Source: Cloeon dipterum (lineage: Eukaryota > Arthropoda > Insecta > Ephemeroptera > Baetidae). Taken from it: 64,000 nt of DNA. Below the pieces are notes generated by a model that was not told the origin of the DNA, did not search any database, and saw only the letters and a list, made by a program, of their open reading frames with translations. The position numbers and the translations under genes were made by a program. Positions 1-64,000 of this stretch are shown here, piece by piece. Position 1 is the first letter of the stretch; each line of letters starts with the position of its first letter. Location: positions 1,168,501 through 1,232,500 of the forward strand of contig NC_088787.1 in NCBI RefSeq assembly GCF_949628265.1. The letters are read 5' to 3'.

Positions 1-3000
1 TCCCGTGATTTTAAATTGCGACCCTGAGTACCTGAAATACCGAATTAATTAAATTCCCGCATCGGAAAACAATTTTATTTACTTCAGTTTGTTTAAATAA
101 TTATCTTAGACACATTCTTGTCGAGAAAATCGTGTAAACTAGATCCCGTGATTTTAAATAGCGACCCTGACAACCTGAATAATTTAATTAATAAAATTGC
201 CGCATCGTAAATCGATTTTATTTACTACAGTTTGTTTAAATAATTATTTAAGACACATTCTGGTCGAGAAAATCATGTAAACTAGTTCCCGTGATTTTAA
301 ATTGTGACCCTGAGTACCTGAAATACCGAATTAATTAAATTCCCGCATCGGAAATCAATTTTATTTACTTCAGTTTGATTAAATAATTATTTTAGACACA
401 TTCCATTCGAGAAAATCGTGTAAACTAGCTCCCGTGATTTTTAAATTGCGACCCTGAGTACCTGAAATATTTAATTAATTGAATTCCCGCATCGGAAAAC
501 GATTTTATTTACTTCAGTTTGTTTAAATAATTATTTAAGACACATTCTGGTCGAGAAAATCATGTAAACTAGTTCCCGTGATTTTAAATTGTGACCCTGA
601 GTACCTGAAATACCGAATTAATTAAATTCCCGCATCGGAAATCGATTTTATTTACTTCAGTTTTTTTAAATAATTATTTTAGACACGTTCCGGTTGAGAA
701 AATCGTGTAAACTAGCTCCCGTGATTTTTAAATTGCGACCCTGAGTACCTGAAATATTTAATTAATTGAATTCCCGCATCGGAAATCGATTTTATTTACT
801 TCAGTTTTTTTTAAATAATTATCTTAGACACATTCTTGTCGAGAAAATCATGTAAACTAGTTCCCGTGATTTTAAATAGCGACCCTGAGAACCTGAATAA
901 TTTAATTAATAAAATTGCCGCATCGTAAATCGATTTTATTTACTACAGTTTGTTTAAATAATTATTTAAGACACATTCTGGTCGAGAAAATCATGTAAAC
1001 TAGTTCCCGTGATTTTAAATTGTGACCCTGAGTACCTGAATAATTTAATTAATAAAATTGCCGCATCGTAAATCGATTTTATTTACTACAGTTTGTTTAA
1101 ATAATTATTTAAGACACATTCTGGTCGAGAAAATCGTGTAAACTAGATCCCGTGATTTTAAATTGTGACCCTGAGAACCTGAAATACCGAATTAATTAAA
1201 TTCCCGCATCGGAAATCAATTTTATTTACTTCAGTTTGTTTAAATAATTATCTTAGACACATTCTTGTCGAGAAAATCGTGTAAACTAGATCCCGTGATT
1301 TTAAATAGCGACCCTGAGAACCTGAATAATTTAATTAATAAAATTGCCGCATCGTAAATCGATTTTATTTACTACAGTTTGTTTAAATAATTATTTAAGA
1401 CACATTCTGGTCGAGAAAATCATGTAAACTAGTTCCCGTGATTTTAAATTGTGACCCTGAGTACCTGAAATACCGAATTAATTAAATTCCCGCATCGGAA
1501 ATCAATTTTATTTACTTCAGTTTGATTAAATAATTATTTTAGACACATTCCATTCGAGAAAATCGTGTAAACTAGCTCCCGTGATTTTTAAATTGCGACC
1601 CTGAGTACCTGAAATATTTAATTAATTGAATTCCCGCATCGGAAATCGATTTTATTTACTTCAGTTTTTTTTAAATAATTATCTTAGACACATTCTTGTC
1701 GAGAAAATCATGTAAACTAGTTCCCGTGATTTTAAATAGCGACCCTGAGAACCTGAATAATTTAATTAAGAAAATTGCCGCATCGTAAATCGATTTTATT
1801 TACTACAGTTTGTTTAAATAATTATTTAAGACACATTCTGGTCGAGAAAATCATGTAAACTAGTTCCCGTGATTTTAAATTGTGACCCTGAGTACCTGAA
1901 ATACCGAATTAATTAAATTCCCGCATCGGAAATCAATTTTATTTACTTCAGTTTTTTTAAATAATTATTTTAGACACGTTCCGGTTGAGAAAATCGTGTA
2001 AACTAGCTCCCGTGATTTTTAAATTGCGACCCTGAGTACCTGAAATATTTAATTAATTGAATTCCCGCATCGGAAATCGATTTTATTTACTTCAGTTTTT
2101 TTTAAATAATTATTTTAGACACGTTCCGGTTGAGAAAATCGTGTAAACTAGCTCCCGTGATTTTTAAATTGCGACCCTGAGTACCTGAAATATTTAATTA
2201 ATTAATTTCCCGCATCGGAAAACAATTTTATTTACTTCAGTTTGTTTAAATAATTATCTTAGACACATTCTTGTCGAGAAAATCGTGTAAACTAGATCCC
2301 GTGATTTTAAATAGCGACCCTGAGAACCTGAATAATTTAATTAATAAAATTGCCGCATCGTAAATCGATTTTATTTACTACAGTTTGTTTAAATAATTAT
2401 TTAAGACACATTCTGGTCGAGAAAATCATGTAAACTAGTTCCCGTGATTTTAAATTGTGACCCTGAGTACCTGAATAATTTAATTAATAAAATTGCCGCA
2501 TCGTAAATCGATTTTATTTACTACAGTTTGTTTAAATAATTATTTAAGACACATTCTGGTCGAGAAAATCATGTAAACTAGATCCCGTGATTTTAAATAG
2601 CGACCCTGAGAACCTGAATAATTTAATTAATTAAATTCCCGCATCGGAAATCAATTTTATTTACTTCAGTTTGATTAAATAATTAACTTAGACACATTCT
2701 TGTCGAGAAAATCGTGTAAACTAGATCCCGTGATTTTAAATAGCGACCCTGAGTACCTGAATAATTTAATTAATAAAATTGCCGCATCGTAAATCGATTT
2801 TATTTACTACAGTTTGTTTAAATAATTATTTAAGACACATTCTGGTCGAGAAAATCATGTAAACTAGTTCCCGTGATTTTAAATTGTGACCCTGAGTACC
2901 TGAAATACCGAATTAATTAAATTCCCGCATCGGAAATCAATTTTATTTACTTCAGTTTGATTAAATAATTATTTTAGACACATTCCATTCGAGAAAATCG

Positions 3001-6000
3001 TGTAAACTAGCTCCCGTGATTTTTAAATTGCGACCCTGAGTACCTGAAATATTTAATTAATTGAATTCCCGCATCGGAAATCGATTTTATTTACTTCAGT
3101 TTTTTTAAATAATTATTTTAGACACATTCTGGTCGAGAAAATCATGTAAACTAGTTCCCGTGATTTTAAATTGTGACCCTGGTTACCTGAAATATTTAAT
3201 TAATTAATTTCCCGCATCGGAAATCAATTTTATTTACTTCAGTTTTTTTAAATAATTATTTTAGACACGTTCCGGTTGAGAAAATCATGTAAACTAGTTC
3301 CCGTGATTTTAAATTGTGTCCCTGAGTACCTGAAATACCGAATTAATTAAATTCCCGCATCGGAAATCAATTTTATTTACTTCAGTTTGTTTAAATAAAT
3401 ATCTTAGACACATTCTTGACGAGAAAATCATGTAAACTAGATCCCGTGATTTTTAATTGCGCCCCTGATTACCTGAAATATTTAATTAATTAATTTCCCG
3501 CATCGGAAAACAATTTTATTTACTTCAGTTTGTTTAAATAATTATTTTAGACACGTTCCGGTTGAGAAAATCATGTAAACTAGTTCCCGTGATTTTAAAT
3601 TGTGACCCTGAGTACCTGAAATACCGAATTAATTAAATTCCCGCATCGGAAATCAATTTTATTTACTTCAGTTTGTTTAAATAAATATCTTAGACACATT
3701 CTTGACGAGAAAATCATGTAAACTAGATCCCGTGATTTTAAATTGCGACCCTGAGTACCTGAAATACCGAATTAATTAAATTCCCGCATCGGAAAACAAT
3801 TTTATTTACTTCAGTTTGTTTAAATAATTATCTTAGACACATTCTTGTCGAGAAAATCGTGTAAACTAGATCCCGTGATTTTAAATAGCGACCCTGAGAA
3901 CCTGAATAATTTAATTAATAAAATTGCCGCATCGTAAATCGATTTTATTTACTACAGTTTGTTTAAATAATTATTTAAGACACATTCTGGTCGAGAAAAT
4001 CATGTAAACTAGTTCCCGTGATTTTAAATTGTGACCCTGAGTACCTGAAATACCGAATTAATTAAATTCCCGCATCGGAAATCAATTTTATTTACTTCAG
4101 TTTGATTAAATAATTATTTTAGACACATTCCATTCGAGAAAATCGTGTAAACTAGCTCCCGTGATTTTTAAATTGCGACCCTGAGTACCTGAAATATTTA
4201 ATTAATTGAATTCCCGCATCGGAAAACGATTTTATTTACTTCAGTTTGTTTAAATAATTATTTAAGACACATTCTGGTCGAGAAAATCATGTAAACTAGT
4301 TCCCGTGATTTTAAATTGTGACCCTGAGTACCTGAAATACCGAATTAATTAAATTCCCGCATCGGAAATCAATTTTATTTACTTCAGTTTGATTAAATAA
4401 TTATTTTAGACACATTCCATTCGAGAAAATCGTGTAAACTAGCTCCCGTGATTTTTAAATTGCGACCCTGAGTACCTGAAATATTTAATTAATTGAATTC
4501 CCGCATCGGAAAACGATTTTATTTACTTCAGTTTGTTTAAATAATTATTTAAGACACATTCTGGTCGAGAAAATCATGTAAACTAGTTCCCGTGATTTTA
4601 AATTGTGACCCTGAGTACCTGAAATACCGAATTAATTAAATTCCCGCATCGGAAATCAATTTTATTTACTTCAGTTTGATTAAATAATTATTTTAGACAC
4701 ATTCCATTCGAGAAAATCGTGTAAACTAGCTCCCGTGATTTTTAAATTGCGACCCTGAGTACCTGAAATATTTAATTAATTGAATTCCCGCATCGGAAAT
4801 CAATTTTATTTACTTCAGTTTTTTTAAATAATTATTTTAGACACGTTCCGGTTGAGAAAATCATGTAAACTAGCTCCCGTGATTTTTAAATTGCGACCCT
4901 GAGTACCTGAAATATTTAATTAATTGAATTCCCGCATCGGAAATCGATTTTATTTACTTCAGTTTTTTTAAATAATTATTTTAGACACGTTCCGGTTGAG
5001 AAAATCATGTAAACTAGTTCCCGTGATTTTAAATTGTGACCCTGAGTACCTGAAATACCGAATTAATTAAATTCCCGCATCGGAAATCAATTTTATTTAC
5101 TTCAGTTTTTTTAAATAACTATTTTAGACACGTTCCGGTTGAGAAAATCGTGTAAACTAGATCCCGTGATTTTAAATTGCGACCCTGAGTACCTGAAATA
5201 TTTAATTAATTAATTTCCCGCATCGGAAAACAATTTTATTTACTTCAGTTTGTTTAAATAATTATCTTAGACACATTCTGGTCGAGAAAATCATGTAAAC
5301 TAGTTCCCGTGATTTTAAATTGTGACCCTGAGTACCTGAAATACCGAATTAATTAAATTCCCGCATCGGAAATCAATTTTATTTACTTCAGTTTTTTTAA
5401 ATAATTATTTTAGACACGTTCCGGTTGAGAAAATCGTGTAAACTAGCTCCCGTGATTTTTAAATTGCGACCCTGAGTACCTGAAATATTTAATTAATTGA
5501 ATTCCCGCATCGGAAATCGATTTTATTTACTTCAGTTTTTTTAAATAATTATTTTAGACACGTTCCGGTTGAGAAAATCGTGTAAACTAGCTCCCGTGAT
5601 TTTTAAATTGCGACCCTGAGTACCTGAAATATTTAATTAATTGAATTCCCGCATCGGAAATCGATTTTATTTACTTCAGTTTTTTTTAAATAATTATTTT
5701 AGACACGTTCCGGTTGAGAAAATCGTGTAAACTAGATCCCGTGATTTTAAATTGCGACCCTGAGTACCTGAAATATTTAATTAATTAATTTCCCGCATCG
5801 GAAAACAATTTTATTTACTTCAGTTTGTTTAAATAATTATCTTAGACACATTCTTGTCGAGAAAATCGTGTAAACTAGATCCCGTGATTTTAAATAGCGA
5901 CCCTGAGAACCTGAATAATTTAATTAATAAAATTGCCGCATCGTAAATCGATTTTATTTACTACAGTTTGTTTAAATAATTATTTAAGACACATTCTGGT

Positions 6001-9000
6001 CGAGAAAATCATGTAAACTAGTTCCCGTGATTTTAAATTGTGACCCTGAGTACCTGAATAATTTAATTAATAAAATTGCCGCATCGTAAATCGATTTTAT
6101 TTACTACAGTTTGTTTAAATAATTATTTAAGACACATTCTGGTCGAGAAAATCATGTAAACTAGTTCCCGTGATTTTAAATTGTGACCCTGAGTACCTGA
6201 AATACCGAATTAATTAAATTCCCGCATCGGAAATCAATTTTATTTACTTCAGTTTTTTTAAATAATTATTTTAGACACGTTCCGGTTGAGAAAATCGTGT
6301 AAACTAGCTCCCGTGATTTTTAAATTGCGACCCTGAGTACCTGAAATATTTAATTAATTGAATTCCCGCATCGGAAATCGATTTTATTTACTTCAGTTTT
6401 TTTTAAATAATTATTTTAGACACGTTCCGGTTGAGAAAATCGTGTAAACTAGATCCCGTGATTTTAAATTGCGACCCTGAGTACCTGAAATATTTAATTA
6501 ATTAATTTCCCGCATCGGAAAACAATTTTATTTACTTCAGTTTGTTTAAATAATTATCTTAGACACATTCTTGTCGAGAAAATCGTGTAAACTAGATCCC
6601 GTGATTTTAAATAGCGACCCTGAGAACCTGAATAATTTAATTAATAAAATTGCCGCATCGTAAATCGATTTTATTTACTACAGTTTGTTTAAATAATTAT
6701 TTAAGACACATTCTGGTCGAGAAAATCATGTAAACTAGTTCCCGTGATTTTAAATTGTGACCCTGAGTACCTGAAATACCGAATTAATTAAATTCCCGCA
6801 TCGGAAATCAATTTTATTTACTTCAGTTTTTTTAAATAATTATTTTAGACACGTTCCGGTTGAGAAAATCGTGTAAACTAGCTCCCGTGATTTTTAAATT
6901 GCGACCCTGAGTACCTGAAATATTTAATTAATTGAATTCCCGCATCGGAAATCGATTTTATTTACTTCAGTTTTTTTTAAATAATTATTTTAGACACGTT
7001 CCGGTTGAGAAAATCGTGTAAACTAGATCCCGTGATTTTAAATTGCGACCCTGAGTACCTGAAATATTTAATTAATTAATTTCCCGCATCGGAAAACAAT
7101 TTTATTTACTTCAGTTTGTTTAAATAATTATCTTAGACACATTCTTGTCGAGAAAATCGTGTAAACTAGATCCCGTGATTTTAAATAGCGACCCTGAGAA
7201 CCTGAATAATTTAATTAATAAAATTGCCGCATCGTAAATCGATTTTATTTACTACAGTTTGTTTAAATAATTATTTAAGACACATTCTGGTCGAGAAAAT
7301 CATGTAAACTAGTTCCCGTGATTTTAAATTGTGACCCTGAGTACCTGAATAATTTAATTAATAAAATTGCCGCATCGTAAATCGATTTTATTTACTACAG
7401 TTTGTTTAAATAATTATTTAAGACACATTCTGGTCGAGAAAATCGTGTAAACTAGATCCCGTGATTTTAAATAGCGACCCTGAGAACCTGAATAATTTAA
7501 TTAATTAAATTCCCGCATCGGAAATCAATTTTATTTACTTCAGTTTGATTAAATAATTAACTTAGACACATTCTTGACGAGAAAATCATGTAAACTAGAT
7601 CCCGTGATTTTTAATTGCGCCCCTGATTACCTGAAATATTTAATTAATTAATTTCCCGCATCGGAAAACAATTTTATTTACTTCAGTTTGTTTAAATAAT
7701 TATTTTAGACACGTTCCGGTTGAGAAAATCATGTAAACTAGTTCCCGTGATTTTAAATTGTGACCCTGAGTACCTGAAATACCGAATTAATTAAATTCCC
7801 GCATCGGAAATCAATTTTATTTACTTCAGTTTGTTTAAATAAATATCTTAGACACATTCTTGACGAGAAAATCATGTAAACTAGATCCCGTGATTTTAAA
7901 TTGCGACCCTGAGTACCTGAAATACCGAATTAATTAAATTCCCGCATCGGAAAACAATTTTATTTACTTCAGTTTGTTTAAATAATTATCTTAGACACAT
8001 TCTTGTCGAGAAAATCGTGTAAACTAGATCCCGTGATTTTAAATAGCGACCCTGAGAACCTGAATAATTTAATTAATAAAATTGCCGCATCGTAAATCGA
8101 TTTTATTTACTACAGTTTGTTTAAATAATTATTTAAGACACATTCTGGTCGAGAAAATCATGTAAACTAGTTCCCGTGATTTTAAATTGTGACCCTGAGT
8201 ACCTGAAATACCGAATTAATTAAATTCCCGCATCGGAAATCAATTTTATTTACTTCAGTTTGATTAAATAATTATTTTAGACACATTCCATTCGAGAAAA
8301 TCGTGTAAACTAGCTCCCGTGATTTTTAAATTGCGACCCTGAGTACCTGAAATATTTAATTAATTGAATTCCCGCATCGGAAAACGATTTTATTTACTTC
8401 AGTTTGTTTAAATAATTATTTTAGACACGTTCCGGTTGAGAAAATCATGTAAACTAGTTCCCGTGATTTTAAATTGTGTCCCTGAGTACCTGAAATACCG
8501 AATTAATTAAATTCCCGCATCGGAAATCAATTTTATTTACTTCAGTTTTTTTAAATAATTATTTTAGACACGTTCCGGTTGAGAAAATCGTGTAAACTAG
8601 CTCCCGTGATTTTTAAATTGCGACCCTGAGTACCTGAAATATTTAATTAATTGAATTCCCGCATCGGAAATCGATTTTATTTACTTCAGTTTTTTTAAAT
8701 AATTATTTTAGACACGTTCCGGTTGAGAAAATCGTGTAAACTAGCTCCCGTGATTTTTAAATTGCGACCCTGAGTACCTGAAATATTTAATTAATTGAAT
8801 TCCCGCATCGGAAATCGATTTTATTTACTTCAGTTTTTTTTAAATAATTATTTTAGACACGTTCCGGTTGAGAAAATCGTGTAAACTAGCTCCCGTGATT
8901 TTTAAATTGCGACCCTGAGTACCTGAAATATTTAATTAATTAATTTCCCGCATCGGAAAACAATTTTATTTACTTCAGTTTGTTTAAATAATTATCTTAG

Positions 9001-9299
9001 ACACATTCTTGTCGAGAAAATCGTGTAAACTAGATCCCGTGATTTTAAATAGCGACCCTGAGAACCTGAATAATTTAATTAATAAAATTGCCGCATCGTA
9101 AATCGATTTTATTTACTACAGTTTGTTTAAATAATTATTTAAGACACATTCTGGTCGAGAAAATCATGTAAACTAGTTCCCGTGATTTTAAATTGTGACC
9201 CTGAGTACCTGAATAATTTAATTAATAAAATTGCCGCATCGTAAATCGATTTTATTTACTACAGTTTGTTTAAATAATTATTTAAGACACATTCTGGTC

Positions 9300-12200
9300 G
9301 AGAAAATCGTGTAAACTAGATCCCGTGATTTTAAATAGCGACCCTGAGAACCTGAATAATTTAATTAATTAAATTCCCGCATCGGAAATCAATTTTATTT
9401 ACTTCAGTTTGATTAAATAATTAACTAAGACACATTCTTGTCGAGAAAATCGTGTAAACTAGATCCCGTGATTTTAAATAGCGACCCTGAGTACCTGAAT
9501 AATTTAATTAATAAAATTGCCGCATCGTAAATCGATTTTATTTACTACAGTTTGTTTAAATAATTATTTAAGACACATTCTGGTCGAGAAAATCATGTAA
9601 ACTAGTTCCCGTGATTTTAAATTGTGACCCTGAGTACCTGAAATACCGAATTAATTAAATTCCCGCATCGGAAATCAATTTTATTTACTTCAGTTTGATT
9701 AAATAATTATTTTAGACACATTCCATTCGAGAAAATCGTGTAAACTAGCTCCCGTGATTTTTAAATTGCGACCCTGAGTACCTGAAATATTTAATTAATT
9801 GAATTCCCGCATCGGAAAACGATTTTATTTACTTCAGTTTGTTTAAATAATTATTTAAGACACATTCTGGTCGAGAAAATCATGTAAACTAGTTCCCGTG
9901 ATTTTAAATTGTGACCCTGAGTACCTGAAATACCGAATTAATTAAATTCCCGCATCGGAAATCAATTTTATTTACTTCAGTTTGATTAAATAATTATTTT
10001 AGACACATTCCATTCGAGAAAATCGTGTAAACTAGCTCCCGTGATTTTTAAATTGCGACCCTGAGTACCTGAAATATTTAATTAATTGAATTCCCGCATC
10101 GGAAATCGATTTTATTTACTTCAGTTTTTTTAAATAATTATTTTAGACACATTCTGGTCGAGAAAATCATGTAAACTAGTTCCCGTGATTTTAAATTGTG
10201 ACCCTGAGTACCTGAAATACCGAATTAATTAAATTCCCGCATCGGAAATCAATTTTATTTACTTCAGTTTGTTTAAATAAATATCTTAGACACATTCTTG
10301 ACGAGAAAATCGTGTAAACTAGCTCCCGTGATTTTTAAATTGCGACCCTGAGTACCTGAAATATTTAATTAATTGAATTCCCGCATCGGAAATCAATTTT
10401 ATTTACTTCAGTTTTTTTAAATAATTATTTTAGACACGTTCCGGTTGAGAAAATCGTGTAAACTAGCTCCCGTGATTTTTAAATTGCGACCCTGAGTACC
10501 TGAAATATTTAATTAATTGAATTCCCGCATCGGAAATCGATTTTATTTACTTCAGTTTTTTTAAATAATTATTTTAGACACGTTCCGGTTGAGAAAATCA
10601 TGTAAACTAGTTCCCGTGATTTTAAATTGTGTCCCTGAGTACCTGAAATACCGAATTAATTAAATTCCCGCATCGGAAATCAATTTTATTTACTTCAGTT
10701 TTTTTAAATAATTATTTTAGACACGTTCCGGTTGAGAAAATCGTGTAAACTAGATCCCGTGATTTTAAATTGCGACCCTGAGTACCTGAAATATTTAATT
10801 AATTAATTTCCCGCATCGGAAAACAATTTTATTTACTTCAGTTTGTTTAAATAATTATTTTAGACACGTTCCGGTTGAGAAAATCGTGTAAACTAGCTCC
10901 CGTGATTTTTAAATTGCGACCCTGAGTACCTGAAATATTTAATTAATTGAATTCCCGCATCGGAAATCGATTTTATTTACTTCAGTTTTTTTAAATAATT
11001 ATTTTAGACACGTTCCGGTTGAGAAAATCGTGTAAACTAGCTCCCGTGATTTTTAAATTGCGACCCTGAGTACCTGAAATATTTAATTAATTAATTTCCC
11101 GCATCGGAAAACAATTTTATTTACTTCAGTTTGTTTAAATAATTATCTTAGACACATTCTTGTCGAGAAAATCGTGTAAACTAGATCCCGTGATTTTAAA
11201 TAGCGACCCTGAGAACCTGAATAATTTAATTAATAAAATTGCCGCATCGTAAATCGATTTTATTTACTACAGTTTGTTTAAATAATTATTTAAGACACAT
11301 TCTGGTCGAGAAAATCATGTAAACTAGTTCCCGTGATTTTAAATTGTGACCCTGAGTACCTGAATAATTTAATTAATAAATTTGCCGCATCGTAAATCGA
11401 TTTTATTTACTACAGTTTGTTTAAATAATTATTTAAGACACATTCTGGTCGAGAAAATCGTGTAAACTAGATCCCGTGATTTTAAATAGCGACCCTGAGA
11501 ACCTGAATAATTTAATTAATTAAATTCCCGCATCGGAAATCAATTTTATTTACTTCAGTTTGATTAAATAATTAACTAAGACACATTCTTGTCGAGAAAA
11601 TCGTGTAAACTAGATCCCGTGATTTTAAATAGCGACCCTGAGTACCTGAATAATTTAATTAATAAAATTGCCGCATCGTAAATCGATTTTATTTACTACA
11701 GTTTGTTTAAATAATTATTTAAGACACATTCTGGTCGAGAAAATCATGTAAACTAGTTCCCGTGATTTTAAATTGTGACCCTGAGTACCTGAAATACCGA
11801 ATTAATTAAATTCCCGCATCGGAAATCAATTTTATTTACTTCAGTTTGATTAAATAATTATTTTAGACACATTCCATTCGAGAAAATCGTGTAAACTAGC
11901 TCCCGTGATTTTTAAATTGCGACCCTGAGTACCTGAAATATTTAATTAATTGAATTCCCGCATCGGAAAACGATTTTATTTACTTCAGTTTGTTTAAATA
12001 ATTATTTAAGACACATTCTGGTCGAGAAAATCATGTAAACTAGTTCCCGTGATTTTTAATTGTGACCCTGAGTACCTGAAATACCGAATTAATTAAATTC
12101 CCGCATCGGAAATCAATTTTATTTACTTCAGTTTGATTAAATAATTATTTTAGACACATTCCATTCGAGAAAATCGTGTAAACTAGCTCCCGTGATTTTT

Positions 12201-15200
12201 AAATTGCGACCCTGAGTACCTGAAATATTTAATTAATTGAATTCCCGCATCGGAAATCGATTTTATTTACTTCAGTTTTTTTAAATAATTATTTTAGACA
12301 CATTCTGGTCGAGAAAATCATGTAAACTAGTTCCCGTGATTTTAAATTGTGACCCTGAGTACCTGAAATACCGAATTAATTAAATTCCCGCATCGGAAAT
12401 CAATTTTATTTACTTCAGTTTGTTTAAATAAATATCTTAGACACATTCTTGACGAGAAAATCGTGTAAACTAGCTCCCGTGATTTTTAAATTGCGACCCT
12501 GAGTACCTGAAATATTTAATTAATTGAATTCCCGCATCGGAAATCAATTTTATTTACTTCAGTTTTTTTAAATAATTATTTTAGACACGTTCCGGTTGAG
12601 AAAATCGTGTAAACTAGCTCCCGTGATTTTTAAATTGCGACCCTGAGTACCTGAAATATTTAATTAATTGAATTCCCGCATCGGAAATCGATTTTATTTA
12701 CTTCAGTTTTTTTAAATAATTATTTTAGACACGTTCCGGTTGAGAAAATCATGTAAACTAGTTCCCGTGATTTTAAATTGTGTCCCTGAGTACCTGAAAT
12801 ACCGAATTAATTAAATTCCCGCATCGGAAATCAATTTTATTTACTTCAGTTTTTTTAAATAATTATTTTAGACACGTTCCGGTTGAGAAAATCGTGTAAA
12901 CTAGATCCCGTGATTTTAAATTGCGACCCTGAGTACCTGAAATATTTAATTAATTAATTTCCCGCATCGGAAATCAATTTTATTTACTTCAGTTTTTTTA
13001 AATAATTATTTTAGACACGTTCCGGTTGAGAAAATCGTGTAAACTAGATCCCGTGATTTTAAATTGCGACCCTGAGTACCTGAAATATTTAATTAATTAA
13101 TTTCCCGCATCGGAAAACAATTTTATTTACTTCAGTTTGTTTAAATAATTATTTTAGACACGTTCCGGTTGAGAAAATCGTGTAAACTAGCTCCCGTGAT
13201 TTTTAAATTGCGACCCTGAGTACCTGAAATATTTAATTAATTGAATTCCCGCATCGGAAATCGATTTTATTTACTTCAGTTTTTTTAAATAATTATTTTA
13301 GACACGTTCCGGTTGAGAAAATCGTGTAAACTAGCTCCCGTGATTTTTAAATTGCGACCCTGAGTACCTGAAATATTTAATTAATTGAATTCCCGCATCG
13401 GAAAACAATTTTATTTACTTCAGTTTGTTTAAATAATTATCTTAGACACATTCTTGTCGAGAAAATCGTGTAAACTAGATCCCGTGATTTTAAATAGCGA
13501 CCCTGAGAACCTGAATAATTTAATTAATAAAATTGCCGCATCGTAAATCGATTTTATTTACTACAGTTTGTTTAAATAATTATTTAAGACACATTCTGGT
13601 CGAGAAAATCATGTAAACTAGTTCCCGTGATTTTAAATTGTGACCCTGAGTACCTGAATAATTTAATTAATAAAATTGCCGCATCGTAAATCGATTTTAT
13701 TTACTACAGTTTGTTTAAATAATTATTTAAGACACATTCTGGTCGAGAAAATCGTGTAAACTAGATCCCGTGATTTTAAATAGCGACCCTGAGAACCTGA
13801 ATAATTTAATTAATTAAATTCCCGCATCGGAAATCAATTTTATTTACTTCAGTTTGATTAAATAATTAACTAAGACACATTCTTGTCGAGAAAATCGTGT
13901 AAACTAGATCCCGTGATTTTAAATAGCGACCCTGAGTACCTGAATAATTTAATTAATAAATTGCCGCATCGTAAATCGATTTTATTTACTACAGTTTGTT
14001 TAAATAATTATTTAAGACACATTCTGGTCGAGAAAATCATGTAAACTAGTTCCCGTGATTTTAAATTGTGACCCTGAGTACCTGAAATACCGAATTAATT
14101 AAATTCCCGCATCGGAAATCAATTTTATTTACTTCAGTTTGATTAAATAATTATTTTAGACACATTCCATTCGAGAAAATCGTGTAAACTAGCTCCCGTG
14201 ATTTTTAAATTGCGACCCTGAGTACCTGAAATATTTAATTAATTGAATTCCCGCATCGGAAAACGATTTTATTTACTTCAGTTTGTTTAAATAATTATTT
14301 AAGACACATTCTGGTCGAGAAAATCATGTAAACTAGTTCCCGTGATTTTTAATTGTGACCCTGAGTACCTGAAATACCGAATTAATTAAATTCCCGCATC
14401 GGAAATCAATTTTATTTACTTCAGTTTGATTAAATAATTATTTTAGACACATTCCATTCGAGAAAATCGTGTAAACTAGCTCCCGTGATTTTTAAATTGC
14501 GACCCTGAGTACCTGAAATATTTAATTAATTGAATTCCCGCATCGGAAATCGATTTTATTTACTTCAGTTTTTTTAAATAATTATTTTAGACACGTTCCG
14601 GTTGAGAAAATCGTGTAAACTAGCTCCCGTGATTTTTAAATTGCGACCCTGAGTACCTGAAATATTTAATTAATTGAATTCCCGCATCGGAAATCGATTT
14701 TATTTACTTCAGTTTTTTTAAATAATTATTTTAGACACGTTCCGGTTGAGAAAATCATGTAAACTAGTTCCCGTGATTTTAAATTGTGTCCCTGAGTACC
14801 TGAAATACCGAATTAATTAAATTCCCGCATCGGAAATCAATTTTATTTACTTCAGTTTTTTTAAATAATTATTTTAGACACGTTCCGGTTGAGAAAATCG
14901 TGTAAACTAGATCCCGTGATTTTAAATTGCGACCCTGAGTACCTGAAATATTTAATTAATTAATTTCCCGCATCGGAAAACAATTTTATTTACTTCAGTT
15001 TGTTTAAATAATTATTTTAGACACGTTCCGGTTGAGAAAATCGTGTAAACTAGCTCCCGTGATTTTTAAATTGCGACCCTGAGTACCTGAAATATTTAAT
15101 TAATTGAATTCCCGCATCGGAAATCGATTTTATTTACTTCAGTTTTTTTAAATAATTATTTTAGACACGTTCCGGTTGAGAAAATCGTGTAAACTAGTTC

Positions 15201-18200
15201 CCGTGATTTTAAATTGTGACCCTGAGTACCTGAAATACCGAATTAATTAAATTCCCGCATCGGAAATCAATTTTATTTACTTCAGTTTGATTAAATAATT
15301 ATTTTAGACACATTCCATTCGAGAAAATCGTGTAAACTAGCTCCCGTGATTTTTAAATTGCGACCCTGAGTACCTGAAATATTTAATTAATTGAATTCCC
15401 GCATCGGAAATCGATTTTATTTACTTCAGTTTTTTTAAATAATTATTTTAGACACGTTCCGGTTCAGAAAATCGTGTAAACTAGATCCCGTGATTTTAAA
15501 TTGCGACCCTGAGTACCTGAAATATTTAATTAATTGAATTCCCGCATCGGAAAACAATTTTATTTACTTCAGTTTGTTTAAATAATTATCTTAGACACAT
15601 TCTTGTCGAGAAACTCGTGTAAACTAGATCCCGTGATTTTTAATTGTGACCCTGAGTAAATGAAATATTTAATTAATTGAATTCCCGCATCGGAAATCGA
15701 TTTTATTTACTTCAGTTTGTTTAAATAATTATCTTAGACACATTCTTGTCGAGAAAATCGTGTAAACTAGATCCCGTGATTTTAAATAGCGACCCTGAGT
15801 ACCTGAATAATTTAATTAATTAAATTCCCGCATCGGAAAACGATTTTATTTACTTCAGTTTGTTTAAATAATTATTTTAGACACGTTCCGGTTGAGAAAA
15901 TCGTTTAAACTAGATCCCGTGATTTTTTAATTGCGACCTTGAGTACCTGAAATATCGAATTAATTAAATTCCCTCATCGGAAAACGATTTTATTTATTTC
16001 AGTTTGTTTAAAAAATTATCTTAGACACATTCCATTCGAGAAAATCGTTTAAACTAGCTCCCGTGATTTTTAATTGCGACCCTGAGTACCTGATATATCG
16101 AATTAATTAATTTCCCGCATCGGAAAACGATTTTATTTATTTCAGTTTGTTTAAATAATTATTTTAGACACATTCCATTCGAGAAAATCGTGTAAACTAG
16201 TTCCCGTGATTTTAAATTGCGACCCTGAGTACCTGAAATATCGAATTAATTAAATTCCCGCATCGGAAATCGATTTTATTTACTTCAGTTTGATTAAAAA
16301 ATTATTTTGGACACATCCTTGTCGAGAAAATCATGTAAACTAGTTCCCGTGATTTTAAATTGCGACCCTGAGTACCTGAAATATCGAATTAATTAAATTC
16401 CCTCATCGGAAAACGATTTTATTTATTTCAGTTTGTTTAAAAAATTATCTTAGACACATTCCATTCGAGTAAATCGTTTAAACTAGATCCCGTGATTTTT
16501 AATTGCGACCCTGAGTACCTGATATATCGAATTAATTAATTTCCCGCATCGGAAAACGATTTTATTTATTTCAGTTTGTTTAAAAAATTATCTTAGACAC
16601 ATTCCATTCGAGAAAATCGTTTAAACTAGCTCCCGTGATTTTTAAATTGCGACCCTGAGTACCTGAAATATTTAATTAATTGAATTCCCGCATCGGAAAA
16701 CGATTTTATTTACTTCAGTTTGTTTAAATAATTATTTAAGACACATTCTGGTCGAGAAAATCATGTAAACTAGTTCCCGTGATTTTTAATTGTGACCCTG
16801 AGTACCTGAAATACCGAATTAATTAAATTCCCGCATCGGAAATCAATTTTATTTACTTCAGTTTGATTAAATAATTATTTTAGACACATTCCATTCGAGA
16901 AAATCGTGTAAACTAGCTCCCGTGATTTTTAAATTGCGACCCTGAGTACCTGAAATATTTAATTAATTGAATTCCCGCATCGGAAATCGATTTTATTTAC
17001 TTCAGTTTTTTTAAATAATTATTTTAGACACGTTCCGGTTGAGAAAATCGTGTAAACTAGCTCCCGTGATTTTTAAATTGCGACCCTGAGTACCTGAAAT
17101 ATTTAATTAATTGAATTCCCGCATCGGAAATCGATTTTATTTACTTCAGTTTTTTTAAATAATTATTTTAGACACGTTCCGGTTGAGAAAATCATGTAAA
17201 CTAGTTCCCGTGATTTTAAATTGTGTCCCTGAGTACCTGAAATACCGAATTAATTAAATTCCCGCATCGGAAATCAATTTTATTTACTTCAGTTTTTTTA
17301 AATAATTATTTTAGACACGTTCCGGTTGAGAAAATCGTGTAAACTAGATCCCGTGATTTTAAATTGCGACCCTGAGTACCTGAAATATTTAATTAATTAA
17401 TTTCCCGCATCGGAAAACAATTTTATTTACTTCAGTTTGTTTAAATAATTATTTTAGACACGTTCCGGTTGAGAAAATCGTGTAAACTAGCTCCCGTGAT
17501 TTTTAAATTGCGACCCTGAGTACCTGAAATATTTAATTAATTGAATTCCCGCATCGGAAATCGATTTTATTTACTTCAGTTTTTTTAAATAATTATTTTA
17601 GACACGTTCCGGTTGAGAAAATCGTGTAAACTAGTTCCCGTGATTTTAAATTGTGACCCTGAGTACCTGAAATACCGAATTAATTAAATTCCCGCATCGG
17701 AAATCAATTTTATTTACTTCAGTTTGATTAAATAATTATTTTAGACACATTCCATTCGAGAAAATCGTGTAAACTAGCTCCCGTGATTTTTAAATTGCGA
17801 CCCTGAGTACCTGAAATATTTAATTAATTGAATTCCCGCATCGGAAATCGATTTTATTTACTTCAGTTTTTTTAAATAATTATTTTAGACACGTTCCGGT
17901 TGAGAAAATCGTGTAAACTAGATCCCGTGATTTTAAATTGCGACCCTGAGTACCTGAAATATTTAATTAATTGAATTCCCGCATCGGAAAACAATTTTAT
18001 TTACTTCAGTTTGTTTAAATAATTATCTTAGACACATTCTTGTCGAGAAAATCGTGTAAACTAGATCCCGTGATTTTAAATAGCGACCCTGAGTACCTGA
18101 ATAATTTAATTAATTAAATTCCCGCATCGGAAAACGATTTTATTTACTTCAGTTTGTTTAAATAATTATTTTAGACACGTTCCGGTTGAGAAAATCGTTT

Positions 18201-18800
18201 AAACTAGATCCCGTGATTTTTTAATTGCGACCTTGAGTACCTGAAATATCGAATTAATTAAATTCCCTCATCGGAAAACGATTTTATTTATTTCAGTTTG
18301 TTTAAAAAATTATCTTAGACACATTCCATTCGAGAAAATCGTTTAAACTAGCTCCCGTGATTTTTAATTGCGACCCTGAGTACCTGAAATATCGAATTAA
18401 TTAAATTCCCGCATCGGAAATCGATTTTATTTACTTCAGTTTGATTAAAAAATTATTTTGGACACATCCTTGTCGAGAAAATCATGTAAACTAGTTCCCG
18501 TGATTTTAAATTGCGACCCTGAGTACCTGAAATATCGAATTAATTAAATTCCCTCATCGGAAAACGATTTTATTTATTTCAGTTTGTTTAAAAAATTATC
18601 TTAGACACATTCCATTCGAGTAAATCGTTTAAACTAGATCCCGTGATTTTTAATTGCGACCCTGAGTACCTGATATATCGAATTAATTAATTTCCCGCAT
18701 CGGAAAACGATTTTATTTATTTCAGTTTGTTTAAAAAATTATCTTAGACACATTCCATTCGAGAAAATCGTTTAAACTAGCTCCCGTGATTTTTAATTGC
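9300..18800. repeat. Higher-order repeat organisation inside the satellite
   Basis: Rare variant positions recur at multiples of the monomer. The variant ATTAACTAAG is at 9,420, 11,571 and 13,865, which are spacings of 2,151 and 2,294 bp, or 15 and 16 monomers. The block starting at 14,194 reappears at 16,631 (offset 2,437 bp, 17 monomers) with the same subtype order. After a one-monomer indel the offset drops to 2,294 bp (15,915 versus 18,209). Further left, the variant GCGCCCCTGATTACC occurs at 3,459 and 7,617, an offset of 4,158 bp or 29 monomers. These show repeated unequal exchange of multi-monomer blocks. Confidence 0.85.
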
Positions 18801-19170
18801 GACCCTGAGTACCTGATATATCGAATTAATTAATTTCCCGCATCGGAAAACGATTTTATTTATTTCAGTTTGTTTAAATAATTATTTTAGACACATTCCA
18901 TTCGAGAAAATCGTGTAAACTAGTTCCCGTGATTTTAAATTGCGACCCTGAGTACCTGAAATATCGTATTAATTAAATTCCCGCATCGGAAATCGATTTT
19001 ATTTACTTCAGTTTGATTAAAAAATTATTTTGGACACATCCTTGTCGAGAAAATCATGTAAACTAGTTCCCGTGATTTTAAATTGCGACCCTGAGTACCT
19101 GAAATATCGAATTAATAAATTTCCCGCATCGGAAAACGATTTTATTTACTTCCGTTGGTTCAATTAATTA
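15900..19170. repeat. Diverged edge monomers of the satellite
   Basis: Toward the unique flank, monomers with private changes become common: CGTTTAAACTAG for CGTGTAAACTAG, TTTATTTCAG for TTTACTTCAG, CCCTCATCGG for CCCGCATCGG, and TTTTGGACACATCCTTG. The last monomer breaks off in the TTTACTTCCGTTGGTTC region around 19,150-19,170. Edge divergence is the usual result of fewer homogenising exchanges at the end of an array. Confidence 0.75.
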
Positions 19171-19420
19171 TCTCCATATCTGTATAAGAGGAAATAAATG
19201 TATGAGTGATTAAATCCCGATGACATAAGAACACAAAGTTTAGTTATTAAAAGTTATAGTAAAAATATTTTCATTACTGTGCAAATTTTATATTCTACAA
19301 TTTCGCGGTGCTTGCGTTCTTCATATTTTTGCTCTCTTTTAACAGAAGGCGTGTTTGGTGGTGGACGCGATTTTATGAGTCCGGATGTGCATGCGGTGTG
19401 CGCGCATGACGGCATCGATA
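19165..19420 (-). repeat. Dispersed repeat, inverted copy of 25,690-25,930
   Basis: The segment immediately beside the satellite matches, in reverse complement and with moderate divergence, the region just upstream of the lectin gene. Shared pieces include the block CTCTTATACAGA near a TTTATTTC run, the AATTTTATATTCTACAAT block, and the GATTTTATGAGTC block. No coding potential is seen. It may be a fragment of the lectin promoter region moved to the satellite edge, or both may be copies of one mobile sequence. Confidence 0.6.
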
Positions 19421-19639
19421 CGCAACTAGAACTATAGAGCACGTACGTTTCCATGAGAACTGCTCTCGCCAAATTATTTCAGCAAAAGAAAACAAAATGT
19501 CTGGTTTTTTTATTTCTCTCCCAAGTCAATGGGGCAACCTGCCCTTTCTGAAAGTATCCTGACCGGCCTACAACCTCCTAGGCAACAGTGAAGTCAATTT
19601 ACTTCTACGCCGTTTCTTTTTTAATTAATTTAATGAGAT

Positions 19640-20270
19640 TTTAAAATGACGGGCTGCGAGGAAGCTGAATTACACATTTATTCTTGGATATGAATTTTAG
19701 CAAAATTGCGAGCTTTCAATTCAAATGGAATAAATTGCTCTTAAATCATGAATGAGAGAAAATGACACTTCTTCTCGTGCATCGACCACTAGCAAACAAC
19801 TCTGCCGCTCTATAGCCGCACCCTAAGAAAGAAATCGAACCATAATTCAAAAAGGAAAAGGGCACGAAATAGTCAGGAAAAGCCCAATCTCTTTGGTCTT
19901 TTTTATTTAAAAATGTTTTCCTCTCTGATATTTGCCCCATAAACAGGAGAATATTCATAACCAGGGTGTTCTAAATTTTGAAAATCCACTAGCACAGTTA
20001 CGGAGATAAAGCGCTACAAGAATTTAAACGGCATTTTACTTTAAACCAGGAAATTTGTCTGCACCTTTCCCTAGATTAATCCTGGAATTAAAAAGCAACC
20101 TGCGTCGACATTAACTCGAACAGGTAAACAATTTTCTACTTGCCGTTTTCTATGTGCATGCGAAAGGGCGCGAGACGGCTGTGTGGCACTTGCTGAGCGC
20201 TCGTTGGATAGTGATTGCCGCTCCGCATCCGCACTCTCGCCTCTGCTCGCGTTTAATTATTATTTCCAGT
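19640..20270 (+). repeat. Dispersed repeat family, copy 1 (copies at 26.4-27.1 kb and 62.0-62.2 kb)
   Basis: This segment aligns by eye with 26,420-27,100 in the same orientation. Shared landmarks include CTCTTAAATCA, CATGCGTCGACC/CGTGCATCGACC, AGCAAACAACTCTG and GCCGCTCCGCA. The last part, which contains CCGCATCCGCACACTCGC, is also found at 62,058-62,170. No open frame is conserved among the copies, so a non-coding dispersed repeat is the best description; the TE class is not recognised. Confidence 0.6.
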
Positions 20271-20309
20271 AATACACAAATCGAGAATTCTCATCATTGA
20301 TTGATAAAC

Positions 20310-20520
20310 TGTTCACTTAGCACTGTTTCTTTAAAAATAAGTTTACGGCACGCTTAAAGGCACTTTAAACTAAAAAATAATTGATTTATTTAAGTAAAGT
20401 AAAATTACTTAAAATAAATAATTGCAAGCGTTGAAATCTCCGAATTTCTCGACTGATGGATCAAGTTGAGCAGTTGGCTGCGGTAGAGGCGGCATTTTTG
20501 GTCGGTGGCGTCGTAGAATG
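20310..20520 (+). repeat. Dispersed repeat shared with 25,940-26,070
   Basis: The string CTGTTTCTTTAAAAAT followed by GCACGCT and then GCAAGCGTnGAAATCTCC is present here and again at 25,940-26,020 in the same orientation. Between them this copy has an extra AT-rich insertion of about 70 bp. No coding feature is supported. Confidence 0.5.
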
Positions 20521-21031
20521 AGAGCATGCAGGGTTTCGAGGGCCCACACCCTGGGGCCGCACAGGGCCCACGCGAACCAGCCGAGCCGACCTCCCATGTT
20601 CTAGACTGACCGCTGTTTGGCCGCGACTCTTCTCGCGTCAATGCAGACCAGTTTAGAGGCCTACGTTAGCAAACGCAAGATTCTTTCCAGTTCAAACAAA
20701 TACACAATGAAATTGATTAAAAAATTGGTTAAATCCAGCAGTTATTGCATTTTAGTCATCTCGATTAGGAAGGTCCTAAAGCGTCGTCAGGAATCTGCCG
20801 ATAAGAAATTTTCATATTTAACTAGCTTCAAAAAAACTTGGAAAGCGAAGAAAAATTATTAGTTTTTAATAAAAAATCAAATTTTAATGTATTAACTTTG
20901 ATTTACACAATTAGGAAAAATAGTGCAGTCAGAAAAATCAAATACACGTGTGAAAAGAAGACTACATTTTTTGGATTTCAAGACTAATATAAATGTTGAC
21001 AAATAAATTCCCAATTCGAATTTCAAAGCAT
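20521..21031. other. Intergenic, no feature recognised
   Basis: This is AT-rich unique sequence downstream of the lectin gene's stop codon on the minus strand. Short open frames here overlap on both strands and show no family resemblance. Confidence 0.4.
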
Positions 21032-21488
21032 TTAGTACTCCTCCATCTCGGCTTGCATCCTTTTCAAGCACTCATTCACGACGTAATCTGGGAAGCGGCA
21101 GAAGACGTCGGTTCGGTATTTGAGCTCGTCGGTGGCTTGGACGGCGTGCAGATTTGGCGTCGCACCCGGCAGCGAGACGAGCATCACGAAATCTTGTTTG
21201 GTCGTCGCGTTCACGGCGACAGGGATCGGAATATTTGCCCCGGGTCCGACGGGGATGAAGTCGCTGCGGCACCACACGAATTTGTCGTTCAGCTTGTCGT
21301 AAAAGCCTTGGTCCCAGACGATCGTCAGATTCGGAGCCACTCCTTTGATTTATATTAGCGATTGGTTATATTTATTGGAATTTTTCACCTCTGATAAAAT
21401 TGTAGATCATTTCGAACTCCTGCTTGGTTTCCGCGTAAGGCAGCGAGCCATTCCGCTCCAAACACGCGGTGAAAGATGACGTTTTGAA
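21032..21488 (-). other. Divergent C-terminal C-type lectin-like domain 4
   Basis: Two exons, split by an intron near 21,340-21,390, encode SSFTACLERNGSLPYAETKQ (CTLD helix 1-like), TIVWDQGFYDKLNDKFVWC, and an end with TDVFCRFPDYVV before the stop. The spacing is CTLD-like, but the central WND and terminal Cys motifs are degenerate, so this could be a decayed or specialised lectin fold. Confidence 0.5.
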
Positions 21489-24400
21489 CTAGAGAAATCA
21501 ATAAGAATAATTGAAATGCTAAATTTGTGCAAAACCATTGTCATGTTGATCGGTCTCAGGGTAAGAAAAGACCCAGATTCATTCAGCGGAAGCAAGCCAT
21601 CCGCTTTTCAAAGAAAATTAAAAAAGAGAAATAATGTTAAAGAGAAAACTGTACGTGGAATGCAAGAAGACGAATCATATTTTAAAAAGTTGTCAAACGT
21701 CATGCACGACGAGTTAAGATCGTGGTCCGTGGGAATCACACTGCCTTGCTTTTACATCGATGGAAAAATAATTTTAAAGTTTTGTACGCAAAAATAGATT
21801 AAGAAAAATACTTCAATGTTGAAATCGTAAAATTTCCAGAAGTGGTCCACCGTTTTGGCCTGAAGGAAGCACACCAGGAAGTCGAACGCGAACGTTTCCT
21901 CGTTGATTACTTTAAAAAGAATTATTTAGTGTTCGCAGAGCAACTTTTCAATTATAATTTCTGTTTTATCATAATTTTGTTTAAACCACGAGAAATTAAA
22001 TGGTGCAATATTCTACCGTTTTTACCAATGAATTCAACAAGAACTATACATACTATTGATTTTTCTGCATTCGTAGAGTTTGTTCATCATTTCAGAGGCG
22101 AAATCAAAGTGGGCCGAGTATAATTCGTCCAGCATTTCATCAAACGCTGCATCTTCGAATATTCTGCTCTTCTCACCGGTAAGAGGTTTGAACGACAAGA
22201 TAAACTTAATTCGGTTCGTCTCCGCTTTGTTCATCGTATCGGCGTCACTTTTGAAAAAAAATGGACTTCTGATTCAACTGTTTGATTTTTATTTACATGG
22301 GATGCATCATTCTTGACAACAATGTCAGGTAAACGTGCAGGTTGATTTTGGTCGAGTTGTACACCTAGGTTGTATTGTTTAAACTATTAATTTATCTTAA
22401 TTAAACCTTTCCTCGACTTTACCAGTCCTATGTGCTCTGCAAGGCATTGAATCATTTTCTGCAAGAAGAACTAAATTATTACATCGAATCTGTTTATAAT
22501 TTTGGCTTCACTTTGGCTGCGTAACTGGTTCTGCTCAAATCGCCAGTGTTCCAAATTTTCTCGGCATCGCCTTTCATAGTTAACAAAAGAGAATTTGAAC
22601 AGCAAAGAAAGAAAAATAAGAAATACTTTCTTTTACTCTGAAATTCCTCCTGCAAGGTTGATAATGCATCTGCGATTTGAAGCCCACTCCCATTGGCGCC
22701 TTTTTACAAAATTAAATTTAATTCTAATCCCGTTATTCTGACAAAATACCTCGCAGATGATCTGTTTCTTTTCCGAGCAATCTGCCAGCGCCAGACTCGG
22801 CTCAACTTGATCCCCAAAATCGATGTAGACGCACGAGTTGCTCGCAAATCTCGGATCGTGGCCCTTTTTCCAAGTCAGGTCGTTTTTCAGGTAGTCGTTC
22901 AGGTAACCGGTGCACCACCGCAATTGTCCGCGGCAAGAATCGATATCCCGCCCAGCCGTCCAGACCTCCGTCCGAAAAGGCAGATCCCCTTTCTCATTCG
23001 GGTTACTATTTTCTGATTTTTTTATAATTTTAATATCTGAATAGAACTTTAAAAAAGCTAAACTGTAAGGATTGCCCAAGCAGTATTGCTTGTTTGGATT
23101 GTGGACTGAAAGGAGGTCCATTCCAAGGGAGCAGCACCGTTTGTAGGCCTCGTCCCAAGTGCCCTGATTTCAGATTTCGTTAAATCCGATGCTTTATTAT
23201 TGTGAATTCATTACATATTCATCATGCAGCTCGAGGATGTTGCTGTCGCAACATGAATGCCAATTCCCGAAACGCCAGGGTGCTTTTAACTGAATTAATT
23301 TTTCGTTTGAATGCTTTAATTCCCAACTCACCAAGCAAGACTCGAAAGGGTTGCTTCAGGAACAATTCATCCTACAGAAAAATATAAATAATTTTTGAGA
23401 TTATTTCTAGGATTCGCAATTGTACCTCCATGACGCAATCAGGTATGCCTGTGCACTCTGGCAGATCGCAGTTGTTTATTTTGTCATCCTACCAGACTTA
23501 TTTTAAATCGATTTAATGAGCATAGTTTTTGTAACCCTGATTTCGAAGGTCTGTTCCGTTCCTTCGCAGCCCAACAGCAGTTTGGATGCGCAGACGGTGG
23601 TTTTCACCACTAGAGCAGCGCTCTCCTCACTGGTTCCTTTTTCTCGGAACGAAACGGCCACGCAATTCCCCCCTTTTCGGATTCCATAAATTTTATTTTG
23701 GTTCAATTCTGATGCGTTGTGGAGGAAGTTTTCAAAGTGAAGAGGGCAACCTGCTCGAGTCATTGCCGACCAGTAAACCACATTCTGCACGGCTGCAAAA
23801 AGTGATTTTTAGACAGGGCTCCCTGACACTCCGAATCAGGTTATTATGGAGCCTAGTTCCTCAGCCAACATGCCGAAAATCGGTGGAAACGTTAAGCTTT
23901 TGGTCAGGAACGATAAAATACCGTTGCAAGAAAACGACGATTTATGTTTTCACTGATTTTCGTTTTAAAAACCGAAATCGACCATCTGTTAATGATTGGT
24001 CACGTCAAAAAGTCGCATTTGGGAACGATTTTTAAAGATATACAGTTATTTGCTTTGTCGAAATGGTCCCAAAGATAGTTCGTCACAGCTAAAGGTTTGA
24101 GGCCCAGACTGCAGCATGTCATCCAATTTTCCTTCCAGTTCACCTTCGAGAATATATTTTTAATTTGTTTGGGAAACCTGTATGAAAAATACCAATTTCT
24201 CTCCAAGGAAATAAAATCCTAATTTGGTTCGCTCCCATGTTCCGCGGATCTCATCATCTGCCTTTAAATTAGTAAATGTTTCTACTTAGAATTAAAGAAT
24301 AACCTTTTCTGAGGTACGTTTTCCCGCCAATTACTTGAAATAGGGACTCCTGCAAAAATTTGTTTCCTTATCCATTCAAATATAAATAATTTCCTTATAC

Positions 24401-25561
24401 ATCTTTCTGGCACTCATTCTGTGGCGGTAAAATGGGCCTCGTGCACGTCGACTACATTCCGGAATGCAAATAAATTTATTAAAGAAGCTCCATTTTGAAT
24501 TACCTCGCAGAAAAAAATAGCTTCAAAGGAGCAATCCATCGGTTCAAATTTCTTCTTTCGAATTCTGTAAATAATGCAGTAGGGCCGAGTAAAGTTGCTT
24601 AAATTCAAAGTGTAGTTTAGTCGAGTTTCCACATTGTTTGGACACCAGGTGACGCTCGAGCACGAATTCGTGGCTTTGTTCAGCGGATCGCTCTTCGAAC
24701 ACGGCGCCGCACTCGTCCACAAAAACTCTCTGGCCTCTGAAGCAAGATTATAATTTTCAATTTATTTTCATACCTGTGTAATTACCAAATTTTAGTCCTT
24801 GAAAGTAAAAATACGAATCGGCGATTTCGTCGGGCGTGTCGAGCGCCAGCAGGTGCAGTTTCCGGTACAAACACGCCTCCACTGCAATGCCGTACTTGAC
24901 CTATTTGAAGGGAAAATATCGAGTTAATTCATCGTCTCGGCACATAGAGTAGTTTACTTTGTCAAAGCTTTCAAAAGTAAATCTCAATCCTTCTATGCCC
25001 TTTTGGTGGAACGCTCCGAGCTGTCGGTCTCGATCGTCAAGTACTTCGGTTATGACGTCTTAGACGCAAATTAATTATGATTGATTTTAATCCTAGTTAT
25101 TTATTACCACGGTGTCCTGTGATGAAATCTTGAATAATTTGTATAAAAATTTAAATACTGTAAAATTATAGATAATTGTTGCTAAACCTTCACTTTGTGC
25201 CGAGTCTTGTACGTTCTAATTTAATAAAAAACATATTTTTAAAATATTTGCAACAAAATTATGAACCAACCTTTTTTATTCGATTGTAATTTCTGCACAA
25301 TGGATAATTCGGACTCTCTGTTTTCGGACTGGAGGTCGTTGGCTTGACTATAGTTCTAGTTGTCGATTTCCTTATTCTATTTTTCAGGGTTTTGGTTGTT
25401 GCTTCCGGCCTGCGAGTGGTAGTTGCACCCCAAACCTCTAAAGAAATTAACGTGTGAGTCCAGTTCCTGCATTAAATAGAAATTATAAACAAACCTGCAA
25501 CAATTACGAGGAGCGAGAGCAGAAAGAGGACTTGAATAAAGAGCCTTGTCGCCACAACCAT
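21032..25561 (-). CDS. Secreted multi-domain C-type lectin (four CTLD-like domains)
   Basis: This is a multi-exon gene. ATG at 25,561 opens a hydrophobic signal peptide (MVVATRLFIQVLFLLSLLVI), followed by a Thr/Ser/Lys-rich linker (exon 25,271-25,437). Hand-placed GT-AG exons at 25,495-25,561, 25,271-25,437, 25,188-25,215, 24,958-25,058, 24,786-24,900 and 24,504-24,737 join in frame. CTLD signatures include YGIAVEACLYRKLHLLALDT then EFLWTSAAPCSKSD, GTWDEAYKRCCSLGMDLLSV then CVYIDFGDQ with DCSEKKQIICE, and a final divergent domain. Introns are mostly under 150 bp. A helical, non-lectin stretch separates the third and fourth domains. The stop TAA is at 21,032-21,034. Secreted insect CTLs bind sugars or microbial surfaces; the exact ligand is unknown. 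Exon borders between 21,488 and 24,400 are less certain, and a split into two genes cannot be fully excluded. Confidence 0.75.
21800..22700 (-). other. Helical linker exons between lectin domains 3 and 4
   Basis: Several short exons join in phase after domain 3: GLQIADALSTLQEEFQ, DAEKIWNTGDLSRTSYAAK, KMIQCLAEHIGLVKSRK, VYNSTKINLHVYLTLLSRMM, then a longer exon around 22,070-22,234 (KFILSFKPLTGEK ... EMMNKLYE), and further on NEETFAFDFLVCFLQAKTVD near 21,840-21,900. The composition is helical with spaced Cys and is not a lectin fold. I do not recognise the family. The in-phase junctions argue that it belongs to the lectin transcript. Confidence 0.45.
22750..23200 (-). other. C-type lectin-like domain 3
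   Basis: The exon runs from GTWDEAYKRCCSLGMDLLSV through VWTAGRDIDSC and RWCTG to CVYIDFGDQ and DCSEKKQIICE, where a GAG|GTATTT donor closes it near 22,750. This is the most canonical CTLD of the protein: CC-SLGM-LLSV helix, WTAGR strand, central CVYIDF and terminal DCS...ICE. No EPN/QPD tripeptide is present. Confidence 0.75.
23503..24260 (-). other. C-type lectin-like domain 2
   Basis: Minus-strand exons read RGTWERTKLGFYFL, then VNWKENWMTCCSLGLKPLAV, and then VYWSAMTRAGCPLHFENF with GNCVAVSF. The double Cys before SLG and the W-containing helix match domain 3 of the same protein, suggesting internal domain duplication. EPN/QPD is again not visible. The short Cys-bearing exon DELFLKQPF/NCDLPECTG at 23,340-23,470 appears to link this domain to the next. 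Confidence 0.55.
24504..25058 (-). other. C-type lectin-like domain 1
   Basis: Three exons encode an N-terminal strand region (LGAFHQKGIEGLRFTFESFD), the helix region with EACLYRKLHLLALDT, and the long C-terminal half from EFLWTSAAPC to FFCE. The Cys pair C..C and the FLWTSA motif fit the CTLD fold. The canonical EPN or QPD sugar-binding tripeptide is not seen, so calcium-dependent sugar binding is doubtful. Splices at 24,959/24,900 and 24,785/24,737 are in phase. Confidence 0.65.
25495..25561 (-). other. First coding exon: signal peptide of the lectin
   Basis: The first 22 codons after the ATG encode a short basic start and a long Leu/Ile/Val/Phe core, a classic secretory signal. The donor is G|GT at 25,494-25,493. 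The exon ends in phase 1 and joins the next exon (acceptor at 25,438-25,439) to give ...VAEVWGATTTRRP, which keeps the frame open. Confidence 0.75.
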
Positions 25562-25680
25562 GTTGCGTTTTCACTCTGTTAAAAGCGATGTTCAACACCA
25601 GCGACCAGAGAGACTGTTTCCTGTCAGCTTGTGCGTTTCCTGAAAAGCAGTTTTCACGGAAGTGCTCGTTTCGCTTCGTT

Positions 25681-25690
25681 GCCTTTATGC
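25681..25690 (-). promoter_or_regulatory. Possible TATA-like box upstream of the lectin
   Basis: The minus strand reads GCATAAAGGC about 120 bp upstream of the lectin ATG. Distance and orientation fit a core promoter, but no initiator motif was verified and the region also belongs to a dispersed repeat. Confidence 0.25.
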
Positions 25691-25930
25691 GCGCACACCA
25701 AGCACATCCAGACTCATAAAATCACGTCCACCACAAAACTTGCTTTCTGTTAAAAGAGATCAAACGTATGTTAAACGCAAGCACCACGCAATTGTAGAAT
25801 ATAAAATTTGCAAAGTGATGAGAATGTTTTTACTTTAATTTAATAACTTTAACATTGTGTTATTATGACGTGCAGACTGTCATCGTGATTAAATCGCTGA
25901 TAAATTTATTTCCTCTTATACAGAAATGGA
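25690..25930 (+). repeat. Dispersed repeat upstream of the lectin (inverted copy at 19.2-19.4 kb)
   Basis: This is the reverse-complement partner of 19,165-19,420. The order of shared blocks is maintained, from GCGCGCACACC through ACTCATAAAATCACGTCCACCAC to TTATTTCCTCTTATACAGA. It abuts a second repeat in direct orientation, so this intergenic interval is a mosaic. Confidence 0.6.
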
Positions 25931-25939
25931 GATTCGATT

Positions 25940-26220
25940 TATACTGTTTCTTTAAAAATGAGTCTATGCACGCTAAAAGAATTAATAATCCGCAATCGCA
26001 AGCGTAGAAATCTCCAAATTGACGTCCCAGTGGGTGACGTTGTGCAGTTGAGTTATCAACCGGATGATGGCGCCACAAATAAATTTTTATTGCTCGGCTC
26101 TAGAGCTTATCCTCGACTCCACCAGTTGGCAGCACCTGTGCCCCTTTCCCGCTGTATCAAGGCAGGATGTTGGAGAGTTTGATAAGCGTAGCTGGATGAG
26201 AAACATGCGAGTGAATTAAT
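25940..26220 (+). repeat. Dispersed repeat shared with 20.3-20.5 kb and 62.6-62.85 kb
   Basis: The left part matches 20,310-20,470. From AGTTATCAACCGGATGATGG to GAAACATGCGAGTGAAT the sequence matches 62,635-62,850 in the same orientation (CAACCGGAAGATGGCGCCAC ... GAAACATGCGAATGAA). Open frames on both strands overlap and are not conserved between copies, so I treat it as non-coding. Confidence 0.6.
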
Positions 26221-26419
26221 TGCTTGCTCTGTACAAATATAGATGTTCCCCGCGCTTTTAATGCGAGCTAGTGACTCGAAACTCATTTCGTTACGTGCGC
26301 GGAGGCGAGAGTCGCGAGATAATTTCATCAGACACGCACAAAGTGGCCGCCATAAACTGTGCTTATTGATGAAAATTTCAAATTGTCGAGCAGCAACTAA
26401 TTTTATTGTTTCTCCTAGG

Positions 26420-27120
26420 ATTGATCGCTTTTTTAATTAATTTTACGCTGTGTTTCTATCAAACAGGCTGCGTGGAAGCAAAATTTGAGCGAAACTGCGA
26501 GCAGTTAAAGGTTTTTGATTCAAGTTTCTCTTAAATCACGAGAAAGAGGAAAAATTACCTTTTTTTTCATGCGTCGACCGCAGACTCTTGCAAGCAAACA
26601 ACTCTGTCGTTTGAGCCACACCCTTTGTAAGACAAAAATCGAGCTGAAATTCAAGAAAGAGGGCAATGAAATTGTCAGAAACAATCCTATATGTTTGGTA
26701 TTTTTTAATTTAATGTGTTCCTGGAGGTGCGCAAGAGAACGTAAGTCGTCCCTTACAACCTCTTCATGGCTTAGAGTGAACAAAAAATTATCATAAACAG
26801 GAGAAAATTCATAAGTAATGCGTTCTAAATTTTAATAATCCACACGCACAGTTAGAAGAATTTAAACCAACTTCTAATTTAAACCAGGAAATTTTTCAGC
26901 GCTTTTGGGATTTCCCTTGATAAATCCAAGAGCCAAAAAGCAGCAACACATTTTCTGCTTACCTTTTTTATCCAGCGAATGGGTGCGAGACGAGACGGAT
27001 GTGTGCTCCACTACTTGTTGCTCTCGTCACATCGGTGATTATGCCGCTCCGCAACCGCACACTCGCCTCTGCTCGCGGTTTCTGATATCAGTGTTGCGTG
27101 CTTTCCATTTCCACCGCAAT
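26420..27120 (+). repeat. Dispersed repeat family, copy 2
   Basis: Direct-orientation partner of 19,640-20,270. It ends in a GC-richer piece (CCGCTCCGCAACCGCACACTC...TGCTCGCG) that is also present at 62,058-62,170. The three copies share this GC-rich end best, which suggests a conserved terminal or promoter portion of a mobile sequence. Confidence 0.6.
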
Positions 27121-27790
27121 CACGTTATTATGCCAAGTGAAGGGGATTTCTAGCAGTGATAAAGAGACCAAAGGCTGTTTTTGTTTTCCTAACTTTCAAA
27201 CAGCGGGAAAGTCCACTTTATGCTCGTCGAAAAGGAAAAAATAAGCGGAGGAAGAGTGCGATCAATGATCTTTTAGGCGTGAACACGAATCCGAATCGTG
27301 GTGCTTGATAGATCAATTTTAGAAAACAACAAGGAAATTATACAAATTCTTTGCTTAAGTAGGATGGCCGCATTTTCACTTTAAATATTAGCCAATTTAT
27401 ATCTTTAAAAATTTAATTTAAATATTCTTGACGGCCTATGATGAGGGAGGAAAAAATGTGTGTCGAGATGCACTCTTTAATTTAGATCAAAGTATTTGGT
27501 AGATTTGGAAAAATACAAAACAGGATCCTTTTGCACATGCGAAAATTTATTAACTGTTACAAAGACTCTTCATTCAGAAAGAGGTAAACCAGAAGGATTT
27601 TGAATTTTTTGAAGCTGAAGGGCGGTTCCTTGATGGCCTTACGCTATGGCTTCCAACTGACGTCACCTCTCTACTAAAAAAAATCCTTGCACTTTTCTAA
27701 TAATCACTAAATTCCCCTTTATTTGAAAATGATAATAAGCCCGCTAGTAAAACTATAAAATGGCCATAGCCAAGAGGAAAACGAAGTCGA
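27121..27790. other. Intergenic, no feature recognised
   Basis: AT-rich sequence without a family-like open frame, without a tRNA-like fold and without an obvious repeat partner in this window. Confidence 0.4.
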
Positions 27791-28270
27791 TCAGTATTCT
27801 TCTTTGGCAACGTTTCCCTCTGCACCGCTTGAACCATCTATTCTGAAAGAGGCGAGCAAATCGGGAGTTAAATAATGCAATGAGTGGATAGTATAAAATT
27901 AGATTAATTGGTTATTGTAACAATAATTTCTTCAAGAAATAGACGGACCAAGAATTTATTTTGGTTTCGAGAAGTTCAAAGGAAGTTACCTGGCGGGGCC
28001 TCGAACATGTACGATTTGGCTCCGACTGCAGCCTTCAAAAGCTTCTGACTTGGCTTTTCTCTGTTCGTGTCAAACACCGTCATCCAAAGGGTTCCATTTT
28101 GGTCCAAAGCAATAGTAAACGGCCAATAACTATCCTTTCCAGCGACCTAAAAACAAGCAATGAGTGGAAGTTTAGTGAAATTTACAGTTGAAATGCTGGA
28201 GGGAATTTTTTGATGGTGCCTGATCTTCAAGGCTGAGCACAATGCTTTTACTGGCCCACAAAATTATTTA
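27791..28270 (-). CDS. 3' exons of an unidentified gene, possibly Yellow/MRJP-like
   Basis: A minus-strand exon at 27,990-28,146 (acceptor AG at 28,147-28,148, donor GT at 27,989-27,988) encodes VAGKDSYWPFTIALDQNGTL followed by WMTVFDTN and AKSYMFEAPP. It splices in phase to a last exon at 27,791-27,837 (DGSSGAEGNVAKEEY, stop TGA at 27,791-27,793). Upstream, an in-frame exon with SALKIRHHQKIPSSIST ends at a donor near 28,186. The IALDQNGTLW pattern resembles a blade of SMP-30 or Yellow/MRJP beta-propellers; this is weak similarity from memory, not a search. The 5' part is not found: possible exons at 28,316-28,434 and 28,724-28,790 are open but could not be phased with confidence. It may be a truncated gene interrupted by the duplication boundary at about 28,445. 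Confidence 0.4.
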
Positions 28271-28699
28271 TTCTACTGTGAAATATTATTTTAAATTGGC
28301 GACTCCTTATCCTTACCTCACGAAAACGCTGCTCCTGAAGTGGTTGGGAAGAGTTCCAAGAAGATGCGTAATTCTTCCACAAAAAGGCGGCATACACATG
28401 CGTTAGAACGTATTCGTATCGTATTTTTCTACAAAGTTTTTATTAAATATGGTCTCAAATCAATGATTACATTTGTATAATTTTTATAAAATTCTTCCCG
28501 CCAAAAGAGAAAGCAAGACTATCGCACTGGCTCTATTGCAAATTTTAAATGAAATTCAAAACGTTTTTGCTCGCGATGGAAAGCAAAGTCGAAAACGAGA
28601 AGATCTCTAAATGATTGCATAATACATTTGTCTTACTGTCCTAAAAATCTTAATGTTGTGGACTTTGTAGAACAGAACAAAAACGGAAAATATGATTAT

Positions 28700-28930
28700 A
28701 TGACCAAATAACTTACATACAGCTCGAAGAACTGGAGCGGCGTCTTGATCTTCTCAAGGAGAGCTCGGTGTCGCTGATCCGTCCCTCAAACTCGGCGTCG
28801 CGGTGACTGCCTCTCCTGGCCAATCGTCTCTTTATTTTCACTATGATTCCTTCAACGACCAGAAGGGCCCAAGCACGATCAGTTTGGCTAAAAGGTTTCT
28901 TGTATAAAAATAATAAATCCCGTAGCAGGA
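28700..28930. repeat. GC-rich dispersed repeat with (A)GAAGGGCCC block, copy 1
   Basis: The block TTCAACGACCAGAAGGGCCC followed by an AAGGTTTCTTGTATAAAA-like tail recurs at 48,580-48,800 (duplication partner) and, more diverged, at 44,400-44,640 and 47,090-47,340. On the minus strand a possible exon (KTPLQFFELY then GT AAGT donor) is preserved in the 28.7 and 48.6 kb copies, so the unit may derive from a first exon and promoter. Confidence 0.5.
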
Positions 28931-31732
28931 CCGAGAAAAACCAGGGGTTAATATCACTTTAAATAATATCCATTGAGCTTTGAAATTGAAAAAAGCTGCT
29001 CCACAGTGTCCACAGTGAGCCCTTATTTAATAGAGAAACATTCAGATTACTTTATCGCTCCTTCAATTATGCTGCTGGTCAGGAAGAAGGAAAAAAACAA
29101 AGAGGATTGAGCTTAGAAATTGTGTTGGTTTTGGTTTATTGCTCAAAGTGACTCTAACACAGAGAAAAATACTTTTGATCGCGAAATTGGCCATTAATTA
29201 AGTTACTGCTGAAGGAATAAAGTTAATAACGTGGGCGAGACTTTGAGAATAAAAGTAAATTCCTACTGTGACTGGACAGGCAAAAAAGGGGGAAAACTAG
29301 TTGGCAGAGGCGGAGGAATGCGATGTTAAGCCACCTCGAAGGCTCGGGGGTGTTGGAACGCCGCTTATTGGGATGTCTCGAGCCAGTCAGTGATTGGAAA
29401 ATATACATTTTTGGGCGTGCAAGATGCCAAAACAACGTTAAATTAAACAGTGCTCGCTCGACGTTAAAGGCAAAAAAGGAAAAGCCAATTTTACACATAA
29501 AATGGTGGTTCTTGTTTCGAAGACTAGGGTCTGCAGGCGCGCGTTGGGGAAGATTCAGGCCGTCGAGAGTCACGACACCTCTCTTCAATTGAGCATGTTA
29601 AAATATTATCAATGGGAAAAGTTTATTTATTACCGAATGCAAGATCGGTTTCTTGCGAGATTCATGAATCATTTAGTTTGCTCCTTGTAAGCACAGATTC
29701 TCTCCTTCTTCAGGGCCATCTATGTTCCCCTCTTAGCCTTTTCACTGGTGGAAGTTGGCTCAACATGAAAAATTGCAGAGTCTGAAAAGGTTCGAGGTCT
29801 CTAATTATCGTCTGGGTTGGCAAAGAAACGTAAGCGATTTCAAGTAAATTTTAGAAAATCCGCAGTTTTTCCAGAAAGTAAGATATATTCAAAATTTTGT
29901 GACATTATAACACCTCAAACCATTAATCAAATTTAATTAACTAAATCGTTTCTCCTTAGCAATATGTCTCATAGAAATGATAAATTTTCATGCCAATTAA
30001 TATTACAGTCTTTTATTGATGAACAGGCTGTTTGATTTTTACGGAGATTTAAAAAAAATAAAAATCTCGATTAAAAGATACATCAATCTAAACTGGAGCA
30101 TTTTTAAGCTCTAATCAATGGCTGTCGAAGCATTCATTGCAGACAATGTCAGTGTAAGTTTGTTTAAAAAAATCGAAAACCTAATTTTAATCACCGAGGA
30201 AAAAAAATTAATGAGCTACTCAGGTACCTTTAAAATTTAAATGAAAGTGTCGAGTTGTGGCGTCTAGGATTCATCCAGATCCAGAGATGTTTGAGTGTTC
30301 GTGATTAAAGTCTGATTGCCTTCCGCACTTCCCTGCCACCTTCAGGGCAATCAAAAACGTCCGTCCAGCTGGGAGTGTGGAAACAGCTTCTTGTTACGCG
30401 CTTGCAATCAGATGCTGAATGTAAATTCAAAAGACCTACGTTAAAATTTGATTCTCAGCAAAATCGTTGCACCACCTTCAGGGAAATCGAGACTGGATGA
30501 GAATGAAGAAACAGCTGTTTTCGCATTAAAAGCAGAGCTAACATTTTAAATTCGTCAGAAAACATGCTATATTTGAAGTAAAATTAAAAGTTTATCGGAT
30601 TAGACCAGATACAATTAGAAATACATGAAAAAGAAAAATGTTGTTATTAAAGTTATTACAGAGGGTGTTCTTCGTAGAGGGAAATATCTTTTTCGGTCTA
30701 TAACAATCGATTATCAAGGAGGTTAACACGATATTTTTACTCTGAAAATGTAATATTTAACAAGGATTTTGATATTGCTGCAGAAAATCTGCAACGGGAA
30801 GATTAAGATCAAACTAATCTTCTTAAAAGTGGTCATAATAAAAAGAGGATGACTCTCTCACCTTGTATTAAGTTTTCGAGTGATTGATTTCCACAGAAAT
30901 TTAATAATTTATTTTCAAATAATTTTTATTATGGTTCTGCAGGGCTATTTTGCCCCATAAATTGCCACATCCAGACAAATAAATTCCATAATAAAAACAT
31001 AATTATTAGAGAAGTGAGACATTAATTCAATATTTTTTGAAAAAAAGTTATTTTAAGAGTTCATCGAATGCATTTACGTTTTCGTTGAGACAAAAATTCG
31101 GTGGGAGATCATTCCACATGCGGTAGCTTTAATTTAATAATTTAATAAATATTTATTAGTGCATAGATATATTGCTGCAAGTATGATTTCGCACTTTCGC
31201 AGTTTCATATCGTTTAAAAAATTAAATCAATGCCACATAATGACTCTTAATTAACTCCTAATAAATGCACAAGTAGCACGAAGATTATTCTCTATGTTTT
31301 GGAATAAAACCCATGAATCATTCAAAAAGTGTTTTAAATTTTATTGAATAACGCTTTCATTATATTCCTTACCGCCAGTAAAGTACAGAAACTAAAATTT
31401 TGTAAGCAACATTTACATAAAAACCGATACTATGCATATTTAATACCTATTTTACCAAAAAAAAAATAAAATAAAAAATAATAATGTCTAAATAAAATAC
31501 AAGGATCTCCAAAACTCTTATATTCTTGTCTAGTTAAAATGTTGGTATGTAAAATGTACAATCATTAAAATTAAGTGATATTTTAAAAATAAGCCACCAT
31601 TTCAGAAAACACCATGAAAACAACGATATTAGCTCATCTGGAACTTGCAAACTTAAATTAAAATTGAAGCAACAAAAAGCAAACAGGTCAGAATTCTGAG
31701 AAAGAAAACTCTAATTTAAATCAATCGCATTT
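28931..31732. other. 3' flank of gene A, non-coding
   Basis: This stretch is collinear with 48,800-53,790 of copy B, except that B contains a 2.2-kb insertion. The largest open frames at 29.2-29.7 kb overlap on both strands and are broken differently in the two copies, so they are not supported as genes. A minus-strand AATAAA-type polyadenylation signal lies at 31,340-31,345, about 390 nt past the stop of gene A. Confidence 0.5.
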
Positions 31733-34700
31733 TTAGCCAGGTGCCGCTCCTTCGAGTTCATCAAACCTTTTAAGTAAATGAGTTGGAAAAGATTCGTCAA
31801 TGTAGTCACGAGCACATTTCCCTTCACTGTCTCGTATGGTAACATCCACAATTTTAGACAAAAGTTTTTCGAAGAAATTCCTATTCCAGAGCTTTTTCTT
31901 GCAAGCAAGAATCAGCGGGGTTTCGTTCAAAGCATTTCTTGCGTTCAAATCAACGTCACCTTGCTCCACAAGCCAAACAAGAAACTCATCATCCCTGTCG
32001 TCGTCGTCTAATTTGATTGCCAGATGCAGAGTGGTATCTCCATTGTTCAAACGCTGTTTAACCAAATCACCATTCAATTCATGAATGAATAACGCCATGG
32101 TAGAGTTTGTTATTGCATGGTGAAATGCGTTCATCCCGTCGTTGTCTGTCAGAGCCAAATCTGCGCCTCTTTTGCACAACTCTTGCACCAAACAAGGTGA
32201 ATCTTCTAGCCTTTTAAATGAATACAATTTAACGGCGTAGTGCAGGGCCGTTCTTCCATTTTTATCTCTCGCGTTTATATCAACGGTTTTTGCGAGCAAA
32301 ATTTTAGCAATAATCAACTTTCTCTTCTTGAAAGCCAGCAGAAGCGGTGTACGTCCCTCGCTGTCTGTTACATTCAAGTCATTTTCGCATTGCTCCACAA
32401 GCCAAATAAGAACGTCTTCTTTCGAGTATCTGTCTAATTTGATTGCCAGATGTAGAGAGGTATCTCCATTTTTCAAACGCTGATTAACCAAATTACCATT
32501 TAATTTGTGAATGAATAGAGCCATGTGAAAGTTTTTTATCGCATGGTGAAATGCGTTCTTCCCTTCGTTGTCTGTCTGAGCCAAATCTGCGCCTCTTTTG
32601 AGCAACTCTAGCATTAAATCAAAAGCATTTGAATATCTTATCCCACAGTCTTCATCCAATTGAACGGCGTAGTGCAGGGCCGTTCTTCCATTTTTATCTC
32701 TTGCGTTTGTATCAACGGTTTTTTTCAGCAAAATTTTAGCAACAATCCATTCTCCCTCCTTGCAAGCCAGCATTAGCGGTGTCTCACCCTCGCTGTTTGT
32801 TACATTCAAGTCATTTTCACATTGCTCAACGAGCCAAAGAATTTTGTCAGTGTCAATGTCCCACGTTTTTAATACCAAATGGAGGGTTGTGTCTCCGTCT
32901 TTAAGACGCTGTCCCAACAACTCATTGTTTTTCTCGTGAAGAAATGAAAATACCTCCAAGTGATTTATTCCGTGGTGCAAGGCATTCTTTCCCTCGTTGT
33001 CTCTTAGAGTCAAATCCGCACCTTTCTCGTGCAAAAGCTTCACTACACACAAGTTTCCTTTTTTTGCGGCGTGGTGCAATGCGCTCATTCCCTCCTTGTC
33101 TGTTAAAGTCAAATCCGCACCTTTCTGAAGCAAAAGCCTCATGAAATCCAAGTTTCCTTTTTCTGCGGTGTAGTGCATTGCAGTTTTTCCCAGTATGTCC
33201 GAGGCATTGACCTCAACATTTCTGCTCAGCAGCAATTCGGTGACTCTCCAACACCCTTCTTCGCAAGCCAGTAAGAGTGGTGTATGGCCAGAAGAATTTT
33301 TCGCGTTTAAAACGGTGTCGTCTACTTGTTCTATAATCCACAGAGCGATCTCTTCTGTTACAGCACCATACCAACTCAATGCCAGATGTGGAGTTGTGTC
33401 TCCATCTTTTGTACGCTGCTTCAAAAGATCTCCGTTCTTCTCATTGAGGAATCGTAACATTTCTTCGTTTTTGATAGCGTAGTGGATTGCATTCTTTCCT
33501 TCCAGGTCCGTTAGAGTTAAATCTGCATTGTTTTCAAGCAACAACTTTACCAAATCAACATTTCCTCTTTTTGCAGCAAGGTGCAGTGCTGTCCTTCCTT
33601 TACTGTCCCATCTGTTTAATATCTCCTTCAGTTTAGATCCAACACAACCCTCGCCAATATCTTGATTTTGGACTTCCTCGGTCGTGCAGTCTAAAATCTT
33701 TTTCACAAATTGCAAATGTCCGCTTTCAGCAGCAATATGCAACGCAGTCATCCCTTTTTCGTCAACCACATTGAAGTCTCCACCCAGTTCTATCCAAGTT
33801 TGCAGAGCCTCTAAATCACCCCTTTCAGCGGCTGCATGAAGGCACGTTCGCCCACAATAGTTTTTTACTTCCAGGTCGATATCTTTTGTCATCAAATAGT
33901 CAACAAATCTCAGTCCTTTTTTAACTGCAATACGCAACGCAGTGCAGCCATTGTTGTCCTTTGCTTTTACGTCAACTCCAATCTCTTCGACCAGTAAACG
34001 CGCTTCCTCAAAAAACCAATAGCTGGATTTCGGAAGAAGAATATGCAGCCCTGTTTGACCACTTCCAGTTTTCTCCTTGGCCAGCTGACTATCAGTGCTG
34101 TGCAACAATCGAATCACGTCTTCTTTAAGGTAACGCCAATTGCTGCAAGCAAAATGAAAAGCATTCCATCCATTTTCGTCTACAGCTCGAATATTAGCAC
34201 CAGAATGGATCAACTCTTGGACACGTTCAAGATATCCATGTTCCGCAGCGCAGTGAAGAGCAGTTTTTCCTCTTTCGTCTGTCATGTTAATGTCACTTTT
34301 CTGCAGAATTAAGAAATGGTCCATGCATAATTTGTCCTTCCGGGACCAATCTCTTGGATCTCCAATTGGTCGTAAGGTGTTCACGTCAACCCCTTCTTCG
34401 TCAATAAGCATTTGACATATTTCCAAACATTTACTTTTAGCTGAAAATCGTAGAAGACTTTCATCATCACCATATTCCGCGTTTTTCAAGTTTGGGCACT
34501 TTTCTATTATAAGTTTCGCGATTTCCTTGTGCCCTTCTTTAATAGCAGAATGTAAAGCACCCAAATGAGATTTTACTTTATTGATTTCGAAAGTTTCTTT
34601 GTTGCATTGCAGTCCACTGATGTTTTCCTCTAAAAAGAATTTGACCAGGTCTAGATCATTTTCTTCTACAGCCATCATCAAAGGATCCCAACTTTCACCA

Positions 34701-37700
34701 TCTTCATCTATGGCTAATTTTGCGCCATGCTTAAGCAAAACTTCTACGCATTTTATAGCTCCATTGTGAATAGCCAAATATAGGGTGCTACCTTCATCAC
34801 CTTGAAAATCTTTGTCGACACCATTTTGCAGCAGCAGATGAAGAATTTCGCCGTTATTCTTTTTTGCTGCAACCGCTCCAGCTTCTATTATAGATTTTCT
34901 AGAGTGGATCATCTCTGGCAATGTAGGAAATTTTGTTTTTAGCTTCTCAAAGAACAGACAAGCGTTCGACTTGGCTACTGACTTCAACAGGTGAAGTAAA
35001 ATTATAAGCAACTCATCATCACTTTGGATCAAGTCCGTGTCGAGCAGCATGATTGCAATTTCTTCCGCACCTTTGATTGCTTTGACCAAAAGAGTCCTAT
35101 CCCTTGCAACAGTAATACGGTTTCCCTCTTGGTTTTCACTGAAGGTGATAATTGGGTAAACCATTTTGAAAATATTTATGCAGCCATCGGAAGCAATCAA
35201 ACCCAAAAAAATATCTGGTTTCAACTTCATGACTCTTAGAATTGATGCTCTGCGCTTTTCGATTTTTTCCACGTCATTCAAAACTGTGGAATAGAACAGA
35301 TTGACAAACTTTCTGCACCACGAAAACGACTCCCCTAAAAATAAATCTGCAATATTTTCAGTGCTGCTTTGGATGTCCCAATCGCCACTATTCTCGATTT
35401 CACGTAGGAAATGTTGGGCTGCGAGAAATTCGGCGAAAGTCTGATGAATGAAAATAACATGGTTGTTTTGAAACGAGGCAATGCCATAGTAATTGTTTTT
35501 TTCTAGGCCGTCTTTCGCGTAATCAGGAAGTTCAACTCCTCTGATGTGGTTGCTTGCCAACTTTTGAAGATCTAATATAGCAAAGGCTAATATTTCTCCA
35601 AAATCGGCTTCATTGTTCTTGTCAACTGCTTTCCTGATCAGAGTGTCTTTCACTTTGTGTTGCACGACCTTGTCGTAGATTTGGTACAAGTTTCCTTCGG
35701 CCCCGTACTTGGCAACCAAAGAAAGGTGCAAAGGATTTCTCAAGATGTCCTTTGATGTCATTTTTTTTAAGAAATCTTCCCAATCGTCTCGACTCTTGCC
35801 CGTCTCCAGCTGAAACAACTCCATTTGCTGCTCTTCATTCAAGGGTTCAATCTCTACTAATACAGCTTTTGATGTTTGCTTTTGGATAGCTTCTGCTGCG
35901 TTAGGTCTCGTTCCGATCCATACGGATATCAGCTCCTCTTCTAGAGCTTCGATAACTCTCAATGTTTTTTCTTGGTTATCAGGACGGGTAATTTCATCGA
36001 ACCCATCAAGAATCACAACACATTGCTTTTTTTCTATGCTTTTTATGATTTCCTCTTTCGAATTCTTAGTGGCTTTCACGAGAAATTCAATCTCAGTCAC
36101 ATTCCTGTCTAGAGAACTGAACGGAACTCTCGGGAGTGAAATGCGTAAAATTTTGAATTGTGGATTTAGTTTCCCGAGTTGAAAAGCCATCTCCCTGAGG
36201 ATTGTCGTCTTTCCTGTTCCTGCGACTGAACTCAAGAGCCAAATTTGTTTTTCTTTTGCTGATTTCTTCACCAAGCTGTCGAAGCTGACGTGATATTCTT
36301 TATTTTTTTGAGAATTTGTCACTGAAAAGCTAAGTTGAACAAAAGAACTGGGCCAGTCAGGAAAATTGAGAGGATACTGGAGCGTCGAGTTAAGAAAATC
36401 CCGATTTTCCTTTGATTCGGAAATGAGCAGACTTGCGAGAATTTCTTGCAGACTCTTCTCCGTTTTCACCTTTTGCCCATTGAAGATTTCGATCAGCTTT
36501 TGAAGATCATCTATATAGACGAAAAAATTTTAAAAATGAATAATTACGAGAAAGTAAATAATACCCTTGTTGTGCAAAACTAGGACTAACCATCCACTGT
36601 GGTTTGTTGCGGATATTCTCATGTAAGGCTGTATAAATCCGGACTATATAGAACAAAAGGGTGTGTGATACTTTAATATGATTACTTTTTTAATTTGGCT
36701 AGACATTTTGGAAATTAATAAAATACAAAGTCAATTACCGCGTCAGCAGAAGAAGTCGTTTCCTGGTTCACAAAGAATAATAATTTTGGTTTTCCAATCC
36801 ACTGGTCGTTTTTTGGCCCGATAAATTCAAGCAGTATTTGAGATACTACTGCAGTTTCTTGACCGTCCACCTGCACGCAAACCTCATTTGTGTCCTCGTT
36901 TTCAGTCACAAGGCCAAAAAAAATCAGAAAAATGCAGCCAATGTCGAAGTCTCGCCACGAGGCTGAAATATGCATTGCATGATTACAAGCATTTAAATAA
37001 AATTAAGTCGTACAACCTTTATTAATGGACGTCCACGGCGTTCCACTCAGCTTCAGTTTGCTGGTCTCGAAATCTAGGTTTTGGGACAGCGCGGTTTGCA
37101 CTTCATTCAACTGCTTGTTTCCCTCTGTGACAGCGGAAAAGAGAAGCGCAAGGCGGCGTCGCATATTTTCCCCTGTGCTTGATTTCCAAGAGTAAAACTC
37201 GCGTTTGATGCTCATTGCGTCAGATTTCGAGGAATCCCGAGGACTCCTGAAATATAAAATTTTATCATAACATATTTGTCAACACCTATGTGGATACTCT
37301 ATGTAAATTTTTAAATTCAAGGGAAATCCTGATGAAAACTCACTTTGAGATGACAAAACTTCTGTCCTGGGAAAACATCTTGAATTCTGGAGTCTGTCCA
37401 GCGGTTCCTTTGACCGAATCTTTGTGAATTTCATTTTGAATATATGTCAGGACATTTATGAGACTCTCGTCCTTCTCAAGAGAATTTAGAACCTTGCAAG
37501 TAAGGTGGATGAAAGTTGTTCCTGTTGCCGGGTCTCGATTGGCCAAGGTCGCTGCGAAAATAAATGCAAAAATTAGAGAACTAAATTTGTATTGACATCA
37601 AGAGTCTCACTTTCGACCGTTGAGAAGAACACAACCGTGTTTCTCGTCAGAGGGCTGTAGGTGATTCGACAAGAGTTTGCGTTATTGAAATTATCATCAA

Positions 37701-38718
37701 TTGCGGGAAAAATTGTGTCTTTCAGCTCCCCTCTACATGACTGTAAATAATCATTTTAATATCAATCTTGGTTATTAGAGCAGAGACTCACTCCGAAGTT
37801 TATAAATTTCAGACATTCGTCGAAACCAGTCAGCTTTTTCAGAGACTCGAACACGTCTGTTGTTGTGAAGGAAACAAATAACTCGCTCAGGTTTAGTTGG
37901 CCGTCACGCCGCTCATCCACTATCTTGCGAACATCGTCCTTGACGTAGTCTGTCAAGATTACTCCATCTCTGTCGCCGTGAGAAAGAATGTAAAGCACAA
38001 ACACTGATGGAACGTCTGCGTATGATGAATACTATTATAAAATAAAATTTATCAAATAAATTCATCGTTTTTACCTGAACAGCCAAATTCCTGTAACAGT
38101 TTTTCTCGATCGGAGAGAAGTTGGAGCATCTTCCCCTTTTCTGGAGACAACAAACTGCGGAAGTTGCATTTCCGGTTCTTCCTGAAGGTTTCATCCAGAT
38201 TCTTTATGTCCGTGTCATCACCGTCCCGGAAAAGGTCTTTTATCTCCAGCTAGCAAATATTGGGTTCTTTTAATATGTAAGTTATAGGACATTCCACTGA
38301 TGTAAAAGTGAAACTTTCAAGGACTCAAGCGGTGTGGCTATGTTACTGACGGCACAAGAAAATGTGACGCTTTTGAAACTATAGGGAATGTACCGATTAA
38401 AATAAAGTTCGTTTCATATTCTATGAAAGTTCCGAGAACATTAGCTGGCTTTCTGATGAATTTTTGCTGCATATACGACAGCACATATGGAACATTTGGA
38501 CACGGTACTTGATGTCAAAATATTTTACCTGAGTTGATTCTTCTAGCTTGGTCTTGGCGTCCTTAAAGTTGTAGTGGACGACGAGCACGCAAACACTGAG
38601 AATTGTGGTTTTAAATCAAATTTATCGTATTATTTCCATGATGTTTATACTTGTCTGCGTTTTGTATAGTTTGATCTTTCGACACGAAACACCCTAACTT
38701 GGCTGGTCCCTTGGGCAT
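31733..38718 (-). CDS. Caspase-pseudocaspase-NACHT-ankyrin protein, gene A (2,059 aa predicted)
   Basis: Ten exons, all GT-AG and all in phase: 38,651-38,718; 38,529-38,595; 38,075-38,249; 37,792-38,015; 37,611-37,740; 37,344-37,551; 37,017-37,243; 36,739-36,962; 36,565-36,643; 31,733-36,510. They total 6,180 nt including stop. Residues ~20-290 form a caspase fold with His116 (ILSHGD) and Cys180 (SCRG). Residues ~290-467 are a second caspase-like fold without catalytic residues. NACHT Walker A is at ~565-570 and Walker B at ~633-640. Ankyrin repeats fill ~1,010-2,040. The big last exon begins with no ATG (its first in-frame start-like codon is GTG), which supports joining to the upstream exons. 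The protein is probably a cytosolic sensor in which ankyrin ligand binding drives NACHT oligomerisation and caspase activation; that mechanism is inferred from NLR biology. Confidence 0.88.
31780..34910 (-). other. Gene A: ankyrin repeat array with four-fold super-repeat
   Basis: More than 20 ankyrin repeats, seen as G-TALH-AA--G----V--LL--GAD patterns. The C-terminal part is a tandem of larger modules containing GDTTLHLAIK, then WLVEQ...DLN, NSEGETPLLLAC, NARDKNGRTALHYAV and GKNAFHHAI. The DNA encoding the module start (GTATCTCC/GTGTCTCC then ACGCTG) is at 32,034, 32,460, 32,889 and 33,396, spacings of 426, 429 and 507 bp. The array ends in ARDYIDESFPTHLL just before the stop. Confidence 0.88.
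35480..36250 (-). other. Gene A: NACHT NTPase domain
   Basis: The protein reads WLLSSVAGTGKTTILREMAF (P-loop), QCVVILDGFDEI (Walker B with the extra acidic position typical of NACHT), then SVWIGTRPNAAEAI (sensor, in place of the TSRP motif). Downstream come NPLHLSLVAKYG and FIHQTFAEFLAAQHFLRE, the winged-helix style motif common in NACHT proteins. All nucleotide-binding residues are present, so it should bind ATP. Confidence 0.9.
36565..37243 (-). other. Gene A: second, degenerate caspase-like domain
   Basis: Exons 7-9 read like a caspase: TGENMRRRLALLFSAVTEGN (helix 1), SWRDFDIGCIFLIFFG (where LSHG is expected), NDQWIGKPKLLFFVNQE (where KPKLFFIQACRG is expected), then the small-subunit-like SGFIQPYMRISATNHSGWLV. 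Both catalytic residues are missing, so it is a pseudocaspase if the fold assignment is right. It could hold the active domain as an intramolecular heterodimer partner, as c-FLIP does for caspase-8. Confidence 0.65.
37062..37350. other. 289-bp tract identical to 58,910-59,198
   Basis: From TGGTCTCGAAATCTAGG to CACTTTGAGA both copies are identical, covering most of exon 7, the whole exon 6-7 intron and the exon 6 border. High identity continues with a few differences to about 37,690. Other introns of the pair, for example intron 2, are strongly diverged, so this is likely a recent gene-conversion tract. Confidence 0.8.
37344..38718 (-). other. Gene A: catalytically intact caspase domain
   Basis: Exons 1-6. 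The large-subunit core strand VLVVHYNFKDAK is followed by helix residues, then VFVLYILSHGDRDG with the catalytic His. The strand LKFINFGSCRGELKD carries the catalytic Cys, in GSCRG rather than the usual QACRG. The small subunit contains LANRDPATGTTFIHLTCKVL, where caspases have SWRNP..GSWFIQ. The Arg of the Asp-binding pocket is kept. The Cys codon is the second codon of exon 5, so the intron splits the active-site motif between Gly and Ser. There is no prodomain, so activation must rely on the fused NACHT. Confidence 0.85.
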
Positions 38719-38800
38719 TTTACTTCCTGAAAACCATGCAGTTACCACTAATTAAATACCTCGAAGGTCGTTGACAAATGTTTGGTGTCCAGTTCCGGAC

Positions 38801-39475
38801 TGGTGCAAATTTTTACAGGGAATTTATGTAGGGGGCGCGTAGACCGATAGGATAAATGCGCACTTCTGGGGTATATCTTTCTTAGGGATGGGATGGTGAC
38901 AGGACTTTTAATTTCGCCTTTCTTTCTTTTGCTCTTTTTATCCGTGTCCTCGGAGCGGGAAGGGCGCGCACTGCACTGGCACGAATGCTGAATTCCGAGT
39001 GCCAATAACACCGCGAACGGATTGAATGGGCACACCAGGCCGCACATTTCAGGGACCCAGCCCACTCAAGAGCCACTTGCCTCCGCACCGAGGACTGCAT
39101 TGAAACGCTAGACATTTGTCCCGTGAAGCCGAATCACGCATGCTGGAAAGGTGCAAACCAGCCCGTTGAGCAATTCGAGCATTTCGAGTCACTAAACTAA
39201 CCACTTTTTGCCATCTCTGACTTCGGGTAGCCAGTATTAGATCTCCCAACTGCTCAAATACCTCCCATTACTTTGACACTCCTGAGAATGCCTTAACAAT
39301 GCGAGCCAACGGGCTGGTTTAACGCAAAAGAAGTTATAGTTTACACACAATATCACCTATGTATATTAAGTGCATGTAAAGTTATCTAATTTTAATCCCC
39401 TTTGTCCCTATTATAAGGGTAGAACCATGTAGTACCCCTGCTAGAGTCCTTATATAGAAGAGAACAGTGATGCTT
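38801..39475. other. Upstream region of gene A, no gene recognised
   Basis: Similarity to copy B fades beyond about 38,800-38,830. Open frames on the minus strand (39.0-39.25 kb) are unrelated to any family I know and overlap each other in different frames. Confidence 0.35.
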
Positions 39476-39650
39476 AGCAGTCACGTGACTCAATTCCGCC
39501 GTCTCATTGGCCAAGAGTGCAGGCACGCACATATAGCCTTCAGGCGTGCATCTCTTAGCTTGTCCCTTCCACCCCCTCCAAGCGAGAAAGTGTAAGTGCC
39601 TGCTATTGGCCAATAAAATGGTGGGATTGAGTCACGTGACTGCTTCTCTG
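39476..39650. repeat. Inverted repeat with CACGTGACTCAAT arms
   Basis: The arm at about 39,478-39,524 (CAGTCACGTGACTCAATTCC ... CATTGGCCAA) is matched in reverse complement at about 39,598-39,650 (TTGGCCAATAAAATGGTGGG ... CACGTGACTG). Each arm contains a CACGTG palindrome and a CCAAT-type box. The loop is about 75 bp. It is likely a small foldback element. Confidence 0.7.
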
Positions 39651-39919
39651 ATTTCGCTGGGTATGAGCAGATATCGTTTTCTTCCCAGACAAAAAAGGGC
39701 TTTTTTCTATCACGAATTTCTCGGCAGTTTTATTTCCCGCGGTCATAGCAGACGGCAAATATTATTTTATTACGCAAGCACTGTTGCTAAATTTTTGACG
39801 AAAAAATTCTGCAATATGCAAGAAAAGTACAATATGAATTCCATTAATTCTTGCTGTGTGTTTCTCTATTCAATTTCCTGGGATGCAACAACGCCTATTT
39901 CAAGTGGAACAAGTTTTAT

Positions 39920-40260
39920 TTAGGGTCGGCAGATGGGGAACGCGTGCACGAAGAGTCCAAGAACCACTCCTATGACCACTCCTTCAATCTTATCTTATAA
40001 CAGCAGTCTAGCAGACGACACGAAATGATTTATTTAACATACATCCATTGACCAGACGCGCGACTGGTTGGCGGTTAAGGGGAGGCTTGGGGGATGCACG
40101 TGCACCAAAATTCAAAGAGCCGCTCTTATGCCTGCTCGTAGGGAAAATCTACTTCTACTCTCCTTATCTGCTCAGTTTATCTTATCTTATGGCAGCTGTC
40201 AGCAGAGACGGCAAACATTATTTTATTAAGTAAGCTCGGAGGCCCAATTTTAGGTGAAAT
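39920..40260 (+). repeat. TATA-bearing dispersed repeat, copies 1 and 2
   Basis: Two diverged units are centred on CTTATCTTATAACAGCAG (39,989) and CTTATCTTATGGCAGC (40,181). Each is preceded by a GTGCACGA/GTGCACCAAAA...CAAAGAGCCGCTCTTATG block. They match the better-kept units at 41.4 and 41.85 kb. Confidence 0.6.
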
Positions 40261-40292
40261 AATTCTGCAATTAGGCACGAAATATATAAAAT

Positions 40293-40643
40293 GCACACGG
40301 GGAGCCAGAGACGGCGAAATGGGCGAGGCACTTTTGTCTCCCTTCCACTCTTGCCGGATGTGACGTCACCGACGGAGAGTCTCGGCCAATGAGCCAAAGG
40401 AGTCAAATCCGTTTATTATTGGTCGGCTGGGTTTCGTAACTTGCATGAATTTAGCATCATTACCAAGCAACACTCTTCCTCGACACAACGAAAAAAAAAC
40501 GAAATCTGTACGACATTCCGCTCTCGCTCGGGAGCTGCACGCAGCGAGCATCATCGGGAGTCCCCGTCTGTCACGGTACAGGCGGCACGCGTGGAAGGGG
40601 GACGAAAAGTGCCTCGCCCATTTCACTGCCTCCGGCTCCCCGT
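40293..40643. repeat. Foldback element, ~88-bp arms
   Basis: The arm 40,293-40,380 (CACACGGGGAGCCAGAGACG ... GAAATGGGCGAGGCACTTTT ...) has its reverse complement at 40,556-40,643 (... AAAAGTGCCTCGCCCATTTC ... GGCTCCCCGTG), separated by about 175 bp. A 19-bp stretch, GAAATGGGCGAGGCACTTT, is perfect in both arms. It is typical of a MITE or foldback transposon remnant; no target duplication was identified. Confidence 0.8.
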
Positions 40644-41399
40644 GAAAATCCATTAATTCTAGCTGTTTCTCTATTCGTCTTGGTAGCGGGAAAAATCGCA
40701 AATTAATCAACAACCAAACGTGAATTCCATTGTTGCAAGTAAAGAGCAACAATCATAGGAGATCAGGGGTTCCGAGAGAGGAGGATTTATTCTGCAAAAG
40801 CCTGGAAATCCCTTGTTGCCAACGTGTGGACCATCCCTTAAGATTTCATTGAAGCCTAAATTGACCTAAATAGCGCTGTAAATTGTTTAGTTAAAAAATT
40901 TGCATGCTTTTCACATGTTAAGTTGTGTCTCCTTAAATGAAATGCTATTTTATTTCACGACAAAGAGTTTTCCCCATAAGGTTTCATACGCTGTTGGGCA
41001 AATCTCGAGGAGACAAATCGAAATCGGCCAGGAAAGTGTGCAATGAAAATTTGCGAAATTTTTAATTGTTAACTCTAGCATGAATTTAGAACAAATTGTT
41101 TGATTGATCAACTGCTTGTTGCCCCTTTATCAATCCACTAGATAAGTAGCAATGAGCAATATCGGGGAAAACCCAATATTTCTTAATCCCCGTGATTGGT
41201 ATACGCAACCTTCATGCCTAGAGGGCCTCTAATAAAGAAATAGAGGAACGAATTTAAACGGCAAACTGGCCAGGAAATTGCAATTGAGCTATTTTACCTT
41301 CTTGTCTTTTTTGATCACGTTAATTAAGTGACACTTGACCCACAAACATGCACAATTCGCATATGATGGAATAAACGTAATTATCATGCAAGAGGATTT

Positions 41400-41560
41400 A
41401 CGTAACATATCCGTCGATCAGTCGCGGCTGATCGATCGGTGGATTGGGGAGATAAGAAGAGCAACACGCGCACCAAAGTCCAAGAACCGCTCTCATGGCC
41501 GCTCCTTTAATCTTATCTTATAAAAGCAGACAACAAACGGCAAGCTCTGTGGTTAATAGA
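41400..41560 (+). repeat. TATA-bearing dispersed repeat, copy 3
   Basis: ATATCCGTCGATCAG, then GGGGAGAT.AGAAGAGCAAC, then CCGCTCTCATGGCC, and then CTTATCTTATAAAAGCAGAC at 41,512-41,531. The last motif contains a GATA site on the minus strand and a TATAAAAG box, so the repeat may carry a core promoter. Confidence 0.65.
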
Positions 41561-41805
41561 AGACGAACAAATATTTTGAGAAGAGGTGCATGAAAATTAA
41601 AATATGATTTCCAATAATTCTTGCTTTGTTTTCTCTGCTCATTTTACTGCGAGCGCTGCGCAAAAGAAATGCCTCCTAAAAGTGGATCGATTCTGGGCAA
41701 GATTTAAAAATTATTTGAATAATTGGATGCATTACGCAGTTGATTGAAAAACAATTTGGAACAATAAAAATTAAAGTATTTTCCAAATTTAGTTTTATTT
41801 ATTTA

Positions 41806-41975
41806 TTATATTATCCGTCGATCAGCCACGCGGAGGAACGGCCGATGGGGAGATGAAAAGAGCAACGCACGTGCACGAAAATACAAAGAAACGCTCTTAT
41901 TGCCTCTCCTTTAATCTTATCTTATAAAAGCAGACGGCAAACATTATTTGATCACGCAAGCTCTGTGGCTCGCAA
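41806..41975 (+). repeat. TATA-bearing dispersed repeat, copy 4
   Basis: This has the same order of blocks as the 41.4-kb copy, ending in CTTATCTTATAAAAGCAGAC at 41,916-41,935 and then GGCAAACATTATTT, a tail shared with the 40.2-kb copy. About 350 bp downstream, copies also share an AATTCCATT.ATT...GCTGTGTTTTGTCTC block, hinting at a longer original element. Confidence 0.65.
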
Positions 41976-42479
41976 TTTTAAGGAGTGTCAAGGCAGTGCG
42001 AGATAACAGCGCGGGGCAATCCATAAATTGCTGGCTGCCCAATGTCAGAGATTTCAAAAAGTGATTAATTTAGGGACTCGAAATGCTCAAACAGCTCTAT
42101 GGACTAGTTTTTGCCAAGTTCCGCAAAATGTCTAGCGTTTCAATGAAAGACCTCGGTGCAAGGAGGCGAAAAGATGGCCACGTTGGGCCCAAGAAGGTCC
42201 TCTGCGGCCACTCGGGCCTCATTTCTTCCGTGTTATTGGGAACCCGTGAGCTCTGAGCTTTTTGAAAAATACAAAAAAATCTTGATTCTTGCATGAGAAA
42301 TAAAATACGAATTCCATTCATTTGGGCTGTGTTTTGTCTCTTCATTTTACGGAGCACTCCACAAAAAGCCTAATTAATTAATTTTAAGGAAAGGGCTAAA
42401 TTTAAATGGAAGTGGTCTTATTAAATTTAACCTCGCGATGCTATTAAACCGGTTTAGCGCGGTAATTACACGATTACTT

Positions 42480-42900
42480 TTCAAGCGACGAGTGGAAAAT
42501 AAATTTTGCAGAGCCGGTATATAGCAAATAAGCCTGGAATCAATTGCCTTACCTTAGAGTTGATCTCGCACGAGGCAGAGAACTCGGGAAAGTGTTCAGG
42601 GCCACTGCCCTGCCAATTTGAAGGGAGAAACTGGCCGTCTTTCCGCGCGGACGAGCTGAGCACACTCGCGACTCGCGGCAGCCGCTTCGCGATCTGTGAT
42701 CTGTGAAGAAGAGTCGTGCGTGCAGTGCGGCTCATTGGCGATATGCTTCCCGCGAGATAACAGAAAGTAAGGCAACGTGCTTTCGCTCTCTTCTCTGTCA
42801 GTTTAACACTCGCCCGCACAGGGGCAGCAGCAGCCAATCTCCTCGAGATTATTTATTATCGCCGGTTCACCGCGCGTAAAAGACTTTACATTGACACTTT
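42480..42900 (-). repeat. GC-rich dispersed element, copy 1 (inverted)
   Basis: CACTCGCGACTCGCGGCAGC, ATCTGTGATC and CACTCGCCCGCACAGGGGCA are reverse complements of blocks at 43,633-43,820 and 46,430-46,620. No coding frame is conserved among the copies. Confidence 0.65.
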
Positions 42901-43429
42901 TATTTTTTTTGTACGCGGCAACTAAGTTAAATTCTCATACGCTTGGTCCGGTTTGGACCTGGCCGTCAGAGCTACAAGTATTTTCAGTTTTTATACGTCT
43001 AGAATCAAAATAAATTCAAAGTGAGAGCTAAATAGAAAGAAAAGTGTATCAAGGAAGAAATGATTTAGCACTTTCAGTAATATAAAAAGCACTTTGGCTT
43101 AATTGCTGCGTCGCACTGCAAAGCCGCAGAGATTTAGGATTTCAACGCACGGTGAAGCTATTTAAGAAATAAAAAACACAACCTGCTCTACTCTGCTGCT
43201 CAGCAGGTTGCAATGCACGTTATTCTACCTGACGCAGACGATATGGCTTCTTGCACAAAAAATAAAAACTGGGGTCCGTGGATAAAAGCCATCCTTGGTG
43301 CTTGGTGTGGTAATTAATGTGCCTTTATTCATTATTTACAGGCCACACTCGAACTTTCAAATTTGATCTTTTCAATGCTACAAGAAAATCATAAAAAATT
43401 AATTTAATACAAAGCAAAATCGTGATGAA

Positions 43430-43860
43430 TCTAAAGAGAGGCGACGCGCCGCCAGCAGCACCGCATTTTCACCACAACGAGAAGCAGCTGCCGCGAGTCG
43501 AGGTCTATATTTATTTTTGGCTACACTGGACTAATTGTAAGCATTTACAAATGGAAGCAAATTAATTTTTCTAAGAATTTATTCACAGTTTCCAACATAA
43601 AAAATAAAATGTTCGGTTCATAAAATACACGAGACCGGCTGCTGCTGCCTCTGTGCGGGCGAGAGTTGAACTAACAGCGAGGAGAGCCAAACCGCGGCGG
43701 CCCACTTGCTACAAATAATTTAATTCGCGAGAGGCGAAACGCCATCCAGCCAGCAGCACCGCGCGTTCACCACAAATCAGAGATAAGCGGCGGCCGCGAG
43801 TCGCGAGTGTGAACATATCTGCGCGGCGACCGGCGAATCGCTCTCTCTTAAAATTGTGAC
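43430..43860 (+). repeat. GC-rich dispersed element, copy 2
   Basis: It contains CCAGCAGCACCGCATTTTCA, GCTGCTGCCTCTGTGCGGGC, AGCGAGGAGAGCCAAACCGC and CGCGAGTCGCGAGTGTGAAC. With the opposite-orientation copy at 42.48-42.90 kb it forms a palindromic arrangement around a spacer of about 0.6-0.8 kb. Confidence 0.65.
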
Positions 43861-44389
43861 GCCATAAATAGTTGCCTCTGACTAAATTTGAGATCAACTT
43901 ATGGACCTTAATTTTTTATCCTTTCCTTCTGACCCGCAAAAGTGCCCCAAAATCCAATTTTTCGAATTTTACTGGTTAGAAGATAAAAAATAGTACTTTT
44001 AAGTCTTGAACGCTATTTTATTTTTTTTAAAAAATGCAGATTTTTGAAATGTGTCTGTGGTATTAAAATTCAGCTGTTTACAGTAGCGAGAAAAAAACTG
44101 CCTAAATTCAGAAAGCTGATTAATTTTCCATTATTTTTTTTTCTACTGAGCAAATAATTTTTCTCAAATGTACCATTTTCGCACAAAACTCGTCTGAAAA
44201 TTTGAACTAGCCGTTAGAGAACCCAAAAGTTCTCTTAGGAAAAATCAAAGTATCCAAAATTCGGTTAATTTATTTGAGAATCATTTCAGAAACAGTTTCA
44301 GCGCTACCTATTATGTATTTTTTAACTGTACACGATCCATTGCCCCTAATCTGTATGTGTGTTCAACGATTTTGCGGGGGAATTCACTT

Positions 44390-44484
44390 TCATTCCTCTT
44401 CAACTTACCGCTGTCTCAACTGGAGCGCCTCCTGACGTGCCAACAAGAGGTTGTTGTTGAGGCGGCCGGCTCTCGGGATCGTTC

Positions 44485-44519
<35 letters not shown>

Positions 44520-44640
44520 GCGTTTAATTGCTACTATTTCTCTCTAATTGCTTCAACGGCCGGAAGGGCCCATAAACGAGATCAATTTAACTATGGTTCC
44601 TTGTATATAATTTATCTATTCAACGATCTTTGTAATTAAA
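44390..44640. repeat. GAAGGGCCC dispersed repeat with (TC)16 microsatellite
   Basis: A perfect TC dinucleotide run lies at 44,486-44,517. It sits inside a copy of the repeat defined at 28.7 kb (TTCAACGGCCGGAAGGGCCC followed by GGTTCCTTGTATA). Confidence 0.75.
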
Positions 44641-44709
44641 TTTAAAAAATAATTTATGTTCTTGTTGATACATATATCAGAATATTAACAAAATGTCGGA
44701 TTTTTATTT

Positions 44710-45000
44710 TCAAATTCTACTTTTTCTTGAGGCCATGTAAACACATTTGTACTAGAGGCTTTCCAATATAATCAGGAAAAGAGCCACGCCCACTTCTGCA
44801 GCAGCTGCTCTAACATTTTGACAGTTGACTCCACGATGAAAGCGAAAAGGACTTTGTAAGAATTTGTTGCGGAGGCAGGGAGATGCTGCGGACGAACTGC
44901 CCGCGGTTTCGCTCTCCTCACTGGCAGTTCAAAAATCACCCGCGCAGAGGCAGCACCACCGGTCTCGTGTCTCGTCCAGCGGAACAAGATAATCTATTCT
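44710..45000 (-). repeat. GC-rich dispersed element, copy 3 (inverted)
   Basis: CCACGCCCACTTCTGCAGCA, GATGCTGCGGACGA and GAGGCAGCACCACCGGTCTC resemble the reverse complement of 46,420-46,510. The left part also matches 47,410-47,520 directly. It pairs with copy 4 as an inverted arrangement. Confidence 0.6.
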
Positions 45001-46235
45001 ATCAACCACGCATTTTAATTTTTTATACACGGAAATAATTAAAAGTCAAATTCTTATAAATATTAATTATTTTCTTTATATGCTTGGTCCAGTTTGGCCA
45101 AAAAAATTACATATCTCGCCGGCCAAAACCATTTTCTGCGCCAAACGAGAAAAAAATGACGGAAAAACCTTAATTTAAATTTTGTTATTGGCGGGAAAAA
45201 TGTCAAAATCAGTTTCCAGACCGACGTTGGAGCAACGCATGCGAAGCAACACGAGTTGGAAACCCATTAGTGCTCCCTGTTCGCAAAGATTTGTGTCAAT
45301 TTTCCTTTTTCCGTGCTTTTTTCAGAGAGAGTACGTTTCACAAATGTTAAAAACTGCCATTTCCTAGGATTTTGATTGGGTTGGTCTTAAAACGATCCTA
45401 GATTCATTCTGCGTAGTCCAGGAGACATTTTTTGAATTTCTTCCCTGCACCAGAGATAATTGTGACTGTGACCAATAGCCGCGGAAGTATGCGAAAATTT
45501 TCAAAATTGTTTACAAGAGAAACTGACATTACAAAGTGAAGTAAACTTAAATTTAAAAAAATATATAAAAAAATCACCGTAACGAGGTGAAATATTTTTG
45601 AAAATTTCAATTTTTCGGATAATTATCTGCAAAAAATGAGTTCGATTTTGAAAATTTGCACACTGGCGGGTGTGTCTCACCGAGGGGCATCGACTGGTGC
45701 TAAAAGAAGTGCCTTGCGGCCCACAGAGCGCCGCCTGGGCCGCGAAAACAAAAGTTTCAAATGTCACAAATCGTGTTTTTGAACTTTAAAAATTAATAAC
45801 TCTGCTGCTTTTGGCTTTCGAGTGGAAAACCAAACTATTTGAGACTCGCCGTGAACTTTTGCATATTTCAGGTCCCTTTGCCGCCCTCTCGCTAGCTTCA
45901 GAGATAATCACTGAAAATTATTTTCTCTGTCGCGTTGAATAATTTGCGCAAAGCAAAAAAAAGCAATTCAATGCTTTGTGCTTTGAAAAATAGAGACTCT
46001 ACTCTCCCCGTGATTTGTTTGCCAGCTAGATGTGTTTGTTGCAAGCCGCTAATAGATGGCGCCATCGTAGATTAATTATTTTGCCGCCATTTCAGACTCA
46101 AATATTGAGTTTCTGCCGCGAAAATTGTTCATTTTAGAGTTGAAAATTAGTTAATTGGCACAAAATGTATAAATAGTACATCAGAAAATAAATAACAAAT
46201 TTATTAAATATAAATTGAAAGCGTGGTGCCTCTCG
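45000..46235. other. Intergenic, one repeat shared with 61.9 kb
   Basis: The sequence around 45,640-45,770 (CACCGAGGGGC ... CCTGGGCCGCGAAAA ... TGTCACAAATCGTGTTTT) is a diverged copy of 61,885-62,040. I see no gene here. Confidence 0.4.
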
Positions 46236-46650
46236 CGAGAGGCGACTCGCCGTCAGCAGCACCGCATTTTCACCACTACGAGTCGAGAGTCGAGGTCTAT
46301 AATATTTTTAGGCAAGCATGTAAAAATGGAAACAATTAAATTTTATAACAATTTAATTCACAGTTTTCGCGTATAAAAAATTTAAAATGTGCGGAGGAAA
46401 TAAATGATAATTTTGTTTCGCTGGACGAGACACGAGACCGCGGTTGCTGCTGCCTCAGTGCGGGCGAGTGTTGAACTAACAGCGAGGAGAGCCAAACCGC
46501 GGTGGCCCACTTGCTGCACAAAAATTTAACCCGCGACTCGCGAGAGGCGACACGAAAGCCAGCGAGCAGCACCGCTCCTTCATCACACATCAGAGATAAG
46601 CGGCGGCTGCGAGTCGCGAGTGTGCACGTCCGCGCGCAACCGCCGAGTTG
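46236..46650 (+). repeat. GC-rich dispersed element, copy 4
   Basis: It contains GTCAGCAGCACCGCATTTTC, CGCTGGACGAGACACGAGAC, AGCGAGGAGAGCCAAACCGC and CGAGTCGCGAGTGTGCACG, in the same order and orientation as the 43.43-43.86 kb copy. An open frame crossing it on the minus strand is not conserved in copy 2. Confidence 0.65.
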
Positions 46651-47089
46651 ACAAAATAATTTAATTAAAATAAAGAAAATTAACACGAACAAAGGCAAAA
46701 AAAAAATGTAAAATTGCATCGCAAGTAGTGCCTGTAAAGAAAGAGCGATTTTAAATATGAAAATTCGACATATGCGCACTTATTTATACTTTTTTTATTG
46801 TTTGCATCACATTTGAAAGCGCAACGAACCGCACGAAAGTAAAAAAATACATATTCGCTGTCATTTTAATAAGAATGCGGTGAGAATCGAAAGAAAGTGC
46901 GATTTTAGATAGACCAACGCGGTCCAAGCAAGCGCAAACAAGAAATTAATCTTCGAAACATCACGAGCATTCATGAGGCCTCTCAATCTCAAGCCGAATT
47001 ATAAATTAATTCACTCTGTAGCTACTTCTTATTTTTCTATAAATTAACCGAAAAATTCGATTGAGTTTGTTTAAAAGAGCGACACACTA

Positions 47090-47530
47090 TCACCGACTTC
47101 AATCGCGTGAAAGTAGCTCGAGACTCGTCTGACACGTGCCAAACGAGAGCTCGCTGTTGCGGCGGGTATCTCTGCGTTGCTCTTCGCCGCGGCGGCTGCC
47201 TCTCTCGATCGCTGGCCTCTCGTTTTTATTAATAGCTATTTCTCTCTAATTCCATCAACGGCCAGAAGGGTCCAAACAAGGTCAATTGAACTAAGGTGTT
47301 TCCTAAACAATTTTTTCATTCAAGGACCTTTTGTAATAAAATTGAAAAAATATTTTCCTCTTGTTTTTACATGTATCAGAGTTTTAACAAATAATTGACT
47401 TTTTTCGAATCGAATGACATGCGATCTAAACATATTTGCACTAATAGGCTTTTTCCAAAATAATCAGGAAATGAACCACGCCCACTTCCGCAGCATAGTT
47501 GCTCAAACATTTTGATTCAACGTGAGTCTG
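47090..47530. repeat. GAAGGGCCC dispersed repeat and flank, diverged copy
   Basis: TTTCTCTCTAATTCCATCAACGGCCAGAAGGG matches 44,540-44,570 in pieces of under 20 bp. The flank CCACGCCCACTTCCGCAGCA matches 44,786 onwards. The order of both blocks is the same at 44.4-44.85 kb, so about 0.45 kb was duplicated. Confidence 0.55.
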
Positions 47531-48324
47531 AAAAGGAGTAAGAATGTGTTGCAGAGGCAGAGAGATGCTGCGGACGAGTTTATGCTGCAAAAATCGCTGA
47601 CTTACCTTTGTGTTGTGATCTGTCCAGAAAAAGGTTCAGGACATTTTTGTTGCGTATTCGCTGGTTCTAATTGTAAGCGCGAATTTCAGGTTGCTGTTAA
47701 ATGGCGACCTAATGGGACATGCGGGACGCTTTGTAAAAGGGCGTTTTAGTTTTTCGACATCCATCACCGCGAGCTATCCGAATTTTCATAAACAGTGGAG
47801 CCAAAATTTCGTAAAATAAGTGCGTTTCTTGTTCTTGGTTGCGAATTTCGGCCAGACAGACTGCTAACAATTCTCTCGCTAAATTTGTCAGCTTGGTTTT
47901 TGTGCGGCACAATATTTGGTCATCACCGAATCAGGTCGTTTCTCAGATTGCCAATCGCCACCACTTACCTTCAGAAGCTGCGGCTATTGGATCTATTTTT
48001 CCATGCAGCCATCGGACGAGGACCTACTGCAAAATTTCCTACATTTTGAGAAAATTAAAAGTCAAAGAACTTAAAAATAATTTTTCCGCGGCAACAATTT
48101 TTTTTTGCTTTCTTCTATTTGAAAAGATTTCCATAGAGAGCCATGATCTGACATGCATATTTCAAGCACCAAAATTAAAATGTTTTCCTCTTTTTAAATC
48201 TATATTCAGCCAGGACTACATCGTCCTCAGGTTTCATCTTTTGAGATAGATGTACAAAATTTAAAGAGCTTTCCTGCTACGCATTTGATCCTTTTCATAT
48301 ATTACATTTGTCTACGCAGATTCT
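47531..48324. other. Intergenic, no feature recognised
   Basis: Short open frames on both strands overlap, and none shows a domain signature. The region ends where the segmental duplication copy B begins. Confidence 0.35.
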
Positions 48325-48579
48325 TAATTAAAGACTCTAATCAATGATTGAAATTTGTATAATTTTTAGCAGACTCTTCACACCAACAGAAAAAGCATTT
48401 CTATCGCTCTGGGTCTGTTGCGAATTTTAAAGAATTTCGAAATGTTTTTACAAGCAAATTAAAAAAACGAGAAGATTTCTCTCTTAAAAAAGACAATATA
48501 TATATTTCGTCTTGGCCTAAAAATCTTAATGTTGTGGACTTTCTGGAACAGAACGAAAACGGAAAATATGATTATATGA

Positions 48580-48800
48580 CCGCATAACTTACAAACAGCT
48601 CGAAGAACTAGAGCGGCGTCTTGATCTTCTCAAGGAGAGCTCGGTGTCGCTGATCCGTCCCTCAAACTCGGCGTCGTGGTGGCTGCCTCTCATGGCCAAT
48701 CGTCTCTTTATTTTAACTATGATTTCTTCAACGACCAGAAGGGCCCAAGCACAATCAGGTTGGCTAAAAGGTTTCTTGTATAAAAAAATAAGTCCCGTAG
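48580..48800. repeat. GAAGGGCCC dispersed repeat, duplication partner
   Basis: Near-identical to 28,720-28,930, including the candidate minus-strand exon ending at a GTAAGTTA donor. Found as part of copy B. Confidence 0.55.
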
Positions 48801-50894
48801 CAGGACCGAGAATAACCAGGGGAATGCTGAAGTAAAGTCACTTTAAATAATATCCATTGAGCTTTGAAATTGAAAAAAGCTGCTCCTCAGTGAGCCCTTA
48901 TTTAATAGAGAAATATTCAGATTACTTTATCGCTCCTTCAATTATGCTGCTGGTCAGGAAGATGGAAAAAAACAAAGAGGATTGAGCTTAGAAATTGTTT
49001 TGGTTTTGGTTTATTGCTCAAAGTGACTCTAACAGAGACAAAAAGACTTTCCATCGCGAAATTGGCCATTAATTAAGTTACTGAAGTTTAAGATAACGTA
49101 GACGAGACTTTGGAAATAAAAGTCAATTTCTACTGTGACTGGACAGGCAACAAGGGGCAACTAGTAGGCAGAATAATGATGCGATGCTAAGCTCTAAGGC
49201 TTGGGGGCGGATGTGACGCCAATTTTTGGGGTGTCTCGAGCCAGTCAGTGATTGGAAAATATACATTTTTGGGCGTGCAAGATGCCAAAACTACGTTAAA
49301 TTAAACAGTGCTCGCTCGACGTTAAAGGCAAAAAAAGGAAAAGCCAATTTTATACATAAAACGGTGGTTCTTGTTTCGAAGACTTGGGTCTGCAGGCGCC
49401 AGTTGGGGAAGATTCAGGCCGTCAAGAGTCACGACACCTCCCTTCAATTATGCGTATTAAAATTTTATCTATGACGAAAGTGTATTTATTACCTAGAAAG
49501 AAAACCCAGTTTCTTGCGAGATTTATGAATCATTTAGTTTGGTCCTTGAAAGCACAGATTCTCTCCTTCTTCAGGGCCATCTATGTTCCCCTCTTGGCCT
49601 TTTCACTGGTGGAACGAAGTTGGCTCAACATGAAAAATTGCAGAGTCTGAAAAGGTTCGAGGTCTCTAATTATCGTCTGGGTTGACAAAGAAACGTAAGC
49701 GATTTGAAGTAAATTTTAGAAAATCCGCAGTATTTCCAGAAAGTAAGATATCTTCAAAAATTTGTGACTAATTACACCTCAAACCATAATTTCAAATTTA
49801 ATTAATTAAATCGTTTCTTCTCAGCAATATGTCTAATAGAAATGATACATTTTCATGCCAATTAATTTTGCAGTCTTTCATTGATGAACAGGCTGTTTAA
49901 TTTTTACGGAGATTTTGAAAAAATAAAAATCTTGATAAAAAGATACATGAATCTAAACTGTAGCATTTTTAAGCTCTAATCCATGGCTGTCGAAGAATTC
50001 ATTGCAGACAATGTCAGCGGAAGATTGTTTAAAAAATCGGAAACTTAATTTTAATCACCAAGGAAAAGAAAAGAAAAAATTAATGAGTTACCGACGTACC
50101 TTTAAAATTTGAAAGAAAGTGTCGAGTTGTAGCGTCTAGGATTCATCCAGATCCAGAGGTGTTTGAGTGTTCGTGATTACAGCTGATTGCCTTCCGCACT
50201 TCCCTGCCACCTTCAGGGCAATCAAAAACGTCCGTCCAGCTGGGAGTGTGGAAACAGCTTCTTGTTACGCGCTTGCAAGCAGATGCTGAATGGAAATTCA
50301 AAAGACCTACGTTAAAATTGGATTCTCTGCAAAATCGTTGCACCACCTTCAGGGAAATCGAGACTAGATGAGAATGTAGAAACAGCTGTTTTCGCATGAA
50401 AAGCAGAGCTAACATTTTAAATTCGTCAGAAAACATGCTATATTTGAAGTAAAATTAAAAGTTTATCGAATTAGACAAGATACAATTAGAAATACATGAA
50501 AAAGAAAAATGTTGCTATTGAAGTTTTTACAGAGGGTGTACTTCGTAGAGGGAAATATCTTTTTCGGTCTATAACAATCGATTATCAAGAAGGTTAACAC
50601 GATGTTTTTACTCTGAAAATGTTTTATTTAACAAGGAATTTGATATTGCCGCAGAAAATCTGCAACGGGAAGATTAAGATCAAACTAATCTTCTTAAAAG
50701 TGTTCATAATTAAAAGAAGATGATTCTCTCACCCTTTATTAATTTTTCGAGTGATTGATTTTCACAGAAATTTAATAATTTATTTTCAAATGATCTTTAT
50801 TAGGGTTCTGCAGGGCTATTTTGCCCCATATAATTGCCACATCCAGACAAATAAATTCAATAATATAAACATAATTATTAGAGAAGTCAGACAT
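48801..50894. other. 3' flank of gene B, non-coding
   Basis: Collinear with 28,931-31,022. Indels and substitutions are scattered without codon bias, and open frames differ between copies. Two short CACCTTCAGGG blocks at about 50,210 and 50,345 are shared with copy A at 30,341 and 30,476. Confidence 0.5.
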
Positions 50895-53092
50895 TACCCG
50901 CATAAAAAAATATAACCCAGGAATATCCGGAATAATCTTAGATTAATCAAAATTTACCAGAAAAAATTAATCCAAAAAATTGATCCAGGATTAATCCTGT
51001 ATTAATTGAGATTAACCTAAGAATGTTTAAGATCAATCTAGAGATTAATCTAAAAAATATATCCTTAGATTATTCTTTAGATCATTCTGAGATTAATCCA
51101 AAAAAATAATTTTTGGAATTTTCTTAGAATGAATCCAGATTAATCTTAAAATGTTTTAAAGTCAATCTAGAGATTAATTTACAAGAATATCCCTAAAATA
51201 ATCCCAAAGGGGAAATTTGAATATAGTTAATAGAATATCCCCAGATTATTCTATGGATCATTCTGAGATTAATTCTAAATATTTTTTTAATATTCCTAGA
51301 ATATTCTTTAAAAACCCGAAAAGAGAAGAACTTATATATTTTTCTTACAATTAAAAACACAAAAATAAGTACGAAACATAATTTAATCAAGAAAATGAAC
51401 TGCCATATTGTTAAATATTTTGAAATCGTTATCACAAAAAATATTTTTTCTCGCAAATATTTTTTTAATTAATGCGATGGATTCAATTTATATATTAAAA
51501 CCTAACAAATTTTTCATTATCTTAACAAAAAATTATGATGCCTTTATTTTTCAAAGAATCTGCCCAGATTAAAAAGGGTAAAAATCATAAATGCGATTGA
51601 ATAAATTAATTTCTTAACACAAAGAGTCTTAATTAATGCTACCGACAACCGGGCAAATTTGAAAGAAAGGTCAGAAGGACAAAAAGGGTTAAAAGGGCGA
51701 TTTTAGTGTGCGCGTGGTTGCGGCGGCTGCACATGCATGCACGCACTTGCATGGAATGCCTGCTGCCTGCCTCTGTTGTGGAGCGGGGGAGGGGCGACGG
51801 GCGGTGGCAGCAGGACTAGCGAGCAGCAGCAGCAAGAGACTTACAAAATCCTGCTTCGCTCTCTTTGTCTAACGCGTCAACGGTCAACCGCCGTTCAAAT
51901 CAAAGTTATTAACGGACGCAGGACGCCGGACGCCGCCAGTATGGGACAACACGGACGTCCCGCGGACTCGGACGGATGGCCTGGATCTTGCGGTTAACAG
52001 GGTAAGTCCCATTTTATAGATTAGCGTCCAAAGAAATTAGAACAGATCGCGCAACTTTGAAATCCAACGGTTTTATGGTAAAATTACACTTTTCGCCGCT
52101 ACTTATGCAGTTTTCGCCACCAATATTTTGATATATGGGATTCTCGCCAGTCCTTAAGTTATTAATTAGAACCCCATAAATAAGTTTGGGTGGCGGAAAC
52201 TGTAAATCGGTGAGGAAAAATGTAATTTTTCCATGTAAATCACCGGTGACATTTTTTCTTTTACGCTTACGAGAATTTAGAATGGCATGCTTTATTACAC
52301 ATTCTGATTCAATTGGCTTTGCAAGGAAAATGGAAAAATATTATGCATGCACTTTTAATACTTGAACCTTCCATTTTCCAAGCAAAACTAATTGAAATAA
52401 GCTTTTATTTATATTTTTCTATGAGTCGCTTCCCCTTTTTTTAGCTTCAAGCCATCCGCAGATATTTTGCACGACTGAAAAAGATGTAACCGTTAAAGTT
52501 CTGCAGTTTGGGCTTCAAGATCGGCGATGCTGGCATCGTATAATAAAAAATTTTGTAGCTGTAATATGTGATATGGTTAAAAACTAATAAAGTTTGCATA
52601 TTTTTTACATTTAATGAAGTTTGTAATTTTTTAAATAATTCCAGATGAATCGCAATAATAAACGATTTTGGTATATTCTAGGAACAATCCGAGGTTAATA
52701 TTAAGAACATATTAGAAATAATTTTTGTCGCACTTTATGTTGATCTTAAAATGATATTAGAATAACCAAAGAATGTTCCAAGATTAACCGAAAAGAATAA
52801 TCCTATGTAAAGATTTGATACGCTAAATATTAATCTTAGATCAATCCCAAGATTAATCCATAAGTATATTCTGAGAATGTTCTAAGATCATTCTTTAAAG
52901 CTTTTTGAAACAAAGCCCGGCAGAATAATCCTGGAACATTCTAAGGTTATTCTCTTAAATTAATCTACAGATTAATCCAGTATCACGAAAAACCGTATCA
53001 TAAGTTCATATATAATTAATTTTTTAGATTAATCCTGGGCGAAGTCGGTTTATTCTTAGAACATTCTCAGGCGATATTTTTTTATGCGGGTA
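50895..53092. mobile_element. 2,194-bp non-autonomous DNA transposon with TA target duplication
   Basis: Perfect 17-bp terminal inverted repeats, CCCGCATAAAAAAATAT, bound 50,897-53,090 and are flanked by TA on both sides (50,895-50,896 and 53,091-53,092). The orthologous site in copy A at 31,023-31,024 is a single TA in otherwise matching flanks, so both ends are certain. Subterminal zones of about 400 bp on each side are rich in inverted AATCTTAGATTAATC-like motifs. No transposase frame is present. TA duplication fits Tc1/mariner-type or a similar superfamily; the TIR was not matched to a named family. Confidence 0.92.
51640..52560 (+). other. Exon-like GC-rich cargo inside the transposon
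   Basis: The centre of the AT-rich element holds a sharply bounded GC-rich block (about 51,700-52,003). It has CAG-rich sequence, an ATG in a good context (CGCCAGTATGGG at ~51,940) and a consensus donor, CAGG|GTAAGT, at 52,001-52,007. A pyrimidine tract with TTTTTTTTAG at about 52,434-52,443 could be the acceptor. It looks like a captured 5'-terminal exon with its intron. The coding frame after the ATG is short (MGQHGRPADSDGWPGSCG, stop), so it may be a UTR or a non-coding transcript. Confidence 0.4.
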
Positions 53093-53790
53093 ATTCAATA
53101 TTTCTTGAAAAAATAGTTCTTTTAAGAGTTCATTGAATGCACTTAAGTTTTCGTTGAGACAAAAATTTGGTGGGAGATCATTCCACATGCGGTAATTTAA
53201 TTTAATAATTTAATAAAGATTTATTAGTGCATAGAGATATTGCTGCAAGTATAATTTCGCACTTTCGCAGTTTCATATTGTTTAAAAAATTAAATCAATG
53301 CCACATAATGACTCTTAATTAACTCCTAATAAATGCACAAGTAGCTCGAAGATTATTCTCTATGTTTTGGAATAAAACCCATGAATCATTCAAAAATTGT
53401 TTTAAATTTTATTGAATAACGCTTTCATTATATTCCTTACCGCCAGTAAAGTAAAGAAACTAAAGGTTTGTAAGCAACTTTAACATAAAAACCGATACAC
53501 TATGCATATTTAATACTTATTTTATCAAATGAAAAAATAATGTCTAAATAAAATACAATGTTCTTTAAAACTCTTATATTCTTGCAATGAAGTTAAAAAT
53601 GTTGGTATGCAAAATTTAAAATCATTAAAATTAAGTGATATTTTAAAAATATGCCACCATTTCAGAAAACACGATGAAAACAAAGATATTCGCTAATCTG
53701 GAAATTGCAAACTTAAATTAAAATTGAAGCAACAAAAAGCAAATTGGTCCGAATTCTGAGCAAGAAAAAGTGAATTTAACTCATTCGCAT

Positions 53791-56700
53791 TTATTTGCTG
53801 GGTGACGCTTCTTCGAGTTCATCAAACCTTTCAAGTAAATGAGATGGAAAAGATTCGTCAATGTAGTCACGAGCAGATTTGCCCTCAATGTCTCTTATGT
53901 TCAAATCCACATTTTTTGACAAAAGTATTTCAAAAAATTTCTTGTCCCAGCATCTCTCCTTGCAAGCCAGAATCAACGGGGTTTCGTTCAAAGCATTTGT
54001 CACGTTGAAATCAACGTCGCCTTGCTCCACAAGCCAAACAAGAAACTCATCATCCCTGTCGTCCTCGTCTAATTTGATTGCGAGATGCAGAGAGGTATCT
54101 CCATTGTTCAAACGCTGCTTAACCAAATCGCCATTCAACTCATGAATGAATAAAGCCATCTGAAAGTTTGTTATCGCATGGTGAAATGCGTTCATCCCGT
54201 CGTTGTCTGTAAAAGACAAGTCTGCGCCTCTTTTGCACAACTCTTGCACCAAATCATGATATGAATTAACGGCGTAGTGCAGGGCTGTTCTTCCGTTTTT
54301 ATCTTTCACATGTATATCGACGCGTTTATCAAGCAATATTTTAGAAACATTCCACCTTCTATTCATGCAAGCCAGCATTAGCGGTGTCTCACCCTCGCTG
54401 TTTGTTACATTCAAGTCAATTTCGCATTGCTCAACGAGCCAACGAATTATGTCAGTGTCAATGTCCCACGTTTTTAATGCAAAATGGAGGGCTGTGTCTC
54501 CGTTTTGCAAACGCTGTCCCAACAACTCATTGTTTTTCTCGTGAAGAAATAATACTACCTCAAAGTTTTCGAGTGCGTGGTGCAATGCGTTCATTCCCTG
54601 ATTGTCTGTTAGAGTCAAATCCACACCTTTCTCGTGCAAAAGCTTCACTAAAGACAAGTTTCCTTTTTCTGCGGCGTGGTGCAAGGCATTCATTCCCTTG
54701 TTGTCTCTTAGTGTCAAATCCACACCTTTCTCGTGCAAAAGCTTCAGTAAATACAAGTTTACATATTCTGCGGCGTAGTGCATTGCAGTTTTTCCATTCG
54801 CGTCCGAGACATTGACCTCAACATTTCTGCTCAGCAGCAATTCGGCGGCCCTGCACCACCCATTTCTGCAAGCCAGTAAGAGTGGTGTTTCGCCAGAATC
54901 ATTTTTTGCGTTTAAAACGTCGTCGTCTACTTGTCCAATAATCCACAGAGCGATCTCTTCCGTTACACCACCATTCCTTTTCAATGCCAGATGTAGAGTT
55001 GTGTCTCCATATTTTGTACGCTGCTTCACAAGATCTCCGTTCTTCTCATTGAGGAATCGTAACATTCTTTCATTTTCGATAGCGTAGTGGATTGCATTCT
55101 TTCCTTTCATATCCATTTGAGTTAAATCTGCGTTGTTTTTTAGCAACCATTCCACCAAATCAACATTTCCTGACTCAGCAGCAAGGTGCAGTGGTGTCCT
55201 TCCTACCTTGTCCGCGTGAGTTAAATCAGCGTTATTTTCAAGCAACAATTTAACCAAATCAACATTTCCTGATTCAGCAGCAAGTTGCAGTGCTGTCCTT
55301 CCTTCATTATCACATCTGTTTAATCTCTCTTTCAGTTTAGATCCAACACAACCCTCGCCAAGATCTTGATTTTGGACTTCCTCGGTCGCGCAGACTAAAA
55401 ACTTTTTCACAAATTGCAAATGTCCGTTTTCAGCAGCAATATGCAACGCAGTCATCCCTTTTTCATCAACCACATTGAAGTCTCCACCCAGTTCTATCCA
55501 AGTTTGCAGAGCATCCAAATCACCCCTTTCAGCGGCAAAATGAAGGCATGTTCGCCCCCGTTTGGTTTTTACTTCCAGGTCGATATCTTTTTCCATCAAA
55601 TAGTCAACGGAATCCTTTGCTTCGTTAACTGCAATACGCAACGCAGTGCAGCCATTGTTGTCCTTTGCTTTTACGTCAACTCCAATCTCTTCGACCAGAA
55701 AACGTGTTACTTTAACCGAGCAATAGCTGAATTTCAGATGAATGTGCAGCCCTGTTTGACCTCTTCCAGTTTTCTCTTTGGCCAGCTGACTATCAGTGCT
55801 GTGCAACTTTTGAATAATTTGTACTGTAATGTCATGTATCTCATTCATTTCATCATCATCATCAAAGTAACGCACACTGCTGCAAGCAAAATGAAAAGCA
55901 TTCCATCCATTTTCGTCTACAGCTTGAATATTAGCGCCAGCATTGACCAACTCTTGGACACGTTCAAGATATCCACGTTCCGCAGCGCAATGAAGAGCAG
56001 TTTTTCCTCTCTCGTCTGTCATGTTAATGTCACTCTTCTGCAGAAGTAAGAAATAGTCCATGCATATATTGTCGTCTTCGACATCCGAGGACCCATCGCT
56101 TGTGTCCTCGTCATCCGAGGACCCATCGCTTGTGTCCTCGTCATCCGAGGACCCATCGCTTGTGTCCTCGTCATTCCTGGACCAATCTCTTGGATCTCCA
56201 CTTCGTCGTAAGGTGTTCACGTCAACCCCTCCTTCGTCAATAAGCCATTGACACATTTCATAATTTCCATTTTTAGCCGAAAATTGTAGAAGACTTTCAT
56301 CATCACCATTTTCCACGTTTTTCAAACCTGGACTCTTTTCTATAAGAAATTTTGCTATTTCTATGAACCCCTCTTGAATAGCTAAATGTAAAACATTCAA
56401 CTCTGATTCTACTTCATTGATTTCGAAAGTTTCTTTGTTGCGTTGCAGTCCACTGATGTTTTCCTCCACTAACAATTTGACCAGGTCTAGATCATTTTCT
56501 TCTACAGCCATCATCAAAGGGTCCCAACTTTCACCATCTTCATCTATGGCCAATTTCGCGCCATGCTTAAGCAAAACTTCTACGCATTTTATATCTCCAT
56601 TCCAAATAGCCAAATATAGGGCGCTACCTTCATCACCTTGAAAATCTTTGTCGACACCATTTTGCAGCAGCAGATGAAGAATTTCGCAGTGATTCTTTCT

Positions 56701-59700
56701 TGCTGCCAACACTCCGGCTGCTATTATAGATCTTCTAGAGTGGATCATCTCTGGCAATCTTGGAAATTTTGTTTCCAGTTTTTCAAAGAAGAGACATGCG
56801 TTTGATTCAGCTACTAAATTCAACAGATGAGGTAAAATTATTAGCAACTCATCATCACTGTTGATTAAGTCCGTGTCGAGTAGCATGATTGCAATTTCTT
56901 CCGCACCTTTGATTGCTTTGAACAAAAGAGTTCTATCCTTTGCAACAGTAATACGGTCTCCCACTTGGTTCTCACTGAAGGTGATAATTGGGTAAACCAT
57001 TTTGAAAATATTTATGCAGCCATCGGAAGCAATCAAACCCAAAAAATTATCTGGATCCAACTTCATGACTCTTAGAATTGATGCTCTGCGCTTTTCGATT
57101 TTTTCCGCGTCATTCAAAACTGTGGAATAGAAAAGATCGACAAACTTTCTGCACCACGAAAACGATTCCCCTAAAAATAAATCTGCAATATTTTCAGTGC
57201 TGCTTTGGATGTCGCAATCGCCACTATTCTCGATTTCACGTAGGAAATGTTGGGCTGCGAGAAATTCGGCGAAAGTCTGATGAATGAAAAAACCATGGTT
57301 GTTTTGAAACGAGGCAATGCCATAGTAATTGTTTTTTTCTAGGTCGTCTTTCACGTAATCAGGAAGTTCAACTCCTCTGAAGTGGTTGCTTGCCAACTTT
57401 TGAAGATCTAATATAGCAATGGCTAATATTTCTCCAAAATCGGCTTCTTTGTTCTTGTCAACTGCTTTCCTGATCAGAGTGTCTTTCACTTTGTGCCGTA
57501 CAACCTTGTCGTAGATTTGGTACAAGTTTCCTTTGGCCCCGTACTTGGCAACCAAAGAAAGGTGCAAAGGATTTCTCAAGATGTCCTTTGATGTCATTTT
57601 TTTTAAGAAATCTTCCCAATCGTCTCGACTCTTGCCCGTCTCCAGCTGAAACAACTCCATTTGCTGCTTTTTTTTCAAGGGATCAATCTTTACTATAACA
57701 GCTTTTGATATCCTATTTTTGATTGCTTCTGCTGCGTTAGGTCTCGTTCCGATCCATACGGATATCTGTTTCTTTTCTAGAGCTTCGATCACTTTCAGTG
57801 TTTTTTCTTGGTTATCAGGACGGATGATTTCATCGAACCCATCAAGTATCACAACACATTGCTTGTGTTCTATGCTTTTTATGATTTCCTCTTTCGAATT
57901 CTGAGTGGCTTTCACGAGAAATTCAATCTCAGTCACATTCCTGTCTAGAGAACTGAACGGAACTCTCGGGAGAGAAACGCGTAAAATTTGGAATTGTGGA
58001 TTTAGTTTCCCGAGTTGAAAAGCCATTTCCCTGAGAACTGTCGTCTTTCCTGTTCCTGCGACTGAACTCAAGAGCCAAATTTGTTTTTCTTTTGCTGATT
58101 TGTTCACCAAGCTGTCGAAACTGACGTCATATTCTTTGTTTTTTTGAGAATTTGTCACTGAAAAGCTAAGTTGAACAAAAGAACTGGGCCAGTCAGGAAA
58201 ATTGAGAGGATACTGGAGCGTCGAGTTAAGAAAATCCCGATTTTCCTTTGATTCGGAAATAAGCAGATTTCCGAGATGTTCTTGCAGACTCTTCTCCGTT
58301 TTCACCTTTTGCCCATTGAAGATTTCGATCAGCTTTTGAAGATCATCTATATAGACGAAAAAATTTTAAAAATGAATAATTTTGAGAAAGTAAATAATAC
58401 CCTTGTTGTGCAAAACTAGGACTAACCATCCACTGTGGTTTGTTGCTGATATTCTCATGTAAGGCTGTATAAATCCGGACTATATAGTAGAAGAAGACGG
58501 TGTGAGATATACTTTTTATAATAAATTTTTTAATTTGGTTAGACATTTTGGAAGTATTTAGAAATTAATAAAATACAAAGTTAATTACCGCGTCAGCAGA
58601 AGAACTCGTTTCCTGGTTCAAAAGGAATAATATTTTGGGTTTTCCAATCCATTGGTCGTTTTTTGGCCCGATAAACTCGCGCAGTATTTCAGATACCGCA
58701 GTTTCTCGACCGTCCACTTGTACGCAAACCTCATTCGTTTCCAAGTTTTTAGTCACAAGGCCAAAAAATATCAGAAAAATGCAGCCAATGTCGAAGTCTC
58801 GCCACGAGGCTGAAATATGCATTGCATGATTACAAAGCATTCAAATAAAATTAGGTCGTACAACCTTCATTAATGGACGTCCATGCTTTTCCACTCAGCT
58901 TCAGTTTAATGGTCTCGAAATCTAGGTTTTGGGACAGCGCGGTTTGCACTTCATTCAACTGCTTGTTTCCCTCTGTGACAGCGGAAAAGAGAAGCGCAAG
59001 GCGGCGTCGCATATTTTCCCCTGTGCTTGATTTCCAAGAGTAAAACTCGCGTTTGATGCTCATTGCGTCAGATTTCGAGGAATCCCGAGGACTCCTGAAA
59101 TATAAAATTTTATCATAACATATTTGTCAACACCTATGTGGATACTCTATGTAAATTTTTAAATTCAAGGGAAATCCTGATGAAAACTCACTTTGAGAAT
59201 ACAAAACTTCTGTCCTGGGAAAACATCTTCACCTCTGGAGTCTGTCCAGCGGTCCCTTTGACCGAATCTTTGTGAATTTCATTTTGAATATATGTCAGGA
59301 CATTTATGAGACTCTCGTCCTTCTCAAGAGAATTTAGAACCTTGCAAGTAAGGTGGATGAAAGTTGTTCCTGTTGCCGGGTCTCGATTGGCCAAGGTCGC
59401 TGCGAAAATAAATGCAAAAATTAGAGATTTCAATTTGTATTGACATCAAGAGTCTCACTTTCGACCGTTGAGAAGAACACAACCGTGTTTCTCGTCAGAG
59501 GGCTGTAGGTGATTCGACAAGAGTTTGCGTTATTGAAATTATCAACTATTGCGGGAAAAATTGTGTCCTTCAGCTCCCCTCTACATGACTATGGATTAAT
59601 TATTTTAATACACCATCTTCGTTATATTAGCAGAGACTCACTCCGAAGTTTATTAATTTAAGACATTCGTCAAACCCAGTCAGATTTTTCAGAGACTCGA

Positions 59701-60656
59701 ACACGTCTGTTGTTGTGAAGGAAACAAATAACTCGCTCAGGTGTAGATGGCCGTCACGCCGCTCATCCACTATCTTGCGAACATCGTCCTTGACGTAATC
59801 TGTCAATATTAATCCATCTCTGTCACCGTGAGACAGAATGTAAAGCACAAACACTGATGGAACGTCTGTGTAGAATGAATGCTATCATAAAATAAAATTT
59901 ATCAAATAAATTCATCGTTTTTACCTGAACAGCCAAATTCCTGTAACAGTTTTTCTCGATCGGAGAGAAATTGGAGCAACTTCCCTTTTTCCGGCGACAA
60001 AATACTGCGGAAGTTGCAGTTCCGGTTCTTTCCAAAGGTTTCATCCAGATTCTTTACATCCGTGTCATCACCGTCCCGGATAAGGTCTTTTTTTATCTCC
60101 AGCTAGCAAATTATTACGTTTTTTATAATGTGTTATAGGACATTTCACTGATGTTTGTGAAAAATTCAAGGATTCAAGCGGTATCTTTCTGACGGCACAA
60201 GAAAATGTGACGCTTTTGAAACATTTAGTTTATTTTATATTGTATGAATGTTCCGAGAACATTAGTTGGCATTCTGATTCATAAATGACACACATGAGGA
60301 ACATTTGCCATCTACCGGTTTCAATTGTCCAATTGGGTACTACGCGCCCTCAAGTGTTACTTGAAACGAACATAGATGTAACATTTTAACCTGACATTAA
60401 ATGAACACAACAATATTTCTACAGAAAAGTAATAAACTTTCTTTTGATAACAAAATATTTTACCTGAGTTAATTCTTGTAGCTGAGTCTTGGCGTCCTTA
60501 AAGTCGTAGTGCACGACGAGCACACAAACACTGAGAATTGAGGTTTTAAATCAATTTTATCGGATATTTTTCACTGTTATTATTATACTTGTCTGCGTCT
60601 TGTGTAGTTTGGTCTTTCGACACGAAATACCCAAACCTGGCTCGCCCCGCAGACAT
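53791..60656 (-). CDS. Caspase-pseudocaspase-NACHT-ankyrin protein, gene B (1,985 aa predicted)
   Basis: Ten exons with the same phases as gene A: 60,589-60,656; 60,464-60,530; 59,925-60,102; 59,642-59,865; 59,459-59,588; 59,192-59,399; 58,865-59,091; 58,589-58,809; 58,401-58,479; 53,791-58,346. Every length change against gene A is a multiple of three (+3 in exon 3, -3 in exon 8), so the frame is under constraint and the gene is probably functional. The caspase His and Cys, the NACHT P-loop GTGKTT and ILDGFDE are all retained. It has one fewer ankyrin super-repeat than A, one extra 33-residue ankyrin repeat, and an acidic DEDTSDGSSD triplication. A minus-strand AATAAA signal lies at 53,408-53,413. 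Upstream similarity with A includes the region just before the ATG, so both may share promoter elements. Confidence 0.88.
53840..56740 (-). other. Gene B: ankyrin array with three-fold super-repeat
   Basis: Module-start signatures are at 54,095, 54,494 and 55,001 (spacings 399 and 507 bp), against four in gene A. An added repeat (GRTPLHLAAESGNVDLVEWL) sits near 55,190, beside the nearly identical GRTALQLAAESGNVDLVKLL, and looks like a recent single-repeat duplication. Confidence 0.85.
56081..56175 (-). repeat. 30-bp coding minisatellite in gene B
   Basis: About three tandem 30-bp units encode DEDTSDGSSD repeats within an acidic loop between ankyrin repeats. Gene A has only a single RDWSRKDKLC-type junction at the matching place. 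The unit length is divisible by three, so the frame is safe from copy-number change. Confidence 0.92.
57320..58085 (-). other. Gene B: NACHT NTPase domain
   Basis: It has SVAGTGKTTVLREMAF, QCVVILDGFDEIIRP and VWIGTRPNAAEAI, with the same downstream FIHQTFAEFLAAQHFLRE motif as A. No key residue is changed. Confidence 0.9.
58401..59091 (-). other. Gene B: second, degenerate caspase-like domain
   Basis: Exons 7-9 keep the caspase-like frame with FGLVTKN in place of the His loop and LLNQETS in place of the Cys loop. The same losses are seen in gene A, so catalytic loss predates the duplication. One codon is missing compared with gene A in the AVVSQ/AVSE region. Confidence 0.65.
59192..60656 (-). 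other. Gene B: catalytically intact caspase domain
   Basis: Exons 1-6 give VCVLVVHYDFKDAKTQ, VFVLYILSHGDRDG, LKLINFG|SCRGELKD and LANRDPATGTTFIHLTCKVL. Catalytic His and Cys and the small-subunit Arg are present, as in gene A. The first exon (MSAGRARFGYFVSKD) differs more from A (MPKGPAKLGCFVSKD) than the core does. Confidence 0.85.
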
Positions 60657-60859
60657 TTTATCTTCTGAAATAGAAAGTGATCTGTGAAAACCTACTTATT
60701 ACCTTCAAGGTCATTGAAAAGTTATTGATGTCCTGTTTCGGACTTCGGGGCCACAAAATTTGTATTTTAAGTGGGGTGGTGGAGGGCCCCAAGGTCTTTT
60801 GCAAATAAAACTGAATGTATCGGACATAGAGGTCTGCGCGAGCAACGCCGAGCCGCGTT

Positions 60860-61025
60860 TTGACAAGTTTTAACCATGTCAATTTGATCAGGAAATTTTG
60901 ACATGGTTAAAACCTCTCATCGCAACACGTTTTAAACATGTCAAAGAACTTTGACTAGTTTTATCCTTGTCGTGACAAGGATAAACCTTGTCAAATGTCG
61001 TTGACATGCTTTATCCATGTCAAAT
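60860..61025. repeat. Cluster of GACATG-type palindromes
   Basis: A perfect 16-bp inverted repeat has arms GTTTTAACCATGTCAA at 60,867-60,882 and its complement at 60,898-60,913. A second one, TTTATCCTTGTC, lies at 60,960-60,971 with its partner at 60,974-60,985 (2-bp loop). Further half sites (TTTAAACATGTCAA, GTTGACATGCTTTATCCATG) follow. Six or more copies of one ~14-bp motif occur in alternating orientation within 165 bp upstream of gene B. Gene A has no equivalent in its upstream region. Confidence 0.8.
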
Positions 61026-62040
61026 TGAGATTATTTGGATACAGTGTAAACACTAAATTAACATTTTTTTTTTCTTAAACCAATTTAATGAGATTTAATG
61101 TCTGAACAAGAGCGACACGCGTTCATACTGGCTTATCGCACATTCAATAAAGCTAGGGATATATTTTTATCGCATTTCCTGACCATGCAAATCACTTGCT
61201 TACGAAAGAAATAATCAAAATTGTTTGGCTGACGTTTTCAACGATAAAAGGTCATATTTAATTATCATCCATGCATTTATTTAGTGAGAACAAGCGTGTG
61301 GGGGCGGCCGGTTGATCCTGAACGGAAAACAAGGAGATGGCGGCGTCGAAAATACCATAAAAAACGACCACGGGACCGATCTCAGGGTCTGCCATGAAAA
61401 TGCTCTTCAGGGTAGGTTGGGTTGTAGAGCTCGGCGAGACCTCTTGGGTTGAAGTCGATAAATCCGTCGAATTTTAACAAAAATAACAAAATTCTCTCCT
61501 GAGCGCACTTTGAGTGTGCCAAAGGCCAAAAAATAATTTTTCTAAGGGCGGTAGTGGCCTAAAATTCTGTCGCCAGACTGGCGACGGGCATGCGTGTGCG
61601 GTGGAACAGCAATGATCGCGATCCGGGTCCATTCGCGGAAAAATTGGCGAATTTTTCAAATTTCTAATCTTATTCTTACTGGAGAAGGTGCAAAAAATAT
61701 GTTTTTTAATGTTTAGATTCTATCTTTTCCTTGGATTTTGATCCAATCGGCTTGTCATTGGTCTCAAGTTGTTCCAAAAAAAATTCCCCACAGGTTTGGG
61801 GCAAAATGGTTTCTCACATTATTTCTCCAATGCGAGATTTGTGAAAAATTCGACTTTTCCTAAATTTTAAAAACATTCAGATTTTTCAAAAGTGCACTTG
61901 GCGAGACGCGCCCCACTGAGGAGCGTCGAACACAGTCTAAATCACCCGCCTCCGCCCCTTAGAGCCCTGGCTGGGCCCCGAAAATAAAAAAATTGAGTGT
62001 CACATAACGCGTTTTCTCGCACTAAAAATGAACAACTCGC
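61026..62040. other. Intergenic, repeat fragments only
   Basis: 61,365-61,480 (GACCGATCTCAGGGT ... GAGCTCGGCGAGAC ... CGTCGAATTTTA) recurs, diverged, at 63,090-63,170. 61,885-62,040 matches 45,640-45,770. No gene is supported. Confidence 0.4.
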
Positions 62041-62170
62041 CTCCTGTGAAAGGGCGGCGCGAGACGGTTGACGGCTGTGTGGCATTTAAAAAAAATACTT
62101 CCGTCGGATCCGCGATTGTCGCTCCGCATCCGCACACTCGCTTTTCTGCTCGCGTTTCGTCCTGCTAGCG
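62040..62170 (+). repeat. Dispersed repeat family, copy 3 (partial)
   Basis: GCGAGACGGTTGACGGCTGT and CGCTCCGCATCCGCACACTC match the GC-rich end of the copies at 20.17-20.26 kb and 26.99-27.09 kb. Confidence 0.6.
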
Positions 62171-62629
62171 ATTTTAGATAACATAATACCGTAATTTACA
62201 AAGTGGAACAAGATGAGCGCTTTTATTTTCCAAAAATTCCGCCATACGCAGTGCTCGTCAGGTTAAAAAAATAATATTTTCACATACTGCGAAGGTACGC
62301 GAAAGGTCTTAATTCTTTATTGTTGACAATTACTTTGCACTGTCCAAGAAAAAAAAATAAGAGACGGCGGAAGAATTCGTGCTTAAAATCGAATTACTCT
62401 CATTATTCGTGAAAAATATGTGTGACTTTGGTGGGGAAGCTGCGACGCTGGTGCTGCCACGCGGCGGAAGAGTGGTCAACCTCCGAGGTGTGAATCGTGG
62501 CGCCTCCTTCTGGCAGTTGGCTCAAATGAATAGCTGCTTATCGGCTCCAAGCTCTTTCTGCGTGCACAAAACGAGGAAACTGCTTTCTTTCCAGCGCGCG
62601 GCAAAAGTTGTGAACTGGTTGGTCACGAT

Positions 62630-62850
62630 TGTTTGAGTTTTCAACCGGAAGATGGCGCCACAAATTTCGAGTAGGCAATATAAGACACAGCCTGTAAAAG
62701 CTTGACTCTTTTACCACCATGTGGCAGCACGCGTGTCCCTTCCACACCGCTTTTCGAAAATAATTCATAGCCGGATATTGGAGCGTTGATAAAGTGCCGC
62801 TGAAAGGAAATAATTTAATCTCAGCCGCAGAAACATGCGAATGAAAAAAA
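62630..62850 (+). repeat. Dispersed repeat shared with 26.05-26.22 kb
   Basis: From TTCAACCGGAAGATGGCGCC to GAAACATGCGAATG this follows the 26.05-26.22 kb copy in the same orientation. Open frames on the minus strand here are not conserved in that copy. Confidence 0.55.
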
Positions 62851-63429
62851 TGCTGAGAAAACTGGAAAGGAAATAAACTGCAGATAATTCTTAAGCAATC
62901 CAACGACGGACGCAACTGATTTTTAATTATTCTCATTATCTTAGAAATTAGAGAAACCAATAATAAAATAGATAAGCATTGACAAGCGCTTTGAAATTGC
63001 GCGCCGAATCGGGTGCACGTTCCAACATGACCCGGCAGCGCGGGGGCGGGCGAAGCCGCGGTGCCGAAAAACAGCTTAATCCCGCTCGAAGACCGATCTC
63101 AGGGTGGAGTGGGTGGCGGGGCTCGGCGAGGGAGTGTCGCGTGACCTATTATCCCTCTACCCGTCGAATTATTAGACAACAAAAACCGATTGTCCCCGTC
63201 TGCCGATAGGTAAATGGCTTGAAAATAAAAAAATATCGATCAAAAATGCCGATCTGCGTAAACTAGAAGAGTCGTTCGGGCGCCGCGCGGCGCCGCACAG
63301 CGCTTTGCCATACAGCGCCCGTGTGCTGTTTGCACTTTGAGGTCTCCGAGCGAGTGCAAAATCGCATTGAGGAACTTCAAAAAAGCCAAATATGAGCGTC
63401 AGCACAGCCGAATATAAGCTACTTCACCG

Positions 63430-64000
63430 CTTTAAAGGTCGATTGACCTGAGGAAGGTCGTTGACAGCCGAGGGTGAAATATATACCGTCTCCAAGTATG
63501 TGCAAATAAGCTCGAAACTGCAGAAAAATAATTAAAATTCGGCCTAGAAAAGGGTCTCAGGTCAGGGTACCCTGAAAAAGGTTTGTCGGGTGTGTCAGGT
63601 GAAAGCCCTTCCCAAGAAGAGGGGTCGTGATTGACGATCCGACGAACGCACGAATTTGAAACAAAAAATCAACAAAAAGTGTGTGCGAGCCGGCCGAAAG
63701 CACGCTGCACATTTCCGCGAGAGCGAAATCCGCGCAAGTTGAGCACTAATAATCACGGAGAAACCAAAAAGAAGCGAGTAATAACAGTCGTCAAGTAGCG
63801 CGACCTGAGGAGGGTCGGTGACGAGCGAGGTTGAAAAATCACGACACCAAAACGCGGAAAAAGCATTAAAATTCGGCCTGGGCAAGGTCAGGTCGCGGTT
63901 CCCTGAGAAAGTCGTTTGGGCATGCCAGGTCGAAGCCTCTATCCGAGACCTGTCAAATGAGGGGTCGTGGTCGACTCTCCGACTAACGGTCGAATTTTAA
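63430..64000 (+). repeat. Two tandem units of a ~365-bp repeat at the right edge
   Basis: Unit 1 (about 63,436-63,660) and unit 2 (about 63,801-64,000) share GACCTGAGGA.GGTCG, AATTAAAATTCGGCCT, GGTACCCTGA/GGTTCCCTGA and GAGGGGTCGTG.T.GAC, then CGACnAACG.nCGAATTT. The array probably continues past the window. The weaker match at 63,090-63,180 and 61,365-61,480 may be older relatives. Confidence 0.7.

Follow-up and report, generated by a model that had tools for sequence, protein, structure and literature searches.

A predicted caspase-pseudocaspase-NACHT-ankyrin protein family in the insect Cloeon dipterum, with features of single-chain NLR-like receptors

Analysis of a 64,000-nucleotide stretch of the Cloeon dipterum genome (the window) revealed a gene, here called gene A, whose ten GT-AG exons on the minus strand (38718 to 31733) join into a single 2060-residue frame with the domain order caspase, pseudocaspase, NACHT and ankyrin array. 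We consider it reasonably probable that the product is a one-chain NLR-like receptor whose own caspase would be activated by its oligomerisation. Related loci were compared in a set of 33 sequences, made up of 22 copies on chromosome C2 (gene A and copy B, a second gene in the window, included) and 11 loci on other chromosomes. Features are listed in Table 1.

Table 1. Features of gene A and copy B, in window positions.
Feature	Position	Strand	Description
Gene A exon 1	38651..38718	-	ATG at 38718; donor GTATAA; 2060-residue model
Gene A exon 2	38529..38595	-	VCVLVVHYNF, first strand of caspase domain 1
Gene A exon 3	38075..38249	-	First S1-pocket-like Arg, FRDGDDTD
Gene A exon 4	37792..38015	-	Catalytic His116 codon 37980-37978 (LSHG)
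Gene A exon 5	37611..37740	-	Catalytic Cys180 codon 37737-37735 (FGSCRG)
Gene A exon 6	37344..37551	-	p10-like part of caspase domain 1
Gene A exon 7	37017..37246	-	Linker and beginning of putative pseudocaspase domain 2
Gene A exon 8	36739..36962	-	Putative pseudocaspase core; His site FFG, Cys site FVNQE
Gene A exon 9	36565..36643	-	ATNHSGWLVLVLH; p10-like by eye only
Gene A exon 10	31733..36510	-	End of domain 2, NACHT, helical region, ankyrin array, stop
NACHT NTPase	35813..36226	-	P-loop GTGKT 36220-36206; LDGFDE Walker B
Ankyrin-repeat array	31800..34899	-	18 clear repeats; limits approximate
Copy B, exon 2 to end of last-exon frame	53791..60532	-	Second caspase-pseudocaspase-NACHT-ankyrin gene

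Given exon 1 at 38718-38651, the spliced coding sequence of gene A measures 6183 nt (2060 residues plus stop), and its nine introns, all of them GT-AG, have phases 2, 0, 1, 0, 1, 2, 1, 0 and 1. This reproduces the continuous ten-exon frame, with His116, Cys180, a NACHT domain and a long ankyrin array, that had been proposed in a sequence-only reading of this DNA. Most of the 20 copies compared can be aligned over exon 1 and have it open; a shorter exon 1 (20 nt, giving a 2044-residue model) was dropped, as the paralogues conserve the 38718-38651 exon instead. An acceptor immediately 5' of the ATG suggests an upstream exon, probably non-coding, and a search for an upstream coding exon found none at any consistent place. 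The exon 2 motif is present in 20 of the 22 C2 copies, A and B included. In 16 of these 20 the frame continues straight from exon 2 into exon 3; the other four (A, B, L012 and L023) have an intron there.

Exons 9 and 10 of gene A are separated by only 54 nt, and exon 10 sits within a 1598-codon stop-to-stop frame in which no Met precedes the P-loop of the NACHT domain. Because of this short gap and the missing start codon, it is very unlikely, as judged from the sequence, that caspase and NACHT-ankyrin are two separate genes. A broader alternative would have the two parts as neighbouring genes or alternative transcripts instead of a single protein, and it can point to intron 9, which when retained meets an in-frame stop, so that a caspase-only isoform could arise by intron retention. 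Besides the narrow gap and the absent start codon, what speaks against it is that intron 9 was modelled as a phase-1 GT-AG intron of 51-87 nt in 22 of 22 C2 copies (models guided by gene A), and that a caspase lies at most 6 kb upstream on the same strand for 84 of 101 NACHT matches and on the opposite strand for none (3 have one downstream; 17 have no listed caspase upstream). We rate this alternative as very improbable. The single-protein reading agrees with the caspase-NACHT-ankyrin fusion proposed earlier, which passed each sequence test run, the caspase-NACHT order being inherited as a unit in a large paralogue family. When the distance matrices for domain 1, for domain 2 and for the NACHT part are compared, their correlations come to 0.92-0.93, and 0 of 999 permutations gave a value as high.

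Pfam searches, named as a check in the earlier reading, bore it out: Peptidase_C14 and NACHT scored above their gathering cut-offs in residues 1-793 of the spliced product, and Ank stretches were found in the exon 10 frame. For Peptidase_C14 the score was 48.0 bits (E 1.6e-12, cut-off 21.4), and the match spans profile positions 19-225 of 233, covering both p20 and p10; the unspliced caspase exons alone remained below the Pfam cut-off. Domain 1 by itself matched Peptidase_C14 at E 4e-13, and its profile matched PDB caspases at E 1.1e-13 and stand-alone caspases of the same genome at E 7e-11. Both His116 and Cys180 are present as claimed, leaving the dyad of domain 1 intact, and all 33 sequences retain the catalytic His-Gly and Cys-Arg-Gly. 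By profile match and His-Gly/Cys, domain 1 would belong to the caspase family (MEROPS C14A), with an incomplete QACxG pentapeptide in which Gln is replaced by Gly in 32 of 33 sequences and by Ala in the remaining one. Of the 33 sequences, 31 have the first S1-pocket-like Arg (the other two show a Lys and a gap) and 25 have the second, which is missing in eight. Because of the replaced Gln and the missing second Arg, it is uncertain which substrates the domain would cut, or even whether it is active.

These same substitutions, together with the adjacent domain 2 that already lacks catalysis, favour the view that the caspase part is proteolytically dead and acts only as a scaffold for oligomerisation or signalling. 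We find this unlikely, as His-Gly and Cys-Arg-Gly are invariant in domain 1 while the same sites vary in domain 2, and the dyad is retained despite core identity as low as 43% to gene A and 31-34% to whichever of four queries scored best. Both caspase domains are mostly constrained, with dN/dS of 0.18-0.57 in domain 1 (below 1 in 11 of 11 pairs) and 0.18-0.73 in domain 2, in each case over 11 non-independent pairs.

Intron positions bear on the ancestry of domain 1. When compared with stand-alone caspase proteins of the same genome, manually joined from exons, domain 1 shares three intron positions, with phases 1, 0 and 1, with two of them, and two of the three positions with a third. The phase-1 intron 5' of exon 4 lies at the same place in all three stand-alone caspases, and the one of phase 0 immediately before the Cys loop in exon 5 is matched in two. 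Such shared positions and phases indicate that domain 1 is descended from ordinary animal caspases.

The earlier reading correctly recognized a caspase but described only one; exons 7-10 contain a second caspase domain, absent from that reading and catalytically dead by sequence. The profile of domain 2 matched PDB caspases with a best E of 7.7e-9 over the p20 part only, and all of the 60 matches listed, of 132, are caspases. Against the stand-alone caspases of the same genome, hhalign gave 95.1% and E 3e-8, again for the p20 part only; exon 9 was covered by no profile match. When 13 domain 2 sequences were searched against Pfam, Peptidase_C14 was matched at E up to 1 by only three, and the gene A domain was not one of these. 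The Cys block lacks a Cys in all 33 sequences, the Cys site lying just beyond the profile match and having been placed by ungapped extension, and none of the 33 has a His at the His site (L018 has one just after it). Domain 2 is therefore best described as a putative pseudocaspase, homologous to caspases and deprived of its catalytic His and Cys. Profile comparison gave no match between domains 1 and 2, and a recent duplication linking the two was rejected for that reason.

The NACHT domain, whose P-loop and Walker B are complete, scored 39.6 bits on residues 1-793 (cut-off 26.7), and a weak NB-ARC match over the same region reached 20.0 bits, below its cut-off of 23.5. A PDB search with a single NACHT-part sequence returned nothing at E 0.01. 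PADLOC and NCBIfam matched the NACHT part to antiphage NACHT and ankyrin models, the NCBIfam scores all being far under their cut-offs. In the exon 10 frame, Pfam found 13 Ank_2 and 19 Ank_4 stretches, and a consensus scan counted 18 clear repeats, whereas 200 shuffles together gave 21 chance windows; the figure of more than 20 repeats given earlier is plausible from an array of approximately 1050 residues. Within the array, a 432-bp block occurs about twice in tandem (31956-32838). No LRR repeat family was among the 16 Pfam families listed, and no death-fold family (CARD, PYD, death or DED) was found at E up to 0.01 in a Pfam scan of residues 1-793. As ankyrin repeats are present and no LRR family is, the predicted product is NLR-like and not a strict NLR. 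dN/dS is highest in the middle ankyrin block, at 0.76-1.12 in four pairs with gene A, as expected for a changing recognition surface; values near 1 may also reflect relaxed constraint. For NACHT, dN/dS reached 0.95 in one pair.

Copy B is 91.6% identical to gene A over the core and has an identical intron series; its last-exon frame comprises 1524 codons, and exon 1 adjoins upstream. Both caspase domains occur in the same order and on the same strand as in gene A at 20 of 20 C2 loci fetched, which were taken from 32 other C2 NACHT matches by their NACHT match and mostly by nearness. On C1, C3, C4 and C5, caspase, pseudocaspase and NACHT follow in order at 11 of 11 further loci, nine of them chosen for having a Pfam caspase match. 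At least 84 loci hold caspase and NACHT together, and a dead caspase was seen in each of the 33 sequences examined. NACHT matches are mostly clustered on C2 and C4.

A family of this size might consist mostly of decaying pseudogenes left by an old expansion. In-frame stops do occur in the splice models of 6 of 33 core sequences, where a few odd short introns may hide frameshifts, and last-exon frames are short in 4 of 22 C2 copies. Nevertheless, no stop interrupts 27 of 33 cores, the modelled parts of genes A and B are open, and the domain 1 dN/dS values lie below 1 throughout, which makes pervasive decay a most improbable account.

The NACHT part matched no phage record at E 1e-5 and, in one scan whose reach is close relatives only, no bacterial or archaeal genome. 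Acquisition by horizontal transfer from bacteria or phages was rejected on these grounds and because the caspase introns match those of the animal's own caspases. The arthropod assignment made earlier is right and can be narrowed to an insect, as the genome gave 94 matches to RR cuticle proteins and 5 to insect odorant receptors, and one of its frames reads as an Orco C-terminus. A springtail host was rejected, with no NRPS condensation domain found and with these odorant receptors and the Orco-like C-terminus present. A search for mitochondrial COX1 gave a single fragment, below threshold.

Among the matches listed in searches of open-licence PMC papers, we found no caspase-NACHT-ankyrin gene in an arthropod. 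Insects are usually said to have no NLR inflammasomes. The earlier remark that insects are generally described as lacking NACHT NLRs does not extend to NACHT proteins in arthropods as a whole, as a 2016 paper reports, in the text available, NACHT homologues across arthropods and names Daphnia, Bombyx and Culex (PMC5062602). NACHT is given as absent in Drosophila in the accessible portion of another study (PMC2575513), and a metazoan survey, in its available text, describes arthropod NLRs as having no N-terminal effector domain and excludes arthropods for this reason (PMC11508797). Caspase-NACHT fusions have already been published for bacteria, as an excerpt of the report states (PMC2853523). 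In a sponge paper, a figure legend on NLR annotation includes a caspase (CASc) domain, so that the caspase-NACHT combination may exist in another animal.

For the family, we infer an immune role. In the mechanism we propose, the ankyrin array would sense a ligand and keep the protein in a closed ADP state until ligand binding lets NACHT exchange nucleotide and oligomerise, bringing the N-terminal caspase domains together. Caspases act as dimers, and the pseudocaspase would for that reason most likely be the partner of the active domain, within or between chains, as c-FLIP-L is for caspase-8, and it might complete or restrain the active site of domain 1. The active caspase would then cleave downstream caspases or other targets, and the infected cell would be killed or alarmed; neither a separate adaptor nor a recruited caspase would be needed. 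A genome search found no gasdermin, control genomes being equally silent.

Instead of a pathogen sensor, the protein could be an apoptosome-like switch for developmental or stress-induced cell death, as the derivation of domain 1 from ordinary animal caspases and the subthreshold NB-ARC match overlapping NACHT would allow. Its 84 caspase-NACHT loci, with mostly clustered NACHT matches, and the raised ankyrin dN/dS are unlike a single-copy developmental switch, and we give this explanation a low probability.

Extending the receptor reading, we tentatively suggest, as a possibility to be held with some doubt, that the family represents complete inflammasome-like devices in one polypeptide, with sensor, NTPase switch, active caspase and a dead caspase partner forming a single-chain caspase/pseudocaspase pair. 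It would constitute a distinct, adaptor-free form of animal innate immunity, assembled out of caspase genes that the animal already had, with no acquisition from microbes. If so, the view of insects as without NLR inflammasomes and of arthropod NLRs as effector-less would be overturned for at least one insect lineage, and protease-sensor fusion would extend beyond bacteria and fungi to animals. Sensing, oligomerisation and caspase activation could be tested directly in a one-gene system, and with the pseudocaspase built in, the role of dead caspase partners would become an experimentally simple question.

In the pairing of caspase-8 with c-FLIP-L, an active caspase joins a catalytically dead caspase homologue. 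Gene A likewise appears to hold an active and a dead caspase, in tandem and with NACHT, whereas there the two are separate proteins; c-FLIP has an inactive caspase domain (PMC8195603). The LRR-caspase and TNFR-caspase hybrids of amphioxus also fuse an animal receptor part directly to a caspase, and those named in the available text include no caspase-NACHT protein (PMC2575513). Cyanobacterial metacaspase-NACHT-WD40 proteins, two cases of which are reported, similarly unite a C14 protease, NACHT and repeats in one protein. However, they have bacterial metacaspases and WD40 repeats, whereas gene A has animal caspase introns and sequence as well as a tandem pseudocaspase, which is not described for them in the accessible part of the report (PMC2853523). 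In fungal NLRs that have CHAT caspase-like or S8 protease domains, a protease also serves as N-terminal output module, other such proteases being fused to ANK, TPR or WD40; unlike the gene A caspase, CHAT forms its own branch within the caspase-like fold and works with gasdermins, according to the text available (PMC12881547). Shrimp LvNLRC is likewise an arthropod NACHT protein but, as far as its available description goes, carries LRRs and an N-terminus of unknown function (PMC12370184). With animal NLRs and inflammasomes (NLRC4, NLRP1 and NLRP3 with caspase-1), gene A shares a central NACHT, a C-terminal repeat sensor and caspase output, as set out in the available part of the survey (PMC11508797), and their families, too, are expanded in some animals. 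Their repeats are LRRs and those of gene A ankyrin; at the N-terminus, known NLRs have CARD, PYD, BIR or death-fold domains, and they recruit their caspase as a separate protein, whereas the predicted gene A product carries its caspase within its own chain.

Cloeon has five chromosome pairs. The assembly holding the window totals 190 Mb, with five largest contigs of 33-43 Mb each, and the window spans positions 1168501-1232500 of one chromosome, here termed C2. The NACHT domain and ankyrin repeats of gene A are encoded by a long minus-strand frame (36529-31733) containing no methionine upstream of its P-loop, so that translation of an ordinary NACHT protein could not begin in it. Read from the sense strand, gene A comprises ten exons, the first set by comparison with paralogues, and all junctions are GT-AG. 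The spliced product of 2060 residues, with its P-loop at residue 566, reproduces the ten-exon frame, His116 and Cys180 proposed in the sequence-only reading. In three relatives (L021, L024, L025), the exon 1 ATG is absent upstream of exon 2 and the frame, judged by eye, seems open as far as the splice acceptor, so some family members may have a start exon further upstream.

The caspase nature of domain 1 was borne out by its match to Pfam Peptidase_C14 in the spliced model (E 4e-13, 50 bits) and by PDB searches, in which its profile matched 164 sequences, with caspase-3 best (E 1.1e-13) and the best 60 of the 164 all caspases. All 12 aligned relatives match Peptidase_C14 at E up to 0.1, and profile comparison with the genome's own stand-alone caspases gave 97.1% (E 7e-11). 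Across 33 sequences (gene A, the second such gene in the window, copy B, 20 further C2 paralogues and 11 loci on the other chromosomes C1, C3, C4 and C5), His-Gly and Cys-Arg-Gly are always kept, the first S1-pocket-like Arg is present in 31 and the second in 25, and the Gln of QACxG is replaced by Gly in 32; the roles of these arginines and other domain 1 residues are presumed from human caspases.

The single caspase originally claimed is followed by a second, catalytically dead one of about 200 residues, encoded by exons 7-9 together with the beginning of exon 10. With a threshold of E 1, its profile matched 132 PDB sequences (best E 7.7e-9), the best 60 all being caspases, as well as the stand-alone caspases (95.1%, E 3e-8), in both cases over the p20 part only. 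Among 13 domain 2 sequences, only 3 reached Peptidase_C14 and that of gene A did not; profiles of domains 1 and 2 did not match each other. Throughout the 33 sequences, the His site lacks His and the Cys block, located by ungapped extension of the profile match, lacks Cys.

Several observations back the fusion of caspase and NACHT claimed for gene A. In splice models of the 22 C2 copies, which were guided by gene A and are hence biased towards its structure, intron 9 (54 nt in gene A) is always short (51-87 nt) and in phase 1, and introns at the His strand, Cys loop and p10 start always agree in place and phase; those at residues 274 and 351 (by the numbering of these models) fall at identical positions in 20 copies and that at residue 426 in 15, while the exon 2/3 intron is present in 4 of 20. 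Both caspase domains are collinear with NACHT in all 20 C2 loci, selected by NACHT match from 32 other such C2 matches, and the full architecture recurs in 11/11 loci on the other chromosomes, nine of them selected for a Pfam caspase match and two not. Genome-wide, 84 of 101 NACHT matches have a same-strand domain 1 match no more than 6 kb upstream, against none on the opposite strand and three downstream; conversely, of 222 domain 1 matches, 150 were listed, and 146 of these have NACHT downstream. Two of the 17 NACHT matches without a counted caspase (L032, L034) do carry one in spliced models, both with in-frame stops. Domain 1, domain 2 and the NACHT part have been inherited together, as their pairwise distance matrices correlate at 0.92-0.93, a level matched in 0 of 999 permutations. 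Separate caspase and NACHT-ankyrin genes are very unlikely.

In two stand-alone caspases (C4, C5), a phase-1 intron precedes the His strand, a phase-0 intron falls at the Gln/Ala-Cys junction and another phase-1 intron precedes the p10 Arg. All three recur in domain 1, in place and phase, and a third stand-alone caspase shares two of them; in domain 2, too, the third strand is preceded by an intron of phase 1. Introns common to the animal's own caspases make it unlikely that the caspase part came from bacteria.

Features of the window and stand-alone caspases of the genome
Feature	Location	Strand	Remarks
Satellite array	window 1-19171		~134 copies of 143-bp unit (287-bp dimer), 91% matches; fills first 19 kb
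C-type lectin-like exon	window 22633-23169	minus	Pfam Lectin_C 17.1 bits, under cut-off 22.6
432-bp ankyrin block	window 31956-32838		~2 tandem copies, 82% matches
Copy B, caspase-pseudocaspase-NACHT-ankyrin gene	window 53791-60532	minus	gene A intron series; last-exon frame 1524 codons
Stand-alone caspases L051-L053, clustered	C4 1.037 Mb; C5 27.148 and 27.158 Mb		one with QACQG instead of QACRG

The 94 RR cuticle-protein matches in the genome mark it as an arthropod's, and five 7tm_6 matches, together with one frame resembling an Orco C-terminus, as an insect's.

In 11 non-independent pairs, dN/dS was 0.18-0.57 for domain 1, 0.18-0.73 for domain 2 and 0.26-0.95 for NACHT, exceeding 1 in one pair over a short stretch before NACHT. 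Ankyrin values in four pairs with gene A were 0.39-0.77, 0.76-1.12 and 0.30-0.69 for the first, middle and last thirds. Such a pattern would be expected if the effector modules are constrained while the sensor changes, although relaxed constraint in the ankyrins might produce it instead. The array probably grows by internal duplication, as a 432-bp block occurs about twice in tandem. In-frame stops affect 6 of 33 models of the caspase-pseudocaspase-NACHT core, the last-exon frame is short in 4 of 22 copies, and odd short introns in a few core models may conceal frameshifts.

The sequence of gene A, one of a large family, joins in one fused frame an intact catalytic dyad, a dead partner domain and intact NTPase motifs. 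The ankyrin array would act as sensor and NACHT would drive oligomerisation, activating domain 1 by proximity; the pseudocaspase may support or restrain its active partner, which could then cleave downstream caspases or other substrates. Gasdermin searches gave no match in the genome, but control genomes were equally silent. A six-frame, exon-by-exon search returned one CARD match, suggesting a scarcity of classical CARD adaptors in this genome.

Strict NLRs combine LRRs with a death-fold N-terminus; neither was found in gene A, whose predicted product is therefore NLR-like rather than a strict NLR. NACHT homologues are reported as widespread in arthropods (PMC5062602), and a survey describes arthropod NLRs as missing the N-terminal effector (PMC11508797). 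A paper on Cloeon gives a genome size of 180 Mb and does not use the term NACHT in its main text (PMC7250882). A figure legend in a sponge study names a caspase domain without giving the domain arrangement (PMC12909245). Among the open-licence papers listed in literature searches, none showed an animal protein combining active caspase, pseudocaspase, NACHT and ankyrins. Metacaspase-NACHT-WD40 proteins are described in cyanobacteria (PMC2853523), NLRs with a protease domain of the CHAT caspase-like or serine type in fungi (PMC12881547), and LRR-caspase and TNFR-caspase hybrids in amphioxus (PMC2575513). The joining of a caspase to NACHT is thus already known in principle.
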